IMG/VR virus record: IMGVR_UViG_3300042887_003321 | Coordinates: 41,002-105,001 of that record | Reading direction: 5' to 3' (one strand) | Origin: a virus | Length of the DNA stretch: 64,000 bases | Shown: piece after piece, positions 1-64,000 of the stretch | Layout: the number at the start of each line of letters is the position of its first letter | How positions within the stretch are numbered: the first letter of the stretch is position 1 | Position numbers and translations under genes: made by a program | The notes under the pieces: model-generated | Database searches by the model: none | Seen by the model: only the letters and a program-made list of their open reading frames with translations | Told to the model about the DNA's origin: nothing

Positions 1-428
1 TCATCTCTAATATTAGTATTATGGGTATATGTTAAATTTTGAGATGATGATCCTGAACTTATTGAGAGTACTACACGATTAGTTAAGTCAAAGTATGCTC
101 TAATACCATAAGTAAAACCAAATAAACCAGGTGTTGTTCCTGTTGTTGGTACAGTACCTTTACTTTGGGTCCATAAATCTATTGTAAAACTAGTTAATGG
201 AAAAAATGTGTTTCCTGTTCCAAATGAAATAGTATCGTTTATACCATCAAAGTTAAATACCCCACCATTTTGTGAACCGTATGTTGCTCCTGATGTAGTT
301 CCATTTTTGCTATTTCCACTTAAATCTCTCCAAGTAGTACCTGAGCCGGGGTATGATGTAGGATTAGCAGCATCTACTGATATTACTAATCCTGTTTCTA
401 TTGTGTTAGGTCCACCAAAAGTTGCCAT
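1..428 (-). CDS. LamG-like tail fibre/adhesin protein, 3' part beyond window
   Basis: The frame is open from an ATG at 426-428 to the window edge, so at least 142 residues are present and the C-terminus is missing. It begins with a motif of the form MxxxGGPNxxxTGLVxxxDAANPTSYxxGSTTWxDLSGN, which is nearly repeated by the next gene upstream (432-1109). The spacing and the DG(I/T)ND/Q signature are those of LamG/concanavalin-like beta-sandwich domains common in phage tail tips. It sits last in a tail-fibre cluster, so a role in host-surface or glycan binding is inferred. Two adjacent paralogs suggest tandem duplication. Confidence 0.75.
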   Translation of the reverse strand, partial: MATFGGPNTIETGLVISVDAANPTSYPGSGTTWRDLSGNSKNGTTSGATYGSQNGGVFNFDGINDTISFGTGNTFFPLTSFTIDLWTQSKGTVPTTGTTPGLFGFTYGIRAYFDLTNRVVLSISSGSSSQNLTYTHNTNIRD

Positions 429-431
429 ATC

Positions 432-1109
432 TTATAATCCAAATCGGGTTTTAGTTGCATTATAGTTTTGTTGGATTTCACTTGCGGATAATAACCTATT
501 ATATTGTCTTGTAATTGAAACATCGCAATTTAGATAATAAAATTCACCACTAAAATCTCTATTTTGCCTTCCAATAGACCAAGTAGTTATCTGCCCAGAA
601 CCTATATCATTGGTTTGAAATTCGGATGTATCTAAAGCACCGTTTACATAGTAAGTACAATAATAACTGTTTCTTAATACTGTTGTAATTTGATACCATC
701 CTCCCAATGATAATGTTGTAGATGATTGGACGGCTGAACTATCATCCCAATACCAAGAAAACTTTCCATTAGATAAAACCATAAGAGCACCAGTGGTGTT
801 TTTTTGTCCTGCTAATAATCCACCTTGAGTTACAGGGTAAGAGTTTATTCGTGTCCATATTTCCAATGTTCTATCGGCTGTGGGTAATAAATACAACCCA
901 GTATTTGTTATGGTGGCGTATTGGTCAGTTCCATTAAATCCTAAATAATTACTATCAGCGGTTGGTGTATTAATTAAAGACCAATTATAAGAATTCCCAC
1001 TTAAATCCTGCCAAGTAGTACTGCCACTTATATAGGATGTAGGATTAGCAGCATCCAATGCTAAAACTAACCCGTCAGTAACTACATTTGGTCCTCTATA
1101 AAATCCCAT
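432..1109 (-). CDS. LamG-like tail fibre/adhesin protein
   Basis: The 225-residue protein starts MGFYRGPNVVTDGLVLALD and continues with a DAANPTSY, TTWQDLSGN and FNGTDQYATI pattern typical of a LamG/concanavalin A-like fold (laminin G family). No signal peptide or membrane segment is seen. It is a clear paralog of the truncated gene 3 bases downstream and follows a fibre gene 4 bases upstream, so all three are probably co-transcribed late virion genes. The likely role is carbohydrate or receptor binding at the tail tip; the ligand cannot be predicted. Confidence 0.8.
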   Translation of the reverse strand: MGFYRGPNVVTDGLVLALDAANPTSYISGSTTWQDLSGNSYNWSLINTPTADSNYLGFNGTDQYATITNTGLYLLPTADRTLEIWTRINSYPVTQGGLLAGQKNTTGALMVLSNGKFSWYWDDSSAVQSSTTLSLGGWYQITTVLRNSYYCTYYVNGALDTSEFQTNDIGSGQITTWSIGRQNRDFSGEFYYLNCDVSITRQYNRLLSASEIQQNYNATKTRFGL

Positions 1110-1113
1110 AATA

Positions 1114-1884
1114 TTATATCATTCTTGATAATGCTTTTACAGACCAGTCGTTGGTGGATGAAGATGCATATAATATAATATTTGAACCACTTAATGCAAC
1201 TGAAAGGTTTATTTCTGCGGTATTTCCTATATCGTTTGTTGATACATCGTTCCATTCCACCGAAGTTCCGTTCCAAACCGAAAATACAGTGCCCGCTCTT
1301 GCATTAGTTGATTTATTCAATACATAATCAAAGAATGCTGCCCGGTATGAACCCGTAGATACACTCATCACAGTTCTGATCGAACCACTATCTATATCGG
1401 TATTTTGTCCATAAGTGTATAGTGAGCCTGTTGATATTTGAAAATTACCTTCAACATGCAATGATGCGGATGGGGTAGTTGTGCCTATGCCTACATTACC
1501 GTTATCTAAAACTACTAAACTTGCACTTGCATTGCTGTTTTCAACTCTAAGTGCTGTCGTTGCGGATGTTGCTCCGCTGCCTCTGACCTGTAAACGCGAT
1601 GTTGGGGAAGTTGTCCCAATACCTATGTTTCCACTACTTTCATATATTGATGATGTGGTGATTGTTGTACCACCACTCCAACGAGTTATGTAATTTGCTG
1701 TTCCACTTCCACCAATAAGTGAACCACCACTTACTAACGAAGAGGTTGAAAAATAAGTGAATGTTCCTGATGTGGTGTTATAACCTATTACATTAGGTTG
1801 AGATACATTTGGTAGTGAACTTGCGGTTATGTTTAGGACATGAACTGCACTACCAGATTGTAATATCTTTTTCCATGAAGGCAT
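1114..1884 (-). CDS. Tail fibre protein with GIGTTxP repeats
   Basis: The 256-residue protein starts MPSWKKILQSGSAVHVLNIT and contains two copies of the motif NIGIGTTSPTSRLQV / NVGIGTTTPSASLHV. This motif is widespread in phage tail fibres and in Bacteroidota surface proteins upstream of intramolecular chaperone or C-terminal tip domains. The N-terminus resembles that of the 778-residue fibre upstream (MATWKKVIVSGSQAHLQGIT), so the two share an attachment region and differ in the distal part. The last ~60 residues (from about 195) form a separate domain, possibly the tip. A 160-base intergenic region precedes it. Confidence 0.8.
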   Translation of the reverse strand: MPSWKKILQSGSAVHVLNITASSLPNVSQPNVIGYNTTSGTFTYFSTSSLVSGGSLIGGSGTANYITRWSGGTTITTSSIYESSGNIGIGTTSPTSRLQVRGSGATSATTALRVENSNASASLVVLDNGNVGIGTTTPSASLHVEGNFQISTGSLYTYGQNTDIDSGSIRTVMSVSTGSYRAAFFDYVLNKSTNARAGTVFSVWNGTSVEWNDVSTNDIGNTAEINLSVALSGSNIILYASSSTNDWSVKALSRMI

Positions 1885-2044
1885 ACACTCACTCTTTTTT
1901 TAACTATACAATATGGTTGGATACACATACTAAGTGAGTAGTATATGGGCCCACTTCCTTGTTCAGGCCAATATTGTACTTTTTGGTTTATACTCTAATA
2001 TAGTATAAATATATAAAAAAAATTAATTAGTGTTTATTTCCAAA
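1885..2044. other. Intergenic region between fibre genes
   Basis: There is no ORF here. The stretch carries short inverted segments around GTGGGCCCAT and several AT-rich blocks, including TATAAATA on the plus strand near 2000. It probably holds the end of the transcript of the 778-residue fibre and the start signal of the 256-residue fibre. I cannot identify a definite promoter or terminator. Confidence 0.3.
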
Positions 2045-4381
2045 TTAAACATATATCCAAATTTCACCATCGGTAGTGTTTATATGCATATTACCATATC
2101 CAAAAGAAGAACTACCAAAAGTTGGTGCGTTTGAATCGGTTGGAGATACTCCTGATGATGAAACCGTTACCATAAAATCAGTTGGGGTTACATTCATTGA
2201 AGCCGTTCCTACACCCAATGCTACACCCCATCTGTTTGCTAAACCATTCGCTCCACCACTACCACTATTGAATACGAAAGCAGAGCCACTACCAGCAGCA
2301 CCTTCAATAATTATACCACCTTCGGATGCGGGTGCTTGAGAACCTGAACTTCTTCCTAAAACGATAAACTTATCTTCTATTGATAAGGTAGATGTGTTGA
2401 TTATTGTTGTTTCTCCATTTACTGTTAGGTCACCACCAACGACAACATTTCCTGTTGTGGTTATAGCAGCAGCCCCAACTGTTCCCGTAAATGTTGGTGA
2501 AGATGAGAATACCAAATTACCTGTTCCAGTTTCATCCGTTACTGCGGCTGCTAAGTTGGCTGATGATGGTATGTTTAAGAATGTTGCTACACCCGTACCT
2601 AATGTTTGAGTTGCCACCCTATTTGAAGATGTGATAACCAGCATGGTGCTTGAAAGTGCAGTTGCGGGTAATTGGTTAGCTAACGTAATGGTTTGTGCGT
2701 TTACAGTTACACTATCACCAATTGCATCCCCTAATGTAGTATTACCTGCTATTGCAACAGTTCCATTGGTAGCACCCATATTAATACTAGCTGCTCCACC
2801 AAAGTTAATTGTAGTTGTAGTTCCGTTTAATAAGTTAACGGTAGTGTTAGTTGATGTTATATCACCACCATTTGCTGCTAAAGTACCGCCAACAGTAGCA
2901 TTCCCACTCGTTGTAAGTGCTTGACCAAATAACCCAGCAGAAGAACTTATATTAGATGATGCGGTTATATTTACTGCGGTTATACCACCACCTACTTGAA
3001 GAGTGTTTGTTGGGGTAGCCGTATTTATACCGACTAAAGTAGCACCATTACTTGCGGATATTTTTAAATCGGGTCTATTAGAACCACTATAACTAAATAA
3101 AATACCTCCACTTAAAACATGAGACCCTGTTGTAAAAGCTTCAAACCTTAAAGCCTGGTTATAAGCGCCTATTTGGGCCCAACTTGCGGATAATGGTGTT
3201 GTTGTTGCACCTGTGGTATAAGAACCGAATCCAATTTTAGGTCCTTCGGTATCGGAAAATACATAAGTCCCGTATGAGTTTACATCGGTACTTACTCTAC
3301 TTCCAACAACTATACCTTCATTCCCACCCGAACCAGAAACATTTAATCTTCCCGCAAATATTGGTGATGATCCTGTATCTGTATATCCAACTATAAATCT
3401 AGGATTAGCTTCGGTGGTCATAACAATTGAAGAGGTTGTTATTGTATTATTATCAGACCACATGGTTAAACGTTGGCCTACACCAACACCATCTATTGTT
3501 GTTGGTAGTGCAATAGATGATGTATTGAATTTAGTGATGTTACCACTAGAATCAATACCAAGAACTTGTACTTGTGCAAGTGTTGGTAATGCACTCGCGG
3601 TTAGATTTGTTGTTGAAATACCAGTCCCGCCTACTTGAAGAGTATTTGTTGGGGTTGTTGTACCTATACCTACATTACCTGTAGATGTTATTCTCATTCG
3701 TTCAGTAACTAACGAACCACTTTGATTTGTTCCAAATGCAAGGAAAGCATCGGGAGTAGCATCTTCAGAAACGGCTTCTATAAAAGCTTTGGTTGTACCA
3801 GAGCCAGTAGTATCCGTATCATTGGAACTAAATATAATTCTTCCAATAGGTTGATCGGTAGTCGAGGTGGTGTCTGCGTCTAATAGCTGTATAAAATTAA
3901 GAGAATCACTACCCCCAACCGAATTGTAGGTTTTTTGATTACCACCTGCACCACCGTTACTTGATCTTACAATTATAGATGCAGTAGTACCTACATTAGA
4001 TGCATTAATATATAAACTGGGATTTGTTATTGTATTTGATGAATTAAGTTGGAGTAGCCCTAATGTTGGAGTTGTTGTACCTATGCCTATAGCACCACTA
4101 CTACTAATAGTCATTGCTACCGAGCCACTTGTTTCAAATTGTAAATTTTGGTTATCGTTAGTACCTAAAACAGCAGCAGCACCAAATGAGTTGCCACCTT
4201 GTACAAATGCATTTGGGTTTACTATGGAAGATGTATTAAAATATGATAACACACCCGTTGTTGGGTCATAACCAACAATTTGCCCTGTGGGTACAGCAGT
4301 ATTATTTGTTAGATTACTAGCAGTTATACCTTGTAAATGGGCCTGCGAACCAGATACTATTACTTTTTTCCATGTTGCCAT
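2045..4381 (-). CDS. Long tail fibre protein
   Basis: The 778-residue protein is rich in Ser, Thr, Gly, Asn and Ala and strongly repetitive. At least three blocks of the type GIGTTTPTNTLQVGG recur, separated by beta-rich segments. The C-terminal region (from about residue 655) contains LSIEDKFIVLGRSSGSQ-like sequence and ends in DGEIWIYV, a form common in phage fibres and structural collar proteins. No catalytic motif is seen. It shares an N-terminus with the fibre at 1114-1884. Its neighbours are tail genes, so it is probably the main long fibre or a whisker. Confidence 0.8.
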   Translation of the reverse strand: MATWKKVIVSGSQAHLQGITASNLTNNTAVPTGQIVGYDPTTGVLSYFNTSSIVNPNAFVQGGNSFGAAAVLGTNDNQNLQFETSGSVAMTISSSGAIGIGTTTPTLGLLQLNSSNTITNPSLYINASNVGTTASIIVRSSNGGAGGNQKTYNSVGGSDSLNFIQLLDADTTSTTDQPIGRIIFSSNDTDTTGSGTTKAFIEAVSEDATPDAFLAFGTNQSGSLVTERMRITSTGNVGIGTTTPTNTLQVGGTGISTTNLTASALPTLAQVQVLGIDSSGNITKFNTSSIALPTTIDGVGVGQRLTMWSDNNTITTSSIVMTTEANPRFIVGYTDTGSSPIFAGRLNVSGSGGNEGIVVGSRVSTDVNSYGTYVFSDTEGPKIGFGSYTTGATTTPLSASWAQIGAYNQALRFEAFTTGSHVLSGGILFSYSGSNRPDLKISASNGATLVGINTATPTNTLQVGGGITAVNITASSNISSSAGLFGQALTTSGNATVGGTLAANGGDITSTNTTVNLLNGTTTTINFGGAASINMGATNGTVAIAGNTTLGDAIGDSVTVNAQTITLANQLPATALSSTMLVITSSNRVATQTLGTGVATFLNIPSSANLAAAVTDETGTGNLVFSSSPTFTGTVGAAAITTTGNVVVGGDLTVNGETTIINTSTLSIEDKFIVLGRSSGSQAPASEGGIIIEGAAGSGSAFVFNSGSGGANGLANRWGVALGVGTASMNVTPTDFMVTVSSSGVSPTDSNAPTFGSSSFGYGNMHINTTDGEIWIYV

Positions 4382-4407
4382 ATTACTCTCCTAATGTAAT
4401 TAAATTA

Positions 4408-4647
4408 TTATTTTTTTTGGTTTTGGTTTTCTTTCAGTTGTAAAAATTGGTTTTGAAGTTTAATGATTGTATTATAAACTAATTCAACATCACCAACAGT
4501 AAAAGTTAAATCTTTTAATGATGTCAATAAAAAAGTTATTTCATCAAAATTTAAATCATTTTTATCTCCACTTTTTATATATTCAACAGTCTCAGGTTGA
4601 TTAGAATCTGGTTGTTGTTTTACTCTTAGTTTGTCAAGTATGGACAT
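4408..4647 (-). CDS. Small acidic protein in tail cluster
   Basis: The 79-residue protein starts MSILDKLRVKQQPDSNQPE and is mostly helical and charged. A probable coiled coil runs from about residue 30 to the end (ITFLLTSLKDLTFTVGD... LQNQFLQLKENQ). It lies between two fibre genes and could be a small fibre chaperone or virion component; no family is recognised. Directly upstream, on the minus strand, is TATAAATAAG (about 4672-4681), which matches the T4-type late promoter core TATAAATA. Confidence 0.6.
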   Translation of the reverse strand: MSILDKLRVKQQPDSNQPETVEYIKSGDKNDLNFDEITFLLTSLKDLTFTVGDVELVYNTIIKLQNQFLQLKENQNQKK

Positions 4648-4671
4648 TTTGAAACCTCATATTATAGTTTA

Positions 4672-4681
4672 ACTTATTTAT
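4672..4681 (-). promoter_or_regulatory. Possible gp55-type late promoter (TATAAATA)
   Basis: The minus strand reads TATAAATAAG about 30 bases before the start codon of the 79-residue gene, in a phage that encodes a gp55-like sigma factor. The site is partly palindromic and single, and other structural genes do not show it clearly, so this is weak. Confidence 0.3.
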
Positions 4682-4706
4682 AAATAGTATTTATTTTTTT
4701 TATGTG

Positions 4707-5345
4707 TTACATTCCCAAGTAAAAATTTCCATCCGATGAATAATACATCCCACCAGTTATAGGGGTTGGTGGTGTATCAAATTTACCCAATACCATAACA
4801 CCCTCTGAATTGATTTGTGCTGCAACGAAACTTCCCGATTTAATGATAAAGAAATCAGGCATTTCCGATGATATCTTTGTTTGGATTTGATTTGATTGAT
4901 TATATATTACTACACTTGATGTGTTTATTCTTACATTTCCCAATTGGATGTATTCATCTCCCCCAAAAACTTCTGCAACTACACCAGTACTATCTACAAA
5001 ACTCAAACTCCGACTCACATAAACATCACTCCAAGCAGCGGTGGCGCTACCAACGGAGTGTATAGATGTATTTCCCGAAACAACATGTGGAATTAAAGAA
5101 CCTGAAAAGTTTACTGAGCCTGAAAATGAACTTCTACCAATTATTAGGAGATTTCCTAAAAGGTTTACCGAACCAGTTGTGGTTGTATTGGTAGTAACAG
5201 CCGCTTCAATTGATTGACCCGAACTACCTGATTTTTTTAGGAATATTTTACCATCAGCAGTATTTACAGCTAACTCACCCAATTCTAATGAGGATGTGGT
5301 TGGTACATTTCCACTTCCAAGGTTTCTTCTAAGTAAAATTGACAT
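4707..5345 (-). CDS. Tail fibre/collar protein
   Basis: The 212-residue protein starts MSILLRRNLGSGNVPTTSSL and continues with ELGELAVNTADGKIFLKKSG. The L.GELAVNTADGKIF motif marks the N-terminal region of many phage tail fibres (often seen as P..GELAINTADG). The middle is Ser/Gly/Val-rich beta structure and the C-terminus is GGMYYSSDGNFYLGM. It overlaps the start of the downstream transcript unit and is spaced exactly 0-1 base from the 484-residue gene, so the two are translationally coupled. Confidence 0.75.
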   Translation of the reverse strand: MSILLRRNLGSGNVPTTSSLELGELAVNTADGKIFLKKSGSSGQSIEAAVTTNTTTTGSVNLLGNLLIIGRSSFSGSVNFSGSLIPHVVSGNTSIHSVGSATAAWSDVYVSRSLSFVDSTGVVAEVFGGDEYIQLGNVRINTSSVVIYNQSNQIQTKISSEMPDFFIIKSGSFVAAQINSEGVMVLGKFDTPPTPITGGMYYSSDGNFYLGM

Positions 5346-6799
5346 TAGTAAAATCCCCCATCAACATTTAACGCAAAGGATGCGGTTATAGAATACGAAC
5401 TACTTATAGGTGTTCCATTTTCCCATACACCTGCATTATATACCAACGCCTGCCCATTTGTGGGGGATGTAATAGTTACATTTGTTAAATCATCCAAAGT
5501 AGTTACAGCGCTTCCACCACCACCAGCTGCACCAACATTATTATAGCCAGCAAGAAAAGCATCTTTTTCTTCAATAAAATATGGCGATTCATCATTTAGT
5601 GAATTTACAAATTCTACTTTTATATCATTTAAATCATTTTCCTTTTCTGCTTGATACACAAAGGTATGTGTAGACTGTGTAAAATTTGTTGCAATGTTTG
5701 AGTAAATATCTGTTATAGATGAACTAATTCTAGAACTTAAAATTTTTGTACCAACAAATTTATATTGGTTAGTTGTCTCAAATGATTTTGGTCTAATATA
5801 AACATTTATTTTATCAACATTACCAATTATTGGATTAACATCTTTTAAGGTGATGTGTAAAAGTGATTGTAAAAATTGTGTTTGCGAACCTGTTGTAGGA
5901 ACTTCTATTGTAAAACTACCTGTTGAAAATGATGTAAATGTTTTTAATATAGATTCAAGTTTCGTTGTTACCGATGCGGTTAGTGGATTTGAAACACGCG
6001 CTGTTTTACCATCTATCAAAGATTGTACAGAAGCGGTATAATTTATAGGTTTTAATAATCCAGCCGAAGCTTCTGCGGATGTTATCGTTGGTGATAAAGT
6101 TATATTCTGTAAATTAAAATATACTTTATTTCCAGCCAAATTAGAACCAAAGTTATATGATGATGTTGTTGGTAATCTTAAAAATACATTTTCACCACTA
6201 AAATCTGAAGAATATACGATGGTTTCATTTATAGATTCACTAACCAATAATAGCTGACCGTTTTCGTCTGCGAAATTTAAATAAGATGAAATAGATTCTG
6301 ATATTGATATTGTAGGTAATTCATTATTGGAGAATAGAATAGGAGATTCCGACCTATAATTTCTAGTTATTGGTATTTTTCTTCTCCACCGTATGTTTAT
6401 AGTATTTTTAAACTCATCAGGTATTTCTTCACCATTTTCAGTTCTATCCGCAATACCACATATTATTACCTCACCAACCCCATTTGGGGTATTGTACATA
6501 TCATTTCTTTGACCATACACCCACACCGAAATATAGCGTGATAAATCGCCCGGCTCATAATCAGGTATTTCATAATAAACCGATTGACCGTTTACATCTA
6601 AAATTTCAATAAATAGTTCAGAACCTGGCTGTAGTGTTACTCTGCTTGGTTTTACCCTAACGCCATTTTTTCCTCTACCAAAAAATTTAGGAAATTCGGT
6701 TATACCAAAATATGCTTCAGAAGTTAATGAAGTATCTTCAATATAAACTGGTACTGATTCTAAATTTTGTTTAAACCGTCTTTTAAGTTCTAATGACAT
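5345..6799 (-). CDS. Virion structural protein with fibre-type C-terminus
   Basis: The 484-residue protein has an ordered N-terminal part (residues 1-150) with VRVKPSRVTLQPGSELFIEI, suggesting an immunoglobulin-like or beta-sandwich domain. A Ser/Thr-rich middle follows. The C-terminal segment TTLDDLTNVTITSPTNGQAL plus YNAGVWEN is found at the ends of many tail fibre or baseplate proteins. It is probably a baseplate-proximal fibre or an adaptor; I do not recognise a specific T4 homolog. Its start is 15 bases after the stop of the recombination nuclease gene. Confidence 0.7.
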   Translation of the reverse strand: MSLELKRRFKQNLESVPVYIEDTSLTSEAYFGITEFPKFFGRGKNGVRVKPSRVTLQPGSELFIEILDVNGQSVYYEIPDYEPGDLSRYISVWVYGQRNDMYNTPNGVGEVIICGIADRTENGEEIPDEFKNTINIRWRRKIPITRNYRSESPILFSNNELPTISISESISSYLNFADENGQLLLVSESINETIVYSSDFSGENVFLRLPTTSSYNFGSNLAGNKVYFNLQNITLSPTITSAEASAGLLKPINYTASVQSLIDGKTARVSNPLTASVTTKLESILKTFTSFSTGSFTIEVPTTGSQTQFLQSLLHITLKDVNPIIGNVDKINVYIRPKSFETTNQYKFVGTKILSSRISSSITDIYSNIATNFTQSTHTFVYQAEKENDLNDIKVEFVNSLNDESPYFIEEKDAFLAGYNNVGAAGGGGSAVTTLDDLTNVTITSPTNGQALVYNAGVWENGTPISSSYSITASFALNVDGGFY

Positions 6800-6814
6800 T
6801 CATTTCTCCCATAA

Positions 6815-9800
6815 CTATAAGTATTTTATTGAAGAAAAAGAGTTTATTTTATTTATATCAATTATCTGGTCTACCATATCCCTCGTTTTATCTATGTGGG
6901 ATATCGTAATAATAAAATCAAATTGAGTTTTTAAATAATCAAATAGCAAATACAAAGAATTAAAATTATCAGTATCCAGTGAACCAAACCCCTCATCAAT
7001 AGCGATAAAGTTTGGACGGGGTAGGTTGGATATACTAATTAATGCGGTTCTGATTGCGATTGAACTCACAAACTTTTCCATACCACTTGTCAACTCTAAT
7101 GGCCAATACTTATCATCTCCATAGCAAATATATGAGTTGATGTTTTTACCATCGGTATCTAATATGATTTGGAAATCCACTATAGGTTGAAGAATATTGT
7201 TAATTTCAATCTCCAACGTTGGTAATATTTCTGCTATCAATCCATATGGAATACCATCCCGCTTAACTGCTGATAAGTAGTGTTCGTATCCATTATACTT
7301 TAATTCCATTTGATTTAATTTTTTTACAGATTCATTTACAGACTCAATTGTATTTTTTTGAACACGTAACTCACCCAACAAATCTATTAAATCGGTTGTA
7401 ACCTTATTTAATTCGGATTGAGTTTCCAATCTTTTTTGTTTTAGTGAATTAATTTCTTCATTAAGTTTGATGTTGAATTCAACCGATTTTTCTTGCTTTT
7501 TGGCTTTTTCAATGTTCGCAGATATTTTTTCGTATTGAGATTCGTATTGGTTATAATCGGATTTAGAATCATTTAATTCAGATAAAAGATTGTAGTATTT
7601 GCGGTTTACCTCTTGCTCTTTTTCTTTGACCTGATTTACCTTATCCAACTCCGTTTTTACATCACACCCCTTTTGTGTTTGAACTTTTTCTGATAGTTCG
7701 GTTTCTAATACGGATATCTTTTTAGTTAGTGTTACTATTTTAGTTTCCAATTCCAAACTTTGCTTTGCAAATGGAGTGTTTTTATTTTTAACACAATGTT
7801 CACAATTATCATCGTATGTAAAAGAACCAATACCATCCAAATGCTTTTTGGTATGTGATAGTTCAATCTGATACTTTGATATGGTTTGTTTTATTAATGC
7901 GATATCCCGCTCTAAAACACGCCATTCATTATCTTTTGCTTTTAATTCATCTAAATCATACTCTTTATAGAACTCGCCAATTCTTTCAAGCTTTTCCTCT
8001 AATGGTTTTACTTGGGATTGTAACTCCCTTATATTGGATGATATTGTTCCTATAGAATTCCTACAATCTTTTAATTCGGCATTTAATAACTCTAAGTTCA
8101 GATTACCATCCACCACAATTAACTTTGCAGACTTATCCTCAATTTGGTTGTGTATATTGTTAAGATTAGTTTCAAAATTTATTTTTTTGTTTTCCAAATC
8201 AGAAATAGAACCTGTTATAGATTGAGATACTAATTCGGCCTTAGCCAACTTTGTTGGAAAATCTTGCCCCTTATAATCTTTCAGTAAGGTTGATAACTCC
8301 TTTATTTCTTCACTTGCTACTGAATACAATTGCTCAAACACATCCATATCCAAAAATTGAGCAAGTAACTCTTTTCGTTCTTTTTGTGATTTATCAATAA
8401 AACCACTATTGTTAAATTGAGTTGAGAGAGCAGTCAATATGAAATCATCATATGTTCCTACATACTGCCTAATAACTGAATTTGTATCTCTTCTTTCATC
8501 ACCATTCAAACTTTCAATATCACCCATATCATTGAATGTGTAAAATTGAGTATCAACTTTTACAGTTCCCTTTTTGGTGGATTTATTTGCGGTTCTCTCA
8601 ATTACATAATCCCTGCCATTTAGTTCAAAGATAAACTTACAATAAAAATTGTTTTTAGAATAATTCATCACATCAACTGCTTTTGATGTTCGGGAGCACT
8701 TATCAAAAATACAAAAGGATAAAGCATCCCACAAAGAAGATTTACCACTTGCGTTGGGAGCAAATACACCATACGCCCCTTTCATATTTTGAAAGTTTAT
8801 ATAGTTATCTTCCCCATAAGAAAACATATTTGAGAATTGAAATTCTTTTGGAATCCAAACCGAACTCCGAATTGCATGAGGATTTACAATCTTTGAGTTT
8901 ATATCAGCGTTTATACCTTTGACAACTTCTAAAGCTTCTGAATCAATACCAAACTTTTGGGTCAAATAATCTTCCAATAGTTTATTTTGAAATCCAACAT
9001 CCCTTACATTATGTAGAGTTATATGTTCTCGTTTTCCAACTTCGTTTGTAGATAAAACTTTCTGAATACTTAACTCTTCTATTTCATATTTCTTTTTTAA
9101 AGAAGATACAATTTTATTCAACTGTGATGTGGTTGTATCTTTAACCCTTAATCTTAATCTTGGCTTTGGGCAAATGTAATTATTTGATACGATTTTACCA
9201 TCTTCAATATCAATAGTTCCATACCCATACGCATTCTCAATATGAACGAATGTGGAGGACTTTGTTGGTACATCCCATACCAATATCCCATGCTCAGGAT
9301 AAATTGATTCTGAGTGGTTCTGTGTAATCAGGGAGCCTGGGTACTTTATAGTATCCACACCTGATACTGAATTATTGGGAACATGGATATCTCCCAAAAG
9401 AACAATATCATATCCTTTAAAAGAATCCACCGTAACTTTTTTGTTATCAATCTTAAATCCATGCTCAGTTTGTATTCCATCAACGGGTCCGTGATAAAGA
9501 GCGATTTTAAAATCCCCATCAACGCCCGAACTATTTGTAAATCCATCCGATGAATCGAATACTGATTTGTGTGCGAATACGATGCCACCAAACTCAAAGG
9601 TTGTAGTGTTTTTGTAGTAATATAAGTTTGGGTGATTTAAAGCATCAACAATTGGTGATAACGCATCTAACCGAGAAGGGTTATTTAGATTTGCATCGTG
9701 GTTGCCAGGAATTAAAATGGTGGGCATGATATCCGATAAATTTCTCAAAAAGTTTTGAGTCATATGTACCACCTCCGGCGTCATATCGGTTTTAGCGTGA

Positions 9801-9955
9801 ACTATATCCCCAGCTAATACAATAGCAGAGTCTTCAGTTACAACTGATTTTAAGTAATCATATAAACGATTAAAAACTAAAGAATACTCTTTATGTCTTT
9901 TTAAGTTTCGTATATGAACATCAGCAATATGATAAATCTTATTTAACTTTTTCAT
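6815..9955 (-). CDS. Fused Mre11/SbcD-Rad50/SbcC-like recombination nuclease (gp47-gp46 fusion)
   Basis: The 1046-residue protein contains both halves of the Mre11-Rad50 complex in one frame. Residues 1-350 carry the metallophosphatase motifs DVH (12-14), GD (49-50), GNHD (84-87), YHGPVDG (154-160) and GDIH (188-191). Residues 390-1046 carry an SMC-type ATPase: Walker A APNASGKS (399-406), a long coiled coil broken by a zinc-hook motif CEHC (718-721), a signature LTSGMEKF, and Walker B FIAIDEGFGSLD. In T4 the two are separate genes, 47 and 46 (about 340 and 560 residues). The complex resects DNA ends for recombination-dependent replication. The stop codon is TAG. Confidence 0.93.
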   Translation of the reverse strand: MKKLNKIYHIADVHIRNLKRHKEYSLVFNRLYDYLKSVVTEDSAIVLAGDIVHAKTDMTPEVVHMTQNFLRNLSDIMPTILIPGNHDANLNNPSRLDALSPIVDALNHPNLYYYKNTTTFEFGGIVFAHKSVFDSSDGFTNSSGVDGDFKIALYHGPVDGIQTEHGFKIDNKKVTVDSFKGYDIVLLGDIHVPNNSVSGVDTIKYPGSLITQNHSESIYPEHGILVWDVPTKSSTFVHIENAYGYGTIDIEDGKIVSNNYICPKPRLRLRVKDTTTSQLNKIVSSLKKKYEIEELSIQKVLSTNEVGKREHITLHNVRDVGFQNKLLEDYLTQKFGIDSEALEVVKGINADINSKIVNPHAIRSSVWIPKEFQFSNMFSYGEDNYINFQNMKGAYGVFAPNASGKSSLWDALSFCIFDKCSRTSKAVDVMNYSKNNFYCKFIFELNGRDYVIERTANKSTKKGTVKVDTQFYTFNDMGDIESLNGDERRDTNSVIRQYVGTYDDFILTALSTQFNNSGFIDKSQKERKELLAQFLDMDVFEQLYSVASEEIKELSTLLKDYKGQDFPTKLAKAELVSQSITGSISDLENKKINFETNLNNIHNQIEDKSAKLIVVDGNLNLELLNAELKDCRNSIGTISSNIRELQSQVKPLEEKLERIGEFYKEYDLDELKAKDNEWRVLERDIALIKQTISKYQIELSHTKKHLDGIGSFTYDDNCEHCVKNKNTPFAKQSLELETKIVTLTKKISVLETELSEKVQTQKGCDVKTELDKVNQVKEKEQEVNRKYYNLLSELNDSKSDYNQYESQYEKISANIEKAKKQEKSVEFNIKLNEEINSLKQKRLETQSELNKVTTDLIDLLGELRVQKNTIESVNESVKKLNQMELKYNGYEHYLSAVKRDGIPYGLIAEILPTLEIEINNILQPIVDFQIILDTDGKNINSYICYGDDKYWPLELTSGMEKFVSSIAIRTALISISNLPRPNFIAIDEGFGSLDTDNFNSLYLLFDYLKTQFDFIITISHIDKTRDMVDQIIDINKINSFSSIKYL

Positions 9956-10896
9956 TTTCTCCTAAACATTTTATACTCCACTAAACTTAACAAATTCAAT
10001 TCAGGTGTATTGTATATTTTTGTGTTTATCTTATCGTAACCTAATTCAGATGCGTCCTCCGAACCCAACTGAACTAAGTGAACTTTAATCCCCCAACCCA
10101 TTAGTTTTTCGCATAGTTGGATAGAGTTATTAATAGCATCGGAATCTAAGCAAACATAGATACGGGACACTTTTTTATCTAAAATTTTCTTTTCTAATTT
10201 AGGTGGAATGGTTTTACCAAAAATAGGAATTGCGTTTCTACGAATTGCGATTGCATCAAAAACACCCTCACAAATAACAATTGGTTCATTCCAATTCACA
10301 TACAAATCAAACCCAATAATATCTTTGGATACTTTTGGATTTTTATGCTTTTGTGGTGTATCATAAAAAGCCCTACTAACAAAGTAATTTAACATACCAT
10401 CTGAATCGTATGAGGGAATAATAATTTTATTACTATATTCACCCTCAACACAATACCCCATTCCATACTTAACAATATCACCAGGTCGGATTCCCCTACC
10501 TAAAATGTAATTTAAGGCGTGCGAATAAATAACGGACTTGGATGATTCCCAAAGAGGAGTAAACTCTTTTGGTAGTTGAACAAATGTTTGTTGTTGTGTT
10601 AATTGTTCAGTCGGTTGTGTGTATTTTCCAATGTTTCTGAAAATAGAATTGTATTCATCCCATATTTGCGAAGATACATTTAGTTTTTTAAAGAGAGAAC
10701 GAATCGTTTTTCCCTTTTCATCCGATATCCAACAATGCCAAGGGTTATCACCAGCAGCCGTTGTTTTTATGTTTATTTCAAGCTTTGGTTTGTAATGTTC
10801 GGCAAATGGTGAATAAAAAGCATAGTTATCCCCAGTGGTTTTTTTACTTTTACCCAAAACCCGTTCTAATAACTCAATCAATCTTTCTTCTACCAT
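9952..10896 (-). CDS. DnaG-like DNA primase
   Basis: The 314-residue protein has an N-terminal region resembling a CHC2 zinc-binding domain (SPFAEHYKPKLEINI ... WHCW, residues 29-56), although the usual four zinc ligands are not all present. A TOPRIM domain follows, with E210 in ICEGVFDAIAI and D251/D253 in VCLDSDA. The length and layout resemble T4 gp61. It makes RNA primers for lagging-strand synthesis with the replicative helicase, which is not in this window. It overlaps the start of the Mre11-Rad50 gene by 4 bases, so they are translationally coupled. Confidence 0.85.
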   Translation of the reverse strand: MVEERLIELLERVLGKSKKTTGDNYAFYSPFAEHYKPKLEINIKTTAAGDNPWHCWISDEKGKTIRSLFKKLNVSSQIWDEYNSIFRNIGKYTQPTEQLTQQQTFVQLPKEFTPLWESSKSVIYSHALNYILGRGIRPGDIVKYGMGYCVEGEYSNKIIIPSYDSDGMLNYFVSRAFYDTPQKHKNPKVSKDIIGFDLYVNWNEPIVICEGVFDAIAIRRNAIPIFGKTIPPKLEKKILDKKVSRIYVCLDSDAINNSIQLCEKLMGWGIKVHLVQLGSEDASELGYDKINTKIYNTPELNLLSLVEYKMFRRK

Positions 10897-11488
10897 TTCT
10901 TAAATCGTAAGTATAAATATACTTTGGTAAGTTAGTAATTATTTTTACATTCTCATCACCCGCTTTGTATCTCCTATTTATTTCAACCCCATAAGGTCTA
11001 TCCAACATAGAAAGGGTTCTAATGTGAAATGATTTACCATCCACCTCCAATGATTTTGATGGAGATGTTTCACCTAAATAATTAAAATTAGAAGCACGAT
11101 AGATAACCCCCTTATGCCCCTGATTTTGGTCTGCGTAACTTATTATATATTCCCAATCGGTATTTTTTTGTAACCACTTGATTGTTTTAGATATAAAATA
11201 GGATTCAGCGTTTTTTGGTGTATCATCTACCAAACACAACCTCCGTAACTCCAAAACCTTATCGGGACGGGATGGGTGATATGTCTGCCCAGCAGATGGA
11301 CCTGCGGGGCGTGTGTAAATACAAACCCCAATTATTTGGGGCATACCAAAATTTCCTTCCCTAAGTAGAATAAATGCGTGTTTTGTTTGTATATTTACAT
11401 AATCAGAGTAGTGCCACTTTTTCAAAAAGGCACGAATGTTCTCATTAAATGTAGTATGTTCTACTGTGTATGTTTTTACTAAACCCAT
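10874..11488 (-). CDS. Mom-like DNA-modification protein (GNAT fold)
   Basis: The 204-residue protein has the pattern ELRRLCLVDDTPKNAESYF (about 105-125), then SKTIKWLQKN, then a YADQNQGHKGVIYRASNF block. This order (LRRL-PKNAES-YAD..GH.G.IYRA.NF) is the signature of the phage Mu Mom family, which converts adenine to N6-methylcarbamoyl adenine and protects DNA from restriction. I chose the ATG at 11488 rather than one at 11497 because the promoter -7 box lies at 11494-11501; transcription would then begin at or next to the ATG. It overlaps the primase gene by 23 bases. Confidence 0.8.
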   Translation of the reverse strand: MGLVKTYTVEHTTFNENIRAFLKKWHYSDYVNIQTKHAFILLREGNFGMPQIIGVCIYTRPAGPSAGQTYHPSRPDKVLELRRLCLVDDTPKNAESYFISKTIKWLQKNTDWEYIISYADQNQGHKGVIYRASNFNYLGETSPSKSLEVDGKSFHIRTLSMLDRPYGVEINRRYKAGDENVKIITNLPKYIYTYDLRNGRRKID

Positions 11489-11493
11489 TCTAC

Positions 11494-11525
11494 ACAATAT
11501 ACAACATAAAAGTTAATTATCCAAA
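11494..11525 (-). promoter_or_regulatory. Bacteroidota-type promoter for the mom-like gene
   Basis: Minus strand: TTTGG (11521-11525), 19 bases, TATATTGT (11494-11501). The -7 box ends 6 bases before the ATG at 11488, which implies a leaderless or nearly leaderless transcript. Confidence 0.7.
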
Positions 11526-11936
11526 TAAAAATGTTTTGGGTTCTTCATTTACCCATTCTATTGGAACTTGCTTCGTAGCCCACTTAAAACCATTTTTATC
11601 TGCCCACATACCATATGTAGTTTTTGACCTTTTATTTAATTTTGCGTTTGGGTTCTGAAATACAATTCGTATATCCAAATCAGGCTTTTGGGCTTTTATT
11701 AGTAGATGTTTTTTTCTATCCTCTAAAGTAAACCTACCTTTTGTTTCTATGAAAATACCATTCGGTAATCTGAAATCAGGTTTGTATGTATGATTTGTTG
11801 CGGGTTTAGTGTATTGTATTTGGTGTTTTTCGTATTCACCATCAATACCTATTTGTTTTAATTCTTCCGAAACTTTATCCTCTAAACCCGAGCGATGCCC
11901 TTTGGTTCTTTGGATGTGACCCCAATTTTTTGGCAT
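11517..11936 (-). CDS. T7 endonuclease I-like Holliday-junction resolvase
   Basis: The 139-residue protein follows T7 gp3 almost motif for motif: RSGLEDKV (E19), NHTYKPDFRLPNGIFIETKG (D54, E64, K66) and DRKKHLLIKAQKPDLDIRIVF. The four catalytic residues of T7 endonuclease I (E20, D55, E65, K67) are therefore conserved at equivalent positions, and the length is close to T7 gp3 (149). The enzyme cuts branched DNA before packaging. T4-like phages normally use the unrelated endonuclease VII (gp49), so this is a non-homologous replacement. Confidence 0.92.
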   Translation of the reverse strand: MPKNWGHIQRTKGHRSGLEDKVSEELKQIGIDGEYEKHQIQYTKPATNHTYKPDFRLPNGIFIETKGRFTLEDRKKHLLIKAQKPDLDIRIVFQNPNAKLNKRSKTTYGMWADKNGFKWATKQVPIEWVNEEPKTFLFG

Positions 11937-11938
11937 AA

Positions 11939-12823
11939 TTAATCTATATCAAATTTTACATTTATAAATAAATCCGTAATTGTACTTTTCTTTAACGGAA
12001 CTCCCAACTTTGCAACAGCCATCATTTCTTCATCATCATTATATAACCCAATGGTTGTTATGTAAGGTGAAAATGTAGAAGAGGTTGTAAATCCAGCTCT
12101 CGTTCCATATGAGCCGCTGATAATTGATGTTGGGTGGATAGATACATTAAATTCATCTTTTCCAATATGACAAAGTAAGCTAACTTCTTCTATTGCTTTA
12201 GTTGCTTTATAGTTTACAGTAAACCCTTTATTGGATGTATAATCCCAATTACCATTACCCAAAAAGGTGTGTTGATTATTAGAACCAGTATTTGTCATAA
12301 CAATCAACCCCTGTTTATAAAAAACATAACCATATGTCGCAGATGATGAAACTATAGTTCCCCATTCATCTTCTACTTTTACATCCGTATAGTATCTATA
12401 ATTTGTAGTTGAGCCTGAATAGTTTGTTATGTTTACGGATGATGGTTTTATTTCAAACCCGTATCTATAAACAGGAATAGATAAAACTGATGCAGTATCA
12501 TATAATTTTATCCTAACATCATCTGCAAAGTACAATTGATTAAGGCTTTTCCATAAACTTTTTTGATAAACACCACTTAACCCATCGTATGTAGAACTTT
12601 GTGTTAAATCGGTGGATGTAAATTCAAACGCGCCACTAACAGCAGGTTTTATCGCTCTTAATGTGGATACTCCAAATGATGTATAATGGTTTGAATCCGT
12701 TACCTCATAGCTTTTATGGGTAATAAACTTACGTTCTTGTGAAAATAATTGGTCTATTCTTTTAAACCCAATACTAATAGTTTCGGAATCACCACCCCTT
12801 AATACAATTTTTTTTTCTGCCAT
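11939..12823 (-). CDS. Virion structural protein, paralog of 12837-13910
   Basis: The 294-residue protein ends with PYITTIGLYNDDEEMMAVAK followed by LGVPLKKSTITDLFINVKFD. Almost the same C-terminus closes the next gene upstream (357 residues), so the two are paralogs. Similar C-termini are known to me from T4-like marine phage structural proteins of unassigned function. No catalytic motif or membrane segment is visible. It lies 13 bases after its paralog and 2 bases before the endonuclease I gene. Confidence 0.75.
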   Translation of the reverse strand: MAEKKIVLRGGDSETISIGFKRIDQLFSQERKFITHKSYEVTDSNHYTSFGVSTLRAIKPAVSGAFEFTSTDLTQSSTYDGLSGVYQKSLWKSLNQLYFADDVRIKLYDTASVLSIPVYRYGFEIKPSSVNITNYSGSTTNYRYYTDVKVEDEWGTIVSSSATYGYVFYKQGLIVMTNTGSNNQHTFLGNGNWDYTSNKGFTVNYKATKAIEEVSLLCHIGKDEFNVSIHPTSIISGSYGTRAGFTTSSTFSPYITTIGLYNDDEEMMAVAKLGVPLKKSTITDLFINVKFDID

Positions 12824-12836
12824 TAATCATTACGAT

Positions 12837-13910
12837 TTAAAAATCTAATTTTACTTTTAAAAGAATCTCATTAGCAAACGATTTCAAAATAGGTTGCGAT
12901 AGTTTTGCAACTGCTAATAATTCATTTGGGTCATTATATAATCCAATTGTAGTAATATATGATTTTGGGTCACTAACAAATGTTGGTTGAGATAATGTGT
13001 AAACACCATTTGCCGAAGATGTTACATAAGATGGGTTGTTACTAAAGTTAAACTTACTGTTTCTAACTCTTAAAAAGTAATAAGTAGATTTAACTTCTTC
13101 TTCATTTCTGGCTTTAAATGCGTTATTGGTTGAATCAACTGCCGCTGACCTACTAATAGCAGAAAATAACTTAAATGAGTTGTTCCCATTTGCATTTGAT
13201 GCAGTTGCGGTAGTCATTGATGCGGATACATCTAATGCGGTACCTGATAATACAATTACACCTCGTTGTGGGTAAACACGCCCATAAGTTAAAGTAGTAG
13301 AAGGAACACTTACACCAGATGATAATGAACCTGAAACAACATTATAGTATTCTTGTTCAGCGGAATTTAATTGTGCTGTATCATCGGAATCATCTATTAA
13401 TTTTATTTGCTTACCAGAACCACTCAATGTCAATTCCCAGTTTCCTCTATCTAATTTATCCTTTAATCTACTTCTTTTGAAATTGATAACATAAATTGAG
13501 TTTTCTTCACCCACACCTGTGAAATTGAATTTTGTGGTTGATGATGGTAAAAGTGTTTGTTGATATTGTGCATAAATTGCACGAGATGGTGAATCGGCAA
13601 ATCCAATACCCGCAGCAGTAGAACCAATAGAACCACTACCCAAAGCATGTCCATAGGCTACTGAAAACTGAACTTCTCTTGTTGAATCACTACCAACTTT
13701 ATCGTAAACATCATAATAATATTGACCCGATGAAGCGCTTTGTGCGGATGATGTAAAGAATGTAGCCAATGATGCGGCATTACCGCTAAATAAACCACGT
13801 GTTATTCTTTGTGAACTAGATGCGGTATCATCGGTTGTTATTCGTTCAAATGTAAAAAGCGAACTTATTGGGACCACCCCACTTCCCAATTGTATTGTTT
13901 TAGTTGCCAT
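12837..13910 (-). CDS. Virion structural protein, paralog of 11939-12823
   Basis: The 357-residue protein starts MATKTIQLGSGVVPISSLFT and is rich in Ser, Thr, Ala and Gly. Its C-terminus (YITTIGLYNDPNELLAVAKL ... LLKVKLDF) matches the downstream paralog. The shared C-terminal block probably forms a docking domain on the tail or neck, while the N-terminal parts differ. It sits between a 200-residue structural gene and its paralog, all in one late operon. Function beyond a structural role is not assignable. Confidence 0.75.
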   Translation of the reverse strand: MATKTIQLGSGVVPISSLFTFERITTDDTASSSQRITRGLFSGNAASLATFFTSSAQSASSGQYYYDVYDKVGSDSTREVQFSVAYGHALGSGSIGSTAAGIGFADSPSRAIYAQYQQTLLPSSTTKFNFTGVGEENSIYVINFKRSRLKDKLDRGNWELTLSGSGKQIKLIDDSDDTAQLNSAEQEYYNVVSGSLSSGVSVPSTTLTYGRVYPQRGVIVLSGTALDVSASMTTATASNANGNNSFKLFSAISRSAAVDSTNNAFKARNEEEVKSTYYFLRVRNSKFNFSNNPSYVTSSANGVYTLSQPTFVSDPKSYITTIGLYNDPNELLAVAKLSQPILKSFANEILLKVKLDF

Positions 13911-13936
13911 CTATTTTATTCCTATTTTTTTATGTA

Positions 13937-14539
13937 TTAAAAACCTCTTACTGTTGTAGCTTGTGTTGTTGTAGTGGTTACATTAGGTGTAACTGTTACA
14001 TTGATATCTACTCTACCGCCAGTTGTATTACCAACCACAATTATTTTTGTAGATTGGGTTATTTCGGGAACTAACCCGGTTGTAGCCTCAAATTCAAAAG
14101 TGTTAGCATTGATTACATTGATTGTTCCCAATCTATCATCCAAAAGAGTTACAGTATATTGTTGTGTAGTATCACTAATTTTAAATATAACAGAACCAGC
14201 GCCCGTAGGTAACACACTTCGTTGCGGAACACTAATACTTGCAGGAGTAACAGAGAAAATTGGAACTGATGTTGTGTTTTTAGGTAAGGTTAATAATTTA
14301 TACCTTAAAGCAAAATTTTCATCGGTAATAGCCTCTAAAACAGGCATATTTTCAATTATTTCACCATAATAATCTGAACCTAATGAGTGTGCTGTGTTCC
14401 AAAGTGTGTAATCCACCTCATCATCACCCAAAGCAAATTGAGTAATTTCAAAGTTACCACGACCTGATGCTAAATACTCTCTGCCTTTTTTGGTTAAAAT
14501 AGCATCAACTGTAACAGATGTATTATCTAAATATCCCAT
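13937..14539 (-). CDS. Virion structural protein
   Basis: The 200-residue protein starts MGYLDNTSVTVDAILTKKGR and contains EYLASGRGNFEITQFALGDDEVDYTLWN (residues 22-49). That N-terminal block (LTKKGRE.LA.G.G.F.IT.FALGDDEIDY) recurs in structural proteins of T4-like phages and may be a tail or baseplate module. The C-terminal third is a Thr/Val-rich beta region ending in a TTTTTQATT run. The exact role is unknown. Confidence 0.7.
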   Translation of the reverse strand: MGYLDNTSVTVDAILTKKGREYLASGRGNFEITQFALGDDEVDYTLWNTAHSLGSDYYGEIIENMPVLEAITDENFALRYKLLTLPKNTTSVPIFSVTPASISVPQRSVLPTGAGSVIFKISDTTQQYTVTLLDDRLGTINVINANTFEFEATTGLVPEITQSTKIIVVGNTTGGRVDINVTVTPNVTTTTTQATTVRGF

Positions 14540-14589
14540 ATAATTTCCTAATTTTGTTTCTTATAAATATAGATTTTTAAAATTAAATT

Positions 14590-17500
14590 TTAAACCCGTA
14601 ATCGTCCCGACGAAGCTGCCCCACTTCCAATTCGAGGAGATGTTGTTGGTGTTGATACTATTGTATCTTGAACGGATACATTTTGAGGTGCGACTCTTAA
14701 TACAAATGGGTCTGCTACAAATGTTTCAACGCTTGGTAAACCATCAATTGATGTAACACCACTATTACAACCATTAAATCTCAAATTTGCTAAACTTAAT
14801 GGTAATTCATCGGTTTGTGTTGCTACAGGTGTTAATGATGATGAATAGAATTTACCCAATGAAGCAGAGAGAGATGATGAATAAAAATAATTAACTATGC
14901 TGGCATATGGTGAGAGTCTTTGACCCATAATAGAACTCGTTGGATTGTATTGCCATTGCGGGTTACTAACATTTGTGTATAACCCCGTACTCCCACTTAA
15001 AATTGGGTAGGTATATTTGTAAATTGAACTCTCATGATAATCTTTTGTATCCACTGTAGCCAAGTAATCATTTTTTGTGGCCGTTACACTTTCGGGTAAC
15101 ATAGATATTGTAGTTAAATAATCCACTCTACTATAAGACCATTTATCACCCCGCTTGTATTTGTTTCTTTCCAAAATATGCGGTTCTAACAATACACCAC
15201 CAACATACTCACTTCTCGCAGGTATTAATTGTTTTACTTGTTGGAATATGCTATGGTCATACAATGATAACATATCCAATAAAAGTCCAATCGCAGTTCC
15301 ACGCTTTTGAGCAGAACCAGAGGGGGCTGTTAAATTAACATACTTTTGAAAATATACATTTGCCCTATATCTTAATTTAGAATAATCTTCATTGAATCTA
15401 TCGTCCGGGTCGCCAATTAAATCATCAACTTCAAAGTATCCTTCTGAATTGTATATATCATTATTTACAACATCCGTTGGTGAGAAATACAATCCAACTA
15501 AATTTGAATCGGTTTGGGTATAATCATATTGAGATACTTCAGCGGTTTTTTCAACATCCAATGAACCACTTAAAACTGAAGATTCTATTCTTACTTTATT
15601 GTTATTTAGGTTTAACGCGCCCACCGATGGAACTCTTATAAATTGAGTATCCACTTCACCAACCAAATCGGCCGATGTGTGGTTTGGTAATGATGCGGTT
15701 AATGGTGCTCCACCCAATGTGGTTTTGAAAAATTGGTTTGGGTGAGATGATGAAATAGCTGTTGATATGGTATTAAACCCACTATCAGGAAATATTCTAT
15801 AAACCAAATCGGTATATGATGATATACTATTTAAATCAGTTGTGTTATCATCCGAAAAATACGCTTCAGTATTCAATGCGTGCTCTTTGAATATTTCTTC
15901 AGAAAGGGATGATGAATAATATCTAATCTCTTGAATTGATGCAGTTGATGAATAGTTACCAACACCATCACCAACAATGAATTGAGTTGAACTACCAAGT
16001 ATACTATTTGGTGCGGAACTTTGAGCGGATAATGAAGATAGGATATTTCCAAAATCATCTTTGAATGCCGCTCTAATTGTGGTTGAACTACCAGATATAA
16101 TACCAAACGCACCATCTCTTGCTACTAAGTAGCTCATATAAGATGAACTCATAACTGTTGTAGAACCTGTCTTTGCCAATATCCTAGCTTGTCCGCCTGA
16201 ATAATTCCATTCAAAGTTTAAATCAGTTCCACCCCCCGTTAATCTACCAATAGTAAAATCACCCAATGGCATTTTACCAATTACCTCAATGGTGTTTGGC
16301 CTACTACCATTAATAGTTCCAAAAGGGTTTCTTATTGGTTTAGAATCCGTTGTTTCTACTTTATAGATAAATCTTTCATCTTCGTATTTGTTTGGTGAAT
16401 CAACGATTGTAGGCCCGCCGTATTCTCTTATTTTTAAAAATGTTTCAGGTATACCATAACAAGCCAAAAGGGCTTTGATTGAACGAGGCGTACCTTTTGA
16501 TTTATAGATATATGGTAAGTTGTTCAATACCCTACGCCAAACTTCGGCTCGTATTTTTTCTTTTGATTTAGTTTCTAATCCACCAGTTGTTACTGACCTG
16601 TTTCCCAATGAATCAGTTCCTAAAACATACTCCCAAAGGTTTGATTCACCCCAACCATTGGATAAATTCCACCCCATTGATTTTGCTACATCGTACAACA
16701 AATCATCCGACATACCATCTTCAGGATGCTCTTCTCTTTTATTTACATCTGTCAGCCCTTTTGTATAAGTCCACAAAATATCAAAATGATGTCCTATCAT
16801 ATTAATGAATAATATGTAATCTTCATTAAGCGGGTCTTCTCTTAAAGCAAATGGGATTAGGTTAATTAAAGCTGATTGGTTTTGTGCATCATAAAGTGAT
16901 GCCGAACTATAGACACCTTCATACCAACTTTCGGCTTGAGAGCTTGTTGTTGCATAAAATACTGTTGGATATGATGATATTTTTGGATATGGTACAATTG
17001 GATTATCAGTTGTTGAGTAATGGGTATATAAAGAACCTGTTACTTTGTTATACATCCATTGTTCAAAACCATCAAACCCACCAATTAAGGTGTCTCTTCG
17101 TGTGATTGATTGTGATATGTTTGTAAGAGCGTGCGAACCTGAAACCTGTTGTAGGGTTGCTATTCTACTATTATACCCCTCAATTGTTTGTAATTTACTA
17201 AAGAAATTATCAACTCTTTCAGTTGCGGATGAATAGTGAACAAAGTTACTAAAATCAGAATAATCAATGTTTAATTTTATATTTCCAAACGAACCGCTAA
17301 AATATTTATCTATAATTTGCTGAGAGGTAGATAGGTTTGCATCTAACAAATCGTTCCATGCTTTAAAATCAGTACCATCTGATTTACCATACTTATCCAA
17401 CTCAATATTAAAATTCGGCTCTAAAAGTTGTTTTGATGTAATCTCATCTAACTGATTATACGATACTATTTTTTCTATATACGATTTTTGCAATCTACCA

Positions 17501-18552
17501 TCAATTGATAAACTTTGCCCAACAGTCACACCACCATCTAAAGGTGATACTAATTTTATGTATAAATCAGTAATATCTACTAATGAACCATTAAGTTGAT
17601 TTTGTAATCTAACATTTGTAAAGTTTACACCACTTATGGGTGTGGTTGATGTAGTATCAGTTTGCGCTGGTATATATACACCCGTTCTAGTGTTGGGTGG
17701 TTGTGTACCACCATTCCATAAATAAAATGGTGCTTCTAAAAGATATGATGGAAATGCTGATGTATAACCAATTGTAAAATCGGTTTCAGTATATTTTTCT
17801 TGAACCCATTGTGGTTGGTTATTTTCATTCAGTTCTAATTTAAAGAAAGCCAGTCTTCCTGTAGTAGTGGTTTGGTTACTTGTAAAAAATTCTCTGAATA
17901 AAACACCTCTATTTGATTCTGGAAAGTTTGTAGGTTTCCATATCGTAGATTGATTATTATAATTGCCTGTTGGTAATGAAATTGGTGTAATTCCCTCACC
18001 AACAAAATTTATATAAGATATATCGGAAATAGTATCATTCCCAAAATTTAATAAAAACTCAGGCTTATTATCTACAAATAAAGAACTGGTGTTAAAATTA
18101 AACTCTTGAATACTTTTAATTAATTGTAAATTAAAATTATTTGGATTCTCGATTCGTACTTCAGTTCTATCCGAAGATATTTCCGATATTGTTAAGTCGT
18201 ACCTCGTAGGTGATTCAATTTCAGTAGAGCCTGCAAAATTATATATAGGATTATATACCATTGTATATATCCCACTATCATAACCAAGTTGTCTTAAATC
18301 ACTTTCAGGAGAAAATCCAAATTTTGTTTTTTGGTTTTGAATGAAAATTCTTTTATACGATGATTTTACTAAATTATTTTCAGAATCGTATATGTGTAAT
18401 TCTAATAACGCAGGTCTAGATTTTATGGATATATCAGAATTTGATAGAGAGCCTGACTGAAATGTGTATCTATCTAATTCGGTAAAGGTTTCTCCATACA
18501 CAGGCTCTGTGCTTAGTACATCGGTTATATTTGTAAATCTATCTAATGACAT
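14590..18552 (-). CDS. Large tail/baseplate protein with LamG-like insert
   Basis: The 1320-residue protein is the largest virion gene here. Around residues 600-690 it contains DDLLYDVAKSMGWNLSNGWG and RAEVWRRVLNNLPYIYKSKG plus TPRSIKALLACYGIP, a pattern seen in tail protein I (P2 gpI-like) and related baseplate proteins of large phages. A LamG-like beta-sandwich region follows (about 740-890). The protein may combine wedge and fibre-attachment roles. The preceding genes encode the gp6-like wedge, so a baseplate-periphery location is inferred. No enzyme motif is seen. Confidence 0.8.
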   Translation of the reverse strand: MSLDRFTNITDVLSTEPVYGETFTELDRYTFQSGSLSNSDISIKSRPALLELHIYDSENNLVKSSYKRIFIQNQKTKFGFSPESDLRQLGYDSGIYTMVYNPIYNFAGSTEIESPTRYDLTISEISSDRTEVRIENPNNFNLQLIKSIQEFNFNTSSLFVDNKPEFLLNFGNDTISDISYINFVGEGITPISLPTGNYNNQSTIWKPTNFPESNRGVLFREFFTSNQTTTTGRLAFFKLELNENNQPQWVQEKYTETDFTIGYTSAFPSYLLEAPFYLWNGGTQPPNTRTGVYIPAQTDTTSTTPISGVNFTNVRLQNQLNGSLVDITDLYIKLVSPLDGGVTVGQSLSIDGRLQKSYIEKIVSYNQLDEITSKQLLEPNFNIELDKYGKSDGTDFKAWNDLLDANLSTSQQIIDKYFSGSFGNIKLNIDYSDFSNFVHYSSATERVDNFFSKLQTIEGYNSRIATLQQVSGSHALTNISQSITRRDTLIGGFDGFEQWMYNKVTGSLYTHYSTTDNPIVPYPKISSYPTVFYATTSSQAESWYEGVYSSASLYDAQNQSALINLIPFALREDPLNEDYILFINMIGHHFDILWTYTKGLTDVNKREEHPEDGMSDDLLYDVAKSMGWNLSNGWGESNLWEYVLGTDSLGNRSVTTGGLETKSKEKIRAEVWRRVLNNLPYIYKSKGTPRSIKALLACYGIPETFLKIREYGGPTIVDSPNKYEDERFIYKVETTDSKPIRNPFGTINGSRPNTIEVIGKMPLGDFTIGRLTGGGTDLNFEWNYSGGQARILAKTGSTTVMSSSYMSYLVARDGAFGIISGSSTTIRAAFKDDFGNILSSLSAQSSAPNSILGSSTQFIVGDGVGNYSSTASIQEIRYYSSSLSEEIFKEHALNTEAYFSDDNTTDLNSISSYTDLVYRIFPDSGFNTISTAISSSHPNQFFKTTLGGAPLTASLPNHTSADLVGEVDTQFIRVPSVGALNLNNNKVRIESSVLSGSLDVEKTAEVSQYDYTQTDSNLVGLYFSPTDVVNNDIYNSEGYFEVDDLIGDPDDRFNEDYSKLRYRANVYFQKYVNLTAPSGSAQKRGTAIGLLLDMLSLYDHSIFQQVKQLIPARSEYVGGVLLEPHILERNKYKRGDKWSYSRVDYLTTISMLPESVTATKNDYLATVDTKDYHESSIYKYTYPILSGSTGLYTNVSNPQWQYNPTSSIMGQRLSPYASIVNYFYSSSLSASLGKFYSSSLTPVATQTDELPLSLANLRFNGCNSGVTSIDGLPSVETFVADPFVLRVAPQNVSVQDTIVSTPTTSPRIGSGAASSGRLRV

Positions 18553-18558
18553 ACTATT

Positions 18559-18777
18559 TTATATTACGAACCTATTAACATCGTTACTGTAACCGATTAT
18601 GGTTGGTGCTTCAATTTCTAACTCAGTTATTTCGGCACTCTGATTTATATAAAAAGATTGCGATGTAAATAATTTTACATTTTTTTCCAACGCAATTACA
18701 CCATAAGTATCAGTTGAATTAACAATCTCATACGATAGTATTCTTCCCTGTCTATTTCTTTTTATTTCTCTTTCCAT
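18559..18777 (-). CDS. Small protein of baseplate operon
   Basis: The 72-residue protein starts MEREIKRNRQGRILSYEIVN. Its ATG overlaps the stop of the upstream gene (TAATG), and it lies 6 bases before the 1320-residue gene, so it is certainly part of the operon. The composition is beta-rich with no recognisable motif. It may be a minor baseplate or assembly protein. Confidence 0.6.
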   Translation of the reverse strand: MEREIKRNRQGRILSYEIVNSTDTYGVIALEKNVKLFTSQSFYINQSAEITELEIEAPTIIGYSNDVNRFVI

Positions 18778-19871
18778 TATCTAATCACCTTAAAGTAATA
18801 TTCATTATCGTAATATTTTTCAAGCCCATCAGAATCAACTCTGAATACAAATCTATAATACCTTTCAGGTTGTAGTGTATTAAACCACATATCAAAATAG
18901 TTTCCATTTGAATCACATTCTATCTTTGTATAAGTAGTGTTAAATGGTATAATTTCTAAATTAGTTTCAACATCTCTAACCGACCAATATGATGATGTAG
19001 GTAAGTATTTAATGGTTGATAACGCCCCACTATTACTAAATGTTCTTTGCGGATATCGTTCCCTACCATACACTCTAACTCTATCCTTTGAATTTTGTTT
19101 GTATTCCGATTTAAGATTTTTGGTGTATATCAAAATATTTTCAACCGTTAGAGCTGATAACGAACCTGTCTGAAATTGCGAATCATCCCATCTAACTTCA
19201 AAAGTTGGTACATAAATCGTATGAGTTTCTGTTGAAAAGTATTTTGAAACTCCAAATTTAACCGAAGATGTTTCATCGGTATTAGACCTTTTAATGATAA
19301 ATCCGTTATTTGTTCTATTACCACTAAAGATATCATTTACATATTGAGTTACTTCAATGTTTATATCAGAAACATTTCTACTGAAAGATTGTGAGTAGGA
19401 TACACCACTAACAGATGATGTGAACCAAGTTCCACCACCCTGATTAACTGCCCAATATGAGCCTGAGTTTATAGGTGATGCTACACTCCAACTTACATTT
19501 GTACTTCTATAAACCCAATTTGAATCATTTTCATTATGAGGTGTATCGGGCAAAGAACCCAATCCTTCATTCCAACTTTGCGATATTGGGTAAACATAAA
19601 GGTTGTATTCGGATGGAATTTCTCTTTCATCCGATGAAATAAGATTTAAATAGTATTTTACACTTCCTGATATTACTCCACTTGCAACCGATTGAGATAT
19701 AGCAGATAAATCAAACTGAATTAATATTCTACTATTACCAATCAATGTGGTATCATCGGTATCAAAAAACTTACCTACCTCCAATACTTCATCTTTTCCA
19801 ACATTTTGAAATTTTCTTGTTGAATCTTCATATATGGTAGTATCTTTTTGAGGATATATTCTATAAATCAT
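18777..19871 (-). CDS. Virion structural protein, DNRLRE-like beta-sandwich
   Basis: The 364-residue protein starts MIYRIYPQKDTTIYEDSTRK and includes a RILIQFDLSAIS block and a NVDISINIEVTQYV-like strand. This order resembles DNRLRE/carbohydrate-binding-like domains, in which a phrase of the type D.TIYE.S.....G......VG.........R.LI.FDLS recurs. It lies between the gp6-like gene and the large baseplate protein, so a fibre-connecting or glycan-binding role is inferred. No catalytic residues were identified. Confidence 0.65.
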   Translation of the reverse strand: MIYRIYPQKDTTIYEDSTRKFQNVGKDEVLEVGKFFDTDDTTLIGNSRILIQFDLSAISQSVASGVISGSVKYYLNLISSDEREIPSEYNLYVYPISQSWNEGLGSLPDTPHNENDSNWVYRSTNVSWSVASPINSGSYWAVNQGGGTWFTSSVSGVSYSQSFSRNVSDINIEVTQYVNDIFSGNRTNNGFIIKRSNTDETSSVKFGVSKYFSTETHTIYVPTFEVRWDDSQFQTGSLSALTVENILIYTKNLKSEYKQNSKDRVRVYGRERYPQRTFSNSGALSTIKYLPTSSYWSVRDVETNLEIIPFNTTYTKIECDSNGNYFDMWFNTLQPERYYRFVFRVDSDGLEKYYDNEYYFKVIR

Positions 19872-19880
19872 TTATTTCTC

Positions 19881-21788
19881 CTAAAATAACGGAACAACCC
19901 TGCCTCTAATATCTAAATCAGGAAACTTAACCTCAAAAATAGATGGGTCTTTTGCTGGGTATATGATACCATTTCGTGTTGCTTTTTTTATATCATAAAC
20001 ATTTGATGAGTATATACCATTATACTTATTAACTATTTGTAATCCACCCTTACCATTTAAATCGGGTCTAACAACAGTCTGAACACCATCTATTCTATCT
20101 AATAAAACATATATATCCGATAATAATATAGGTCTATTTATTTGGCTGTTTTGTTTATTGAAATATGTTTTTAATTCATTTATACATTTTAATAAAACTT
20201 CGTTTGAATTATAGTTTGGTAATACAACTATTTCAAAATCAATACCAATGTTTATAATATACGCATCTTTGATGTACACCGCATCGGTCAACATTCTATA
20301 ATATGAAATGTAATTTTTAAGATTTTGTTTGGTTGCCGAATTTAATTGTGATATATTTCCACTACCATCATACCCAAGAACATATAAATTTATTGCGAGT
20401 GGATTTGGAACTTGGAGAGTTTCAGCCGATGAAGATTTTATTTGATAATCAGGCGCCACATATGCTTTTGCTACTGCACCAAATTGTGGTGGCATTGCGT
20501 ACGCCCTTACAACATAATCTTCAGCAGTAACAGTTCGGTTTTGTGCTGCAAAAAATGCCATAGCACTATTTCTGATATCATCAACCTCTTCGTTTGATTT
20601 ACCACCCGATGCGGCCTCTTCATTCGTAACTGCAACAGAATTTCTGACTGTATTTAATTGTTGGGTATTAGACGGGGTTGTTTGATTTTCAAATTCTATA
20701 TTTGTAATTTGAGTTAAGTCTTTAGATATTACATTATCAATCACACCCTGCCCAACTCTATAGGTTACAGTTAAGGTTGTATTTGCAGGCGCTACCCCAT
20801 ATGTTTTTGTATATAAAAAGTTTGAAGGGTCTATTGTTTGTGATAAATCACCTGTTGCTTTGTATAAATTAGAACCAACATTGTCTGGGTTGGGTAGTAT
20901 CTCTTCATCAGCATTTGATGATACACCTGCTCCAAATTGAATTGTTATAGAACCATCTTCATCAGTTCGTGTAATATATCTTTTAGGAACTTTTTTTAAT
21001 CTTAAAAGGTATGGTGTTTCCGAACCATATTGATTTAAGTTAAGTGTATAATCGGATGTATTTTGGATTTGTTCAAAAACAGTATCTTGTGCTAAATAAT
21101 CTACCTTTGTCCAAACATCTCCATCGGAATCAACTATTTTTACAACATCAATAATACCAACATCCTCAATCTTAATTTTATTGTATGGTGTTGGTGAACC
21201 AAATATAAATTCAGATGTTTTATCTTCACCACTAACCACAGGAACGCTCTTTTTGAAAAGATAATAAACAGGTTCATCGGTATTTTCGTTTATTTGATAT
21301 ACTGATATTTCGGTGGGGTCAAAAGATGATGAATATGCAAAATCAACTTTTCTAGTTGTAGAAAATACCACATTTGGGTTTTGTGTTGATGATACCTGCA
21401 TACCCTCTTTAATTTTTAGAGTGTAATCCAAGTCGGGTCTAACATTATTGCCGGAGCCAATAGCAGGGACTAATTGATATACTATTAAATTAGTTGTAGC
21501 CGGTGAGTATAATTTTGGGTTATATCCAAGCGATTGTGCTAACTGAAATAAGTTTGAATTTTCTTTTACTTGAGTAATAATTGATTCTCTTAACTGAGTA
21601 TCCGTATAATAGGATAGAACATCCCCAACATACGATGCCATTTCTATAAACATCATTCCAGGAGATGATTCGTTAAAATCATTATAGGTATTTGGGTAAT
21701 ATTGTTTAGCAAAATCTACAAGATTTTTTCTGAAGCCAGAAAAATCTCTGCCAATTAAACTAACGTCTTTTTTTTCATCATTTAACAT
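19881..21788 (-). CDS. Baseplate wedge protein, gp6-like (Baseplate_J family)
   Basis: The 635-residue protein has the N-terminal pattern DFAKQYYPNTYNDFNESSPG followed by MMFIEMASYVGDVLSYYTD and the middle segment RNSAMAFFAAQNRTVTAEDY. These are hallmarks of T4 gp6 and Baseplate_J proteins (T4 gp6 is 660 residues). It would form the dimeric wedge that links the hub to the baseplate periphery and controls sheath contraction. It is flanked by gp25-like and other tail genes, as in many T4-like phages. Confidence 0.9.
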   Translation of the reverse strand: MLNDEKKDVSLIGRDFSGFRKNLVDFAKQYYPNTYNDFNESSPGMMFIEMASYVGDVLSYYTDTQLRESIITQVKENSNLFQLAQSLGYNPKLYSPATTNLIVYQLVPAIGSGNNVRPDLDYTLKIKEGMQVSSTQNPNVVFSTTRKVDFAYSSSFDPTEISVYQINENTDEPVYYLFKKSVPVVSGEDKTSEFIFGSPTPYNKIKIEDVGIIDVVKIVDSDGDVWTKVDYLAQDTVFEQIQNTSDYTLNLNQYGSETPYLLRLKKVPKRYITRTDEDGSITIQFGAGVSSNADEEILPNPDNVGSNLYKATGDLSQTIDPSNFLYTKTYGVAPANTTLTVTYRVGQGVIDNVISKDLTQITNIEFENQTTPSNTQQLNTVRNSVAVTNEEAASGGKSNEEVDDIRNSAMAFFAAQNRTVTAEDYVVRAYAMPPQFGAVAKAYVAPDYQIKSSSAETLQVPNPLAINLYVLGYDGSGNISQLNSATKQNLKNYISYYRMLTDAVYIKDAYIINIGIDFEIVVLPNYNSNEVLLKCINELKTYFNKQNSQINRPILLSDIYVLLDRIDGVQTVVRPDLNGKGGLQIVNKYNGIYSSNVYDIKKATRNGIIYPAKDPSIFEVKFPDLDIRGRVVPLF

Positions 21789-21797
21789 TTACTACTC

Positions 21798-22232
21798 CTA
21801 AACTATTGATAATCCACCCTGATTATCAACTTCTAAAATTATTGTTTGGTTAGCACCTTGAGATGTAACTCTAAAATTTATTTTTATACTAACTTTATTA
21901 AAATCCGGCTCCGAATTGACTTCTATCGCATTTAATAAAATATAAGGTAGCCAAAAACTAATATCGTTTGTAAGGGATTCTTCCAATAAAGAATCTAACT
22001 CCGATTGAATATTTTCAAATAGTAATGAATAAATATCCGAACCAAAAAGTGGTTGAAAAGGCCTTTCACCTTTTGTTGTTAATAATAGGTTTTTAAGATT
22101 AGATATAGCCTGTTGTTCGGTTGTGTAACTTGATTTAAACATAGGACTACCACCCAATGGCAGCATTACACCAACCGCTTTATTTGGTTTTAAATCAATT
22201 GGATTAATCCTATATTGTAATCTCTGAGCCAT
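21798..22232 (-). CDS. Baseplate wedge protein, gp25-like
   Basis: The 144-residue protein has the gp25/GPW family features: an N-terminal KSSYTTEQQAISNLKNLLLT block, GERPFQPLFGSDIYSLLFEN (the conserved GER..RP.FG.......F) and a C-terminal beta region. The family caps the sheath initiation site in contractile tails (T4 gp25 is 132 residues). It is 9 bases from the gp6-like gene and 3 bases from the gene upstream, in the usual gp25-gp6 order. Confidence 0.92.
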   Translation of the reverse strand: MAQRLQYRINPIDLKPNKAVGVMLPLGGSPMFKSSYTTEQQAISNLKNLLLTTKGERPFQPLFGSDIYSLLFENIQSELDSLLEESLTNDISFWLPYILLNAIEVNSEPDFNKVSIKINFRVTSQGANQTIILEVDNQGGLSIV

Positions 22233-22235
22233 TCA

Positions 22236-22733
22236 TTACCTTTTCTTTTTATTATTCATTACCTGCATTAACGCAGAATAATCTTTTGTAAGTGCATCTA
22301 CAACTGCCGCACCTGCATCAGTTTTTGCTAAAGTTTCCATCGGTATTGCTCTGCCCTCTGAATCTTGAACAACGGATTCTTCCATCATTCCCATTCCCTT
22401 CATAGAACCAAATGATTGTGCCATATCAGATGTAAAAGACCTTCCACTATTTATATCTCTCCACTCACCGCTTTGATAAGTTTCATTAAGTATAGAAGAT
22501 ATTGGCGAACTATTGTTAAATAGTTTTTTTTGAGTCTGTGGTTTCTTTGTTTCAAATAAGTGTTCTACATCCAATGGGTCTTTTTCCATCAGTTTTGTAG
22601 ATTGCTTTATTGGTTGTTGTTTTAGTTCTTTAATAATAGATTCTTTTAAAAACTTCTTTTCTTCAGCGAATTTTCTTTTAACCTCGCTTTCAACCAACAG
22701 TTTAATAGCCTGAATTAGTTTTTTTGTATCCAT
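22236..22733 (-). CDS. Charged helical protein between gp5- and gp25-like genes
   Basis: The 165-residue protein starts MDTKKLIQAIKLLVESEVKR and has a Lys/Glu-rich helical first half and a Gly/Met-rich middle (GSMKGMGMMEES). Its first 30 residues form an amphipathic helix of the same general kind as the MKLSELRQ leaders at the right end of the window, so a targeting role is conceivable. No homolog is recognised. The context suggests a tail assembly factor or minor hub protein. Confidence 0.65.
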   Translation of the reverse strand: MDTKKLIQAIKLLVESEVKRKFAEEKKFLKESIIKELKQQPIKQSTKLMEKDPLDVEHLFETKKPQTQKKLFNNSSPISSILNETYQSGEWRDINSGRSFTSDMAQSFGSMKGMGMMEESVVQDSEGRAIPMETLAKTDAGAAVVDALTKDYSALMQVMNNKKKR

Positions 22734-22760
22734 AGTAATAAATATAATGTTTTGTAATAA

Positions 22761-23702
22761 TTAACCAATACCATTTTTAAGCTTTGATAGTATTGTAGCT
22801 AGTTGTGGATGTGGTCCGGTTGGCCCAACCGCAGTTGGAAATGTTCCCTGTGCTAAAGTTTCTATAGCAGAAATAATTAAATTAATTGTAGTTGTATATT
22901 GTGATGTAGATATCGCTACATCCTTTTTTGATGATAGGATAATATTATCAGATTTACTATTAAATATTAACCTATCTGAGTTAATAATAACTTGTGGTTT
23001 ATTAAATTGTGATATGTTAGGTATAGATACCCTATTTGCGGTTTTTAAAGATACCCGCTGTTTTGTAGTCATCCAAATAGATGAATCATCATCATTTACA
23101 TTTTCAACTACAAATTTATCGTATCCCTTTTTATTAGTATCGTTTTGAGTATTTCTTATAATTGTTATTGGTGCGCCAGAATCAGATGCGTTCCAAGTTG
23201 GTAATTTCTGAGCATCGGTTTGTTTGGGTGTATAACCAAATCTAATAGATTGACCAAACCTACCTTCAAGTATTGTATCGCCAATATAAGGTTGTAATTG
23301 TGATAAAGTGTTTACTTCAGAAAACCCTTTACCAAAATTATTGTTTTTATCATTTGTAGATGAAGCATTCGGTATTGGGTTCAAATAAGAACTTACCTCA
23401 AATGATTGTGCAGTATTTGTAATTCCTTTTGGAAGGGGGTTGTTATTTAGCGACCTTTGTAAAAAAGTAGGTGAAATATAATAAAAAGAAAATCCGCCAC
23501 CAAGAGGAGCGGATATAGAACTTAACGCACTAATTAAATAAACTTGCTCCCCAATAGTGGGGATTGATTTAATATACGGATTTAAGGGATACGCAAAATC
23601 ATTTGATGCACCACCAGTAGAGCGTTTAACCGAAACCCCAATTTTGTAAATATCATTGGGATTACCATCTTTTAAAAATACTTCAGTTACCTCACCAAGC
23701 AT
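22761..23702 (-). CDS. Baseplate hub/spike protein, gp5 OB-fold type
   Basis: The 313-residue protein begins with an OB-fold-like region (VTEVFLKDGNPNDIYKIGVS, residues 5-24). Later come GRFGQSIRFG (about 147-156) and a beta-rich C-terminus with a GPTGPHPQLATILSKL end, features of the central spike family (T4 gp5). No lysozyme domain is visible, so it is the short form without the enzyme part. Its start overlaps the stop of the next gene by 1 base (TAATG). Confidence 0.8.
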   Translation of the reverse strand: MLGEVTEVFLKDGNPNDIYKIGVSVKRSTGGASNDFAYPLNPYIKSIPTIGEQVYLISALSSISAPLGGGFSFYYISPTFLQRSLNNNPLPKGITNTAQSFEVSSYLNPIPNASSTNDKNNNFGKGFSEVNTLSQLQPYIGDTILEGRFGQSIRFGYTPKQTDAQKLPTWNASDSGAPITIIRNTQNDTNKKGYDKFVVENVNDDDSSIWMTTKQRVSLKTANRVSIPNISQFNKPQVIINSDRLIFNSKSDNIILSSKKDVAISTSQYTTTINLIISAIETLAQGTFPTAVGPTGPHPQLATILSKLKNGIG

Positions 23703-24061
23703 TATTCATCCTCATCCTGTTTTAGGGATTCCAATTTTTCATCTACATCTCTACTAGCTTCTAACAACTGCTTCTTTTCTTCTTCTGATAATAACAACCC
23801 ATCATCAGAACCACCCTTATCTAAAAGTTTTTGTGCGATAGCAGCCAACCTTACCAATTGGTCATCATTCTTTACTGATACTTCTAAATATTCCTTAATC
23901 AAAGGAACTACTACAGATGCATCATTCAAATTTTTAACCAATGGTTCTAACTGAGCAATTAGTAATTTTATTTGTCGGTCTTTTTTACGGGAATTATCAT
24001 AAACATCTTTTAATAAAGATGAAAATGTCGTCCCTTTAAATATATCATCATCCTTCGTCAT
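23702..24061 (-). CDS. Acidic helical protein between gp5-like and sigma genes
   Basis: The 119-residue protein starts MTKDDDIFKGTTFSSLLKDV and is almost entirely helical with a very acidic end (KLESLKQDEDE). It overlaps the sigma factor gene by 14 bases. T4 has a small sigma-associated co-activator (gp33, 112 residues), and a protein of this size and charge coupled to the sigma gene could be an analog. This is inference from position only; it could equally be a tail assembly protein. Confidence 0.6.
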   Translation of the reverse strand: MTKDDDIFKGTTFSSLLKDVYDNSRKKDRQIKLLIAQLEPLVKNLNDASVVVPLIKEYLEVSVKNDDQLVRLAAIAQKLLDKGGSDDGLLLSEEEKKQLLEASRDVDEKLESLKQDEDE

Positions 24062-24779
24062 AATACCTCTCTATGTTATGATTTAATTTTAAAATACCCT
24101 TTTTAGTATATTCAGTATTTAATTCTACAAATATTACTTTCATTTTTCCTATAACTCTTGTAATATATTGCGTATTTACTCCTGTCCTATCTCTAATAAG
24201 TATATAAAGAGCCTTTTTATTGTAAGAGTATAAATCCTTCCGATTACGGAATAGTTCATTAACCGAATCAGCTATTCTTCTATCCCTTTCCTTTACAAAA
24301 AGTTTATTTAAATTTGAATCTATATAATCCACAAAGAAATCCATAAAATCTGATTTTTCTTCTACTGCTTCATACTCCGCAACTTCGTTGGGAACATTCC
24401 TACCAATATCAACAGCATCCAAATCTTCTTGGATTTTCATTTTTGCGTAATTGGCATTATTCTCATTAAATAAAAAATTTCTTGCAATTACAGTGAAATA
24501 AGAAAATGCTTTTCCTTTATCACCCTTAAACTTATGCATCTTTTCATTTAGAAACGCAACCACCGATGCTTTTACATCTTCATACGAATCATCAAAGTAA
24601 TAGGTTTTATATGTATGTATTACATTTTCTGCTAACTTATCAAACGGATATTGTATAAATCTATTGTAGATACGATTTTTTTTATCAATATCATCCAAAT
24701 TATTATATACATTTATAGCCATTTCAGTTATAGCTGTAAAATACCTATTGCTCTTCGGTGATTTCGCTTTTCTGCCCAT
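24048..24779 (-). CDS. Late-transcription sigma factor, gp55-like
   Basis: The 243-residue protein has RYFTAITEMAINVYNNLDDI near the N-terminus, then RIYNRFIQYPFDKLAENVIH and KAFSYFTVIARNFLFNEN. These blocks, in this order, typify the gp55-type late sigma factors of T4-like phages (region 2-like). T4 gp55 itself is 185 residues. It would direct host RNA polymerase to late promoters. It overlaps the genes on both sides (14 and 35 bases), so its expression is tied to theirs. Confidence 0.85.
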   Translation of the reverse strand: MGRKAKSPKSNRYFTAITEMAINVYNNLDDIDKKNRIYNRFIQYPFDKLAENVIHTYKTYYFDDSYEDVKASVVAFLNEKMHKFKGDKGKAFSYFTVIARNFLFNENNANYAKMKIQEDLDAVDIGRNVPNEVAEYEAVEEKSDFMDFFVDYIDSNLNKLFVKERDRRIADSVNELFRNRKDLYSYNKKALYILIRDRTGVNTQYITRVIGKMKVIFVELNTEYTKKGILKLNHNIERYYDEG

Positions 24780-25059
24780 AATATCCGTCTAATTCTTCTA
24801 TTATACTATACATTTCTCTAAATACATAACCCGTCTCATCATCGGCTTCAAACGAACCAATTCTATCTATGGATTTCATTCTATCCATTGCGTTTTGAAT
24901 TCTCTCTTGCATTGAATCCAAAAGTGTATCTGCCTGAGTGTATTCTTTTTCTAACTCATCCAAATTTTCTTCAACTGCTTCTAACTTCCGTAATAGATTC
25001 CATACAAAGAAACCTAACACTATATCAGTTAAAAACAATATTACTAAAAGCGTTACCAT
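24745..25059 (-). CDS. Small membrane protein with coiled coil
   Basis: The 104-residue protein has one N-terminal membrane segment (MVTLLVILFLTDIVLGFFVW, residues 1-20), then a coiled coil (about 22-65) and an acidic C-terminus. It overlaps the sigma factor gene by 35 bases and ends with TAG. The topology (N-terminal anchor, cytoplasmic coiled coil) suggests a scaffold at the inner membrane; the function is unknown. Confidence 0.65.
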   Translation of the reverse strand: MVTLLVILFLTDIVLGFFVWNLLRKLEAVEENLDELEKEYTQADTLLDSMQERIQNAMDRMKSIDRIGSFEADDETGYVFREMYSIIEELDGYYGQKSEITEEQ

Positions 25060-25060
25060 A

Positions 25061-25867
25061 TTAATCCTCCATTATATCTTTAAACGCATCAAACACCATA
25101 TCAACTTTTGGTTTATCATCCTCTGATTTTTCAGACACAATTTTTTCAAATTTAGATAACCCCGATGGTTTTCCATTTGTACCAATAGTTCCTCTTGTAC
25201 CTTTTAACTTTTTACCTTCAATTACCCAACGAGTGTATTCATACTTTGATGCCATAAAATCTGCCTGGTGTAGAATATGGGGTAAAAATGTTTTTAATTG
25301 GTTTTCAGCCTGAAAAGTTTTATAGTAACTTTCGGTGGATGAATCATACAACCCATCTGTCAGTCGGATAGCAAGATATTCTTCTTCAGTACATTTTACG
25401 CCAAAATGATTTAGTAGAAAGAATGTACGGTCTTGAATTTCCATCCAATGTAAATTTGGGTTTGATTTATAAATCTTACCCTGATTCTTTACATGCCATT
25501 CCGAATCATTCTTTTTATACCAATCATCTTCAACCGAACCCACCTTACCTAAATCGTGATGTAGTGCTGCAAAGACAACCGATTCTCTTGTAATATCATC
25601 AGTAACCATATCCAACTCTTTCCAAAGTTCAAATACCTTTAGAGCATTGCGAGTTACCCTCATTATATGGTCAATATATCCGCCGGGAAAAGCATTATGA
25701 AAATGCTCAAAGGATGAGGCGGGTGTATAGATAATCCTTTCTTCAAAATGGTCATACATTTTGTTTAGGGCATCTAATCGTTCACCACTAAATTCTTGAC
25801 TGATAAATTTTCTGAACTTTTTATAATTTTCCAGTAGTTCTTCTGGAGAGAAAAAATCAAAATACAT
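25061..25867 (-). CDS. HD-domain phosphohydrolase
   Basis: The 268-residue protein has an HD-type metal site: H67 in GGYIDHIMRV, H104-D105 in AALHHDLGKVG, and a later D (about 214) in LHQADFMASKYE. The family hydrolyses phosphate esters, often nucleotides. Phage relatives include dNTP- and nucleotide-cleaving enzymes. The layout differs from the short dATP hydrolase DatZ, so I do not assign that activity. It lies 1 base from the membrane protein gene and 2 bases from the ClpP-like gene. Confidence 0.8.
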   Translation of the reverse strand: MYFDFFSPEELLENYKKFRKFISQEFSGERLDALNKMYDHFEERIIYTPASSFEHFHNAFPGGYIDHIMRVTRNALKVFELWKELDMVTDDITRESVVFAALHHDLGKVGSVEDDWYKKNDSEWHVKNQGKIYKSNPNLHWMEIQDRTFFLLNHFGVKCTEEEYLAIRLTDGLYDSSTESYYKTFQAENQLKTFLPHILHQADFMASKYEYTRWVIEGKKLKGTRGTIGTNGKPSGLSKFEKIVSEKSEDDKPKVDMVFDAFKDIMED

Positions 25868-25869
25868 AA

Positions 25870-26493
25870 TTAAATAATTTTATCAATAATACCCAATTCA
25901 AGTGCTTCTGCAGCGGATAAAAATAAATCACTTTGTTGATTTGACTGCCACCACTCTTTTGGTTTATTTGTGAATTCAGCCATCATACTATTACACTCAT
26001 CTTCCAACCTATCCGCAAATTTGGCGTTTGATTTTACATCGCTTAATTTACCTGCTGCAAAGGTTGATAGTTGGTGAACCATAATCTTTGAATGCTTTGA
26101 TGCTGCTCTAACCCCAGTACCTGCTGCGAGTAGAAGAGCCGCTGCTGACATTGCGATGCCCCTACAAATGATATTAAATTTCATATCTTTGTTTCCTCTG
26201 ATATAATCAATAATACCAAGAGTTTCTACAACATCACCTCCGCCCGAATTTAATAGGATGTTGATTGTGGTTGTTTCGGTATTTACTTTTTTTAGTAGCC
26301 GTACTTTAGCAATAAATTCAGGCAGTAATCCCATCTGAATTTCATCGCAGATTACAATTACATTATCGGTTAAATCAATACCGTAATCAAACTCCCTAAA
26401 AAAATGTTTGTGCGGGTCAGTATCATCACCACTTTCATTTTTGTAATCAAATTTTACATTTGAAGGATTGGTATTATAAAGTTCATCTATCAT
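25870..26493 (-). CDS. ClpP-like serine protease
   Basis: The 207-residue protein has the ClpP fold motifs LLNSGGGDV (oxyanion-hole region), RGIAMSAAALLLAAG with the nucleophile S116, KIMVHQLS with H140, and SDLFLSAAEALELGIID with the probable third residue D189. The length matches bacterial ClpP (about 200). ClpP-like proteins in phages act as prohead proteases or as modifiers of host proteolysis. No capsid genes are adjacent here, so both remain possible. It has its own host-type promoter. Confidence 0.85.
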   Translation of the reverse strand: MIDELYNTNPSNVKFDYKNESGDDTDPHKHFFREFDYGIDLTDNVIVICDEIQMGLLPEFIAKVRLLKKVNTETTTINILLNSGGGDVVETLGIIDYIRGNKDMKFNIICRGIAMSAAALLLAAGTGVRAASKHSKIMVHQLSTFAAGKLSDVKSNAKFADRLEDECNSMMAEFTNKPKEWWQSNQQSDLFLSAAEALELGIIDKII

Positions 26494-26514
26494 AAATTAT
26501 CGTTTAAATTTTAT

Positions 26515-26546
26515 ACAATATACAACAAAAAATGTATATTACCAAA
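26515..26546 (-). promoter_or_regulatory. Bacteroidota-type promoter for the clpP-like gene
   Basis: Minus strand: TTTGG (26542-26546), 19 bases, TATATTGT (26515-26522), about 22 bases before the start codon at 26493. Confidence 0.7.
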
Positions 26547-26563
26547 TATATTTTTAATTATTT

Positions 26564-27571
26564 TTATCTATATCTATCAGCGCCGGTTTTTGCATAAGTG
26601 TGTGTTGGTGTTGGTGTTGGTGTTTTTGATTCTTCACTATATAGATTTAATGCTTCTTCAGTAGTTGGTTCAAATACTACATCAGGTCTTTCTTCTTTAG
26701 TTTCTACAACCGGTTCTTTAATTTCTTCTTTAGAATTGATAACTATTTCTTCTTTGATTGGTATTTCTTCAATAGGTTTAATTTCCACTATCTTAACTTC
26801 TTTTATAAGTTTATTTAGGGCTATAACCATAGAAATTGCTAATGGGTCAAATACCAATACAATTAATAATGTAAACCAATTTACAATTCTATCCATACCC
26901 CACCCAGTTAATTTATCCAAGTATCTTAACGGACCTATTTCAGCAGCTACATCATTGTTTGACTCCTTATCTAATATTTGTAAATCCAAAGAAGTCAACG
27001 AATCATTCAATGATTCTATTTTTAAACTTAAAATATCTCTTTGCTGAACCGCCATTTTTAATTCACTACTTAAAACCTTTCGTTGGGAGGCAGCACCCCT
27101 TTCAGTCTGAGAGTTATTGGTTGCTAACCCACCTCTTAATGATGATATGGATGTTTCCAATAATTTTTTTTCAGCGTTTAAATCCACCAATTGCTCTTTG
27201 AATCTATTTCGTTTTACATCAACAACACTAACCTCTTTATTAAGGATAGTAAACTTATCACTCGTTGTTTGGTATGCCGAAGTCAAAAAACCATATATAC
27301 CCAAAGATGTAATCATCATTAGAATTACAACCGCTGAAACTAAATACCATTTTAACCACCCAATTACTTTCCAATAGTTATGAAGGTATGACGCAAGAAT
27401 TATTTTTGCAAATTCTAATGCCCCCGCCATTATAATAACTTCAGTTCTTGCTCCAGCGAAAAGTGAACTAAGACCGAATACGGAATAGTATGCAGCTGAA
27501 CCAGCAAGTGTAAATGTGGATAATATCATTAAGATTATGAAACCATTTTTTCTCGTAAAAAAATTTTTCAT
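26564..27571 (-). CDS. Membrane protein with central coiled coil
   Basis: The 335-residue protein has three N-terminal membrane segments (about residues 11-31, 42-62, 74-97), a Lys/Glu-rich coiled coil (about 105-210), a fourth membrane segment (about 232-254) and a long Glu/Pro/Lys-rich tail. The tail ends with a TPTPTPTHTY run encoded by a short GGTGTT DNA repeat (about 26598-26626). Similar membrane/coiled-coil proteins occur in T4-like marine phages. A role in the host inner membrane during infection is inferred. Confidence 0.7.
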   Translation of the reverse strand: MKNFFTRKNGFIILMILSTFTLAGSAAYYSVFGLSSLFAGARTEVIIMAGALEFAKIILASYLHNYWKVIGWLKWYLVSAVVILMMITSLGIYGFLTSAYQTTSDKFTILNKEVSVVDVKRNRFKEQLVDLNAEKKLLETSISSLRGGLATNNSQTERGAASQRKVLSSELKMAVQQRDILSLKIESLNDSLTSLDLQILDKESNNDVAAEIGPLRYLDKLTGWGMDRIVNWFTLLIVLVFDPLAISMVIALNKLIKEVKIVEIKPIEEIPIKEEIVINSKEEIKEPVVETKEERPDVVFEPTTEEALNLYSEESKTPTPTPTHTYAKTGADRYR

Positions 27572-27574
27572 ATG

Positions 27575-27739
27575 TTATTCCATTTTTTTAACTTTATTAA
27601 CTTCCTCAGTTGTATTTATTATCAAATCTTTTGATATCAAGCTTGATTGTAAACAACAAGTAATAACAAGACAAACTTGAAAATATAAAATAAATATCCA
27701 AAAATAGATAATAACCTTAAACAGGTTAATTCTGCCCAT
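27575..27739 (-). CDS. Small membrane protein
   Basis: The 54-residue ORF starts ATGGGCAGAATT inside the last codons of the UV endonuclease gene (14-base overlap) and ends 3 bases before the next start. Residues 6-30 (LFKVIIYFWIFILYFQVCLV) form one membrane span and the C-terminus is charged (KDLIINTTEEVNKVKKME). Operon-like packing supports it; no homolog is known to me. Confidence 0.5.
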   Translation of the reverse strand: MGRINLFKVIIYFWIFILYFQVCLVITCCLQSSLISKDLIINTTEEVNKVKKME

Positions 27740-28619
27740 ACTGATTTAAGTAATTAAGAACCGCTAATTCTTTCATTTTAGCTTCTACTTCAATATCCAA
27801 ATCGTAACCATAAGTTTCAATTTTGTTTGAAATAAAATCTGAATGTGCTTGAGGGATTTTACCTGGTGCTGATTCTGAATAGTGAACTACGGGTTTGATT
27901 CCATCGGGCCAAGTTGTCATTGCTAACTCCAAAGCTTCCTGCTCTGATAAACCACCTGTACAAAATTTGTGGTGGTGGTAATCAAATACAATTGGGATAC
28001 CAGTTCTTTGGTGGATATACATCAGGTCTTTTACTGAATACATACTTGCCTTATCATCGTTTTCTACCGTCAGCCTGGTTTTAACCGATTCAGGCAACCT
28101 TTCAAAGTTCCGACAGAATCTATCCATCGCTGATTCTTTATCCCCATAGACACCATTACAATGGATATTAATGACATTGTAGGGGGTTCTACTCAACCCC
28201 ATCAGGTCAAAGACCTCCCCATGCAACGATAAATCGGTTATGGTGTTGTTTACCACCTTTTCATTGGGTGAAACGAGTACATTAAAGGGGCCAGGATGAG
28301 ATGTAATCCTTTGTCCATAGTTGGATACCAATACCCCAGCACCCTTCAGGAGATTGGATATATGAGCAAAATGAGGCATATCTGATAGTGGGTACTCAGA
28401 TGACCAGGGGAATAGATTGGAGGTGATTCTAAAGAGTTTTATACCCATATTTTCATTCCATTTGATAATCTCTATCAGGTCACGAGTGTTTTGCAACCCA
28501 AGCTCCGAAGCCCTGCTAATACCTTCCTTTAAAAAGGTTTTTCTAATCATACCCCTATTGGTGGTAATCTTTTTCTTGCCCAAAGTCATATTGATGCAAG
28601 CGTATCCTAAGTTTGACAT
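27726..28619 (-). CDS. UV-damage endonuclease (UvsE/UVDE family)
   Basis: The protein has 297 residues from the ATG at 28619 (MSNLGYACINMTLG). I reject a longer start at 28679, because the first 60 bases would be a terminator hairpin and a promoter. The family pattern is present: LGYACINMTL, LFRITSNLFPWSSEYP, SNYGQRITSHPGPFNVLVSP, VINIHCNGVYGDKESAMDRF, LTVENDD and DYHHHKFCTGG (metal ligands). The TIM-barrel enzyme nicks DNA 5' to UV photoproducts and gives a light-stressed phage an alternative to T4 DenV. Confidence 0.88.
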   Translation of the reverse strand: MSNLGYACINMTLGKKKITTNRGMIRKTFLKEGISRASELGLQNTRDLIEIIKWNENMGIKLFRITSNLFPWSSEYPLSDMPHFAHISNLLKGAGVLVSNYGQRITSHPGPFNVLVSPNEKVVNNTITDLSLHGEVFDLMGLSRTPYNVINIHCNGVYGDKESAMDRFCRNFERLPESVKTRLTVENDDKASMYSVKDLMYIHQRTGIPIVFDYHHHKFCTGGLSEQEALELAMTTWPDGIKPVVHYSESAPGKIPQAHSDFISNKIETYGYDLDIEVEAKMKELAVLNYLNQYGQN

Positions 28620-28639
28620 AGTTTTTGGTTTAGATACTA

Positions 28640-28671
28640 CAAATATAATAAAAAAGGGGGATTTTTCCAAA
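28640..28671 (-). promoter_or_regulatory. Promoter for the UV endonuclease gene, overlapping a terminator
   Basis: Minus strand: TTTGG (28667-28671), 19 bases, TATATTTG (28640-28647), an exact match to the Bacteroidota consensus. The -33 box lies in the loop side of the terminator hairpin of the preceding gene. Confidence 0.75.
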
Positions 28672-28678
28672 CCCCCCA
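28649..28678 (-). terminator. Intrinsic terminator of the adenylosuccinate synthetase gene
   Basis: Minus strand: GGGGGG, a short loop, CCCCCC-type stem followed by TTTTTT, starting 22 bases after the purA-like stop codon. Confidence 0.75.
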
Positions 28679-28700
28679 TATTAAATTTTCGTTAATTTTT

Positions 28701-29702
28701 TTAAATTGAATGTGGTGAATAACTGAAAATAATATTTTGAACAGATTGACACTTCACTCTGATGATAGATTCTATCTCCGATTTAAATGAATCTGAATTT
28801 TCAAAATACATTGGTTTACCATAGTAAATAAAACAAAGTGTACCTGCCTCTTCCAATACATCAATTTTGTTGAACACCATATCGGTTACACCATTTAAAT
28901 TTATTGCTTTGATAAGTAAGTCCATATCCAACCAATTAACTTGTCTACTCCTACCAGTGGTAGCACCATATTCATTACCCAACAATCGAATCTTACTAAA
29001 GATTTCATTATCCCCCTCAAATTGCTTTGCTCCTACATAGGTACGATATCCTTTTGCTACCCCATACACCTTTCGTATCTTTTGTGGTGGAACACCATTC
29101 ATAATAGCAGAACCAACTGTACAATGTGATGATGTTACATAAGGGTAATCACCCCAATCAATATCTAACTCAAATCCTTGAGCACCTTCAAATAAGATTT
29201 TTACAGATGTACTACCATAAAACTCTTCGTAGATATCAATAATGTTTTTTAATTTGAATGTATCACCCACTCTAATACCTGTTCGGGCATACTTATCCCG
29301 ATACGCAGGCCCATTGCCTGTTTTGGTAGTTCCTATTTTTGTATCTTTGGAATCTTCCATCAAATGTTCGGACCTTATCATATGAACCCTCTTATCTATG
29401 AAAAGATAATCAGATACATTAATACCCTTATCCTCTAATTCTTTCCATTCCTTATAAAGGTCTGAAATGTTTACTACACATCCAGGCCCGATGATAGATT
29501 TAATACCATAGAATACACCAACGGGAATATAGTGGGTTACAAATTTTTCTCCATTGTGATAAACGGTATGGCCGGCATTTCCCCCTCCATTATAACGAAC
29601 CACATGAGTGTATTCTTTATCTTTGGATAGGAAATGCGCAACCTTACCTTTACCAGTATCACCGGCTTGTAAATCTACAATAATATCAGCGTACTGAATC
29701 AT
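28701..29702 (-). CDS. Compact adenylosuccinate synthetase (PurA family)
   Basis: The 333-residue protein has the PurA P-loop DLQAGDTGKGKV with D15 at the catalytic aspartate position, NGGGNAGHTV with H45, the IMP loop GTTKTGNGPAYRDKYAR, ATTGRSRQVNWLD and the guanine-specificity motif NKID. Bacterial PurA is about 430 residues; this size matches the short archaeal/phage form. PurZ enzymes, which make diaminopurine nucleotides, replace the catalytic Asp with Ser or Gly. This protein keeps Asp, so it is more likely a true IMP-aspartate ligase. Confidence 0.85.
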   Translation of the reverse strand: MIQYADIIVDLQAGDTGKGKVAHFLSKDKEYTHVVRYNGGGNAGHTVYHNGEKFVTHYIPVGVFYGIKSIIGPGCVVNISDLYKEWKELEDKGINVSDYLFIDKRVHMIRSEHLMEDSKDTKIGTTKTGNGPAYRDKYARTGIRVGDTFKLKNIIDIYEEFYGSTSVKILFEGAQGFELDIDWGDYPYVTSSHCTVGSAIMNGVPPQKIRKVYGVAKGYRTYVGAKQFEGDNEIFSKIRLLGNEYGATTGRSRQVNWLDMDLLIKAINLNGVTDMVFNKIDVLEEAGTLCFIYYGKPMYFENSDSFKSEIESIIRVKCQSVQNIIFSYSPHSI

Positions 29703-29750
29703 ACATAACTTTTTAAAAGATTATAACCCAAAGGCGCGGGTTTTATTTGA

Positions 29751-30167
29751 TTACTTAATTTTTAGTGATTTTGGTTTTGATTCTTCAGCAAATGGAATAC
29801 TGATTTTGAGTAAACCATCTTTCATAGATGCTTCTGCTGAATTCAAATCATATTTACGGGCAATCTTATATCCTAAATTAAAAGAGCGCTTTGCGATTCC
29901 TTTGTGAATATAGTTTACACCTTCTTTGGTTTCATCTTTTTTGGTATAAGAAACCCTCAACAAATCGCCTTCAATATTGATATCAATATCTTCTTTGGTT
30001 AAACCGGTGCCAGCGATTTCAAAACATAACCCTTCTTTAGTTTCGTAGATATCTACGGGATGACCGATTTTTACATCCATCGCTGGTGCGAAAAATGAAT
30101 CGGTTGTGAAAAAGTTTTTCACCAAAATATCAAATGGTGAAGCAGGTAATTCTCTAATGTGTGTCAT
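29751..30167 (-). CDS. Hsp20 small heat-shock protein
   Basis: The 138-residue protein has an alpha-crystallin domain (about 30-125): VDIYETKEGLCFEIAGTGLT, KEDIDINIEGDLLRVSY, KGIAKRSFNLGYKI and the closing DGLLKISIPF. Hsp20 genes are common in T4-like phages of cyanobacteria and other marine bacteria. They hold unfolding proteins and may aid virion assembly under stress. It lies 48 bases upstream of the purA-like gene, with a short GC hairpin between them (AACCCGCG...GGGTT). Confidence 0.9.
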   Translation of the reverse strand: MTHIRELPASPFDILVKNFFTTDSFFAPAMDVKIGHPVDIYETKEGLCFEIAGTGLTKEDIDINIEGDLLRVSYTKKDETKEGVNYIHKGIAKRSFNLGYKIARKYDLNSAEASMKDGLLKISIPFAEESKPKSLKIK

Positions 30168-30283
30168 AATAGTCCTTAAATCTATTTTAATTGTTAAACA
30201 TAATTTTAATTTTGACCCCTTACGGTAGTCGGTTGCGCCCTTAGGTTATACTCTTTTAATATATATCAAAAATCATACCAAAG

Positions 30284-30502
30284 TTATTTGTGTCTTGAAT
30301 TATGTAATTGGAACAAATAAGCCTTTGCTTCGGATTGAGTTGGTGTGGATGTTAAATAAACTTCTCTCCCATTTGATGAATTAACTAAATAGCATCTGAA
30401 CTCATCTTCCATAAACAATTTATTGAAAAAAATTTTTGTATCTTTTTTATACCGAATCTGACCAAATATTCCATTATCAAAATCAAACTCATCAAGTATC
30501 AT
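30284..30502 (-). CDS. Small protein of unknown function
   Basis: The 72-residue protein starts MILDEFDFDNGIFGQIRYKK and ends FQLHNSRHK. It has an alternating beta/charged composition and no known motif. It lies 3 bases after the 127-residue gene upstream and is the last of a ten-gene run of tightly packed small genes. A 116-base gap without an ORF separates it from hsp20. Confidence 0.55.
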   Translation of the reverse strand: MILDEFDFDNGIFGQIRYKKDTKIFFNKLFMEDEFRCYLVNSSNGREVYLTSTPTQSEAKAYLFQLHNSRHK

Positions 30503-30505
30503 AAA

Positions 30506-30889
30506 TTAATTTAATGATGTTGGTGGTACTTGTCCTATTACAATAAATCTATGCGTATCCCCATTTGGGGAACGAACTACATCAGATTTTTTAAGTATAA
30601 ATCCATCACAAATCAATTTAAGTAGTACGGGTGTAATATCTTCGTTTTGTAGACATTGAATTTTTATGAACTTTTTATTTTTATCTTCAGTATCATAATC
30701 GGAAAATAAACTTTCCAATCTGTCCGCATCTAAACTATCCTCATCAGAAAATTCTATAATATCTTCTTCATCGCCCAGCTTTTCAAAAAAGCCTGAATAC
30801 ATATCGGAAAAATATATCAACTTATCTCTTGGTGAGAGAGATTTATAGAAATCATACTCCTGCTCATTCCAGAAAACTTCCATATCCAT
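30506..30889 (-). CDS. Acidic protein of unknown function
   Basis: The 127-residue protein is very acidic in the middle (DEEDIIEFSDEDSLDADRLE, about 38-57) and more ordered at the end (VLLKLICDGFILKKSDVVRS). The start context TATTTATTACTATGGATA is nearly identical to that of the helical protein gene at 22236-22733, perhaps a shared expression signal. No family is recognised. Confidence 0.55.
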   Translation of the reverse strand: MDMEVFWNEQEYDFYKSLSPRDKLIYFSDMYSGFFEKLGDEEDIIEFSDEDSLDADRLESLFSDYDTEDKNKKFIKIQCLQNEDITPVLLKLICDGFILKKSDVVRSPNGDTHRFIVIGQVPPTSLN

Positions 30890-30901
30890 AGTAATAAATA
30901 G

Positions 30902-31390
30902 TTAATCTTTTTTATATTGTTCGTTTAACCAAACTAAAATTTCTTTGGATAATGCGTAACCACTTTCAGCAATATACTCATCAATTATCCACACAACCTC
31001 TTCCAATATTTCGTTTTTATTATAATATGTTTTATTCAAAATAAGTTGCAGTCTTTCCCGCATTTTAGTTTTATAAACATCATCTACCTCTACATCGGTA
31101 GAAAAGAAAACTGTTTTAAGATTATTTTTTACTAAAGTATAATATGGTTCTTTTTTCTTTTTTATTATATCAGCACAATTGGAAATATAATTATCAAAAG
31201 TTTCTTTGTTTAAAAGAATTGATTCTCTATCTGTTGCGTTATGTATATGCGTTATTGGCCCAGTAGTCGGTGCGTTTGAGCTAATAGCAAATGAATGTGA
31301 TGTGTGTGGGTCTGGCTTAAATCCATATCCACCAAACAAAGCATCTTTTAATTTTTCAAATTCAGTAGTGCTTTGATTGTTTGAACCCAT
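30902..31390 (-). CDS. Protein of unknown function
   Basis: The 162-residue protein starts MGSNNQSTTEFEKLKDALFG. Its N-terminal 40 residues are low in structure. From about residue 55 it is helical with charged segments (IIKKKKEPYYTLVKNNLKTV and a C-terminal SKEILVWLNEQYKKD). It is 12 bases from the next gene. There is no recognisable motif. Confidence 0.55.
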   Translation of the reverse strand: MGSNNQSTTEFEKLKDALFGGYGFKPDPHTSHSFAISSNAPTTGPITHIHNATDRESILLNKETFDNYISNCADIIKKKKEPYYTLVKNNLKTVFFSTDVEVDDVYKTKMRERLQLILNKTYYNKNEILEEVVWIIDEYIAESGYALSKEILVWLNEQYKKD

Positions 31391-31399
31391 TGTGTTTTA

Positions 31400-31705
31400 T
31401 TAGTTAAATATATTTAACCTATACTTTTTTTCTACTGTTAGTAAAGCATCATTAAGAGTATCAATAATTCGTTCTGCTTCCGCTTTTGTAATTACCATTT
31501 CATTATTCCCTATCTTTAAACTACCAATTTCGGTAAATGGTTTTACGGGATAATCGGATGGCTTTAGTTCGGGATTAATTTGTAAATCAATATCAGTATA
31601 GTTTTTTCCAGCGTATTTCTGAAACTTAGCTTCCTGTTTTTGAGTTATTCCAAACGAATTATTTACATAACTCTTAATCGGTGCGTTTTTATATTTACTA
31701 TTCAT
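31400..31705 (-). CDS. Protein of unknown function
   Basis: The 101-residue protein starts MNSKYKNAPIKSYVNNSFGI. The C-terminal half reads FTEIGSLKIGNNEMVITKAE, then AERIIDTLNDALLTVEKKYR, which looks like a short beta hairpin followed by a helix. It sits in the same run of small genes. There is no known family and nothing unusual in base composition. Confidence 0.55.
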   Translation of the reverse strand: MNSKYKNAPIKSYVNNSFGITQKQEAKFQKYAGKNYTDIDLQINPELKPSDYPVKPFTEIGSLKIGNNEMVITKAEAERIIDTLNDALLTVEKKYRLNIFN

Positions 31706-31751
31706 AACTTTTTTGTTTAATTGTTATACAATAATAAATATAGAAAAAGAA

Positions 31752-32102
31752 TTAATTATTATCTATTTTTGACTTTTTGTTTTTCCTAAAATTACGGGAT
31801 GATACCCTATTGAATTTTCTTTCATCAAAATCCATTATACTTTTATCGGGATGTGTGCGATTAATATTCTGAATCGTTTTCAAACATTCATTAGCCCAAT
31901 ACCAAGCATCCATAATAGTTGGTTGAGAGGGTAAATAAACCTCATCACCAATATACCCACCATATCCATTAGATACTTTGTATCTGCCCTCTGGAGTCAT
32001 AGTGGTTTTAGCATCAGGAAACTTTTTAAGTACACGCCGTTTAATCCTATCAAACTGCGGATTCACCGATACTACCTTCGGCTGCGTCATTTTCTTTTTC
32101 AT
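31752..32102 (-). CDS. Protein of unknown function
   Basis: The 116-residue protein (or 112, from MTQPKVV at 32090) contains MTPEGRYKVSNGYGGYI and a basic C-terminus (RNFRKNKKSKIDNN). The phrase MTPxGRYxV also occurs in the 127-residue protein at 38468-38851, so the two may share a small domain. It overlaps the upstream gene by about 40-50 bases. Confidence 0.55.
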   Translation of the reverse strand: MKKKMTQPKVVSVNPQFDRIKRRVLKKFPDAKTTMTPEGRYKVSNGYGGYIGDEVYLPSQPTIMDAWYWANECLKTIQNINRTHPDKSIMDFDERKFNRVSSRNFRKNKKSKIDNN

Positions 32103-32304
32103 TGAATAATTGGGTTAATCGTTTATTGATTAAAAAGCCATTAGCTATTTCTTTATTAAGTGAACAATTTTCTATCAATCTACCATCTTCTAATTTTACA
32201 TCGTAAGCATTGCTGTTTCTGATTTTTGTTTTTGAAACAACCTTACCCACCATAAAATTAGTATATACACTAACTACTACTCTGTCTCCTATGCTATAAA
32301 CCAT
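32050..32304 (-). CDS. Small protein, possible KOW/SH3-like barrel
   Basis: The 84-residue protein starts MVYSIGDRVVVSVYTNFMVG followed by KVVSKTKIRNSNAYDVKLEDG. The pattern (IGDRV.V.....G.V......AYDV.LEDGR) fits a small SH3/KOW-like barrel, often found in nucleic-acid-binding or ribosome-associated proteins. The last third is helical. It overlaps the next gene by 53 bases. The function is unknown. Confidence 0.55.
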   Translation of the reverse strand: MVYSIGDRVVVSVYTNFMVGKVVSKTKIRNSNAYDVKLEDGRLIENCSLNKEIANGFLINKRLTQLFNEKENDAAEGSIGESAV

Positions 32305-32306
32305 AC

Positions 32307-32510
32307 TTAATTTCCAATCACATTTAGAATTTTTGTTTGTGTAACGGAACTAACTTCAAACTCCAATGGAGAATTTTGTAGAAACGCGGTGATATGTGCT
32401 TCTGCATCTGTAACCGATACTGCTTTTATCAAATACTGTTCCGTGTTCTTTTTGATTTTACCATTACCATTATCGGTCTCAACTTTTACTTTTACTAAAT
32501 AGTACATCAT
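32307..32510 (-). CDS. DUF4494-like protein
   Basis: The 67-residue protein reads YYLVKVKVETDNGNGKIKKN, TEQYLIKAVSVTDAEAHITA, FEVSSVTQTKILNVI. This follows the DUF4494 family (VKVKVE...GK.KK.TE.YLV.A.S.TEAEA...), which I know mainly from Bacteroidota and their phages. It supports the host assignment. The function of the family is unknown. Confidence 0.7.
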   Translation of the reverse strand: MMYYLVKVKVETDNGNGKIKKNTEQYLIKAVSVTDAEAHITAFLQNSPLEFEVSSVTQTKILNVIGN

Positions 32511-32517
32511 AATTTTT

Positions 32518-32784
32518 TTACTTTAATTTATTTTTAACGATTTCACAAGTTTTATGAAAATTTTCTTTACCCCATTTACCTAATTGTTCGTGATGAGAAT
32601 GGGATATTACCTCACCACTAACAGCAGCAGTTCCATAAGCAAACCTCTTCAGTTTATAACCTGATAGTGGGGTTGAAAACCTTTTTAGGTATTCTGCTTT
32701 ACTATCTAAATATTCAAAGAATTCATCTCTGGATAAAGATTCCAATTCTTCGTTACTCAATGGTTTGTTCGGGTCATACATCAT
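32518..32784 (-). CDS. Small protein of unknown function
   Basis: The 88-residue protein starts MMYDPNKPLSNEELESLSRD (the second Met at 32781 is equally possible). It is helical at both ends with a central LSGYKLKRFAYGTAAVSGEV segment. The -7 box of its promoter lies only 3-6 bases upstream, so the mRNA is probably leaderless. No family is recognised. Confidence 0.55.
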   Translation of the reverse strand: MMYDPNKPLSNEELESLSRDEFFEYLDSKAEYLKRFSTPLSGYKLKRFAYGTAAVSGEVISHSHHEQLGKWGKENFHKTCEIVKNKLK

Positions 32785-32786
32785 AT

Positions 32787-32818
32787 CAAATATACAAAAG
32801 AAATTTTAAATATCAAAA
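32787..32818 (-). promoter_or_regulatory. Promoter within the end of the upstream gene
   Basis: Minus strand: TTTTG (32814-32818), 19 bases, TATATTTG (32787-32794). The -33 box overlaps the stop region of the 100-residue gene, and the ATG follows within 3-6 bases. Confidence 0.65.
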
Positions 32819-33115
32819 TATTGGTGATACATTTTTTTGAGAATAACTATCTTTCTCACAAATTTCAAATCTATAATTACCATTACCATTATCCCACATT
32901 GTAATAATGAATGTATCCGCCGTTCCAATTGCTTGACAGACTCCTCTGAAAGCAGGTGCTTCTTTAATAACAATACCGCCATGCCTGTTAAGCGCTTTAA
33001 TCCTACCCAATGCTCTGATAGGTCCCACAAAATCGGATTGCTTATATCTAGTATAATGATTTTTTTTATACTCTTTTAATGCGTTTAAGGTTTTCATCTT
33101 GGGTTTCATCTTCAT
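32813..33115 (-). CDS. Protein of unknown function
   Basis: The 100-residue protein starts MKMKPKMKTLNALKEYKKNH and has a basic N-terminus and a beta-rich rest (GGIVIKEAPAFRGVCQAIGT, ADTFIITMWDNGNGNYRFEI). It overlaps the stop of the upstream gene by 1 base. No motif is recognised; overlapping frames at the same place look like shadows. Confidence 0.55.
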   Translation of the reverse strand: MKMKPKMKTLNALKEYKKNHYTRYKQSDFVGPIRALGRIKALNRHGGIVIKEAPAFRGVCQAIGTADTFIITMWDNGNGNYRFEICEKDSYSQKNVSPIF

Positions 33116-33534
33116 TATTTATTAATTGATTTTTGATAGTAATAATTATATAACTCATCTAAATCCATTGGGGATTCATTCATCATTTCATCCCACACAT
33201 CAATACCAAACTTTTTTTGTAGTTCACTCCGAAGCGAATTCAATATACGAATCTCATCTAACTCACCTTCAAATTCAAGCTTCAAAGCACGAACCCTATC
33301 CATCCTACTCGCATCCCGTGCAGATTCACACCTATCAAAGTCTGAACTGCCACCATACTTTTTATAGGCAAGTTCATATGCACGATTTGCTTTTTTCCTA
33401 GCCTCAAAAGCCTGTTTGAAAAAATCGGATAAATCAAAATCACCATTTACAATCTTATCATAAAGATGCGCATTAAAAGAAAGGGGCTCTTTACGAGCCC
33501 CATTTCTCCACCATTTGAACTTATTATACCCCAT
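33115..33534 (-). CDS. Helical protein of unknown function
   Basis: The 139-residue protein starts MGYNKFKWWRNGARKEPLSF. Residues 38-100 form long charged helices (FFKQAFEARKKANRAYELAY and RMDRVRALKLEFEGELDEIR), and the end is acidic with aromatic residues (MDLDELYNYYYQKSINK). It is 5 bases downstream of the AAA+ gene and may belong to the AAA+/VWA unit, but the function is unknown. Confidence 0.6.
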   Translation of the reverse strand: MGYNKFKWWRNGARKEPLSFNAHLYDKIVNGDFDLSDFFKQAFEARKKANRAYELAYKKYGGSSDFDRCESARDASRMDRVRALKLEFEGELDEIRILNSLRSELQKKFGIDVWDEMMNESPMDLDELYNYYYQKSINK

Positions 33535-33539
33535 ATAAA

Positions 33540-34826
33540 TTAAAACGGATTATTAACAGCAGTATCTTCGGTATTGAAGAGGTTTTCTTCACCAGTTTTT
33601 ACAAACTTTTGAACGAACTGCTTCATAAACACACGCTCCGATTGAGCCCCACCACTACTATCAAAGAAGGGATAGATAGCAATCTCAGCGGCCTCAGTCA
33701 AACTAAATCCATCGTAGAGTAGCGAACCAATTTCCACCGCAGTACGAGTAGATAGCGAGTTAGTCAGTTTGGGTGATTCACTACGAATCTCATCACGAGT
33801 CATCGCCGTAATTTCAGCCACATTGCCCAACAGTTCCGAAGATACTGAAGGATACATCATCCCAAGCAAAGTTGATTCTTCATCCTTAGTCAACGAATCC
33901 ATTTCAATAATCGTAAATCGGTCTAAGATAGCACGGTCAAGCATTCGGGTGGCGGTATATTCATTACCAATGTTAGCGGAAGCGATGAACGAAACACCAT
34001 CGGCCACATTGATAGTGGGAGCATCAGCGGCTTCATCCAAACGAAGGTAGCGTTGGCCAGGGTCAAGAACCGTCATCAAAATGTTCCACGCTTCAGGATG
34101 CGCCCTCGTAATCTCGTCCAACACAACCACAGTGTTTGGTGTTTGGATTGCCTTTACAAAAGGTGATTGATTAAACACAGTACCTTTGGCCGTGTCATAT
34201 TGAGTATTACCAATCAAAGTAGTTCGCGGGTCCTGCGTAGCACCCAAGTTGATGATGAAAGTAGAATACCCATCAATTGAAGAAGCCGCAGCTTTAGCAG
34301 CCATCGTCTTACCACATCCAGCCGCACCGGTCATCATAATGTTCTTACCACGAAGAATATTACGAATTAAATATTTCCATTTAAGTTCTGGCATAAACAA
34401 CATCTTCGGCTTCAACTCCGCAGCTTCGCAGTGAATAAAGTTCAAAACATTTTCAGGCATAACCACCGGAGCGGTGGTTTGAGCTGGGGTTGATACCACA
34501 GTCACAGTAGGTTTGTGAACCGAATCCACAGCGTACTGCCCCAACCCACCATTTGGTTTATTGAAGTTCATAACAGGAGTGGTATCGGTTGCTTTAGAAG
34601 CGGGAACACGGCCAAAACAAAGTTCACCAGATGTGAACGAACCCTTTACCCTAATTTTGAATCGGAATTTATCAGGTCGCTTAGAAGCCTGAAGAGCCCT
34701 GCTGTAGAGGGAAGTCCCTTTCTCATTAAGAGCTGGGATGTTGAACATTGCTCCATTTGAATCTTGGAACATTAGTACGCCGTTACTTTGAACGATAGTA
34801 CCGAAAACGAATCTTTGGTTTTTCAT
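33540..34826 (-). CDS. MoxR/CobS-like AAA+ ATPase
   Basis: The 428-residue protein has a non-conserved N-terminal domain (about 1-150), then Walker A MTGAAGCGKTM (about 172), Walker B VVVLDEITRAHPE (about 237) and a sensor-like FIASANIGNEYTATRMLDRAILDRF. The helix-2-type insert and the ANIG...R motif match MoxR/CobS-type AAA+ proteins, which work with a VWA protein to remodel protein complexes or insert metals. The partner is the next gene upstream. Base composition is more GC-rich than in most neighbours. Confidence 0.85.
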   Translation of the reverse strand: MKNQRFVFGTIVQSNGVLMFQDSNGAMFNIPALNEKGTSLYSRALQASKRPDKFRFKIRVKGSFTSGELCFGRVPASKATDTTPVMNFNKPNGGLGQYAVDSVHKPTVTVVSTPAQTTAPVVMPENVLNFIHCEAAELKPKMLFMPELKWKYLIRNILRGKNIMMTGAAGCGKTMAAKAAASSIDGYSTFIINLGATQDPRTTLIGNTQYDTAKGTVFNQSPFVKAIQTPNTVVVLDEITRAHPEAWNILMTVLDPGQRYLRLDEAADAPTINVADGVSFIASANIGNEYTATRMLDRAILDRFTIIEMDSLTKDEESTLLGMMYPSVSSELLGNVAEITAMTRDEIRSESPKLTNSLSTRTAVEIGSLLYDGFSLTEAAEIAIYPFFDSSGGAQSERVFMKQFVQKFVKTGEENLFNTEDTAVNNPF

Positions 34827-34849
34827 ATATAGGGGTTTAACTTACAATA

Positions 34850-34881
34850 TAAAGATACTACAAAAGTAGCAATTATCCAAA
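34850..34881 (-). promoter_or_regulatory. Repeated promoter module (AAA+ gene)
   Basis: Minus strand: TTTGG (34877-34881), 19 bases, TATCTTTA (34850-34857). Upstream lie the repeated ATTTAACGCAAATTTAACAT block, an exact DnaA-box sequence TTATCCACA (plus strand, 34908-34916) and the palindromic terminator. Confidence 0.7.
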
Positions 34882-34934
34882 CTTTTTATGTTAAATTTGC
34901 GTTAAATTTATCCACAGCGTATCCACATTTGAGG

Positions 34935-34959
34935 GAAAAGTGTCCATTTTATTGGACAC
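34935..34959 (-). terminator. Palindromic terminator of the VWA gene
   Basis: Minus strand: GTGTCC, 8-base loop, GGACAC then TTTTC. The stop codon of the VWA gene lies in the loop. It is one of six copies of the same palindrome. Confidence 0.65.
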
Positions 34960-37123
34960 CCACCTCAAACTTACCATTTAATGTCTTAGCCAGGTCCATA
35001 ACCTCTTTTACATTAATGAACCTCGCGTCCTTACCATACATCCGATTAAAATCATCGGCGTAGGAGGTATTATGCATTCGTTGCGAACTATATTCACTAA
35101 TAAAGTAAGATAGAACACTAACACCACCCATCCTCATTTTATTGACCTGGTCAGCGGTGTGTTTAATAGCAGAGTCGCCCTCATAACTCATTTCCTTATT
35201 TTCAAAGGTAGGCATACCATCCGAAAAGTTAATTAGGTATTTATCGGAATTATCTTTGGAATTCAAAATTTCTCCCATAATCGCCTCATAACACAATCCT
35301 TCAGGTGTTGTACCATTTGGAATTAAATGTTTGAACATACTTTTAATCTTTGAGAAATTATCAACCCTACTATCATAAGCAATTACAATCATCGGAACTG
35401 ATGTGCCATTATCATATGTGCTTCGGTAACTAATAACCACATTGATATTTGATATCATTGAAGCGGCCTTAGCGATAGCAACCACAGCAGTTTGTGTGTT
35501 ATCCCATTTCTTTCCACCCATTGAACCACTAGCATCAACTGAAATGTGAAGAGTAACCGGCTTTACCGAATTAGTTTGAATCTTTTCAAAGATATTGAAA
35601 TTACCAAACCCAACCTCGTGTAACATTCGGGATGATATTTTACCCGATTTAAGACGGGGTGTAACCAAACTACGATTCTCATCACGCGTTTTCAGCTTCT
35701 TACCCAATAAAACACCTAATGCGATACCATTATCAATGTGGGTTTGATTATAATCAGTTCTACCATTGTAGTTTGTAGTAATACCAAATGCCTGAGATTC
35801 AATCAGCGATTTAGTCAGCTTCCTAACTAAATAACACGATGTTTTCTGAACACCACGCCATTGAATTTCAGCGGATACATTCTTCAAATCTACATCAGAT
35901 TCTTCTAAAGCGTTTACTACAGAGGATTCATTTTTACCAATCTTCCTTTTAGCAATATCACCATTCAAAAAATCTTTCTGCTTTTTTATAGCGTTATTAA
36001 GTCTGTTTCTAAGAGAAGGTGAAAGTTTATCTCCAGAACCACCAGAACTATTGTTAGAAGAATCACCATCAGAAGAATCACCATCAGAAGAATCACCATC
36101 AGAAGAATCACCATCAGAAGAATTACTCATATCCAAATTACCATCACCATTAGATTCCATAGAATCGTTACCTGTTTGGGGTGAATCAGTATCACCTGTC
36201 ATTGGTGAATTACCGTTAGAATCACCTGAAGATGATTCATTACCATCACCATCAGATGAAGAAGATGATTCTTTACTTTGTGCGGGGTTATTAGTATAAA
36301 CTGCATCAAAGATAGTTAAGAAAATATTAGAAGCCAACTCCAAACTATCAGTAGTAGTTTTTAACCTACCAATGTTTTTTAAATCCATCAAAGCCCAAAT
36401 CGTTGGAAAAGATTTTAGAGCACCCAACCTACGATTTTTGTTTGTAATGTTGATGAGTCGGAACATATAAGATTCCCAATCTTCGGTGGTATATTCATCA
36501 GATACCAAAGCCTTATCAATAACACTATCATTAAAGTATTTATCATACATAGAGTGATAGTACCCACGATAACCAGGGGCTGTGTTATAAATGTAATTAT
36601 CAATTCGCCTATCCTCAACAATATTAAGGATATCTTTTAGATAAGTATATGCATCCTGCCTCAATGCACGAACAGCCAATATATCAGATTCAAATACCGT
36701 CGGCATTTCAGCAATACGATTAGCAATAACGGGTGGTATCACTGTAGAGCTTGGTGCGAAATATTTTTGAAGAATACTAAATTCGGTAAGTTTAATGTGC
36801 GAACCTTCGTGGAGAGCCAAACCTACCGTCGGGTCAAATTCAGCATCATCCAATTTTGAAGAAATTACCACAGTACTACCATCAGTATAAGATTGGTTGC
36901 CTGTAGAAAATTTGACAGGAATTTGTTTGTTTGTTACAATTCTAACAAAGTTAGAAATGGCCCGTTTATAAGAGGCCAACTTAATAAGGTCATTAGTTTT
37001 GACCTCATACGCATCAGTTTTAGTAGAACCACCAAAACCACCACGATATATGGTAGGGGTAAAGAGCGACTTATCCAACCAATAGTCGGAATAGTAGGAC
37101 TTGCTTTTTTTGTATTTTTTCAT
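34949..37123 (-). CDS. VWA-domain protein (CobT-like partner of the AAA+ ATPase)
   Basis: The 724-residue protein has an N-terminal half with a GLALHEGSHIKLTEF-type motif (HExxH-like, about residues 108-115), a long Ser/Asp/Gly linker (about 280-360) containing five SDGDS units, and a C-terminal von Willebrand A domain with the MIDAS motif DASGSMGG near residue 530. The combination of zincin-like N-terminus, acidic linker and VWA domain resembles CobT and other MoxR-coupled VWA proteins. With the AAA+ gene it probably forms a chelatase-like or remodelling machine. Confidence 0.82.
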   Translation of the reverse strand: MKKYKKSKSYYSDYWLDKSLFTPTIYRGGFGGSTKTDAYEVKTNDLIKLASYKRAISNFVRIVTNKQIPVKFSTGNQSYTDGSTVVISSKLDDAEFDPTVGLALHEGSHIKLTEFSILQKYFAPSSTVIPPVIANRIAEMPTVFESDILAVRALRQDAYTYLKDILNIVEDRRIDNYIYNTAPGYRGYYHSMYDKYFNDSVIDKALVSDEYTTEDWESYMFRLINITNKNRRLGALKSFPTIWALMDLKNIGRLKTTTDSLELASNIFLTIFDAVYTNNPAQSKESSSSSDGDGNESSSGDSNGNSPMTGDTDSPQTGNDSMESNGDGNLDMSNSSDGDSSDGDSSDGDSSDGDSSNNSSGGSGDKLSPSLRNRLNNAIKKQKDFLNGDIAKRKIGKNESSVVNALEESDVDLKNVSAEIQWRGVQKTSCYLVRKLTKSLIESQAFGITTNYNGRTDYNQTHIDNGIALGVLLGKKLKTRDENRSLVTPRLKSGKISSRMLHEVGFGNFNIFEKIQTNSVKPVTLHISVDASGSMGGKKWDNTQTAVVAIAKAASMISNINVVISYRSTYDNGTSVPMIVIAYDSRVDNFSKIKSMFKHLIPNGTTPEGLCYEAIMGEILNSKDNSDKYLINFSDGMPTFENKEMSYEGDSAIKHTADQVNKMRMGGVSVLSYFISEYSSQRMHNTSYADDFNRMYGKDARFINVKEVMDLAKTLNGKFEVGVQ
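36056..36124 (-). repeat. 15-bp tandem repeat encoding SDGDS
   Basis: About four and a half copies of the 15-base unit agaagaatcaccatc (plus strand) inside the VWA gene. They encode the acidic linker between the N-terminal domain and the VWA domain, and their copy number may vary between isolates. Confidence 0.9.
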
Positions 37124-37146
37124 ATAGGAGGAATTAACTTACAAAG

Positions 37147-37178
37147 TAAAGATAATACAGAAATAGGGAATATCCAAA
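37147..37178 (-). promoter_or_regulatory. Repeated promoter module (VWA gene)
   Basis: Minus strand: TTTGG (37174-37178), 19 bases, TATCTTTA (37147-37154), with the TTTAACGCAAATTTAATATT block upstream. It overlaps the end of the 55-residue gene at 37188. Confidence 0.7.
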
Positions 37179-37187
37179 CTTTCAATA

Positions 37188-37355
37188 TTAAATTTGCGTT
37201 AAATCTTTTAACCAAGATTTGTTCTTTCTTGAATAAGATTTAGGTGACTTGACCACCTGTTCTGTCATTTTTTTACTGATATGGTGTGCAGCCTCTCCTG
37301 AACTCCAATTGCCGTTAAAATCAAGCAATTTCCTGTCTCTTTTGGTTTTACTCAT
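37188..37355 (-). CDS. Small basic protein
   Basis: The 55-residue ORF starts MSKTKRDRKLLDFNGNWSSG and ends in a Lys/Ser-rich region (SYSRKNKSWLKDLTQI). It has its own perfect promoter 20 bases upstream and ends within the next promoter module. Its high positive charge could reflect nucleic-acid binding or binding to a host protein. No homolog is known to me. Confidence 0.6.
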   Translation of the reverse strand: MSKTKRDRKLLDFNGNWSSGEAAHHISKKMTEQVVKSPKSYSRKNKSWLKDLTQI

Positions 37356-37375
37356 ATCAATAACTATTTAATACC

Positions 37376-37407
37376 CAAAGATAAGTATAAAAGAGCAAAA
37401 ATCCAAA
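37376..37407 (-). promoter_or_regulatory. Promoter for the 55-residue basic protein
   Basis: Minus strand: TTTGG (37403-37407), 19 bases, TATCTTTG (37376-37383), an exact TAnnTTTG. A DnaA-box sequence TTATCCACA lies at 37434-37442 (plus strand). Confidence 0.7.
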
Positions 37408-37451
37408 CTTTTGAGATTAAAATTCCATTAAAGTTATCCACATTCGTGTGG

Positions 37452-37474
37452 AAAAGTGTCCAATTTATTGGACA
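37452..37474 (-). terminator. Palindromic terminator of the thioesterase gene
   Basis: Minus strand: TGTCCAAT-AA-ATTGGACA followed by CTTTTCC, starting 8 bases after the thioesterase stop codon. It is a copy of the repeated palindrome. Confidence 0.65.
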
Positions 37475-37481
37475 GTTGGTT

Positions 37482-37910
37482 TTAATTCGTAAATAGGGTA
37501 TTATCCCTGTCAATCGGGTCAATTTTAAACCCATATTTTTTCTTAACCCGCTCTGAAATAGGAATCGGGTTTCCATCCTCATCAATTCTCACAAAGGTAA
37601 TATAGGTAGATACAACGGTGGTTTGGTTGCCTGTATATACATTATGCGCTCTTGCTTCAATGTATAGTTTAACCGATGTATTTCCAATATGATTTACACT
37701 ACCATATACCTTTAATAGTTGCCCTTCTTTTGCGGGCTTCTTAAATAGACACTCATCTATTTTAATAGTTACTACACGGGGGGTATCACATACCTGCATT
37801 GCGTACGCAGCTGCGGAAGCATCAATCCACGCCAATGCTTTTCCTCCGAAAAGATTTCCGTGAAAACCTAAATCTGATTTTTTGACGGGATATGTATTAA
37901 TCAGTTCCAT
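37482..37910 (-). CDS. Hotdog-fold acyl-CoA thioesterase (YciA type)
   Basis: The protein has about 142 residues from the ATG at 37910 (MELINTYPVKKSDLG); an upstream TTG at 37925 is possible. The acyl-CoA thioesterase signature is present: GNLFGGKALAWIDASAAAYA (HGN.FGG..L.W.D), VTIKIDECLFKKPAKEGQLL and NTSVKLYIEARAHN. YciA-like enzymes hydrolyse acyl-CoA in lipid turnover. A thioesterase is an unusual phage cargo and may alter the fatty-acid or membrane supply. It overlaps the upstream gene slightly. Confidence 0.85.
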   Translation of the reverse strand: MELINTYPVKKSDLGFHGNLFGGKALAWIDASAAAYAMQVCDTPRVVTIKIDECLFKKPAKEGQLLKVYGSVNHIGNTSVKLYIEARAHNVYTGNQTTVVSTYITFVRIDEDGNPIPISERVKKKYGFKIDPIDRDNTLFTN

Positions 37911-38100
37911 CAGTAATTTCTTCAAATGGTATAGATACTATTTCTCTACAAAAAAATAACAAACCATCCTTTTTAAAGGTATGGCTACATTCCCAATATT
38001 GTTTTATGAAATCTACATTTAGATTTGGTTCTTCTTTCATTGTACGATAGACTTGAAACATACCATCGTTTATATAAATAACCTGTCCTAAATAACTCAT
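37897..38100 (-). CDS. Small protein of unknown function
   Basis: The 67-residue protein starts MSYLGQVIYINDGMFQVYRT and ends ITDGTD. It is beta-rich at the start with a Cys-containing middle (YWECSHTFKKDGLLFFCREI). It overlaps the thioesterase start by about 14 bases, and a tRNA-Gly follows 15 bases upstream. Unknown. Confidence 0.55.
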   Translation of the reverse strand: MSYLGQVIYINDGMFQVYRTMKEEPNLNVDFIKQYWECSHTFKKDGLLFFCREIVSIPFEEITDGTD

Positions 38101-38114
38101 AATTTATTTTGTTG

Positions 38115-38185
38115 AGCGGGTAGATGGAATCGAACCACCGTCATAGGCTTGGAAAGCGAATGTAATACCATTATACGATACCCGC
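38115..38185 (-). tRNA. tRNA-Gly(TCC)
   Basis: 71 bases; acceptor GCGGGTA/TACCCGC, T-loop TTCGATT, anticodon TCC. Two mismatches lie in the middle of the anticodon stem, which is unusual. No CCA is encoded. Confidence 0.85.
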
Positions 38186-38223
38186 AAGTATCCCCACTAA
38201 GGGGGATGTAATCTGAAAAACTA

Positions 38224-38391
38224 TTATTGAGCAGCTGCTGTGCTATCTACAACAGGATACAACTCCTCAGTAGAATCTACAACAGCAGAATCAACTGGTT
38301 CGGCAACCAATTCAGTTTGTTCAGCGTTGTTGGTACAAGCCGTAAATGATACAGCCATAACTACCATTGCGATAAAAAAGATGTTTTTCAT
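38224..38391 (-). CDS. Small lipoprotein
   Basis: The 55-residue ORF starts MKNIFFIAMVVMAVSFTACT with a hydrophobic signal and the lipobox SFTAC (Cys at residue 19). After the Cys comes an acidic, Val-rich tail (AEQTELVAEPVDSAVVDSTE). It should be exported and lipid-modified, probably on the host periplasmic or outer surface. It has its own host-type promoter and lies between two tRNA genes. A phage lipoprotein of this size could block superinfection; the exact role is unknown. Confidence 0.75.
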   Translation of the reverse strand: MKNIFFIAMVVMAVSFTACTNNAEQTELVAEPVDSAVVDSTEELYPVVDSTAAAQ

Positions 38392-38414
38392 AATTAATTT
38401 GTTTTAAATTTTAC

Positions 38415-38446
38415 ACAATATACAAAAGAAATTTCATATTTCCAAA
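38415..38446 (-). promoter_or_regulatory. Promoter for the lipoprotein gene
   Basis: Minus strand: TTTGG (38442-38446), 19 bases, TATATTGT (38415-38422), 24 bases before the ATG. Confidence 0.7.
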
Positions 38447-38467
38447 TTTTTTCTTAAATAAATACAA

Positions 38468-38851
38468 TTATTTTTTTGATAAAATATCATTAAGCATGTT
38501 TATTTCAGTTTTAAACATTTCTTCTTCCATTTTCCCACGCTCTTTCTCAATTGCTTTTTGTACTAACCCAATCAATTCATTTGATAAGAATGAACTAATG
38601 GTAAACTCAAATGTATAGTAGTGGTTGGAAACTTTAACCATATTATTTTGCAATATCAAAGTGTATTGTTTATCATCTGTCTGAACATAGTATCTACCCG
38701 ATGGTGTCATCAAGTAGTGGGTTTTTGGATTTGACATCAATCGGATTAAAACCCTCTTTGTTAAAATCTCTCTTTCGGTATAGGGCTCGTGTCTAACCAG
38801 CCCCTGCCTAAACCAAACCTGCAATTTTTTAAATTTGTATTTTATATTCAT
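38468..38851 (-). CDS. Protein of unknown function
   Basis: The 127-residue protein starts MNIKYKFKKLQVWFRQGLVR and contains MTPSGRYYVQTDDKQYTLIL, a beta hairpin region. The C-terminal third is a charged helix (ALVQKAIEKERGKMEEEMFK-like). The MTPxGRYxV phrase also occurs in the protein at 31752-32102. It is followed immediately by tRNA-Arg on the same strand. Unknown. Confidence 0.55.
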   Translation of the reverse strand: MNIKYKFKKLQVWFRQGLVRHEPYTEREILTKRVLIRLMSNPKTHYLMTPSGRYYVQTDDKQYTLILQNNMVKVSNHYYTFEFTISSFLSNELIGLVQKAIEKERGKMEEEMFKTEINMLNDILSKK

Positions 38852-38868
38852 TATTTTTTATTTTTTTG

Positions 38869-38941
38869 TACGGTTAATAGGGTTCGAACCTATACGGAAA
38901 CTTTAGAAGAGTTTAATGCTATCCAATTACATCATAACCGC
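38869..38941 (-). tRNA. tRNA-Arg(TCT)
   Basis: 73 bases; acceptor GCGGTTA/TAACCGT (G1-U72 wobble), AAACT/AGTTT anticodon stem, loop CTTCTAA. The phage tRNA reads AGA, a codon expected to be frequent in an AT-rich genome. Confidence 0.85.
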
Positions 38942-38960
38942 AAATTATATAAATATACTA

Positions 38961-38985
38961 CTCTATCCAACTGAGCTACGGGCGC
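38961..38985 (-). pseudogene. 5' half of a second tRNA (acceptor plus D-arm only)
   Basis: The minus strand begins GCGCCCGTAGCTCAGTTGG and runs on to ATAGAG, a perfect 5' acceptor strand and D-arm of a tRNA (closest to a tRNA-Arg type). The anticodon and T halves are missing; an AT-rich 19-base spacer leads directly into the intact tRNA-Arg(TCT). Confidence 0.75.
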
Positions 38986-38999
38986 ATATTCATTTTTTG

Positions 39000-39084
39000 T
39001 ACCTCGGACCGGAATCGAACCGGTACAGCTTCATCAGCTACAGGATTTTAAGTCCTGCGTGGCTACCTATTTCACCACCGAGGC
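39000..39084 (-). tRNA. tRNA-Leu(TAA)
   Basis: 85 bases with a long variable arm; CAGGA/TCCTG anticodon stem, loop CTTAAAA; acceptor GCCTCGG/CCGAGGT (G1-U72). Confidence 0.9.
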
Positions 39085-39091
39085 ATTATCA

Positions 39092-39274
39092 TTATTTATC
39101 AACTACTTTTTTCCTCACCGCTTCAGATACACTAAACAGTTCACTAAATTGGTCTTTCTTCATTTTTTTTGTTTCACAAAATAACTCAATAGCATCTTCT
39201 AAAGAACTTGCTTTTGTTTTACTAAGTGCTTCTTTTGTAGTGTCCGATTTAAAATAAAAGTAGTATTCTTTCAT
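39092..39274 (-). CDS. Small protein of unknown function
   Basis: The 60-residue protein starts MKEYYFYFKSDTTKEALSKT (from 39274; an earlier Met at 39286 lies very close to the promoter). It has a short beta strand followed by charged helices (KKMKKDQFSELFSVSEAVRK). It has its own promoter. No motif is recognised. Confidence 0.55.
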   Translation of the reverse strand: MKEYYFYFKSDTTKEALSKTKASSLEDAIELFCETKKMKKDQFSELFSVSEAVRKKVVDK

Positions 39275-39296
39275 GTTCTTTCCCATTTAACTTTAC

Positions 39297-39328
39297 ACAA
39301 TATACAAATAATTATTTAATTATCCAAA
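39297..39328 (-). promoter_or_regulatory. Promoter for the 60-residue gene and following tRNAs
   Basis: Minus strand: TTTGG (39324-39328), 19 bases, TATATTGT (39297-39304). Confidence 0.7.
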
Positions 39329-39771
39329 CTTTTTGTGTAATAAAAAACACCTACCCCCGCTTCCTCAAACATTTTGATACTTCGTTCAGCGCTTTCTTCC
39401 CATTTGGGCCCTTTAGCTCCACTATTTGTTCTACATATTATTTCAGATATGCCGGAATTTATTATATTACGAGCACAATCCGCACAAGGTATTCCACAAG
39501 TCATATACATTTTAGTATTTAGTGTAGATACTCCAATTCTTGCACAATTTATTATAGAATTAGTTTCCGCATGTGAGAACCAAAAGTATTTCTCTGGTCT
39601 TTCTTGTCTTTCATTAACATTATCATTAATCCCTCGTGGAAATGAGTTATAGCCGGTAGAAACAATTTCGTTATCTTTACCAACTATAACCACTCCGATT
39701 TGAGTTTTTTCATCTTTAGATTTTAACTTAACTTGTTCGGCTATGTTAATAAAATATTCATCCCATTTCAT
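39316..39771 (-). CDS. dCMP deaminase
   Basis: The 151-residue protein has the zinc-dependent cytidine/dCMP deaminase signature: HAETN (H67, E69) and CGIPCADC (C96, C99), plus STGYNSFPRGIND in the substrate loop. It converts dCMP to dUMP and so supplies dTMP synthesis, as T4 Cd does (193 residues). It is upstream of a promoter and downstream of the 93-residue gene. The C-terminus (YYTKSLDN) overlaps the next promoter's -33 box. Confidence 0.9.
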   Translation of the reverse strand: MKWDEYFINIAEQVKLKSKDEKTQIGVVIVGKDNEIVSTGYNSFPRGINDNVNERQERPEKYFWFSHAETNSIINCARIGVSTLNTKMYMTCGIPCADCARNIINSGISEIICRTNSGAKGPKWEESAERSIKMFEEAGVGVFYYTKSLDN

Positions 39772-39816
39772 ATTTTATATATTTGATAGTAATTATAAGT
39801 AAAGCGTCTATTTTCA

Positions 39817-40092
39817 TCAAAATTTAAAAGATAGTTTGTATTCCTTATCACCTTCAGTTTTGAAATGAATATTTTTACCCTTCCAATTTACAATTTCGGT
39901 TATCTTATCAGAGCAAAAAGAATAGAATGAACCCATACCATCTGAATACTCAAAATCAAGAACAAGCATATTACCAACATGCGGTCCACCATCTTCCCAA
40001 TTTTTGATTCCACCTCGTAAATCTCTTTGGGCCCATTTAACGGATTCGGCTTCCCAAATCCGTCCGCTGTTTACATCTTCTAATTTATACAT
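39817..40092 (-). CDS. Protein of unknown function
   Basis: The protein has about 91 residues starting MYKLEDVNSGRIWEAESVKW (an in-frame ATG 6 bases earlier is possible). It contains a GGPHVGNMLVLDFEYSDGMG beta region and Trp/Gly-rich segments. It overlaps the end of the RpiB gene by several bases. No family is recognised. Confidence 0.55.
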   Translation of the reverse strand: MYKLEDVNSGRIWEAESVKWAQRDLRGGIKNWEDGGPHVGNMLVLDFEYSDGMGSFYSFCSDKITEIVNWKGKNIHFKTEGDKEYKLSFKF

Positions 40093-40516
40093 TTTCATTT
40101 ATATTAATTGCCATCATTCTTTTAATATGCCTATCTCCCTCAAAATCGGTTTCTAAAAAAGTGTTAAGGATATCAATTGCATCATCAATACAAAGAAACC
40201 TTGCGGGTAAACAAATAATATTTGCATTATTATGTGCCCTTGCTAATCGTGCTATATCAACATCCCAACAAAGTGCCGCACGAATACCTGGCCATTTGTT
40301 TGCTGTCATACACACCCCATTACCGCTACCGCATATAAGAATACCAAATTGCGATTTAAAGTTTGAACACATTTTGTGTGCGTAGTCCGGGTAATCAACG
40401 GACTCGGGAGTATTTGTTCCCAAGTCCGTTAATTCCATTCCACACTTATCCATATACTCAATCAGTTGAGTTTTTAATTCCCATCCTGCGTGGTCTGATG
40501 CGATTAGTATTGACAT
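40085..40516 (-). CDS. rpiB: Ribose-5-phosphate isomerase B (RpiB)
   Basis: The 143-residue protein follows the RpiB/LacAB family: IASDHAGWELK (D8, H9), DLGTNTPESVDYPDYAHKM, GILICGSGNGVCMTANK with the catalytic C62, and ALCWDVDIARLARAHNNANI. It interconverts ribose 5-phosphate and ribulose 5-phosphate. In a phage it would draw carbon toward ribose for nucleotide synthesis, in line with the PurA-like and dCMP deaminase genes nearby. The length matches bacterial RpiB (about 145-150). Confidence 0.9.
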   Translation of the reverse strand: MSILIASDHAGWELKTQLIEYMDKCGMELTDLGTNTPESVDYPDYAHKMCSNFKSQFGILICGSGNGVCMTANKWPGIRAALCWDVDIARLARAHNNANIICLPARFLCIDDAIDILNTFLETDFEGDRHIKRMMAININENV

Positions 40517-40529
40517 TTTTTACCTTATC

Positions 40530-42098
40530 CTAATTTTTTATAATACGCGTTGTGTAATTTCCCGATGGTGTTGTGATATTAACAAAAAGAATACCACTTA
40601 CATTATCTACGATAGTAACCATTGAATGGTTTTCATTGTATGTAATATCCGATTGAACATTAGAACCCATAATATTAAATACTGAAATATTTGTAATTCG
40701 TTCACCGCATTCTACCATAAATTCATTTTTAATTGGATTGGGATAAACATTCATTCGGTTTGAAATCTCCATATAACGAACCGATGTCCTAATTGTATCT
40801 GGGTTGAAATTAGACCAACCACTCGTCCAGTCAGATTGACCAAACGCACCACGATGGGTAACGGGCGTAAAGAAATTATTTGAAATTCGGGGATTTGAAA
40901 AAGAAGCACCTGTTAATAGAATACTATTTTGTTGTGGTAATAGCTGTGGGTTTGTTAGGCTATTATAACCCGAAGATAATCCGATTTGGGATGTACTATC
41001 AAATATCTCATTTCCTCTCAAAGTATCACCAAAATAATTCAACATCCCAGCCCAAGTATTCGTACCTTGTGTTTGTTCAAACTTATTAGTCATATTAGCA
41101 AATACCACTCTTTCAATTTGGAGTGAATCATTAGTCGCATTTAATTGAGCCGATGAACCATCAATATGCAATCCAGTCGGATATCCCATAAAAAGGGAAT
41201 TGTAGACCGATGTACGGGTGTTCCTACGAAGATGTAACGCCCTACGATAAAGAGAAGCAGGTCCACCATTTTCTTTTGGGCCGATGATAGTTACATTAGA
41301 AAATATCGGAGCAGTTTGTGGTGTGTTTGAAGTCCCTGTTCCATCGTTATCGGATTCAAATCCGTTTGATTGAGATTGGTCTGCAATCTGCGGGTCACGC
41401 ATTGAAAGAGCAAATTGAACTTTTCCTCTATAACCAAAATCAGTATCAAAATCATCATCCCATCCACGATGGGCAATCAAGTACTTACAATTGACTGTAC
41501 CACCAAACCATTCATAGGAATCATCACCAGAATAGGATACTTGAACATTCTCAACCACAGTCTTACTACCAACCCCACCAAATGTCAATCCATTGATTTC
41601 ACTATTGGGTTGATATGCTATGCCGGGAAATTCAATGCGGACATATCTAAATACACCCGAACTATCTTCATCATCAGTTCCACCATAAGTAGCATCTTGT
41701 CCTAAGAGCCCACCTTCAATAATACCAACTCCACCAGGAATGTTTGTTGTAGCGTTTCCTAATATTACAACCCCACCCCAATCACCATAAGTACGCTGCC
41801 CTACAGTTTGATTGGATGTAAAGATAATTGGTTGAGCCGCCGTTCCGTTTGCATAGATGCGGCCGTTTTTTGTAATAATAAGCGTTCCCTTTGATGCTTT
41901 ATCACCTCTGATAATTGTACCAGGTTCAATTGTTAGTGTTGCGCCATTCTTTACAAACCGATTACCTTCTAATAAATAAATTGTTCCACTATTCCAAGTG
42001 GTGTTTGTTGTAATATCTGTTCGGATGGTATCAACTGTAGTTTGCGCTTGTGCGAAACTAAACATGCTCAAAAGAGCGAGAATAAAACTTTTTTTCAT
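40530..42098 (-). CDS. Secreted protein with type IX secretion sorting domain
   Basis: The 522-residue protein has a signal peptide (MKKSFILALLSMFSFAQAQ). Its body is rich in right-handed beta-helix-like strands (EPGTIIRGDKASKGTLIITK, GDWGGVVILGNA, GDDSYEWFGGTVNCKYLIAH). The C-terminus reads NVYPNPIKNEFMVECGERIT, ISVFNIMG, GILFVNITTPSGNYTTRIIK, the type A sorting domain of the Bacteroidota type IX secretion system. It should therefore be exported to the cell surface by host machinery. Similar beta-helix proteins are known in Bacteroidota genomes, so acquisition from a host is likely. Confidence 0.88.
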   Translation of the reverse strand: MKKSFILALLSMFSFAQAQTTVDTIRTDITTNTTWNSGTIYLLEGNRFVKNGATLTIEPGTIIRGDKASKGTLIITKNGRIYANGTAAQPIIFTSNQTVGQRTYGDWGGVVILGNATTNIPGGVGIIEGGLLGQDATYGGTDDEDSSGVFRYVRIEFPGIAYQPNSEINGLTFGGVGSKTVVENVQVSYSGDDSYEWFGGTVNCKYLIAHRGWDDDFDTDFGYRGKVQFALSMRDPQIADQSQSNGFESDNDGTGTSNTPQTAPIFSNVTIIGPKENGGPASLYRRALHLRRNTRTSVYNSLFMGYPTGLHIDGSSAQLNATNDSLQIERVVFANMTNKFEQTQGTNTWAGMLNYFGDTLRGNEIFDSTSQIGLSSGYNSLTNPQLLPQQNSILLTGASFSNPRISNNFFTPVTHRGAFGQSDWTSGWSNFNPDTIRTSVRYMEISNRMNVYPNPIKNEFMVECGERITNISVFNIMGSNVQSDITYNENHSMVTIVDNVSGILFVNITTPSGNYTTRIIKN

Positions 42099-42149
42099 AG
42101 ATTGTTTTTTTAAATTGTTTAATTGTTTATATAAATAAATATTGATTTT

Positions 42150-42488
42150 TTACTTCCAAAATATTTGTATCAGTATAATAACTCCTGAAAGGATTAAACA
42201 TACCATTGTTTTTGTGGTTAGGTTTTCTCCAAAAACTAATTGTGAAAGTATAGCAAAAACCACTACCCCAATACCAAACCCAATAAGACGAGATGGCCAA
42301 AGTAATCCACCATAATGAGTGATGATTTGACGAACCGATTCCATATACATCATTGATATAGGAATACCCATCAATACAATAACCCAATAGTTATCTTTGA
42401 ACCATTGGTATTTTAACTGACCCTGGAGTTGATAGAAAGTAAGTATCTGCGCCAAAAGCATCAGTAACATTCCGATTAAAAGTGCCAT
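42150..42488 (-). CDS. Four-helix membrane protein (DMT/SMR-like)
   Basis: The 112-residue protein has four membrane segments (about residues 2-18, 33-50, 65-83, 92-110), with MALLIGMLLMLLAQILTFYQ at the start and CLILSGVIILIQIFWK at the end. The size and layout resemble small DMT/DUF486-type membrane proteins. The transport substrate is unknown. It lies between the secreted beta-helix protein and tRNA-Pro. Confidence 0.65.
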   Translation of the reverse strand: MALLIGMLLMLLAQILTFYQLQGQLKYQWFKDNYWVIVLMGIPISMMYMESVRQIITHYGGLLWPSRLIGFGIGVVVFAILSQLVFGENLTTKTMVCLILSGVIILIQIFWK

Positions 42489-42507
42489 TTTTTATTTTTT
42501 AAGTTAG

Positions 42508-42581
42508 TAGGGGAAGCGGGACTCGAACCCACAACCTCGTGCTCCCAAAGCACGTAATCTAACCAATTGATATATTCCCCT
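42508..42581 (-). tRNA. tRNA-Pro(TGG)
   Basis: 74 bases; acceptor AGGGGAA/TTCCCCT, anticodon stem CGTGC/GCACG, loop TTTGGGA. Confidence 0.9.
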
Positions 42582-42582
42582 A

Positions 42583-42795
42583 TGTTTCCCCACCCTGAGA
42601 TTTGGGGTGAGTAGTCATTCTGGTTTTTTCCTATTGATAAAACCTACAGGGCATCCCCTATTAAAACAGTCACACTACGAAGGAGGAGCTGTGAGTGGCA
42701 CCTTTAACCCTAAGAACCGGCATTCCGCTGTCCGATTTAAGCGAGCCCATTGTTTAAGTCTTGAACTAAAGACTCTGAGTATCTCTTACTCATTG
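42583..42795 (-). ncRNA. Structured spacer between tRNA-Asp and tRNA-Pro
   Basis: This stretch of about 210 bases has no convincing ORF. It shows several hairpins on the minus strand: GAGTA-AGAGA-TACTC, AGTCTT-TAGTTC-AAGACT, CGG-AATG-CCG and CACCC/GGGTG just before tRNA-Pro. It lies directly 3' of the tRNA-Asp with a non-canonical T-loop. It could be a structured RNA or decayed tRNAs. Confidence 0.45.
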
Positions 42796-42866
42796 CGGTT
42801 CATAGGGGTTATGCTCCCCTGCCTCGGCAGTGACAGTGCCGTATTCTACTATTATACTAATGAACC
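42796..42866 (-). tRNA. tRNA-Asp(GTC) with non-canonical T-loop
   Basis: 71 bases; acceptor GGTTCAT/ATGAACC with discriminator G (correct for Asp), CGGCA/TGCCG anticodon stem, loop CTGTCAC. The T-stem AGGGG/CCCCT is perfect, but the 7-base loop is AGCATAA instead of TTCRANN. Confidence 0.8.
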
Positions 42867-42870
42867 ATTG

Positions 42871-42943
42871 AGCGGCAAACTGGATTCGAACCAGCGACCC
42901 TAACCTTGGCAAGGTTATGCTCTACCAACTGAGCTACTGCCGC
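42871..42943 (-). tRNA. tRNA-Gly(GCC)
   Basis: 73 bases; acceptor GCGGCAG/TTGCCGC, TAACC/GGTTA anticodon stem, loop TTGCCAA, T-loop TTCGAAT. Confidence 0.9.
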
Positions 42944-42949
42944 AAAGTG

Positions 42950-43022
42950 AGCTTCTTATCGGATTCGAACCAATGACCATCCGCTTACAAGGCGGGAGCT
43001 CTACCAACTGAGCTAAAGAAGC
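42950..43022 (-). tRNA. tRNA-Thr(TGT)
   Basis: 73 bases; acceptor GCTTCTT/AAGAAGC, CCGC/GCGG anticodon stem, loop CTTGTAA. Confidence 0.9.
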
Positions 43023-43028
43023 ATTTTG

Positions 43029-43102
43029 TGGACCGTACCGGAGTCGAACCGATGACCTTCTGAATGCAAATCAGACGTTCTAGCCAACTGAACTAACAGC
43101 CC
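43029..43102 (-). tRNA. tRNA-Ala(TGC)
   Basis: 74 bases; acceptor GGGCTGT/ACGGTCC (two wobble pairs), CTGA/TCAG anticodon stem, loop TTTGCAT. Confidence 0.9.
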
Positions 43103-43108
43103 TTTTGT

Positions 43109-43180
43109 AGCGGGTGAGGGATTCGAACCCCCGATTCCTGGCTTATGAGACCTGGCGGATAGACCACTTCCATAACCCGC
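43109..43180 (-). tRNA. tRNA-Met or Ile2 (CAT), copy 1
   Basis: 72 bases; acceptor GCGGGTT/CACCCGC, loop CTCATAA, one A-A mismatch in the anticodon stem. G1-C72 argues against an initiator tRNA; whether C34 is modified (Ile) cannot be told. Confidence 0.85.
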
Positions 43181-43194
43181 AATATATTTCAATT

Positions 43195-43617
43195 TTAAAA
43201 AATCCTTTTACCTTCAGGATTGAAATGCATAAATTGATGTGTTTCCATATCCGATTGCCATTTGTAGTGAACAACAAGCCCGTTATTATTTTTATAATGA
43301 TTATCACCTAAATTGTGGTGGGTTTCTATTATTCTTGTTAGCATTTCCCTTGCCACATCATCGGATTTAGTTGATTGGGCACACATAATATTTTCAGTTC
43401 CACCCCACTTAAAAAAGTACATAGTCATTAAATCAAATTTAGGATGGACTGTATATATAACCCAATAATCAGATTGATTTAATCTTTCCCAATTTGTTGT
43501 ACCAAATTCAAGACGATTTCTTTCTTTGATTTCAGTAACAGTAAATCCAACCATTGGCTTTTGTGCAAACGCAGTTGAACTAAGTAATACAAATAGGGTA
43601 ATAAGTAGTTTTTTCAT
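43195..43617 (-). CDS. Secreted protein inside the tRNA array
   Basis: The 140-residue protein has a clear signal peptide (MKKLLITLFVLLSSTAFAQ, cleavage after AQ). The mature part has paired strands and a C-terminal His/Asn-rich region (ETHHNLGDNHYKNNNGLVVH). The export signal resembles that of the T9SS-sorted protein, but there is no sorting domain, so a periplasmic location is expected. It is the only exported protein embedded in the tRNA cluster. Function unknown. Confidence 0.7.
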   Translation of the reverse strand: MKKLLITLFVLLSSTAFAQKPMVGFTVTEIKERNRLEFGTTNWERLNQSDYWVIYTVHPKFDLMTMYFFKWGGTENIMCAQSTKSDDVAREMLTRIIETHHNLGDNHYKNNNGLVVHYKWQSDMETHQFMHFNPEGKRIF

Positions 43618-43632
43618 AGTTTTTGTTTTTTG

Positions 43633-43706
43633 TACTCCGTACGGGACTCGAACCCGTAAGCTTTCCCGTGAAAGGGGAATGTCCTAACCAATTAGACGAA
43701 CGGAGC
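43633..43706 (-). tRNA. tRNA-Glu(TTC)
   Basis: 74 bases; acceptor GCTCCGT/ACGGAGT (G1-U72), TCCC/GGGA anticodon stem, loop CTTTCAC. Confidence 0.9.
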
Positions 43707-43716
43707 GTATTGATTG

Positions 43717-43788
43717 CGTCCTGAGTAGGAGTCGAACCTACGACCAACGGATTAACAGTCCGTCGCTCTACCTCTGAGCTATCAAGAC
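43717..43788 (-). tRNA. tRNA-Asn(GTT)
   Basis: 72 bases; acceptor GTCTTGA/TCAGGAC, discriminator G, CGGA/TCCG anticodon stem, loop CTGTTAA. Confidence 0.9.
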
Positions 43789-43793
43789 AATTG

Positions 43794-43876
43794 TACCGAA
43801 GGCGAGACTCGAACTCGCAATGCTATAAAGCGCTGGTTTCTAAAACCAGTGTGACTGCCAATTCCACCACTTCGGT
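43794..43876 (-). tRNA. tRNA-Leu(TAG)
   Basis: 83 bases with a long variable arm; acceptor ACCGAAG/CTTCGGT, CTGGT/ACCAG anticodon stem, loop TTTAGAA. Confidence 0.9.
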
Positions 43877-43877
43877 A

Positions 43878-43909
43878 TAAATATACAAAATAAATTTTAA
43901 TTATCCAAA
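43878..43909 (-). promoter_or_regulatory. Promoter for the tRNA-Leu(TAG) subcluster
   Basis: Minus strand: TTTGG (43905-43909), 19 bases, TATATTTA (43878-43885), ending 2 bases before the 5' end of tRNA-Leu(TAG). Confidence 0.65.
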
Positions 43910-43920
43910 TTTATTTTTTG

Positions 43921-44007
43921 CGGAAGATATTGGATTTGAACCAATGAACCAGTTACCCGATTAACACCTTAGCAGGGTGCCGCTTTAGACCACTCAGCCA
44001 ATCTTCC
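43921..44007 (-). tRNA. tRNA-Ser(GCT)
   Basis: 87 bases; acceptor GGAAGAT/ATCTTCC, discriminator G, CACC/GGTG anticodon stem, loop CTGCTAA, long variable arm. Confidence 0.9.
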
Positions 44008-44012
44008 TTTGG

Positions 44013-44086
44013 GGCGACCGATGGGAATCGAACCCACCCGCACTAGAACCACAATCTAGCGCTCTACCAACTGAGCTACAGCCGCC
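44013..44086 (-). tRNA. tRNA-His(GTG)
   Basis: 74 bases including an encoded G-1 opposite C73, as required for His identity; CTAGA/TCTAG anticodon stem, loop TTGTGGT. Confidence 0.9.
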
Positions 44087-44088
44087 AT

Positions 44089-49944: not shown

Positions 49945-50397
49945 TTAGAATTCGCCATAATTTACCTGAAAGCATGCAATTCCCCTATCCCGCCACATCT
50001 TTACTACCTTATCCCTATCATCAAAAACGCAGAGGATTTTATTACCATCATTAAGTAATTCATCCAACCACCCGGATTTCAGTACATCATCGGGAGTGTA
50101 ATCTTTTTGAGGTCGCATATGAAGAAAATCGTAATCTACTCCATTGGATTTCAACCAAGCTTCAGTTTCGGTTTTGGATATTGAATCCCTACCCGAAAAA
50201 ATACCTACAGTATATCCGGCCGATTTCATTGCGGAAAAGGCCGAGATAACAGGCAGATTCGGTTTATCCAACTGAATGTTTTGTGGGTCAAAAAATACAC
50301 CCCAATTTAATTTACCATTCTGCTTTGTTGCTTTTTCTCGCCTAGCATCAATTAAGGCAAGAGTACCATCCAAATCAAATATAACTATAGTTTTCAT
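49945..50397 (-). CDS. 3'-phosphatase of polynucleotide kinase type (HAD family)
   Basis: The 150-residue protein starts MKTIVIFDLDGTLALIDARR (D8 and D10 of the HAD motif I) and contains TVGIFSGRDSISKTETEAWL, then NGVDYDFLHMRPQKDYTPDD and KILCVFDDRDKVVKMWRDRG. This follows the T4 PseT phosphatase domain closely. It removes 3'-phosphates from cleaved RNA so that RNA ligase can seal it. The start at 50397 follows the promoter by 4 bases, implying a leaderless mRNA. Confidence 0.85.
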   Translation of the reverse strand: MKTIVIFDLDGTLALIDARREKATKQNGKLNWGVFFDPQNIQLDKPNLPVISAFSAMKSAGYTVGIFSGRDSISKTETEAWLKSNGVDYDFLHMRPQKDYTPDDVLKSGWLDELLNDGNKILCVFDDRDKVVKMWRDRGIACFQVNYGEF

Positions 50398-50400
50398 ATA

Positions 50401-50432
50401 CAAATATACAAATTAAATTTTAAATATCCAAA
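50401..50432 (-). promoter_or_regulatory. Promoter for the 3'-phosphatase gene
   Basis: Minus strand: TTTGG (50428-50432), 19 bases, TATATTTG (50401-50408), a perfect match; the start codon follows 4 bases after the box. Confidence 0.75.
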
Positions 50433-51476
50433 TTAAAGTTTAGAAAATTTAGGTTGGATTATTTTCCATATCAACCTCGAATAATCTTTATAATCATACA
50501 TCTTAAATAAGATTGCCGGGTACTTATGCTTTTTAGCAAGTTCAGCGAACCTGGCACGATTTTCAAATTCATCGGATTTACTAAGAATCCTAAATATCCA
50601 AATATATTCATCCTCTATTTTATTGTATTTATCCACCAACTTATTTGAGTATTGGCGAATCTTATCATAAAATTCATCGGGAACATCGGTTAGGGTTGAT
50701 AGAATATCACCACCATTAGAAAGAACTTCCCATACTGCGGTAGTAGAAAGGTGGGTCATTATTCGGTGAAGTCTTAAATATTCTTCACCTTTTATTTTAA
50801 CCCTATCACCATTTGAAAAACGAACTACGAATCCTTCCTGATTGTTTTTTACCATACCTTTTAATAGGTTGTAGTTAGATATAGTATCGTATTTCTTTAC
50901 TAAATCCCAACCTTTAAAAGTAGCTGGTTCACCCCAATAAATTTCAAAAGTAGATGAATCATCTCGCAAAATTTCTTCACCGGTATCGGTTTTAATAGCA
51001 GCAAGTAAAACAAGTCGGCTCACTCCACCATAATCAACAACTATCCTATTTTCGGGATAGATTATCTCAAACAGGTAGGTGTAACCATCTACTAAAATTT
51101 CAGAAAAATTATACCTATCACCCCAATTAGCCATCCATATAGCTTGTTCGGATGTGAACGAACCACGAGTAGCATAAACAGCCCGGCCTTCCCACATAAA
51201 AACGATTCCTAAAGAACCATCCATTTTTTCAAAAACCTCAAACTTTTGGGTTGGTGTATGCTTTTTCTCTTCAATATTAAAAAACTTTTGGAATGGACGA
51301 GCAACTATTTGACCACTACCATCAGTAACAAGACCTCTACATTGTAAAGTAATCTCATCCCACAAACCTTCATATTGAACCTTTTCGGTATAGTTCCATA
51401 TAGTAAGTGGTAAGGTTGGGTGAATCTGCGAATATAACAATCCCCTCTCCTTATAATCATTTAATATATCTAACAT
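50433..51476 (-). CDS. RNA ligase 1 (RnlA-like)
   Basis: The 347-residue protein has the nucleotidyltransferase motif I FEKMDGSLG with K84, then a motif IV region EGFVVRF and motif V VKIKGEEY. T4 RnlA is 374 residues with K99. RNA ligase 1 seals tRNAs cut by host anticodon nucleases such as PrrC. Together with the separate kinase and phosphatase genes downstream, this is a complete RNA-repair set. Confidence 0.88.
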   Translation of the reverse strand: MLDILNDYKERGLLYSQIHPTLPLTIWNYTEKVQYEGLWDEITLQCRGLVTDGSGQIVARPFQKFFNIEEKKHTPTQKFEVFEKMDGSLGIVFMWEGRAVYATRGSFTSEQAIWMANWGDRYNFSEILVDGYTYLFEIIYPENRIVVDYGGVSRLVLLAAIKTDTGEEILRDDSSTFEIYWGEPATFKGWDLVKKYDTISNYNLLKGMVKNNQEGFVVRFSNGDRVKIKGEEYLRLHRIMTHLSTTAVWEVLSNGGDILSTLTDVPDEFYDKIRQYSNKLVDKYNKIEDEYIWIFRILSKSDEFENRARFAELAKKHKYPAILFKMYDYKDYSRLIWKIIQPKFSKL

Positions 51477-51492
51477 ACTAAATTTTATCTTA

Positions 51493-51747
51493 CTAATTAT
51501 AGAATAATCCTTCAGATAACTTAATGCTTAATGTATGGTCCATATAATCCCACGCGTGCATTCCTGCTATTTCCCTTAGTTTACTATCTCTAGCTAACCA
51601 CATAACACTATCATATTGTAATTCCCCAATATAATTGGAGGATTTCATTTGTTCCAAAATTGCGGAAACCGATAAGGGATACTTATCAGCCTGTCCTTCA
51701 ATTACTGCTTTAGCTTCCTGCTTCAATCGCTCAAATAGATTTTTCAT
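51493..51747 (-). CDS. Protein of unknown function
   Basis: The 84-residue protein starts MKNLFERLKQEAKAVIEGQA. The first part is an amphipathic helix, the middle IGELQYDSVMWLARDSKLRE, and the end LSIKLSEGLFYN. It follows a promoter module directly. No family is recognised. Confidence 0.55.
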   Translation of the reverse strand: MKNLFERLKQEAKAVIEGQADKYPLSVSAILEQMKSSNYIGELQYDSVMWLARDSKLREIAGMHAWDYMDHTLSIKLSEGLFYN

Positions 51748-51772
51748 AATTTTTATTTTTTAATTTACAATG

Positions 51773-51804
51773 TAAAGATATTACAGAAAGAGCAATTTTC
51801 CAAG
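51773..51804 (-). promoter_or_regulatory. Repeated promoter module
   Basis: Minus strand: CTTGG (51800-51804), 19 bases, TATCTTTA (51773-51780), with TTTAATATTGAAAG upstream. Confidence 0.7.
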
Positions 51805-51813
51805 CTTTCAATA

Positions 51814-52029
51814 TTAAATTATCGTTAAGTTTTTCTCAATAATGAGACGAACCCGTTCCCTATCAACGGAATCAAATTCAATGTCGCTTAATGGCATGCT
51901 TTCCAAATACTCATTACAGGCGGCAATAATCCCCTTTTTTGTAGTAAGTGGGTAAATACCATTACGCAACTCATAAAAAGTTATACAATATTTGTAAAAC
52001 TCTTTGATTAAAACTGAATATTTTTTCAT
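51814..52029 (-). CDS. Small protein of unknown function
   Basis: The 71-residue protein starts MKKYSVLIKEFYKYCITFYE and contains NGIYPLTTKKGIIAACNEYL. Its C-terminal helix is charged (DSVDRERVRLIIEKNL). It has its own promoter module about 20 bases upstream. Unknown. Confidence 0.55.
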   Translation of the reverse strand: MKKYSVLIKEFYKYCITFYELRNGIYPLTTKKGIIAACNEYLESMPLSDIEFDSVDRERVRLIIEKNLTII

Positions 52030-52048
52030 ATCTTTTTTTGTTACATAG

Positions 52049-52080
52049 TAAAGATACTACTAAAACCCCATATTTCCAAG
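52049..52080 (-). promoter_or_regulatory. Repeated promoter module
   Basis: Minus strand: CTTGG (52076-52080), 19 bases, TATCTTTA (52049-52056). A DnaA-box TTATCCACA lies at 52096-52104 and the palindrome at 52114-52138. Confidence 0.7.
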
Positions 52081-52113
52081 CTTTTTTCCCAAAAGTTATC
52101 CACATTTTAGGGT

Positions 52114-52138
52114 TAAAAAGTGTCCAATATATTGGACA
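52114..52138 (-). terminator. Palindromic terminator
   Basis: Minus strand: TGTCCAAT-AT-ATTGGACA then CTTTTTAA. It is about 90 bases past the stop of the 131-residue gene. Confidence 0.6.
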
Positions 52139-52225
52139 GTTCTTATTGACCTTGGGTCTGTGAATCTACAATCCCAAAAACCTCACTTATAACCGAAACA
52201 ATTCGATATGGGATTATTTTATTTA

Positions 52226-52621
52226 TTATCTACTCAAAAATGATAGTTGAACTTCTTTTAAAAGTTTCCTGCCCAATTTTTTATCAGTACGCAAGGTAGA
52301 TTTGTTTTTTACACTCAATAATGTATTAGCCCTCACCAACTTTTCTATTTCAGTTTCGTTGTAACCCATACTTTTCCACGTCTCAATTAATTTACTTTCG
52401 ATACCCCTAAGTTGTTCACTAATCTCATTTTCCATATGAGATTGGTTTATCTTAAAAAAGATATTACCACGCCTTATTTTATCCAAAAAAGAATAACCCA
52501 TACGGGACATGCAAAAGTGTTGGTAAATCTGCCTACGTTGGTTATAATCCATACCTACCATCTTTTTTTCCATAATTTCTACCGTTTCTTTGAAACGGTA
52601 CCTTTTATTATTTGCACACAT
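52226..52621 (-). CDS. Protein of unknown function
   Basis: The 131-residue protein starts MCANNKRYRFKETVEIMEKK and is helical and strongly basic (RIRRGNIFFKINQSHMENEI, KNKSTLRTDKKLGRKLLKEV). The distribution of Lys/Arg suggests nucleic-acid binding. It has a host-type promoter upstream. No recognisable fold. Confidence 0.55.
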   Translation of the reverse strand: MCANNKRYRFKETVEIMEKKMVGMDYNQRRQIYQHFCMSRMGYSFLDKIRRGNIFFKINQSHMENEISEQLRGIESKLIETWKSMGYNETEIEKLVRANTLLSVKNKSTLRTDKKLGRKLLKEVQLSFLSR

Positions 52622-52660
52622 AGTTTTATTGTTTAATATTTTTTATTTAGTTAGTTATTA

Positions 52661-52692
52661 CAAATATACGAAGTAAATTTTAATTTTCCAAA
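52661..52692 (-). promoter_or_regulatory. Promoter for the 131-residue gene
   Basis: Minus strand: TTTGG (52688-52692), 19 bases, TATATTTG (52661-52668). Confidence 0.7.
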
Positions 52693-52729
52693 TCTCAATA
52701 GAAAAATTTACTACTCATATTTGAGGACG

Positions 52730-52891
52730 TTAGTGTTCAGTTTGTTTTCCGCCACATAATAAACATAATGATATTGCGTTATTACTACTTATATAACCAG
52801 TTCCTTTACAATTAGGACAAACCGAAACACTAACAACAGATATATTCAATTGTTTTCGTCTTTTAAATAAGTTTTTAATAAATTTTATCAT
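52730..52891 (-). CDS. Small zinc-ribbon protein
   Basis: The 53-residue ORF starts MIKFIKNLFKRRKQLNISVV and has CPNCKGTGYI...CLLCGG, a DnaJ-like CxxCxGxG zinc finger. Its first 13 residues match the start of the 71-residue gene at 53274 (MINWIKNLFRSRDKQLTK), so the two share an origin. It may bind a nucleic acid or protein. Confidence 0.65.
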   Translation of the reverse strand: MIKFIKNLFKRRKQLNISVVSVSVCPNCKGTGYISSNNAISLCLLCGGKQTEH

Positions 52892-52956
52892 TTGTTTTTC
52901 ATTTTTAAGTTTGTATTCAACTGAATATATCTGAAATATGTTAGTGATAATAAAAA

Positions 52957-53202
52957 TTAAATCAATCCTTGTTTCTTTAACATATTTACGATTGCCTCTG
53001 CTGCTGCCTTAACTGAATCAGGGTCTTTTTCCATATCACCATCTTTCATAGAATAAGGCACATATCGTAAATATACTTCATCATCAATTATATCTTTAAT
53101 CATATCAATAAGTTCTTGCTCATTTTTACTATCACTAACATCAGATATATTCAAGTTTTCTTGATGTTCGTTGAAACTTTGTATGTGTCCTTTACCTTTC
53201 AT
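52957..53202 (-). CDS. Small acidic protein
   Basis: The 81-residue protein starts MKGKGHIQSFNEHQENLNIS. The phrase K.IQSFNEH.ENLNIS.VS recurs at the N-terminus of small phage proteins I have seen, of unknown function. The rest is acidic (ELIDMIKDIIDDEVYLRYVP) with a helical end (AAAEAIVNMLKKQGLI). Confidence 0.6.
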   Translation of the reverse strand: MKGKGHIQSFNEHQENLNISDVSDSKNEQELIDMIKDIIDDEVYLRYVPYSMKDGDMEKDPDSVKAAAEAIVNMLKKQGLI

Positions 53203-53273
53203 CTTCGTATTTTATTTTAGTGTATATATTAAAAAAGAAAACCTAAATATATCTGTGGTCGTTATACACAATA

Positions 53274-53489
53274 TTACTTGCTATTATTTATGTCGTCTAG
53301 GATTTTGTGAAGTCGCTCAACTTCTTCCTTTGTAAAAACAAGCATCCTAAGATTTGTCTTTTCACCATTTACATAAGTATCACAAAATCCATTTTCATCT
53401 CGTTCACCGCAAGTAATACTATGTATAACAGCAGGTTTAGTTAATTGCTTATCTCTGCTTCTAAATAAGTTTTTAATCCAATTAATCAT
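53274..53489 (-). CDS. Small protein, paralog of the zinc-ribbon gene N-terminus
   Basis: The 71-residue protein starts MINWIKNLFRSRDKQLTKPA. It shares the first 14 residues with the 53-residue zinc-ribbon protein but lacks the CxxC motifs (only ITCGERDENGFCD has two Cys). The upstream promoter region is also duplicated between the two genes. Confidence 0.6.
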   Translation of the reverse strand: MINWIKNLFRSRDKQLTKPAVIHSITCGERDENGFCDTYVNGEKTNLRMLVFTKEEVERLHKILDDINNSK

Positions 53490-53580
53490 TTGTATTTCAA
53501 TTTAAGTTTTTTACTAATTTTACGCAACTAACCAAACCTGCGTAACGTTAGAAACAATTATGTCTAACTATTTCTAACAG

Positions 53581-53611
53581 CAAATATAAGTAATAAATTT
53601 TGATTTTCCGA
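53581..53611 (-). promoter_or_regulatory. Promoter variant
   Basis: Minus strand: TTCGG (about 53607-53611), 19 bases, TATATTTG (53581-53588). The upstream sequence duplicates that at 52700-52730. Confidence 0.55.
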
Positions 53612-53663
53612 ATCTCCAAAGAAAAATTTACCACTCATATTTGATGGCGTTATGTGTAATAAA

Positions 53664-53840
53664 TTAAAACTTTAACAGCAGTGCCATTATAGTTAAACTT
53701 ATTACGCCAATTAATATCATTTTTTTGGCGTGTTTAGCACCAATCATTTTACTTTCAACAAAATCATCTGTTGTCCATAATACAAACCCTGCTGATAAAA
53801 ATAAACACCCAAAAACTAAAAAGAAATTTTGTATAAACAT
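53664..53840 (-). CDS. Small membrane protein
   Basis: The 58-residue ORF starts MFIQNFFLVFGCLFLSAGFV and has two hydrophobic spans (about 3-22 and 39-56) with a charged middle (TTDDFVESKMIGAKHAKKM). It is another short membrane protein in the early region. Function unknown. Confidence 0.5.
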   Translation of the reverse strand: MFIQNFFLVFGCLFLSAGFVLWTTDDFVESKMIGAKHAKKMILIGVISLTIMALLLKF

Positions 53841-53850
53841 ATCGTAAGTT

Positions 53851-54147
53851 TTAATTTAATCGTTCAAAGATATGACCTACAAATTCACCCCTCTGGTACT
53901 GATAGGTCCCAATGTATTTTCTTTCAATTCCCATATCCTCGTGAATAGTGTGTCCAGTTCCATAAAGCTCAAAGAATCGGTCCTCCATCTCAGCTTGTGG
54001 ATTAACTAATGCCCAAATTGTCGGATGGTTATTTTTTTCGTCAGTCTGGATGGTTAAAATCTCTGCGCCCTTTGGCATTTGCAAAGTAAACTTTTCCTTG
54101 AACCCTTCTATAAGGGTTGAAAATTTCCAAATTGTTTTCATATTCAT
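53851..54147 (-). CDS. Conserved phage protein of unknown function
   Basis: The 98-residue protein starts MNMKTIWKFSTLIEGFKEKF. It contains MPKGAEILTIQTDEKNNHPT and IWALVNPQAEMEDRFFELYG, with a TGH segment. The pattern W.....F...MP..A.IL..Q......IWALV resembles a family of small phage proteins. No motif for catalysis. Confidence 0.6.
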   Translation of the reverse strand: MNMKTIWKFSTLIEGFKEKFTLQMPKGAEILTIQTDEKNNHPTIWALVNPQAEMEDRFFELYGTGHTIHEDMGIERKYIGTYQYQRGEFVGHIFERLN

Positions 54148-54164
54148 TTTTTTAACTTACATAG

Positions 54165-54196
54165 TAAAGATACAACAGAAAACCCATATTTCCAAG
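54165..54196 (-). promoter_or_regulatory. Repeated promoter module
   Basis: Minus strand: CTTGG (54192-54196), 19 bases, TATCTTTA (54165-54172), with TTTAATATTGAAAG upstream. Confidence 0.7.
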
Positions 54197-54233
54197 CTTT
54201 CAATATTAAATTATCGTTAAGTTTAGGTTAAAG

Positions 54234-54731
54234 TTATTCACAAACAAGGTGATTTTTTACCCGTTTTTTAACCACACTACCTATCAGTATTTCACCCCGG
54301 TCCAACACCTGGTCTAACTCAATCGTTGTCGCATAATAGGATGTAGAACCTGAAGATACCCAGTCACCCTTCTTTAAATTCACAAAGAAAACAAACCATT
54401 TCATATCCTCCCCACTATCATCATACGAAACTAATAAATAATCCGATTCCCTTTTGGAATATTCTCCCCCCCTCCATACCCCAACCGTCTTAGCTGTTTT
54501 AATCTCCAACGGAACATCCCCTACCCATAAATCAGGTTCACCATCCGTAAAAGGAGAACGGATATTTGGAACGATATCCGAAAATGTTGCCTCTAAAATA
54601 TTTGATATGATTTCAGACCGTAATTTCGTAGATAAATGATTGTAATGAACTACGGACTTGAATACCTTTAACCGATTGTTCGCTTCGGTAAGTACGGCGG
54701 GCAGGTGAACCCTAATGTAATCTATTATCAT
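54234..54731 (-). CDS. PD-(D/E)XK nuclease-like protein
   Basis: The 165-residue protein has GEPDLWVGDVPLEIKTAK with D67, E76 and K78, the PD-(D/E)XK catalytic motif typical of restriction endonucleases and other nucleases. The strand pattern (VGDVPLEIKT, then YLLVSYDD, then KWFVFFVNLKK) supports the fold. It could be a homing-type or anti-host nuclease, or part of DNA processing. No partner methylase is adjacent. Confidence 0.72.
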   Translation of the reverse strand: MIIDYIRVHLPAVLTEANNRLKVFKSVVHYNHLSTKLRSEIISNILEATFSDIVPNIRSPFTDGEPDLWVGDVPLEIKTAKTVGVWRGGEYSKRESDYLLVSYDDSGEDMKWFVFFVNLKKGDWVSSGSTSYYATTIELDQVLDRGEILIGSVVKKRVKNHLVCE

Positions 54732-54769
54732 ATTGTTTTGTGTATTAATAGAACTATTAGTAAAAGGGC

Positions 54770-54826
54770 TGAGCTAAAAGGAAAGGAGCTGAGCTAAAAG
54801 GAAAAGAGCTGTATTGTATATTATAC
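54770..54826. repeat. Direct repeats gagctgagctaaaaggaaa
   Basis: About two and a half direct copies of a 20-base unit in a 237-base non-coding gap between the nuclease gene and the next gene. A polypyrimidine run (accccccccc) is near 54935. No promoter of the common type is seen. Confidence 0.6.
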
Positions 54827-54968
54827 AAGCTTTTAGGGGAGTATTTCCACAGCCAAAAAAATGACCTCTGCATGAAAACAGGTACCCCAGCCTATAACAC
54901 ATTAAATTTTTTTTGGGTTTACATTGAAATGCTACCCCCCCCCTGTCATAACACAGCGCTTCCTGCTC

Positions 54969-55280
54969 TTACCGCACTCGCTTGGATAGCGATTTCCAAT
55001 CGAATGGTACACCATGAATGGATTCTTCAAAAAACCGTCTTGCTTTTTCTGCTTTTTCTTCATCAGAAAAATGAGTTACAGCGCTTAGTTTGCTATCTAC
55101 CACCATCAGTTCAGCAATGGATACTATCTCACCCCCATATTCTTGTTGGTGTTTTTTCTTAAAGTAGTTGATTTTATTAATCGCTTTAATCTGCTTTAAT
55201 GGAGTGGATGCTTTAATCAGCTCACCTGTCCAGTATTGGATTTTAGGGATGTACCCTTCCTTATACTTAGTATTTTTCAT
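54969..55280 (-). CDS. Protein of unknown function
   Basis: The 103-residue protein starts MKNTKYKEGYIPKIQYWTGE. It is Lys-rich and helical in the middle (LKQIKAINKINYFKKKHQQE) and ends in a charged tail (DEEKAEKARRFFEESIHGVP). It shares an MKNTK start with the small gene at 49175. Unknown. Confidence 0.5.
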   Translation of the reverse strand: MKNTKYKEGYIPKIQYWTGELIKASTPLKQIKAINKINYFKKKHQQEYGGEIVSIAELMVVDSKLSAVTHFSDEEKAEKARRFFEESIHGVPFDWKSLSKRVR

Positions 55281-55293
55281 TTCTGATATGTTT

Positions 55294-55536
55294 TTAAATT
55301 CCTTTCCACTTTTTTCCTACCATCGTATTAGCGAATCGTTTGTGTTCTTCTACACACCATTGGGTTGATGTGATAGGTGGTTCGGTAACAGATTTAATGT
55401 TAGGGCTGTGTTCTAATCCTAATTTTTTTGGATTTGAGTTTATAGGGTTGTATTTAAAGTCCATTGGTCTTACTATAGTATTACTACTACTATATACTCG
55501 TTTTCTATTGAATAGGGATTGGATTAGCTTTTTCAT
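55294..55536 (-). CDS. Protein of unknown function
   Basis: The 80-residue protein starts MKKLIQSLFNRKRVYSSSNT, again with a basic amphipathic start, and has a Pro-rich middle and a basic end (NTMVGKKWKGI). The downstream TACTATATA-type repeat occurs just upstream of it on the plus strand. Unknown. Confidence 0.45.
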   Translation of the reverse strand: MKKLIQSLFNRKRVYSSSNTIVRPMDFKYNPINSNPKKLGLEHSPNIKSVTEPPITSTQWCVEEHKRFANTMVGKKWKGI

Positions 55537-55554
55537 TGCTGTTTTTATTTTTGT

Positions 55555-56502
55555 TTAATTCACCTTTTTAGTTGGGATTAGTATCATAGCTGCGTCATCT
55601 TTGACTAATTCCCAATTATAGTCATTATGAAGGTAGAATGAACGATCACTATTTTCTGTATCACAACCCCTAACTTGAATAAAATTCTTACATAACCCAA
55701 GCGAAACAGCTACATTGTTTGAAACAATGCTATCACATCCATATTGGCGTGTATGCTTTGAGAAATCAAAGTACTTGCTTTCTTCCGGAAAGCATTCAGA
55801 GTGGTTTGCTTTGATTATTGATTTCCATTTATTACAAGCCAATTCATACAACCCACGAATTGCTTCATCGGTAGTTGTCCCATCCAACTTAAAGTGTTTG
55901 GTGAGATAGTCTTTTTGTGGTGTGGTGGCCGCCTCGTAATATTCATTGAGTAATGTACGATGGATTTGAATTGTTTTTACTTCGGGGTTTGACATAGGTT
56001 TTGTATTTGTAATTTGACGGAATTGTTCTAAGGTAATTTCTTGATAATTTTTGTAATTAGGGTCGTCCCTAACGGCGGCGGCATCATCGCTGTAATAACA
56101 ACTATTATCTGATTGATGCTCTGAGAGCAGCGTATGACCGACCGAGAAGTGGTATCTTAGAAGATATTGAGTAGCGTTTTTTAGCCTCCAAGCATTGAGT
56201 TCTTCGCGGTTTTCTTCGGTGGCTTGGATGTACCATTTTGTGGGGAGTGTGTTCATGTTTTTGGGGTTAGTGATTTGGCGGAATTGTTCGAGTGTGATTG
56301 GTTGGTGATTAGGGTACTGTTCAATGCAGTCTTCTATGCAGTCTGAAAAGTAGTAACTGCCGTCTGGATGCGAGGACATTAGGGTAAATCCAATCGTGAA
56401 TATCTTCCAAGATTTGTCCGCATTTGCCCTCCACCAAGGGTAGAGTTCTGCAAAGTTCTGTTCGGTGGCTTGGATGCACCAATGTTCGGGATGTGTGTTC
56501 AT
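55555..56502 (-). CDS. Protein with internal duplication
   Basis: The 315-residue protein consists of two similar ~80-residue units (HWCIQATEQNFAELYPWWRA... LEQFRQITN and KWYIQATEENREELNAWRLK... LEQFRQITN) followed by a C-terminal domain rich in Trp and aromatic residues. The two copies differ by several indels, so the duplication is old. No catalytic motif is evident. It sits in the early-gene region and may act on host regulation. Confidence 0.6.
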   Translation of the reverse strand: MNTHPEHWCIQATEQNFAELYPWWRANADKSWKIFTIGFTLMSSHPDGSYYFSDCIEDCIEQYPNHQPITLEQFRQITNPKNMNTLPTKWYIQATEENREELNAWRLKNATQYLLRYHFSVGHTLLSEHQSDNSCYYSDDAAAVRDDPNYKNYQEITLEQFRQITNTKPMSNPEVKTIQIHRTLLNEYYEAATTPQKDYLTKHFKLDGTTTDEAIRGLYELACNKWKSIIKANHSECFPEESKYFDFSKHTRQYGCDSIVSNNVAVSLGLCKNFIQVRGCDTENSDRSFYLHNDYNWELVKDDAAMILIPTKKVN

Positions 56503-56507
56503 AAGTT

Positions 56508-56675
56508 TTATTTTGCAATTATTACCTGAAGTTTTTCAATACATTTAACACGTGTTGCAACATCGTCAAATTCTTTCACAGCTTTCTTGGCAGCCATAAC
56601 CCCACTTGCAACTACATGGTAATTACCGATTCCTCCTCCTGAGGAATTATATGCTTTTATAAGGTAAAGTTTCAT
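56508..56675 (-). CDS. Small protein of unknown function
   Basis: The 55-residue ORF starts MKLYLIKAYNSSGGGIGNYH and contains VVASGVMAAKKAVKEFDDVA. It resembles small flavin- or nucleotide-binding fragments only in Gly content. It fits between two promoter-driven genes. Confidence 0.5.
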   Translation of the reverse strand: MKLYLIKAYNSSGGGIGNYHVVASGVMAAKKAVKEFDDVATRVKCIEKLQVIIAK

Positions 56676-56692
56676 AACCTTTTTATTTTTGT

Positions 56693-57211
56693 TTAATTCT
56701 TCTCATGCGAATAGTAGTTATTTCTTTCTAAGAACTCCGACGGAAAATAATCAGACCATTTAAGTCCCATATAATCATACTTACTACAAGTATATTGTAG
56801 TTTAGGGCAGTGTTCCCCATTCGGGAAAATTATCATCTCTATAGGAACTTTATAAGTACGGGTTGAACCAATTGGACGAACCATAACTAATACCCGGCCC
56901 ATCGCTCGTAGACGGGGTTTTTTAATAACCTCCAAATCTTGTCCAACCAACTTTGGTTCGGTACAAGTAACTATAGTACCCACTTTGAGGGTAAATTCCT
57001 CACGCCTTTTTTCCATTTCTAGTTTGTATTTCATAGCTGAAATAGTTATATTATGCAAACTAAGAAGTTTATCACTTAAAAAATCAAGCTCTTCAGAATC
57101 CAGATATTTCAATTTTTCTACGGGTGGTTTATCAGACAGTATGTAATCATACAGAAAATTAGTCTCAGTTAGTACACTTACCATCAATGGGAATTTTTCG
57201 AATTTGTTCAT
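56693..57211 (-). CDS. Protein with KOW-like domain, paralog of 58016-58303
   Basis: The 172-residue protein has a C-terminal half FTLKVGTIVTCTEPKLVGQD followed by LEVIKKPRLRAMGRVLVMVR, which matches the C-terminal half of the 95-residue protein at 58016 (LKVGDMVTCNHPKLAGKSLR). The shared block looks like a KOW/SH3-type barrel. The N-terminal part is unrelated. A role in RNA or protein binding is inferred. Confidence 0.6.
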   Translation of the reverse strand: MNKFEKFPLMVSVLTETNFLYDYILSDKPPVEKLKYLDSEELDFLSDKLLSLHNITISAMKYKLEMEKRREEFTLKVGTIVTCTEPKLVGQDLEVIKKPRLRAMGRVLVMVRPIGSTRTYKVPIEMIIFPNGEHCPKLQYTCSKYDYMGLKWSDYFPSEFLERNNYYSHEKN

Positions 57212-57217
57212 AATTGT

Positions 57218-57403
57218 TTATTTTGTTACCATTAAAGTTGCTACTACACATTCCATATCGCGAAACATTTTTACGGGCATTATAGCCTTCAAATCGTTAG
57301 TATCGTAATAGCCCAAATAATTATGATAGTGGGTTGGGAGTTTGATATTTGCGTTCTTACCTGTAATGCGTTCTACATAATTTACCACCTCTTTGATAAT
57401 CAT
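57218..57403 (-). CDS. Small protein of unknown function
   Basis: The protein has about 61 residues starting MIIKEVVNYVERITGKNANI (from 57403; an earlier Met at 57427 is less likely). It continues KLPTHYHNYLGYYDTNDLKA. No motif is recognised. It follows the 52-residue membrane protein gene. Confidence 0.55.
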   Translation of the reverse strand: MIIKEVVNYVERITGKNANIKLPTHYHNYLGYYDTNDLKAIMPVKMFRDMECVVATLMVTK

Positions 57404-57437
57404 GTAATTTCCTTTTTTTAATAACATATCTTTTATT

Positions 57438-57596
57438 TTATTCTCCGAAAATTAGTAGTAAATAGTAAAACAAAGTGTACCCACCAAGCAGAAATAGGTA
57501 GCCATATATAACCTCTTTGGGTTCATTTTTCCACATATCCCTTATTTCTTTAAACATCTCTTTCATATCTCTCATTAACTCTTTCATATCTCTCAT
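57438..57596 (-). CDS. Small membrane protein with coiled coil
   Basis: The 52-residue ORF begins in the conserved start region ATGAGAGATATG and reads MRDMKELMRDMKEMFKEIRD, an amphipathic helix with MRDMKE repeats, then one membrane span (GYLFLLGGYTLFYYLLLIFG). Its start lies 14 bases after a promoter module. Confidence 0.6.
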   Translation of the reverse strand: MRDMKELMRDMKEMFKEIRDMWKNEPKEVIYGYLFLLGGYTLFYYLLLIFGE

Positions 57597-57609
57597 TTAA
57601 CTTACAAAG

Positions 57610-57641
57610 TAAAGATAGTACATAAAGGGTAAAGTTCCAAG
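57610..57641 (-). promoter_or_regulatory. Repeated promoter module
   Basis: Minus strand: CTTGG (57637-57641), 19 bases, TATCTTTA (57610-57617), ATTTAACATAGAAAG upstream. Confidence 0.7.
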
Positions 57642-57645
57642 CTTT

Positions 57646-57855
57646 CTATGTTAAATTTAGGTTAAATTTTTCCACATCCTCCAAAATAAGGCGTTCTAAG
57701 GGGTTGGTGTGGTATAATTGAGGGAATGGGATGTACCAATCAAAGTGCGTCCCATCATCATTCCAAAAAGTTATATAAAACTTACCATTTTTGGGGTTAA
57801 AACTGGGTTCTTTGGTGTGATGTTTGGTCTGTAAATTTTCAATAATCAGTTCCAT
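57646..57855 (-). CDS. Small protein of unknown function
   Basis: The 69-residue protein starts MELIIENLQTKHHTKEPSFN and contains YITFWNDDGTHFDWYIPFPQ. Aromatic-rich and beta-like; the last residues are inside the promoter module of the next gene. Unknown. Confidence 0.5.
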   Translation of the reverse strand: MELIIENLQTKHHTKEPSFNPKNGKFYITFWNDDGTHFDWYIPFPQLYHTNPLERLILEDVEKFNLNLT

Positions 57856-57860
57856 ACCAC

Positions 57861-58013
57861 TTAACTAACCACAATCTTAATAGTATCCTTCTTTTTTCGG
57901 GACATGGTGTTGGCTAACGCTCGTACACCTGCAAGGGTTGATTTCAACCGATATTGCGAACATTTAAGGGATTTAACAACCTTACCATTCTGCATCAAAT
58001 GAACCTCTATCAT
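57861..58013 (-). CDS. Small basic protein
   Basis: The 50-residue ORF starts MIEVHLMQNGKVVKSLKCSQ and ends SRKKKDTIKIVVS. It lies 2 bases upstream of the paralogous KOW-like gene in the same orientation. No motif. Confidence 0.5.
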   Translation of the reverse strand: MIEVHLMQNGKVVKSLKCSQYRLKSTLAGVRALANTMSRKKKDTIKIVVS

Positions 58014-58015
58014 AA

Positions 58016-58303
58016 TTATTTGGATAAAATTAACATACTCATAGGAACATTATAGCCGGAGAAAGCGCCGTCAGGCCTAACCGTTGCTTTGGTTCGGCTG
58101 ATTTTAGTAACCCGCAGGGATTTCCCGGCCAACTTTGGGTGGTTACAAGTAACCATATCACCTACTTTCAACTGCGCACCAACCAACTTACTCTCTAGCG
58201 CTCGTTTGGATTTCAAAACTGAAATAACCATACTATTTAGGGAACGAAGCTCTTCAGAACTCAATTGGGGGAGGAGGGGGGTAATCGAACTTAATTTAGT
58301 CAT
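58016..58303 (-). CDS. Protein with KOW-like domain, paralog of 56693-57211
   Basis: The 95-residue protein has a helical start (MTKLSSITPLLPQLSSEELR) and the shared C-terminal block VGAQLKVGDMVTCNHPKLAG. The block also occurs in the 172-residue protein about 1.3 kb downstream. A nucleic-acid or protein-binding role is inferred from the fold only. Confidence 0.6.
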   Translation of the reverse strand: MTKLSSITPLLPQLSSEELRSLNSMVISVLKSKRALESKLVGAQLKVGDMVTCNHPKLAGKSLRVTKISRTKATVRPDGAFSGYNVPMSMLILSK

Positions 58304-58338
58304 TTTTTAGGGGGTTTATTTCTCAATCACTTACAAAG

Positions 58339-58370
58339 TAAAGATAGTACATAAAGGCTAATCTTCCAAG
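58339..58370 (-). promoter_or_regulatory. Repeated promoter module
   Basis: Minus strand: CTTGG (58366-58370), 19 bases, TATCTTTA (58339-58346), followed 28 bases later by the ATG of the KOW-like gene. Confidence 0.7.
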
Positions 58371-58399
58371 CTTTTTATGTTAAATTATCGTTAAATTTA

Positions 58400-58528
58400 T
58401 CATTTGAATAGGGGGGTCAAAAATTGAGCGATTCCCAAAGCGGAGAGGATATTGCCCGCTATGATTAGCAACCAACCGACAATCCGCCCAACGAAAAGCA
58501 GGATGTCAAAGAGGGATTCTCTGTTCAT
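58400..58528 (-). CDS. Small membrane protein
   Basis: The 42-residue ORF starts MNRESLFDILLFVGRIVGWL and is largely one hydrophobic span. The stop codon is TGA and lies in the promoter module of the next gene. Confidence 0.5.
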   Translation of the reverse strand: MNRESLFDILLFVGRIVGWLLIIAGNILSALGIAQFLTPLFK

Positions 58529-58537
58529 AACTTATTT

Positions 58538-58681
58538 TTAATCTTCCTCTTCGTCATCATACACTTCCGGAAAGAGTTCTCCGCAATTTGAACATTCTGT
58601 TTCTTCGTGCATACCATGACCGACATGGTCATCTACCATTCCAAATTTTACTTCTGCATCACAGCATTTGCTTAGTATCAT
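58538..58681 (-). CDS. Small zinc-ribbon protein
   Basis: The 47-residue ORF reads MILSKCCDAEVKFGMVDDHV and ETECSNCGELFPEVYDDEEE. Two CC/CxxC pairs suggest a zinc ribbon and the tail is very acidic. An N-terminal extension in the same frame overlaps the next gene and is unlikely. Confidence 0.6.
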   Translation of the reverse strand: MILSKCCDAEVKFGMVDDHVGHGMHEETECSNCGELFPEVYDDEEED

Positions 58682-58700
58682 AACTTTTACTTTAAGAATT

Positions 58701-58925
58701 TTAAAAATACCTGATTTCATAGGAATAAAGAGTTCCAAACTCATCATCCTCCATTGTATCCTCCACCACAACCATCGGTTTAGGTAGGATGTTTTGAAGC
58801 TCATACACATTAACCCTGTTCCAATACCCAAAACGGATATATAGGTTACCTTTCCAGTCCCTACAAAGGGCAAACTCACCGAATTTCTCTTCTATCTTAC
58901 GGATATCTGATGATGTAATTCTCAT
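58701..58925 (-). CDS. Protein of unknown function
   Basis: The 74-residue protein starts MRITSSDIRKIEEKFGEFAL and contains KGNLYIRFGYWNRVNVYELQ. It reads as a compact alpha-beta protein. It lies between the zinc-ribbon gene and the 61-residue gene. Unknown. Confidence 0.55.
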   Translation of the reverse strand: MRITSSDIRKIEEKFGEFALCRDWKGNLYIRFGYWNRVNVYELQNILPKPMVVVEDTMEDDEFGTLYSYEIRYF

Positions 58926-58940
58926 ATATAATAGGGGGGT

Positions 58941-59126
58941 TTAGTTTTCGCTGGTGTACCTTATCTGATACACTTGATTAAATTTACTGTCAAATGACTT
59001 ATATACATTGGCCACAGTTAATCCGTTGATTTTTGCTGTATATAGTAGGTTAGCGCAATCAGTTGCTTGAAAAAAATCTACTTTTTTGTTCAATTTTGTT
59101 TCAATAGTGCTCTTCAGGTCTTTCAT
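58941..59126 (-). CDS. Small protein of unknown function
   Basis: The 61-residue protein starts MKDLKSTIETKLNKKVDFFQ and ends NQVYQIRYTSEN. A longer in-frame start would overlap the upstream gene by 150 bases and is rejected. No motif. Confidence 0.55.
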   Translation of the reverse strand: MKDLKSTIETKLNKKVDFFQATDCANLLYTAKINGLTVANVYKSFDSKFNQVYQIRYTSEN

Positions 59127-59136
59127 ACTTTGGGGT

Positions 59137-59463
59137 TTAGAAATTATAATCGTAGTACTTTCGGGGTGAATCACCGATTCTCCAACCCCTACCTTTAAGG
59201 GATGAATTAGATATGGCGGCTTCAAAGGGTTCACCCACTTCAGCGTAGTCATACTCCTGTTCATTCTGATTATAACAGTGTCCGACAAATCCGCCAGGGA
59301 TGTACTCCATCTTAGCCTTATTAGGGCCGGCCTCCACAGGCTGAATAATCACTTTCGTTTTACCTTTAATACCGATAATCTTACCCACAGGGTTCACATC
59401 CGTATAAAGGACCTGATTAATATACTTACCAATCAGAGCGGGGGTTACTTCAAATTTTTTCAT
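59137..59463 (-). CDS. Protein of unknown function
   Basis: The 108-residue protein starts MKKFEVTPALIGKYINQVLY (from 59463; the conserved region ATGAGAGATATG gives a start 9 bases earlier). It reads as a beta-rich small domain (VIIQPVEAGPNKAKMEYIPG). It is the last gene before the large repeat-rich gap. Confidence 0.6.
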   Translation of the reverse strand: MKKFEVTPALIGKYINQVLYTDVNPVGKIIGIKGKTKVIIQPVEAGPNKAKMEYIPGGFVGHCYNQNEQEYDYAEVGEPFEAAISNSSLKGRGWRIGDSPRKYYDYNF

Positions 59464-59484
59464 ATCTCTCATTAACTTACAAAG

Positions 59485-59516
59485 TAAAGATAGTACATAA
59501 AGGGTAAAGTTCCAAG
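59485..59516 (-). promoter_or_regulatory. Repeated promoter module
   Basis: Minus strand: CTTGG (59512-59516), 19 bases, TATCTTTA (59485-59492). A DnaA-box TTATCCACA is at 59543-59551 and the palindrome at 59558-59575. Confidence 0.7.
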
Positions 59517-59557
59517 CTTTCTATGTTAAATTTAGGTTAAATTTATCCACATTCTAC

Positions 59558-59583
59558 TGTCCAATTTATTGGACACTTTTTTT
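59558..59583. promoter_or_regulatory. Repeated palindrome TGTCCAAT-TT-ATTGGACA
   Basis: This copy of the terminator-like palindrome has its T-run on the plus strand and no minus-strand gene end nearby, so it may act as an operator or a bidirectional terminator rather than a gene-end signal. Confidence 0.5.
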
Positions 59584-59600
59584 ATATACACCCCCCCCCA

Positions 59601-59632
59601 TAAAGATACAACAGAAAATCCATATTTCCAAA
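59601..59632 (-). promoter_or_regulatory. Orphan promoter
   Basis: Minus strand: TTTGG (59628-59632), 19 bases, TATCTTTA (59601-59608). The next downstream feature is the palindrome; no gene starts before the following promoter. Confidence 0.6.
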
Positions 59633-59649
59633 CTTTTTTCAAAAAAAAT

Positions 59650-60110
59650 TTGCCCCCCATTGGGGTACTCTATCTCTTGTACTATATAGTACTAGTAGTA
59701 GTATATAGGAGATAGAACCCCCCACCCCTTTTTAGCGCCGGAGTTCTTATAGTATATACTATATAGTAGTAGTATATAGTAGTAGCGCTGGAGTTGATTG
59801 GTTGATAATCATCGGATGTGGAGTTCTCTCTCTCTTGTACTATATAGTACTAGTAGTAGTATATAGACACACACACACACATACACATACTAAGCGCTCT
59901 CTTAAAGTTCTCTTAACCCTTCTCTTAACCCCTCTCTTATCTATATACTATATAGTAGTAGTATATAGTAGTAGTAGCGCTGAGAAATAAACCAAAAATA
60001 AATTCACCATTGTTATAACACCCCACAACTATATAATAACATTGTATAGTATATACTATATAGTAGTAGTAGTATATAGAGAGACAGAGTAATCGCTTCT
60101 CTATATAGGA
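59650..60110. repeat. Palindromic TACTATATAGTA repeat region
   Basis: The stretch 59473-60801 has no credible gene. From 59660 to 60110 it carries at least five related units. An exact 35-base direct repeat (starting ctcttgtactatatagtact) occurs near 59674 and 59832, and units of the type AGTATATACTATATAGTAGT occur near 59750, 59943 and 60048. Most can form CTATATAC/GTATATAG hairpins, and AGCGCTG follows several of them. A CA repeat lies at 59869-59885. Confidence 0.75.
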
Positions 60111-60599
60111 TACATCATAACAATTTTTTATATTCCCCCCTCGCCACGCCTTACATTGGTTGTGATATGTTAGGTATGATGTGTGATGTGTTAGCCCCAG
60201 CGCAAAATAATCGTGTGTTAGGAGCAATGAAATGAGTGTTATGGGAACGCTAAGGGGTGTTTTTTTGTTGTTATCATTTTTCCCCCAATATTTATGGAAG
60301 CTATATTTTCCGAAATTTGATACAGCTCTTCTAACTGATTTTTTGCTACACATTACCCTGTCATTATTGGGTATTTATTACCATTCTCCACCCTATCACA
60401 CCAGTCACATTCCCTATCCGGCTCTATTCCCATTTTTGATACCCCTTTTTTCTATCGGTTCTTTTAATGTTTTTACCCTACCATATACTATAAAGTGGGG
60501 GAAAGTGGGGAATTGTGGGAAATTTCTCTATATTATACTTACTTTACCTAGCTATTTTACTTTCTTTTGGGTGTTGTGGGTTAAGTGGGAATATTGTTA

Positions 60600-60700
60600 G
60601 TGTATTACTATAGTATATACTACTACTACTACTACTTGTTGTACTTATACTACTTGTCTTCTATATACTATTATTAGTATTACTATATAGTATTATTTTT
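60600..60700. repeat. TAC/TAG-rich repeat block
   Basis: A second block of the same style (tatatactactactactact, then ctatatactattattagtat) at the other end of the non-coding region. The bases between 60120 and 60600 show no repeat and no convincing ORF. Confidence 0.6.
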
Positions 60701-60753
60701 TTTGTGTTTATTTCCCACTCATTCACTTCGTTCATTCGTTCGGTCCAGCGCAT

Positions 60754-60788
60754 AAAAAAACCCCGATGGTTTATCGGGGTTCTCTTTT
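60754..60788 (-). terminator. Intrinsic terminator (bidirectional)
   Basis: AACCCCGAT, 5-base loop, ATCGGGGTT with T-runs on both strands. It ends the MKLSELRQ gene series on the minus strand. Confidence 0.8.
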
Positions 60789-60801
60789 TTTAGTTTTTAA
60801 C

Positions 60802-61191
60802 TTAGGACCTACCTAATAGTTTTGTGTAATTTGAATAAAGATATTTATCGATTAACTTATTCTCTAACTTTCTAAATTTGGCCAACTTATCCCTATTACC
60901 AACATACGCATCACCTTCAGTTTCTAATTTTATTTGATGGGTTAATTCATGAATAATTGCGGTTTCTGGGTCATGTAATCTATTAACATCAAATGTTATA
61001 TACAACCCCTTCATCGTTATCTTATTGTAAGTGGTCGCTGCTCCAGCACCACCAACCTTACCAAACTTTATAGGTAGAGGTTTAATAGCTTCAGACTTAC
61101 ATAACGCTGTATAATAAGCCCTTATGTTTTCTTGTACTGTTAAATCCTTAATAGCTTCCGCAATCATTTGCCTTAATTGTGATAGCTTCAT
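60802..61191 (-). CDS. Leader-tagged probable metallopeptidase (HELTH motif)
   Basis: The 129-residue protein starts with the leader MKLSQLRQMIAEAI and contains ETAIIHELTHQIKLETEGDA, an HExxH zinc motif (H81, E82, H85) with acidic residues downstream that could supply the third ligand (E92). It is the shortest known type of zincin-like fold and could act on host cell-wall or virion proteins. As one of six leader-tagged genes it is probably packaged in or attached to the virion. Confidence 0.75.
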   Translation of the reverse strand: MKLSQLRQMIAEAIKDLTVQENIRAYYTALCKSEAIKPLPIKFGKVGGAGAATTYNKITMKGLYITFDVNRLHDPETAIIHELTHQIKLETEGDAYVGNRDKLAKFRKLENKLIDKYLYSNYTKLLGRS

Positions 61192-61234
61192 TGTTTGTTT
61201 CCTCTTTATGATTTAATTATCACCATACTCATTT

Positions 61235-61942
61235 TCAAGCATCATCATCCCTCACTATTTTAGTTCCATTCCAATCATCATATATTTCATATCCCCCACT
61301 TTTTATAACTGCTTTAAGAAATGGAATAATCTTTGTTAATTGATTGTCTGTTAAAGTTTCAAATTCGGGATGTTCTCCAAAAGTAAATTTATTACGCGGT
61401 TTTTTCTTTTGTTCGGGTGTATATCCTACCTTCTTAACGATACTTTCCATCTCATCATCTACTGCATCTGAATCTAAATCATATGAATCTAAAGTATTCA
61501 CCATTTTTTCGTATAAATCCGAAGCCTCTTTTGCAAGTTTAGAATAAGACGGGGTAGGTTTTGGTGTTTGAGTGGGTTGACTAACAACCTTTGGTGCTTC
61601 TGGTTCTACACTCCATATTGTATTAGTATTGGCGATATCTAATTTTGTGTTATCTGTAAAATCAACCGTAAATGAGTTGCTACCACTATTAACGCGTTTT
61701 ATTGTTTTTCCTTTATATGCAGTTGGATTAGATATTTTAGATTCATTACCATCTATAAAAATTGTTGTTTTATCTGTAAAAACAACAGTATACCCATATT
61801 TGGATTTATTATGTGTAAAGCTTTTTATTGTTTTTCCTTTAAGTTTATTTAAGTCACCCATAGGTCGGCGCATTTCCTTAGCTTCCACAATTACCTGTCT
61901 AATCTCTTCTCTGATTAGTTGTCTTAGTTGGTTTAGTTTCAT
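61235..61942 (-). CDS. Leader-tagged protein of unknown function
   Basis: The 235-residue protein starts MKLNQLRQLIREEIRQVIVE, the family leader. After it come two similar KGKTIKSFTHNKSKYGYTVV / KGKTIKRVNSGSNSFTVDFT units (about 34-100), then a Pro-rich linker (PTQTPKPTPSYSK) and a helical C-terminal domain (residues 140-235). A structural or binding role is likely; no catalytic motif is seen. Confidence 0.65.
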   Translation of the reverse strand: MKLNQLRQLIREEIRQVIVEAKEMRRPMGDLNKLKGKTIKSFTHNKSKYGYTVVFTDKTTIFIDGNESKISNPTAYKGKTIKRVNSGSNSFTVDFTDNTKLDIANTNTIWSVEPEAPKVVSQPTQTPKPTPSYSKLAKEASDLYEKMVNTLDSYDLDSDAVDDEMESIVKKVGYTPEQKKKPRNKFTFGEHPEFETLTDNQLTKIIPFLKAVIKSGGYEIYDDWNGTKIVRDDDA

Positions 61943-61960
61943 TGTTTGTTTCCGTTTATT

Positions 61961-62245
61961 TTAATATAATTTAGATTCTTGTATATATGCTGAGTAATTT
62001 GAACCCCCCATAGCCATATTATAACTTGCTATCTTTTGTGCTTCTTCTGCCAATTTTTTGTTTTTATAAATACCATAGATACCACCCTCTGCTCCTTTGA
62101 TAACCACATAACAAGTTGCTCCTTTTAATTTACGATGTTTATCCATTAACGTACCAATCTCATCATGTATATTTTCAACAATCCCACTATTTAAAGCCTT
62201 TTTGGCTTCCTCTCTGATAATTTGTCTTAATTCATTTAGTTTCAT
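61961..62245 (-). CDS. Leader-tagged small protein
   Basis: The 94-residue protein starts MKLNELRQIIREEAKKALNS. It then has a VENIHDEIGTLMDKHRKLKG segment and ends with GGSNYSAYIQESKLY. With only about 70 residues past the leader, it is the smallest of the series. Confidence 0.65.
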   Translation of the reverse strand: MKLNELRQIIREEAKKALNSGIVENIHDEIGTLMDKHRKLKGATCYVVIKGAEGGIYGIYKNKKLAEEAQKIASYNMAMGGSNYSAYIQESKLY

Positions 62246-62276
62246 TGTTTGTTTCCTCTTTAGTGTTATTTAATAA

Positions 62277-63032
62277 TCAATTTTTAAGGGCATCTTTCAC
62301 AATGAAATACTCATCATTTTTTAAATTATCTGAAAGAACACTTATAAAATCTGGCAAGTTTAGATTTGATTTTTTATATTTATCGGTAAAATATAGGGTA
62401 AGTTCCGTAATTGTTGGTGCGAGTTTAAAATTAGAATCACCATACTTTGAATATGTTTTTCCTGGCTCGTCATACTTACGACTATCAGGTTCAAGTTTTT
62501 TCATATACCCGGTATCGTAACCACTTACTAAAGGATTGTTATTTGCACTACTACTAGTTTTCAATTTACGATAATATACATCTCGTGCCTCTAACGCTAA
62601 CGAATAATTAGAAATTCCGGCATCACGAGCGGCTGTAAATGAAATATCTCTAATTGCATCTTGATATTTTGCAATATTAAAGTCTTTTATGGAGGTTAAG
62701 GTGATTTTTATACCATTATCACCACCAGATTTTATAATTTGTACTTTTGCACCGGGCAGTTTTTTCTTAACTTCAATCTCAACACTCTTAATATCATTAT
62801 TAGTCGCATTAGCAATAACCACATCATATTTAGATTTTAATGAAAGAAGCTCTTCTTTAAATGGTTCTGTTTCTTTTTTATATTTATCCATTAAATTTTT
62901 TGATACATCGGCAAATTTCTTCCCAGCGGTTATAATTTCTTTTTTTAAAATATTCGCATCGGTTGTGGATGATTCATTTAAAGCCTTTTTAGCTTCCTCT
63001 CTGATTAGTTGTCTTAACTCTGATAGTTTCAT
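62277..63032 (-). CDS. Leader-tagged helical protein
   Basis: The 251-residue protein starts MKLSELRQLIREEAKKALNE, the family leader, then has a long Lys/Glu-rich helical stretch (ILKKEIITAGKKFADVSKNL) and an alpha-beta C-terminal part. No motif is recognised. It is the largest of the leader-tagged proteins. Confidence 0.65.
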   Translation of the reverse strand: MKLSELRQLIREEAKKALNESSTTDANILKKEIITAGKKFADVSKNLMDKYKKETEPFKEELLSLKSKYDVVIANATNNDIKSVEIEVKKKLPGAKVQIIKSGGDNGIKITLTSIKDFNIAKYQDAIRDISFTAARDAGISNYSLALEARDVYYRKLKTSSSANNNPLVSGYDTGYMKKLEPDSRKYDEPGKTYSKYGDSNFKLAPTITELTLYFTDKYKKSNLNLPDFISVLSDNLKNDEYFIVKDALKN

Positions 63033-63074
63033 TATTTGATTCCTCTTTGATTTATATTATATAAATATTGTTCT

Positions 63075-63401
63075 TTAAGCTAATACATCTTCAAATGGGT
63101 ACTTATCCAAAAGCCCCTTTTCCTTACACCACTTCTTCCATTCGGATGTCTTAAATAACTTTTCTGTCAATTTATCCCATTCATCATTAATTTTGTGCAT
63201 AGAGGGTCGTGACCAAAGTTGGTCCATACTTCTGGAGTTGTATAACATTTGTCTAGCACGATTTTCAATAAAGTATAACCTCTCCACATCCTTTATGAAC
63301 TTAGGTGAGTAGTTGGCTTTATCAGAAGCGGATATAGTAACTTCGTTTATTACTGTTACAATCTCTTCTCTTATTAACTGTCTTAACTCTGATAGTTTCA
63401 T
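63075..63401 (-). CDS. Leader-tagged small protein
   Basis: The 108-residue protein starts MKLSELRQLIREEIVTVINE and is helical and basic after the leader (RMYFIENRARQMLYNSRSMD-like). The C-terminal SEWKKWCKEKGLLDKYPFED region looks like a small folded unit. Unknown function. Confidence 0.65.
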   Translation of the reverse strand: MKLSELRQLIREEIVTVINEVTISASDKANYSPKFIKDVERLYFIENRARQMLYNSRSMDQLWSRPSMHKINDEWDKLTEKLFKTSEWKKWCKEKGLLDKYPFEDVLA

Positions 63402-63426
63402 TGTTGGTATTTCGTTATTTCTTTTA

Positions 63427-63765
63427 CTATGATTTTTTTATTGAGTTAATATATGTTCTATAAACTCCAGCCGCAGTTACCTTACCAGCAGCTTTTGCAC
63501 GTTGTTCCATCGCTATAGCTGCTTGTATTTTATGTGCATGGGGTTTACCCGATTTCTTTATCTTACTAACACTAACAGTTGCATCTTTTACTGTAGCAAA
63601 TTTTAATCCATGTATTGTTCCTTCAGGATTTTCATCAGTATATAAATCGGAGTGCTTGCTAGAATCTCTATGCTGACCGGGTTTCCGTACAATTCTATTT
63701 TCTGCTTCGTTTATTACACCAGCAATCTCATCCCTAATCATCTGTCTTAACTCTGATAGTTTCAT
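63427..63765 (-). CDS. Leader-tagged basic protein
   Basis: The protein has 112 residues from MKLSELRQMIRDEIAGVINE (63765; an in-frame Met 6 bases upstream is less likely). The body is basic and Ala-rich (HRDSSKHSDLYTDENPEGTI, then QAAIAMEQRAKAAGKVTAAG). The Lys/Ala composition would suit DNA contact in the head. It is the first of the leader-tagged series. Confidence 0.65.
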   Translation of the reverse strand: MKLSELRQMIRDEIAGVINEAENRIVRKPGQHRDSSKHSDLYTDENPEGTIHGLKFATVKDATVSVSKIKKSGKPHAHKIQAAIAMEQRAKAAGKVTAAGVYRTYINSIKKS

Positions 63766-63771
63766 ATACAT

Positions 63772-64000
63772 TTATACCTTAACAATTTCTATTTTTATTT
63801 TTGGTTCATATCCGGCAGGTAATTTAGTTTTTATACCCCCAAAATGCTCAACCTTATCTGAAAAATATGTAAACTGAAATATTCTATCAGTTAAATTCAT
63901 CACCACCTGCGATGATGTAAACATCTTTTCAGTATCTCTCTTCATATTCAACATCGGTTTTGTTGGGAAAAACTCTTTACGCATCGCTGCCGAAATCTCC
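63772..64000 (-). CDS. Protein of unknown function, 5' end beyond window
   Basis: The frame stays open from the window edge (…EISAAMRKEFFPTKPMLN) to the stop at 63772, so an internal Met at 63984 is probably not the start. At least 76 residues are visible, ending in a beta-rich KLPAGYEPKIKIEIVKV. No family is recognised. Confidence 0.5.
   Translation of the reverse strand, partial: EISAAMRKEFFPTKPMLNMKRDTEKMFTSSQVVMNLTDRIFQFTYFSDKVEHFGGIKTKLPAGYEPKIKIEIVKV

Follow-up and report, generated by a model that had tools for sequence, protein, structure and literature searches.

A common N-terminal leader ending at a protease-type site on unrelated proteins of an uncultured T4-like phage: a probable head-targeting peptide

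Why do adjacent phage genes with unrelated bodies begin with nearly the same peptide? The question was raised by six consecutive genes in a 64,000-nucleotide stretch of DNA ("the window"), positions 41002-105001 of a 105,001-bp IMG/VR virus record that is here named G000. Coordinates prefixed G000 follow the numbering of the whole record, and those of the six genes follow the window. All six open reading frames of the leader gene cluster described in an earlier, sequence-only reading were found at 60802-63765 on the minus strand; the cluster reaches to less than 250 bases from the record end, and its other end adjoins a terminator-like hairpin. In the following list and below, a slash marks the candidate cut.

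63706..63765, minus strand: leader 1, MKLSELRQMIRDEIAGVINE/A; gene body to 63427; mature part pI 10.1; 'HSDLYTDENP' cargo
63342..63401, minus strand: leader 2, MKLSELRQLIREEIVTVINE/V; gene body to 63075
62973..63032, minus strand: leader 3, MKLSELRQLIREEAKKALNE/S; gene body to 62277
62174..62245, minus strand: leader 4, MKLNELRQIIREEAKKALNSGIVE/N; site at residue 24; gene body to 61961
61883..61942, minus strand: leader 5, MKLNQLRQLIREEIRQVIVE/A; gene body to 61235
61129..61191, minus strand: leader 6, divergent, MKLSQLRQMIAEAIKDLTVQE/N; gene body to 60802
60802..61191, minus strand: gene 60802, 129 aa, leader 6 plus a probable small zinc metallopeptidase
60937..60951, minus strand: HExxH motif (HELTH, residues 81-85)
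60754..60780, minus strand: terminator-like hairpin ACCCCGATAAACCATCGGGGT plus T6, closing the cluster; read directly from the sequence, without a tool score

The open reading frame 63427-63771 most likely starts at its second ATG, 63765. Gene 63075 has a homologue with its own leader in the relative G002, in which the homologue of gene 62277 begins MKVSELKKLIREETKRVLNE/S. Judged by its genes, G000 is a T4-like myovirus, an uncultured virus of bacteria. Baseplate wedge proteins are encoded inside the window, and the record as a whole holds the following genes.

G000 895-3297: tail sheath, phrog_23
G000 8322-9989: major capsid protein (MCP), phrog_138, E = 3.6e-70
G000 10016-11155: scaffold-like gene, on the same record as protease, MCP and portal
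G000 14811-15449: head-maturation protease, gp21-type, phrog_207, E = 1.3e-54
G000 16857-18770: portal, phrog_213
G000 24032-24550 and 24577-24828: two further leader genes (leader locus 2), outside the window

By protease and portal, the closest isolates were Microcystis phage Mel-JY01 (55% and 51% identical to those of G000) and the Flavobacterium phages immuto (50% and 55%). A cultured relative, Flavobacterium phage vB_FspM_immuto_2-6A, with the host Flavobacterium sp. LMO8, carries its own leader set, MKKSQLRQIIKEA, MENFDLKKFLVEN and EQFKRMQKLAGIITES, and the gp21-type protease gene was present in the longest relatives bearing the leader or its MKLDQLRK form.

The mean pairwise identity of the six proteins was 78% over residues 1-13, 30% over residues 14-20 and 4% over residues 21-60, and the parts behind the leader gave no significant BLASTP match among themselves. 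Of the 14-20 nearly identical residues claimed earlier, 13 strictly common ones stood, together with an [ILVMF]xE motif at about residue 20, while a uniform stretch of 14-20 residues did not. The exceptions were the most 3' gene (60802), which deviates (MKLSQLRQMIAEAIKDLTVQE) and has a possible earlier site, IAE/A, at residue 12, and gene 61961, which has LNS at residues 18-20 and its [ILVMF]xE at 24. The leader was predicted to be helical as claimed, but the epithet amphipathic fared less well, since its hydrophobic moment beat those of shuffled sequences weakly (P 0.03-0.38). When all N-termini of G000 were compared with one another, one outstanding cluster of eight emerged, made up of the six genes and the two of leader locus 2, and a ninth gene (G000 24896-25291) contained a related stretch, LRELIRSVVREIINE/D. 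The consensus reads MKL[SN][EQ]LRQ[LIM]IREE, then about four residues, then [VA][IL]NE. No published description of this leader was found within the open-access literature.

The end of the leader was analysed in 23 leader proteins with different bodies, taken from G000 and its relatives. Information was high at residues 1-14, rose a second time at residues 17-20 ([VA][LI]NE) and fell toward background after residues 20-21. The motif [ILVMF]-x-E with the Glu at residues 18-24 was present in 20 of the 23, compared with 11.5% of equally sized control windows taken from later parts of these proteins; the P value of 2e-16 exaggerates this difference, because the leaders share ancestry and the statistics treat related sequences as independent. 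Sites that were shifted still obeyed the rule (GIVE/N at 24 and TVQE/N at 21). The proposal that the leader ends at a gp21-type site was supported. T4 gp21 cleaves behind comparable sites, which occur in the T4 sequences of IPI (MKTFKEFTSTTTPVSTITE/A), gp24 (MAKINELLRE/S) and gp23 (...SFLTE/A); in IPI and gp24 the cut is placed here by the motif. In T4 the propeptides of the internal proteins, gp24 and gp23 are removed (PMC5694885, PMC9026906), and IPI-III and Alt bear a capsid-targeting sequence, the CTS (Mullaney and Black 1996; reviewed in PMC9026906). In the structure model of the metallopeptidase (60802), the leader helix continues into the cargo over residues 3-33, so that the cut would fall inside a helix.

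The same rule marked other proteins of the G000 head locus. The motif [ILVMF]xE[AGS] was enriched in the two long proteins encoded between scaffold and protease (11 versus 2.5 expected and 8 versus 1.5 expected). It was also enriched in the 484-aa protein encoded next to leader locus 2 (7 versus 1.7 expected), and it lay near the shuffled expectation in the sheath, portal, terminase, baseplate and tail-fibre proteins of G000. The second of the long proteins (13426-14814) has five ESVNE linkers between unrelated segments, four of the five followed by Ala, and resembles a core polyprotein destined for cleavage into separate parts. The MCP precursors of G000, immuto and Mel-JY01 retain LLE/G and [VI][TS]E/A. 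Within the first 32 residues of the other head-locus genes, the motif showed no significant enrichment (4/16 versus 10/97, P = 0.11).

The cargos were found behind different leaders in other phages. The cargo of gene 63427 is widespread, with at least 580 confirmed stretches, and its leader contexts were read in the 80 best of these. Within these 80 it was preceded by a leader of the G000 type, by MIKLKLLLNE/, MISLKLLLKE/ or MIRLSDILNE/, by other domains ending DVME/A, DMFE/A or DMHE/A, or, in other phages, by the T4-type leaders MKKFKQYIVE/E, MKTFYKFLE/D and VKTFKQFVE/E, so that T4-type and G000-type leaders are interchangeable on one cargo; in 27 of the 80 it was essentially leaderless. The sequence in front of the cargo was long enough at 43 distinct junctions, and 31 of these had [ILVMF]xE within the last six residues before the cargo, compared with 7.0% of control windows from the same proteins. 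The metallopeptidase cargo (60802) likewise followed leaders ending ILNE/G, ILSE/G, ILTE/G and VLNE/G elsewhere, and it also occurred inside longer proteins with the junctions SINE/A and SINE/G, where it adjoins the WFGK domain (that of G000 24896) or the AYGHMNHPFD domain (that of the NadR-like G000 protein). In the cyanophages S-SM2 and Bellamy, one protein of 619-709 aa encoded beside the terminase combines the 63427 cargo, the WFGK domain and a DUF5872-like segment, the last likened by eye to a stretch of G000 22564. We regard this natural cargo swapping as the best evidence that the leader would work in the manner of the CTS.

Exchange was also seen from the side of the leader. A second phage group (G007, G014, G019 and G020) has two to four leader genes, flanked by those for the tail tube and the baseplate hub; gene names in this group were assigned from similarity to annotated relatives. 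In G019, where it comes first behind the tail tube gene, the gene NPSYK... has the leader DNA ATGAAATTACAAGAATTAAGA, and in G007, G014 and G020 its leader DNA is ATGAAACTAAATCAACTAAGA; conversely, the MKLQELRQ leader together with its upstream DNA precedes three different cargos. In these sister phages, leader DNA thus tracks the position in the cluster and not the cargo. The leader thus marks the site of cassette recombination, and comparison of the genomes shows it as a standard connector where cassettes are gained, lost and recombined; the packaged set could therefore change easily. Both the leader-position evidence and the cargo swapping uphold the earlier claim that the tag is modular.

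Taken with these results, the leader is best explained as a removable peptide for targeting to the prohead core, working like the T4 CTS in a new sequence dialect, to which we assign a probability of about 75%. We infer that leader proteins would be packaged, cleaved and injected. The tag would bind scaffold or core, and the cargo would be enclosed as the shell assembles. The gp21-type protease, to judge from the site pattern and its presence in the genome, would then cut after [ILV]-x-Glu, mainly at about residue 20 and perhaps at residue 12 too, and the mature protein, basic in most cases, would be released within the head. By analogy with T4, these proteins would then exit together with the DNA and take effect early in the next host; one of them is probably a small zinc metallopeptidase. 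Counted against the head reading were the baseplate-operon gene with nearly the same helix, the leaderless 63427 homologues, the non-T4 sequence of the leader, the second-group cargos that are not uniformly basic, and the cut inside the modelled helix.

The resemblance to the T4 CTS is one of structure. Like the CTS, the leader is a short N-terminal peptide on otherwise unrelated, mostly basic proteins, its end is hydrophobic-x-Glu, a gp21-type protease is encoded, and the cargo set varies between phages. Unlike the CTS, it reads MKLSELRQLIREE..NE instead of MKTFKEF.. or MKTYQEF.., it is about 20 residues long with two possible sites and eight or more copies per genome, and cassettes recombine at it. 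Likeness to the T4 leaders (MKT[YF].EF) was absent, and what it has in common with T4 IPI is limited to the starting MK and the closing xxE. Because the structural features were found and the sequence feature was not, we did not file the leader as a T4 CTS. The propeptide of the T4 vertex protein gp24 (MAKINELLRE/S) is likewise a short cleaved N-terminus and resembles the leader in KINELLRE versus KLNELRQLIRE, but gp24 is a shell protein and not cargo, and the likeness is too short to prove kinship. In phage SPN3US, the diverged head proteins gp53 and gp54 have identical first 15 residues (MANFVKSKLARESVE) and xxE cleavage sites (PMC5694885); unlike the G000 leaders, these propeptides exceed 100 residues and are cut at A-x-E, and this giant phage is not close.

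The main rival, which we consider unlikely, has the leader as a helix that docks onto the tail or baseplate, for example in the tube lumen or at the hub, with the proteins riding in the tail. The position of the second-group leader genes between tail tube and hub genes speaks for it, as does a conserved protein encoded in the baseplate operon next to the gp25-like baseplate wedge gene; this protein begins MKLDQLRKIIREEV or nearly so in about 110 of the fetched loci, retains xxE/A in 91 of 92 distinct members, and has position orthologues at 22236-22733 of the window and in immuto. It may be a tail component whose helix is related to the leader, or a head cargo whose gene lies in the baseplate operon. 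Gene neighbourhood, however, need not reveal the site of assembly, and xxE is the rule of the head protease; sites of this kind are enriched in proteins of the head core but not in those of the tail. The head was preferred over the tail because of this rule and because the same cargo elsewhere has leaders of the T4 type, whose place of action in T4 is the head.

Less probable still is that these are cytoplasmic or host-directed late proteins that are never packaged and share a helix for oligomerization or partner binding, the helix having spread by gene duplication and recombination. The leaders do have a common origin, self-pairing of the predicted helix or its pairing with a partner is conceivable, and some cargo homologues lack a leader; against this, the bodies are unrelated, the conserved end is a protease-type site, and T4-type leaders swap in at the same junction. 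The possibility named at the outset as fatal to the packaging idea, an ordinary helix of many cytoplasmic proteins, was searched for with a leader DNA pattern, whose first version mostly returned a different conserved baseplate-operon family and was narrowed to the Q8 form. This pattern matched 20 stretches in IMG/VR and gave no match in 84,980 prokaryote genomes, which sets the leader apart from an ordinary helix present in many cellular proteins. TBLASTN of the 20-residue leader against isolated phages returned nothing, the query probably being too short.

That the conserved thing is a DNA or RNA element at the gene starts (a translation start region or a recombination site), with the peptide as a by-product, is highly improbable: recombination of cassettes does take place in the leader or close to it, and several genes have an upstream stretch, AAAGAGGAAACAAACA or nearly so, in common, but over codons 2-13 pS was 0.70 and pN 0.15, a synonymous divergence that rules out a DNA-level repeat and indicates purifying selection on the leader peptide, which is kept while its codons drift.

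The head reading can be linked to a family reported from virions. According to the main text of one study, purified S-SM1 virions contain the cytidylyltransferase T4-GC190, and of T4-GC119 and T4-GC190, virion presence is shown there for T4-GC190 only (PMC3037559). T4-GC190 of Syn19 starts MKKFSAFLNE/A, a T4-type leader, and since its S-SM1 orthologue is, by that text, in virions, a T4-type leader stands on a virion-protein family. A marine contig (L215) encodes a T4-GC190 relative with MKKFSEITE/A fused to the 63427 cargo. The multi-domain T4-GC119 proteins of cyanophages hold the same cargo domains as the leader proteins of G000; T4-GC190 and T4-GC119 differ in having a T4-type leader or a fusion instead of the separate leader genes of G000. 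The NadR-like enzyme of leader locus 2 was considered as a T4-GC190 orthologue and rejected, as TBLASTN gave no cyanophage match and the likeness is that of a superfamily.

More tentatively, and at somewhat less than even odds, aquatic T4-like phages may openly exchange virion cargo, with interchangeable leader dialects (MKLSELRQLIREE..NE, MIKLxxILNE, MKxFxxFxxE and EQFKRMQKLAGIITE), one common protease rule, shuffling cassettes, and domains that also occur in protease-cut core polyproteins. A pool of packaged proteins would then move between phages with different scaffolds, the leader alone being changed. If the head-targeting explanation is right, a 20-residue rule would name the packaged proteins of many uncultured T4-like phages from among their 'hypothetical protein' genes, what aquatic T4-like heads contain besides DNA would become a testable list, and new tags would be available with which to load phage heads with proteins. 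Phages could then also refresh their packaged proteins by recombining at a conserved tag.

The cargos themselves are largely basic in G000. A pI of 8 or more was calculated for 7 of the 8 mature G000 cargos, compared with a median of 6.2 for the other G000 proteins (P = 0.0014); all six tested G002 cargos were likewise at pI 8 or more, and T4 IPI has a pI of 9.0. Second-group cargos were not uniform, and two of them lie at pI 4.1. Five of the six cargos were without a significant family match in Pfam and PHROGs. The 63427 product matched phrog_727 (unknown function) at E = 0.0023, the structure model of its cargo was of low confidence (pLDDT 73), and PADLOC returned one weak match, PDC-S47 (E = 0.014).

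The 60802 protein gave no Pfam match, and its assignment as an HExxH peptidase, already suspected from the sequence, was strengthened by the motif and the model. Residues H81, E82 and H85 were invariant in 14 homologues. The model (pLDDT 93.6) places HExxH on helix 75-92, after the strands of a β-sheet at residues 41-67. The nearest solved folds were the minigluzincins abylysin and selecase and the protease Wss1, in weak matches (E 0.02-0.5). From the motif and the model, the 60802 product is very probably a small zinc metallopeptidase.

Leader-like N-termini and presumed protease sites were also observed in genes beyond the six neighbouring leader genes, and one such gene lies in the baseplate operon:
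Window 22236-22733: 165-aa gene, adjoining the gp25-like wedge gene.
Position orthologues occurred in about 110 IMG/VR loci (L012-L130), and in relatives the protein started with MKLDQLRKIIREEV, which is close to the leader. The xxE motif followed by A across the presumed cut was kept in 91 of 92 distinct members of this family.

Two genes of the whole viral record (G000) were putative head-core genes:
G000:C1:13426-14814 (= L009 13426-14814, outside the window), minus strand: 462-aa protein, directly adjoining the head-maturation protease gene.
L009 10016-11155: acidic scaffold-like gene, with counterparts in Flavobacterium phage vB_FspM_immuto_2-6A (immuto), L158 and L159.
In the 462-aa protein, five ESVNE linkers separated unrelated segments and [ILVMF]xE[AGS] was strongly enriched; it looks like a core polyprotein cut by the head-maturation protease. 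The scaffold-like proteins shared a C-terminal [FW].[KV][LI]A[GN][IL], with ends such as AMRFQKLANIKK and SRWQKLAGIIK. Another leader family of immuto (EQFKRMQKLAGIITES) was similar to this pattern and may be a copy of the scaffold tail.

Two further genes encoded enzyme-like proteins:
G000:C1:25856-28261 (= L010 6856-9261), minus strand: 801-aa NadR/cytidylyltransferase-like enzyme in the second leader locus.
L147 22429-23595 (Microcystis phage Mel-JY01): 388-aa protein whose gene lies between those of the protease and the scaffold.
The former, with MGNLIKEWIKGVLTE as its N-terminus, followed by E at the presumed junction ahead of its catalytic domain, is possibly a packaged NAD-related enzyme. 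The latter, which had no Pfam match, resembles by eye an ADP-ribosyltransferase, the activity of T4 Alt.

Three leader proteins of the relative G002 shared a segment, NP.TGR.IKV.SAL.Y:
L163 9258-10211, leader protein.
L163 11023-11682, leader protein.
L163 12073-12894, leader protein.
Two of the three gave sub-threshold matches (E 0.011-0.016) to LPD3, which is a domain linked to large polyvalent proteins.

Elsewhere in the window, 26 tRNA genes lay within about 9 kb (38114-46740), and a 724-aa protein (34949-37123) resembled phage families of cobalamin-biosynthesis (CobT-type) proteins and of peptidases (phrog_5298, phrog_459).
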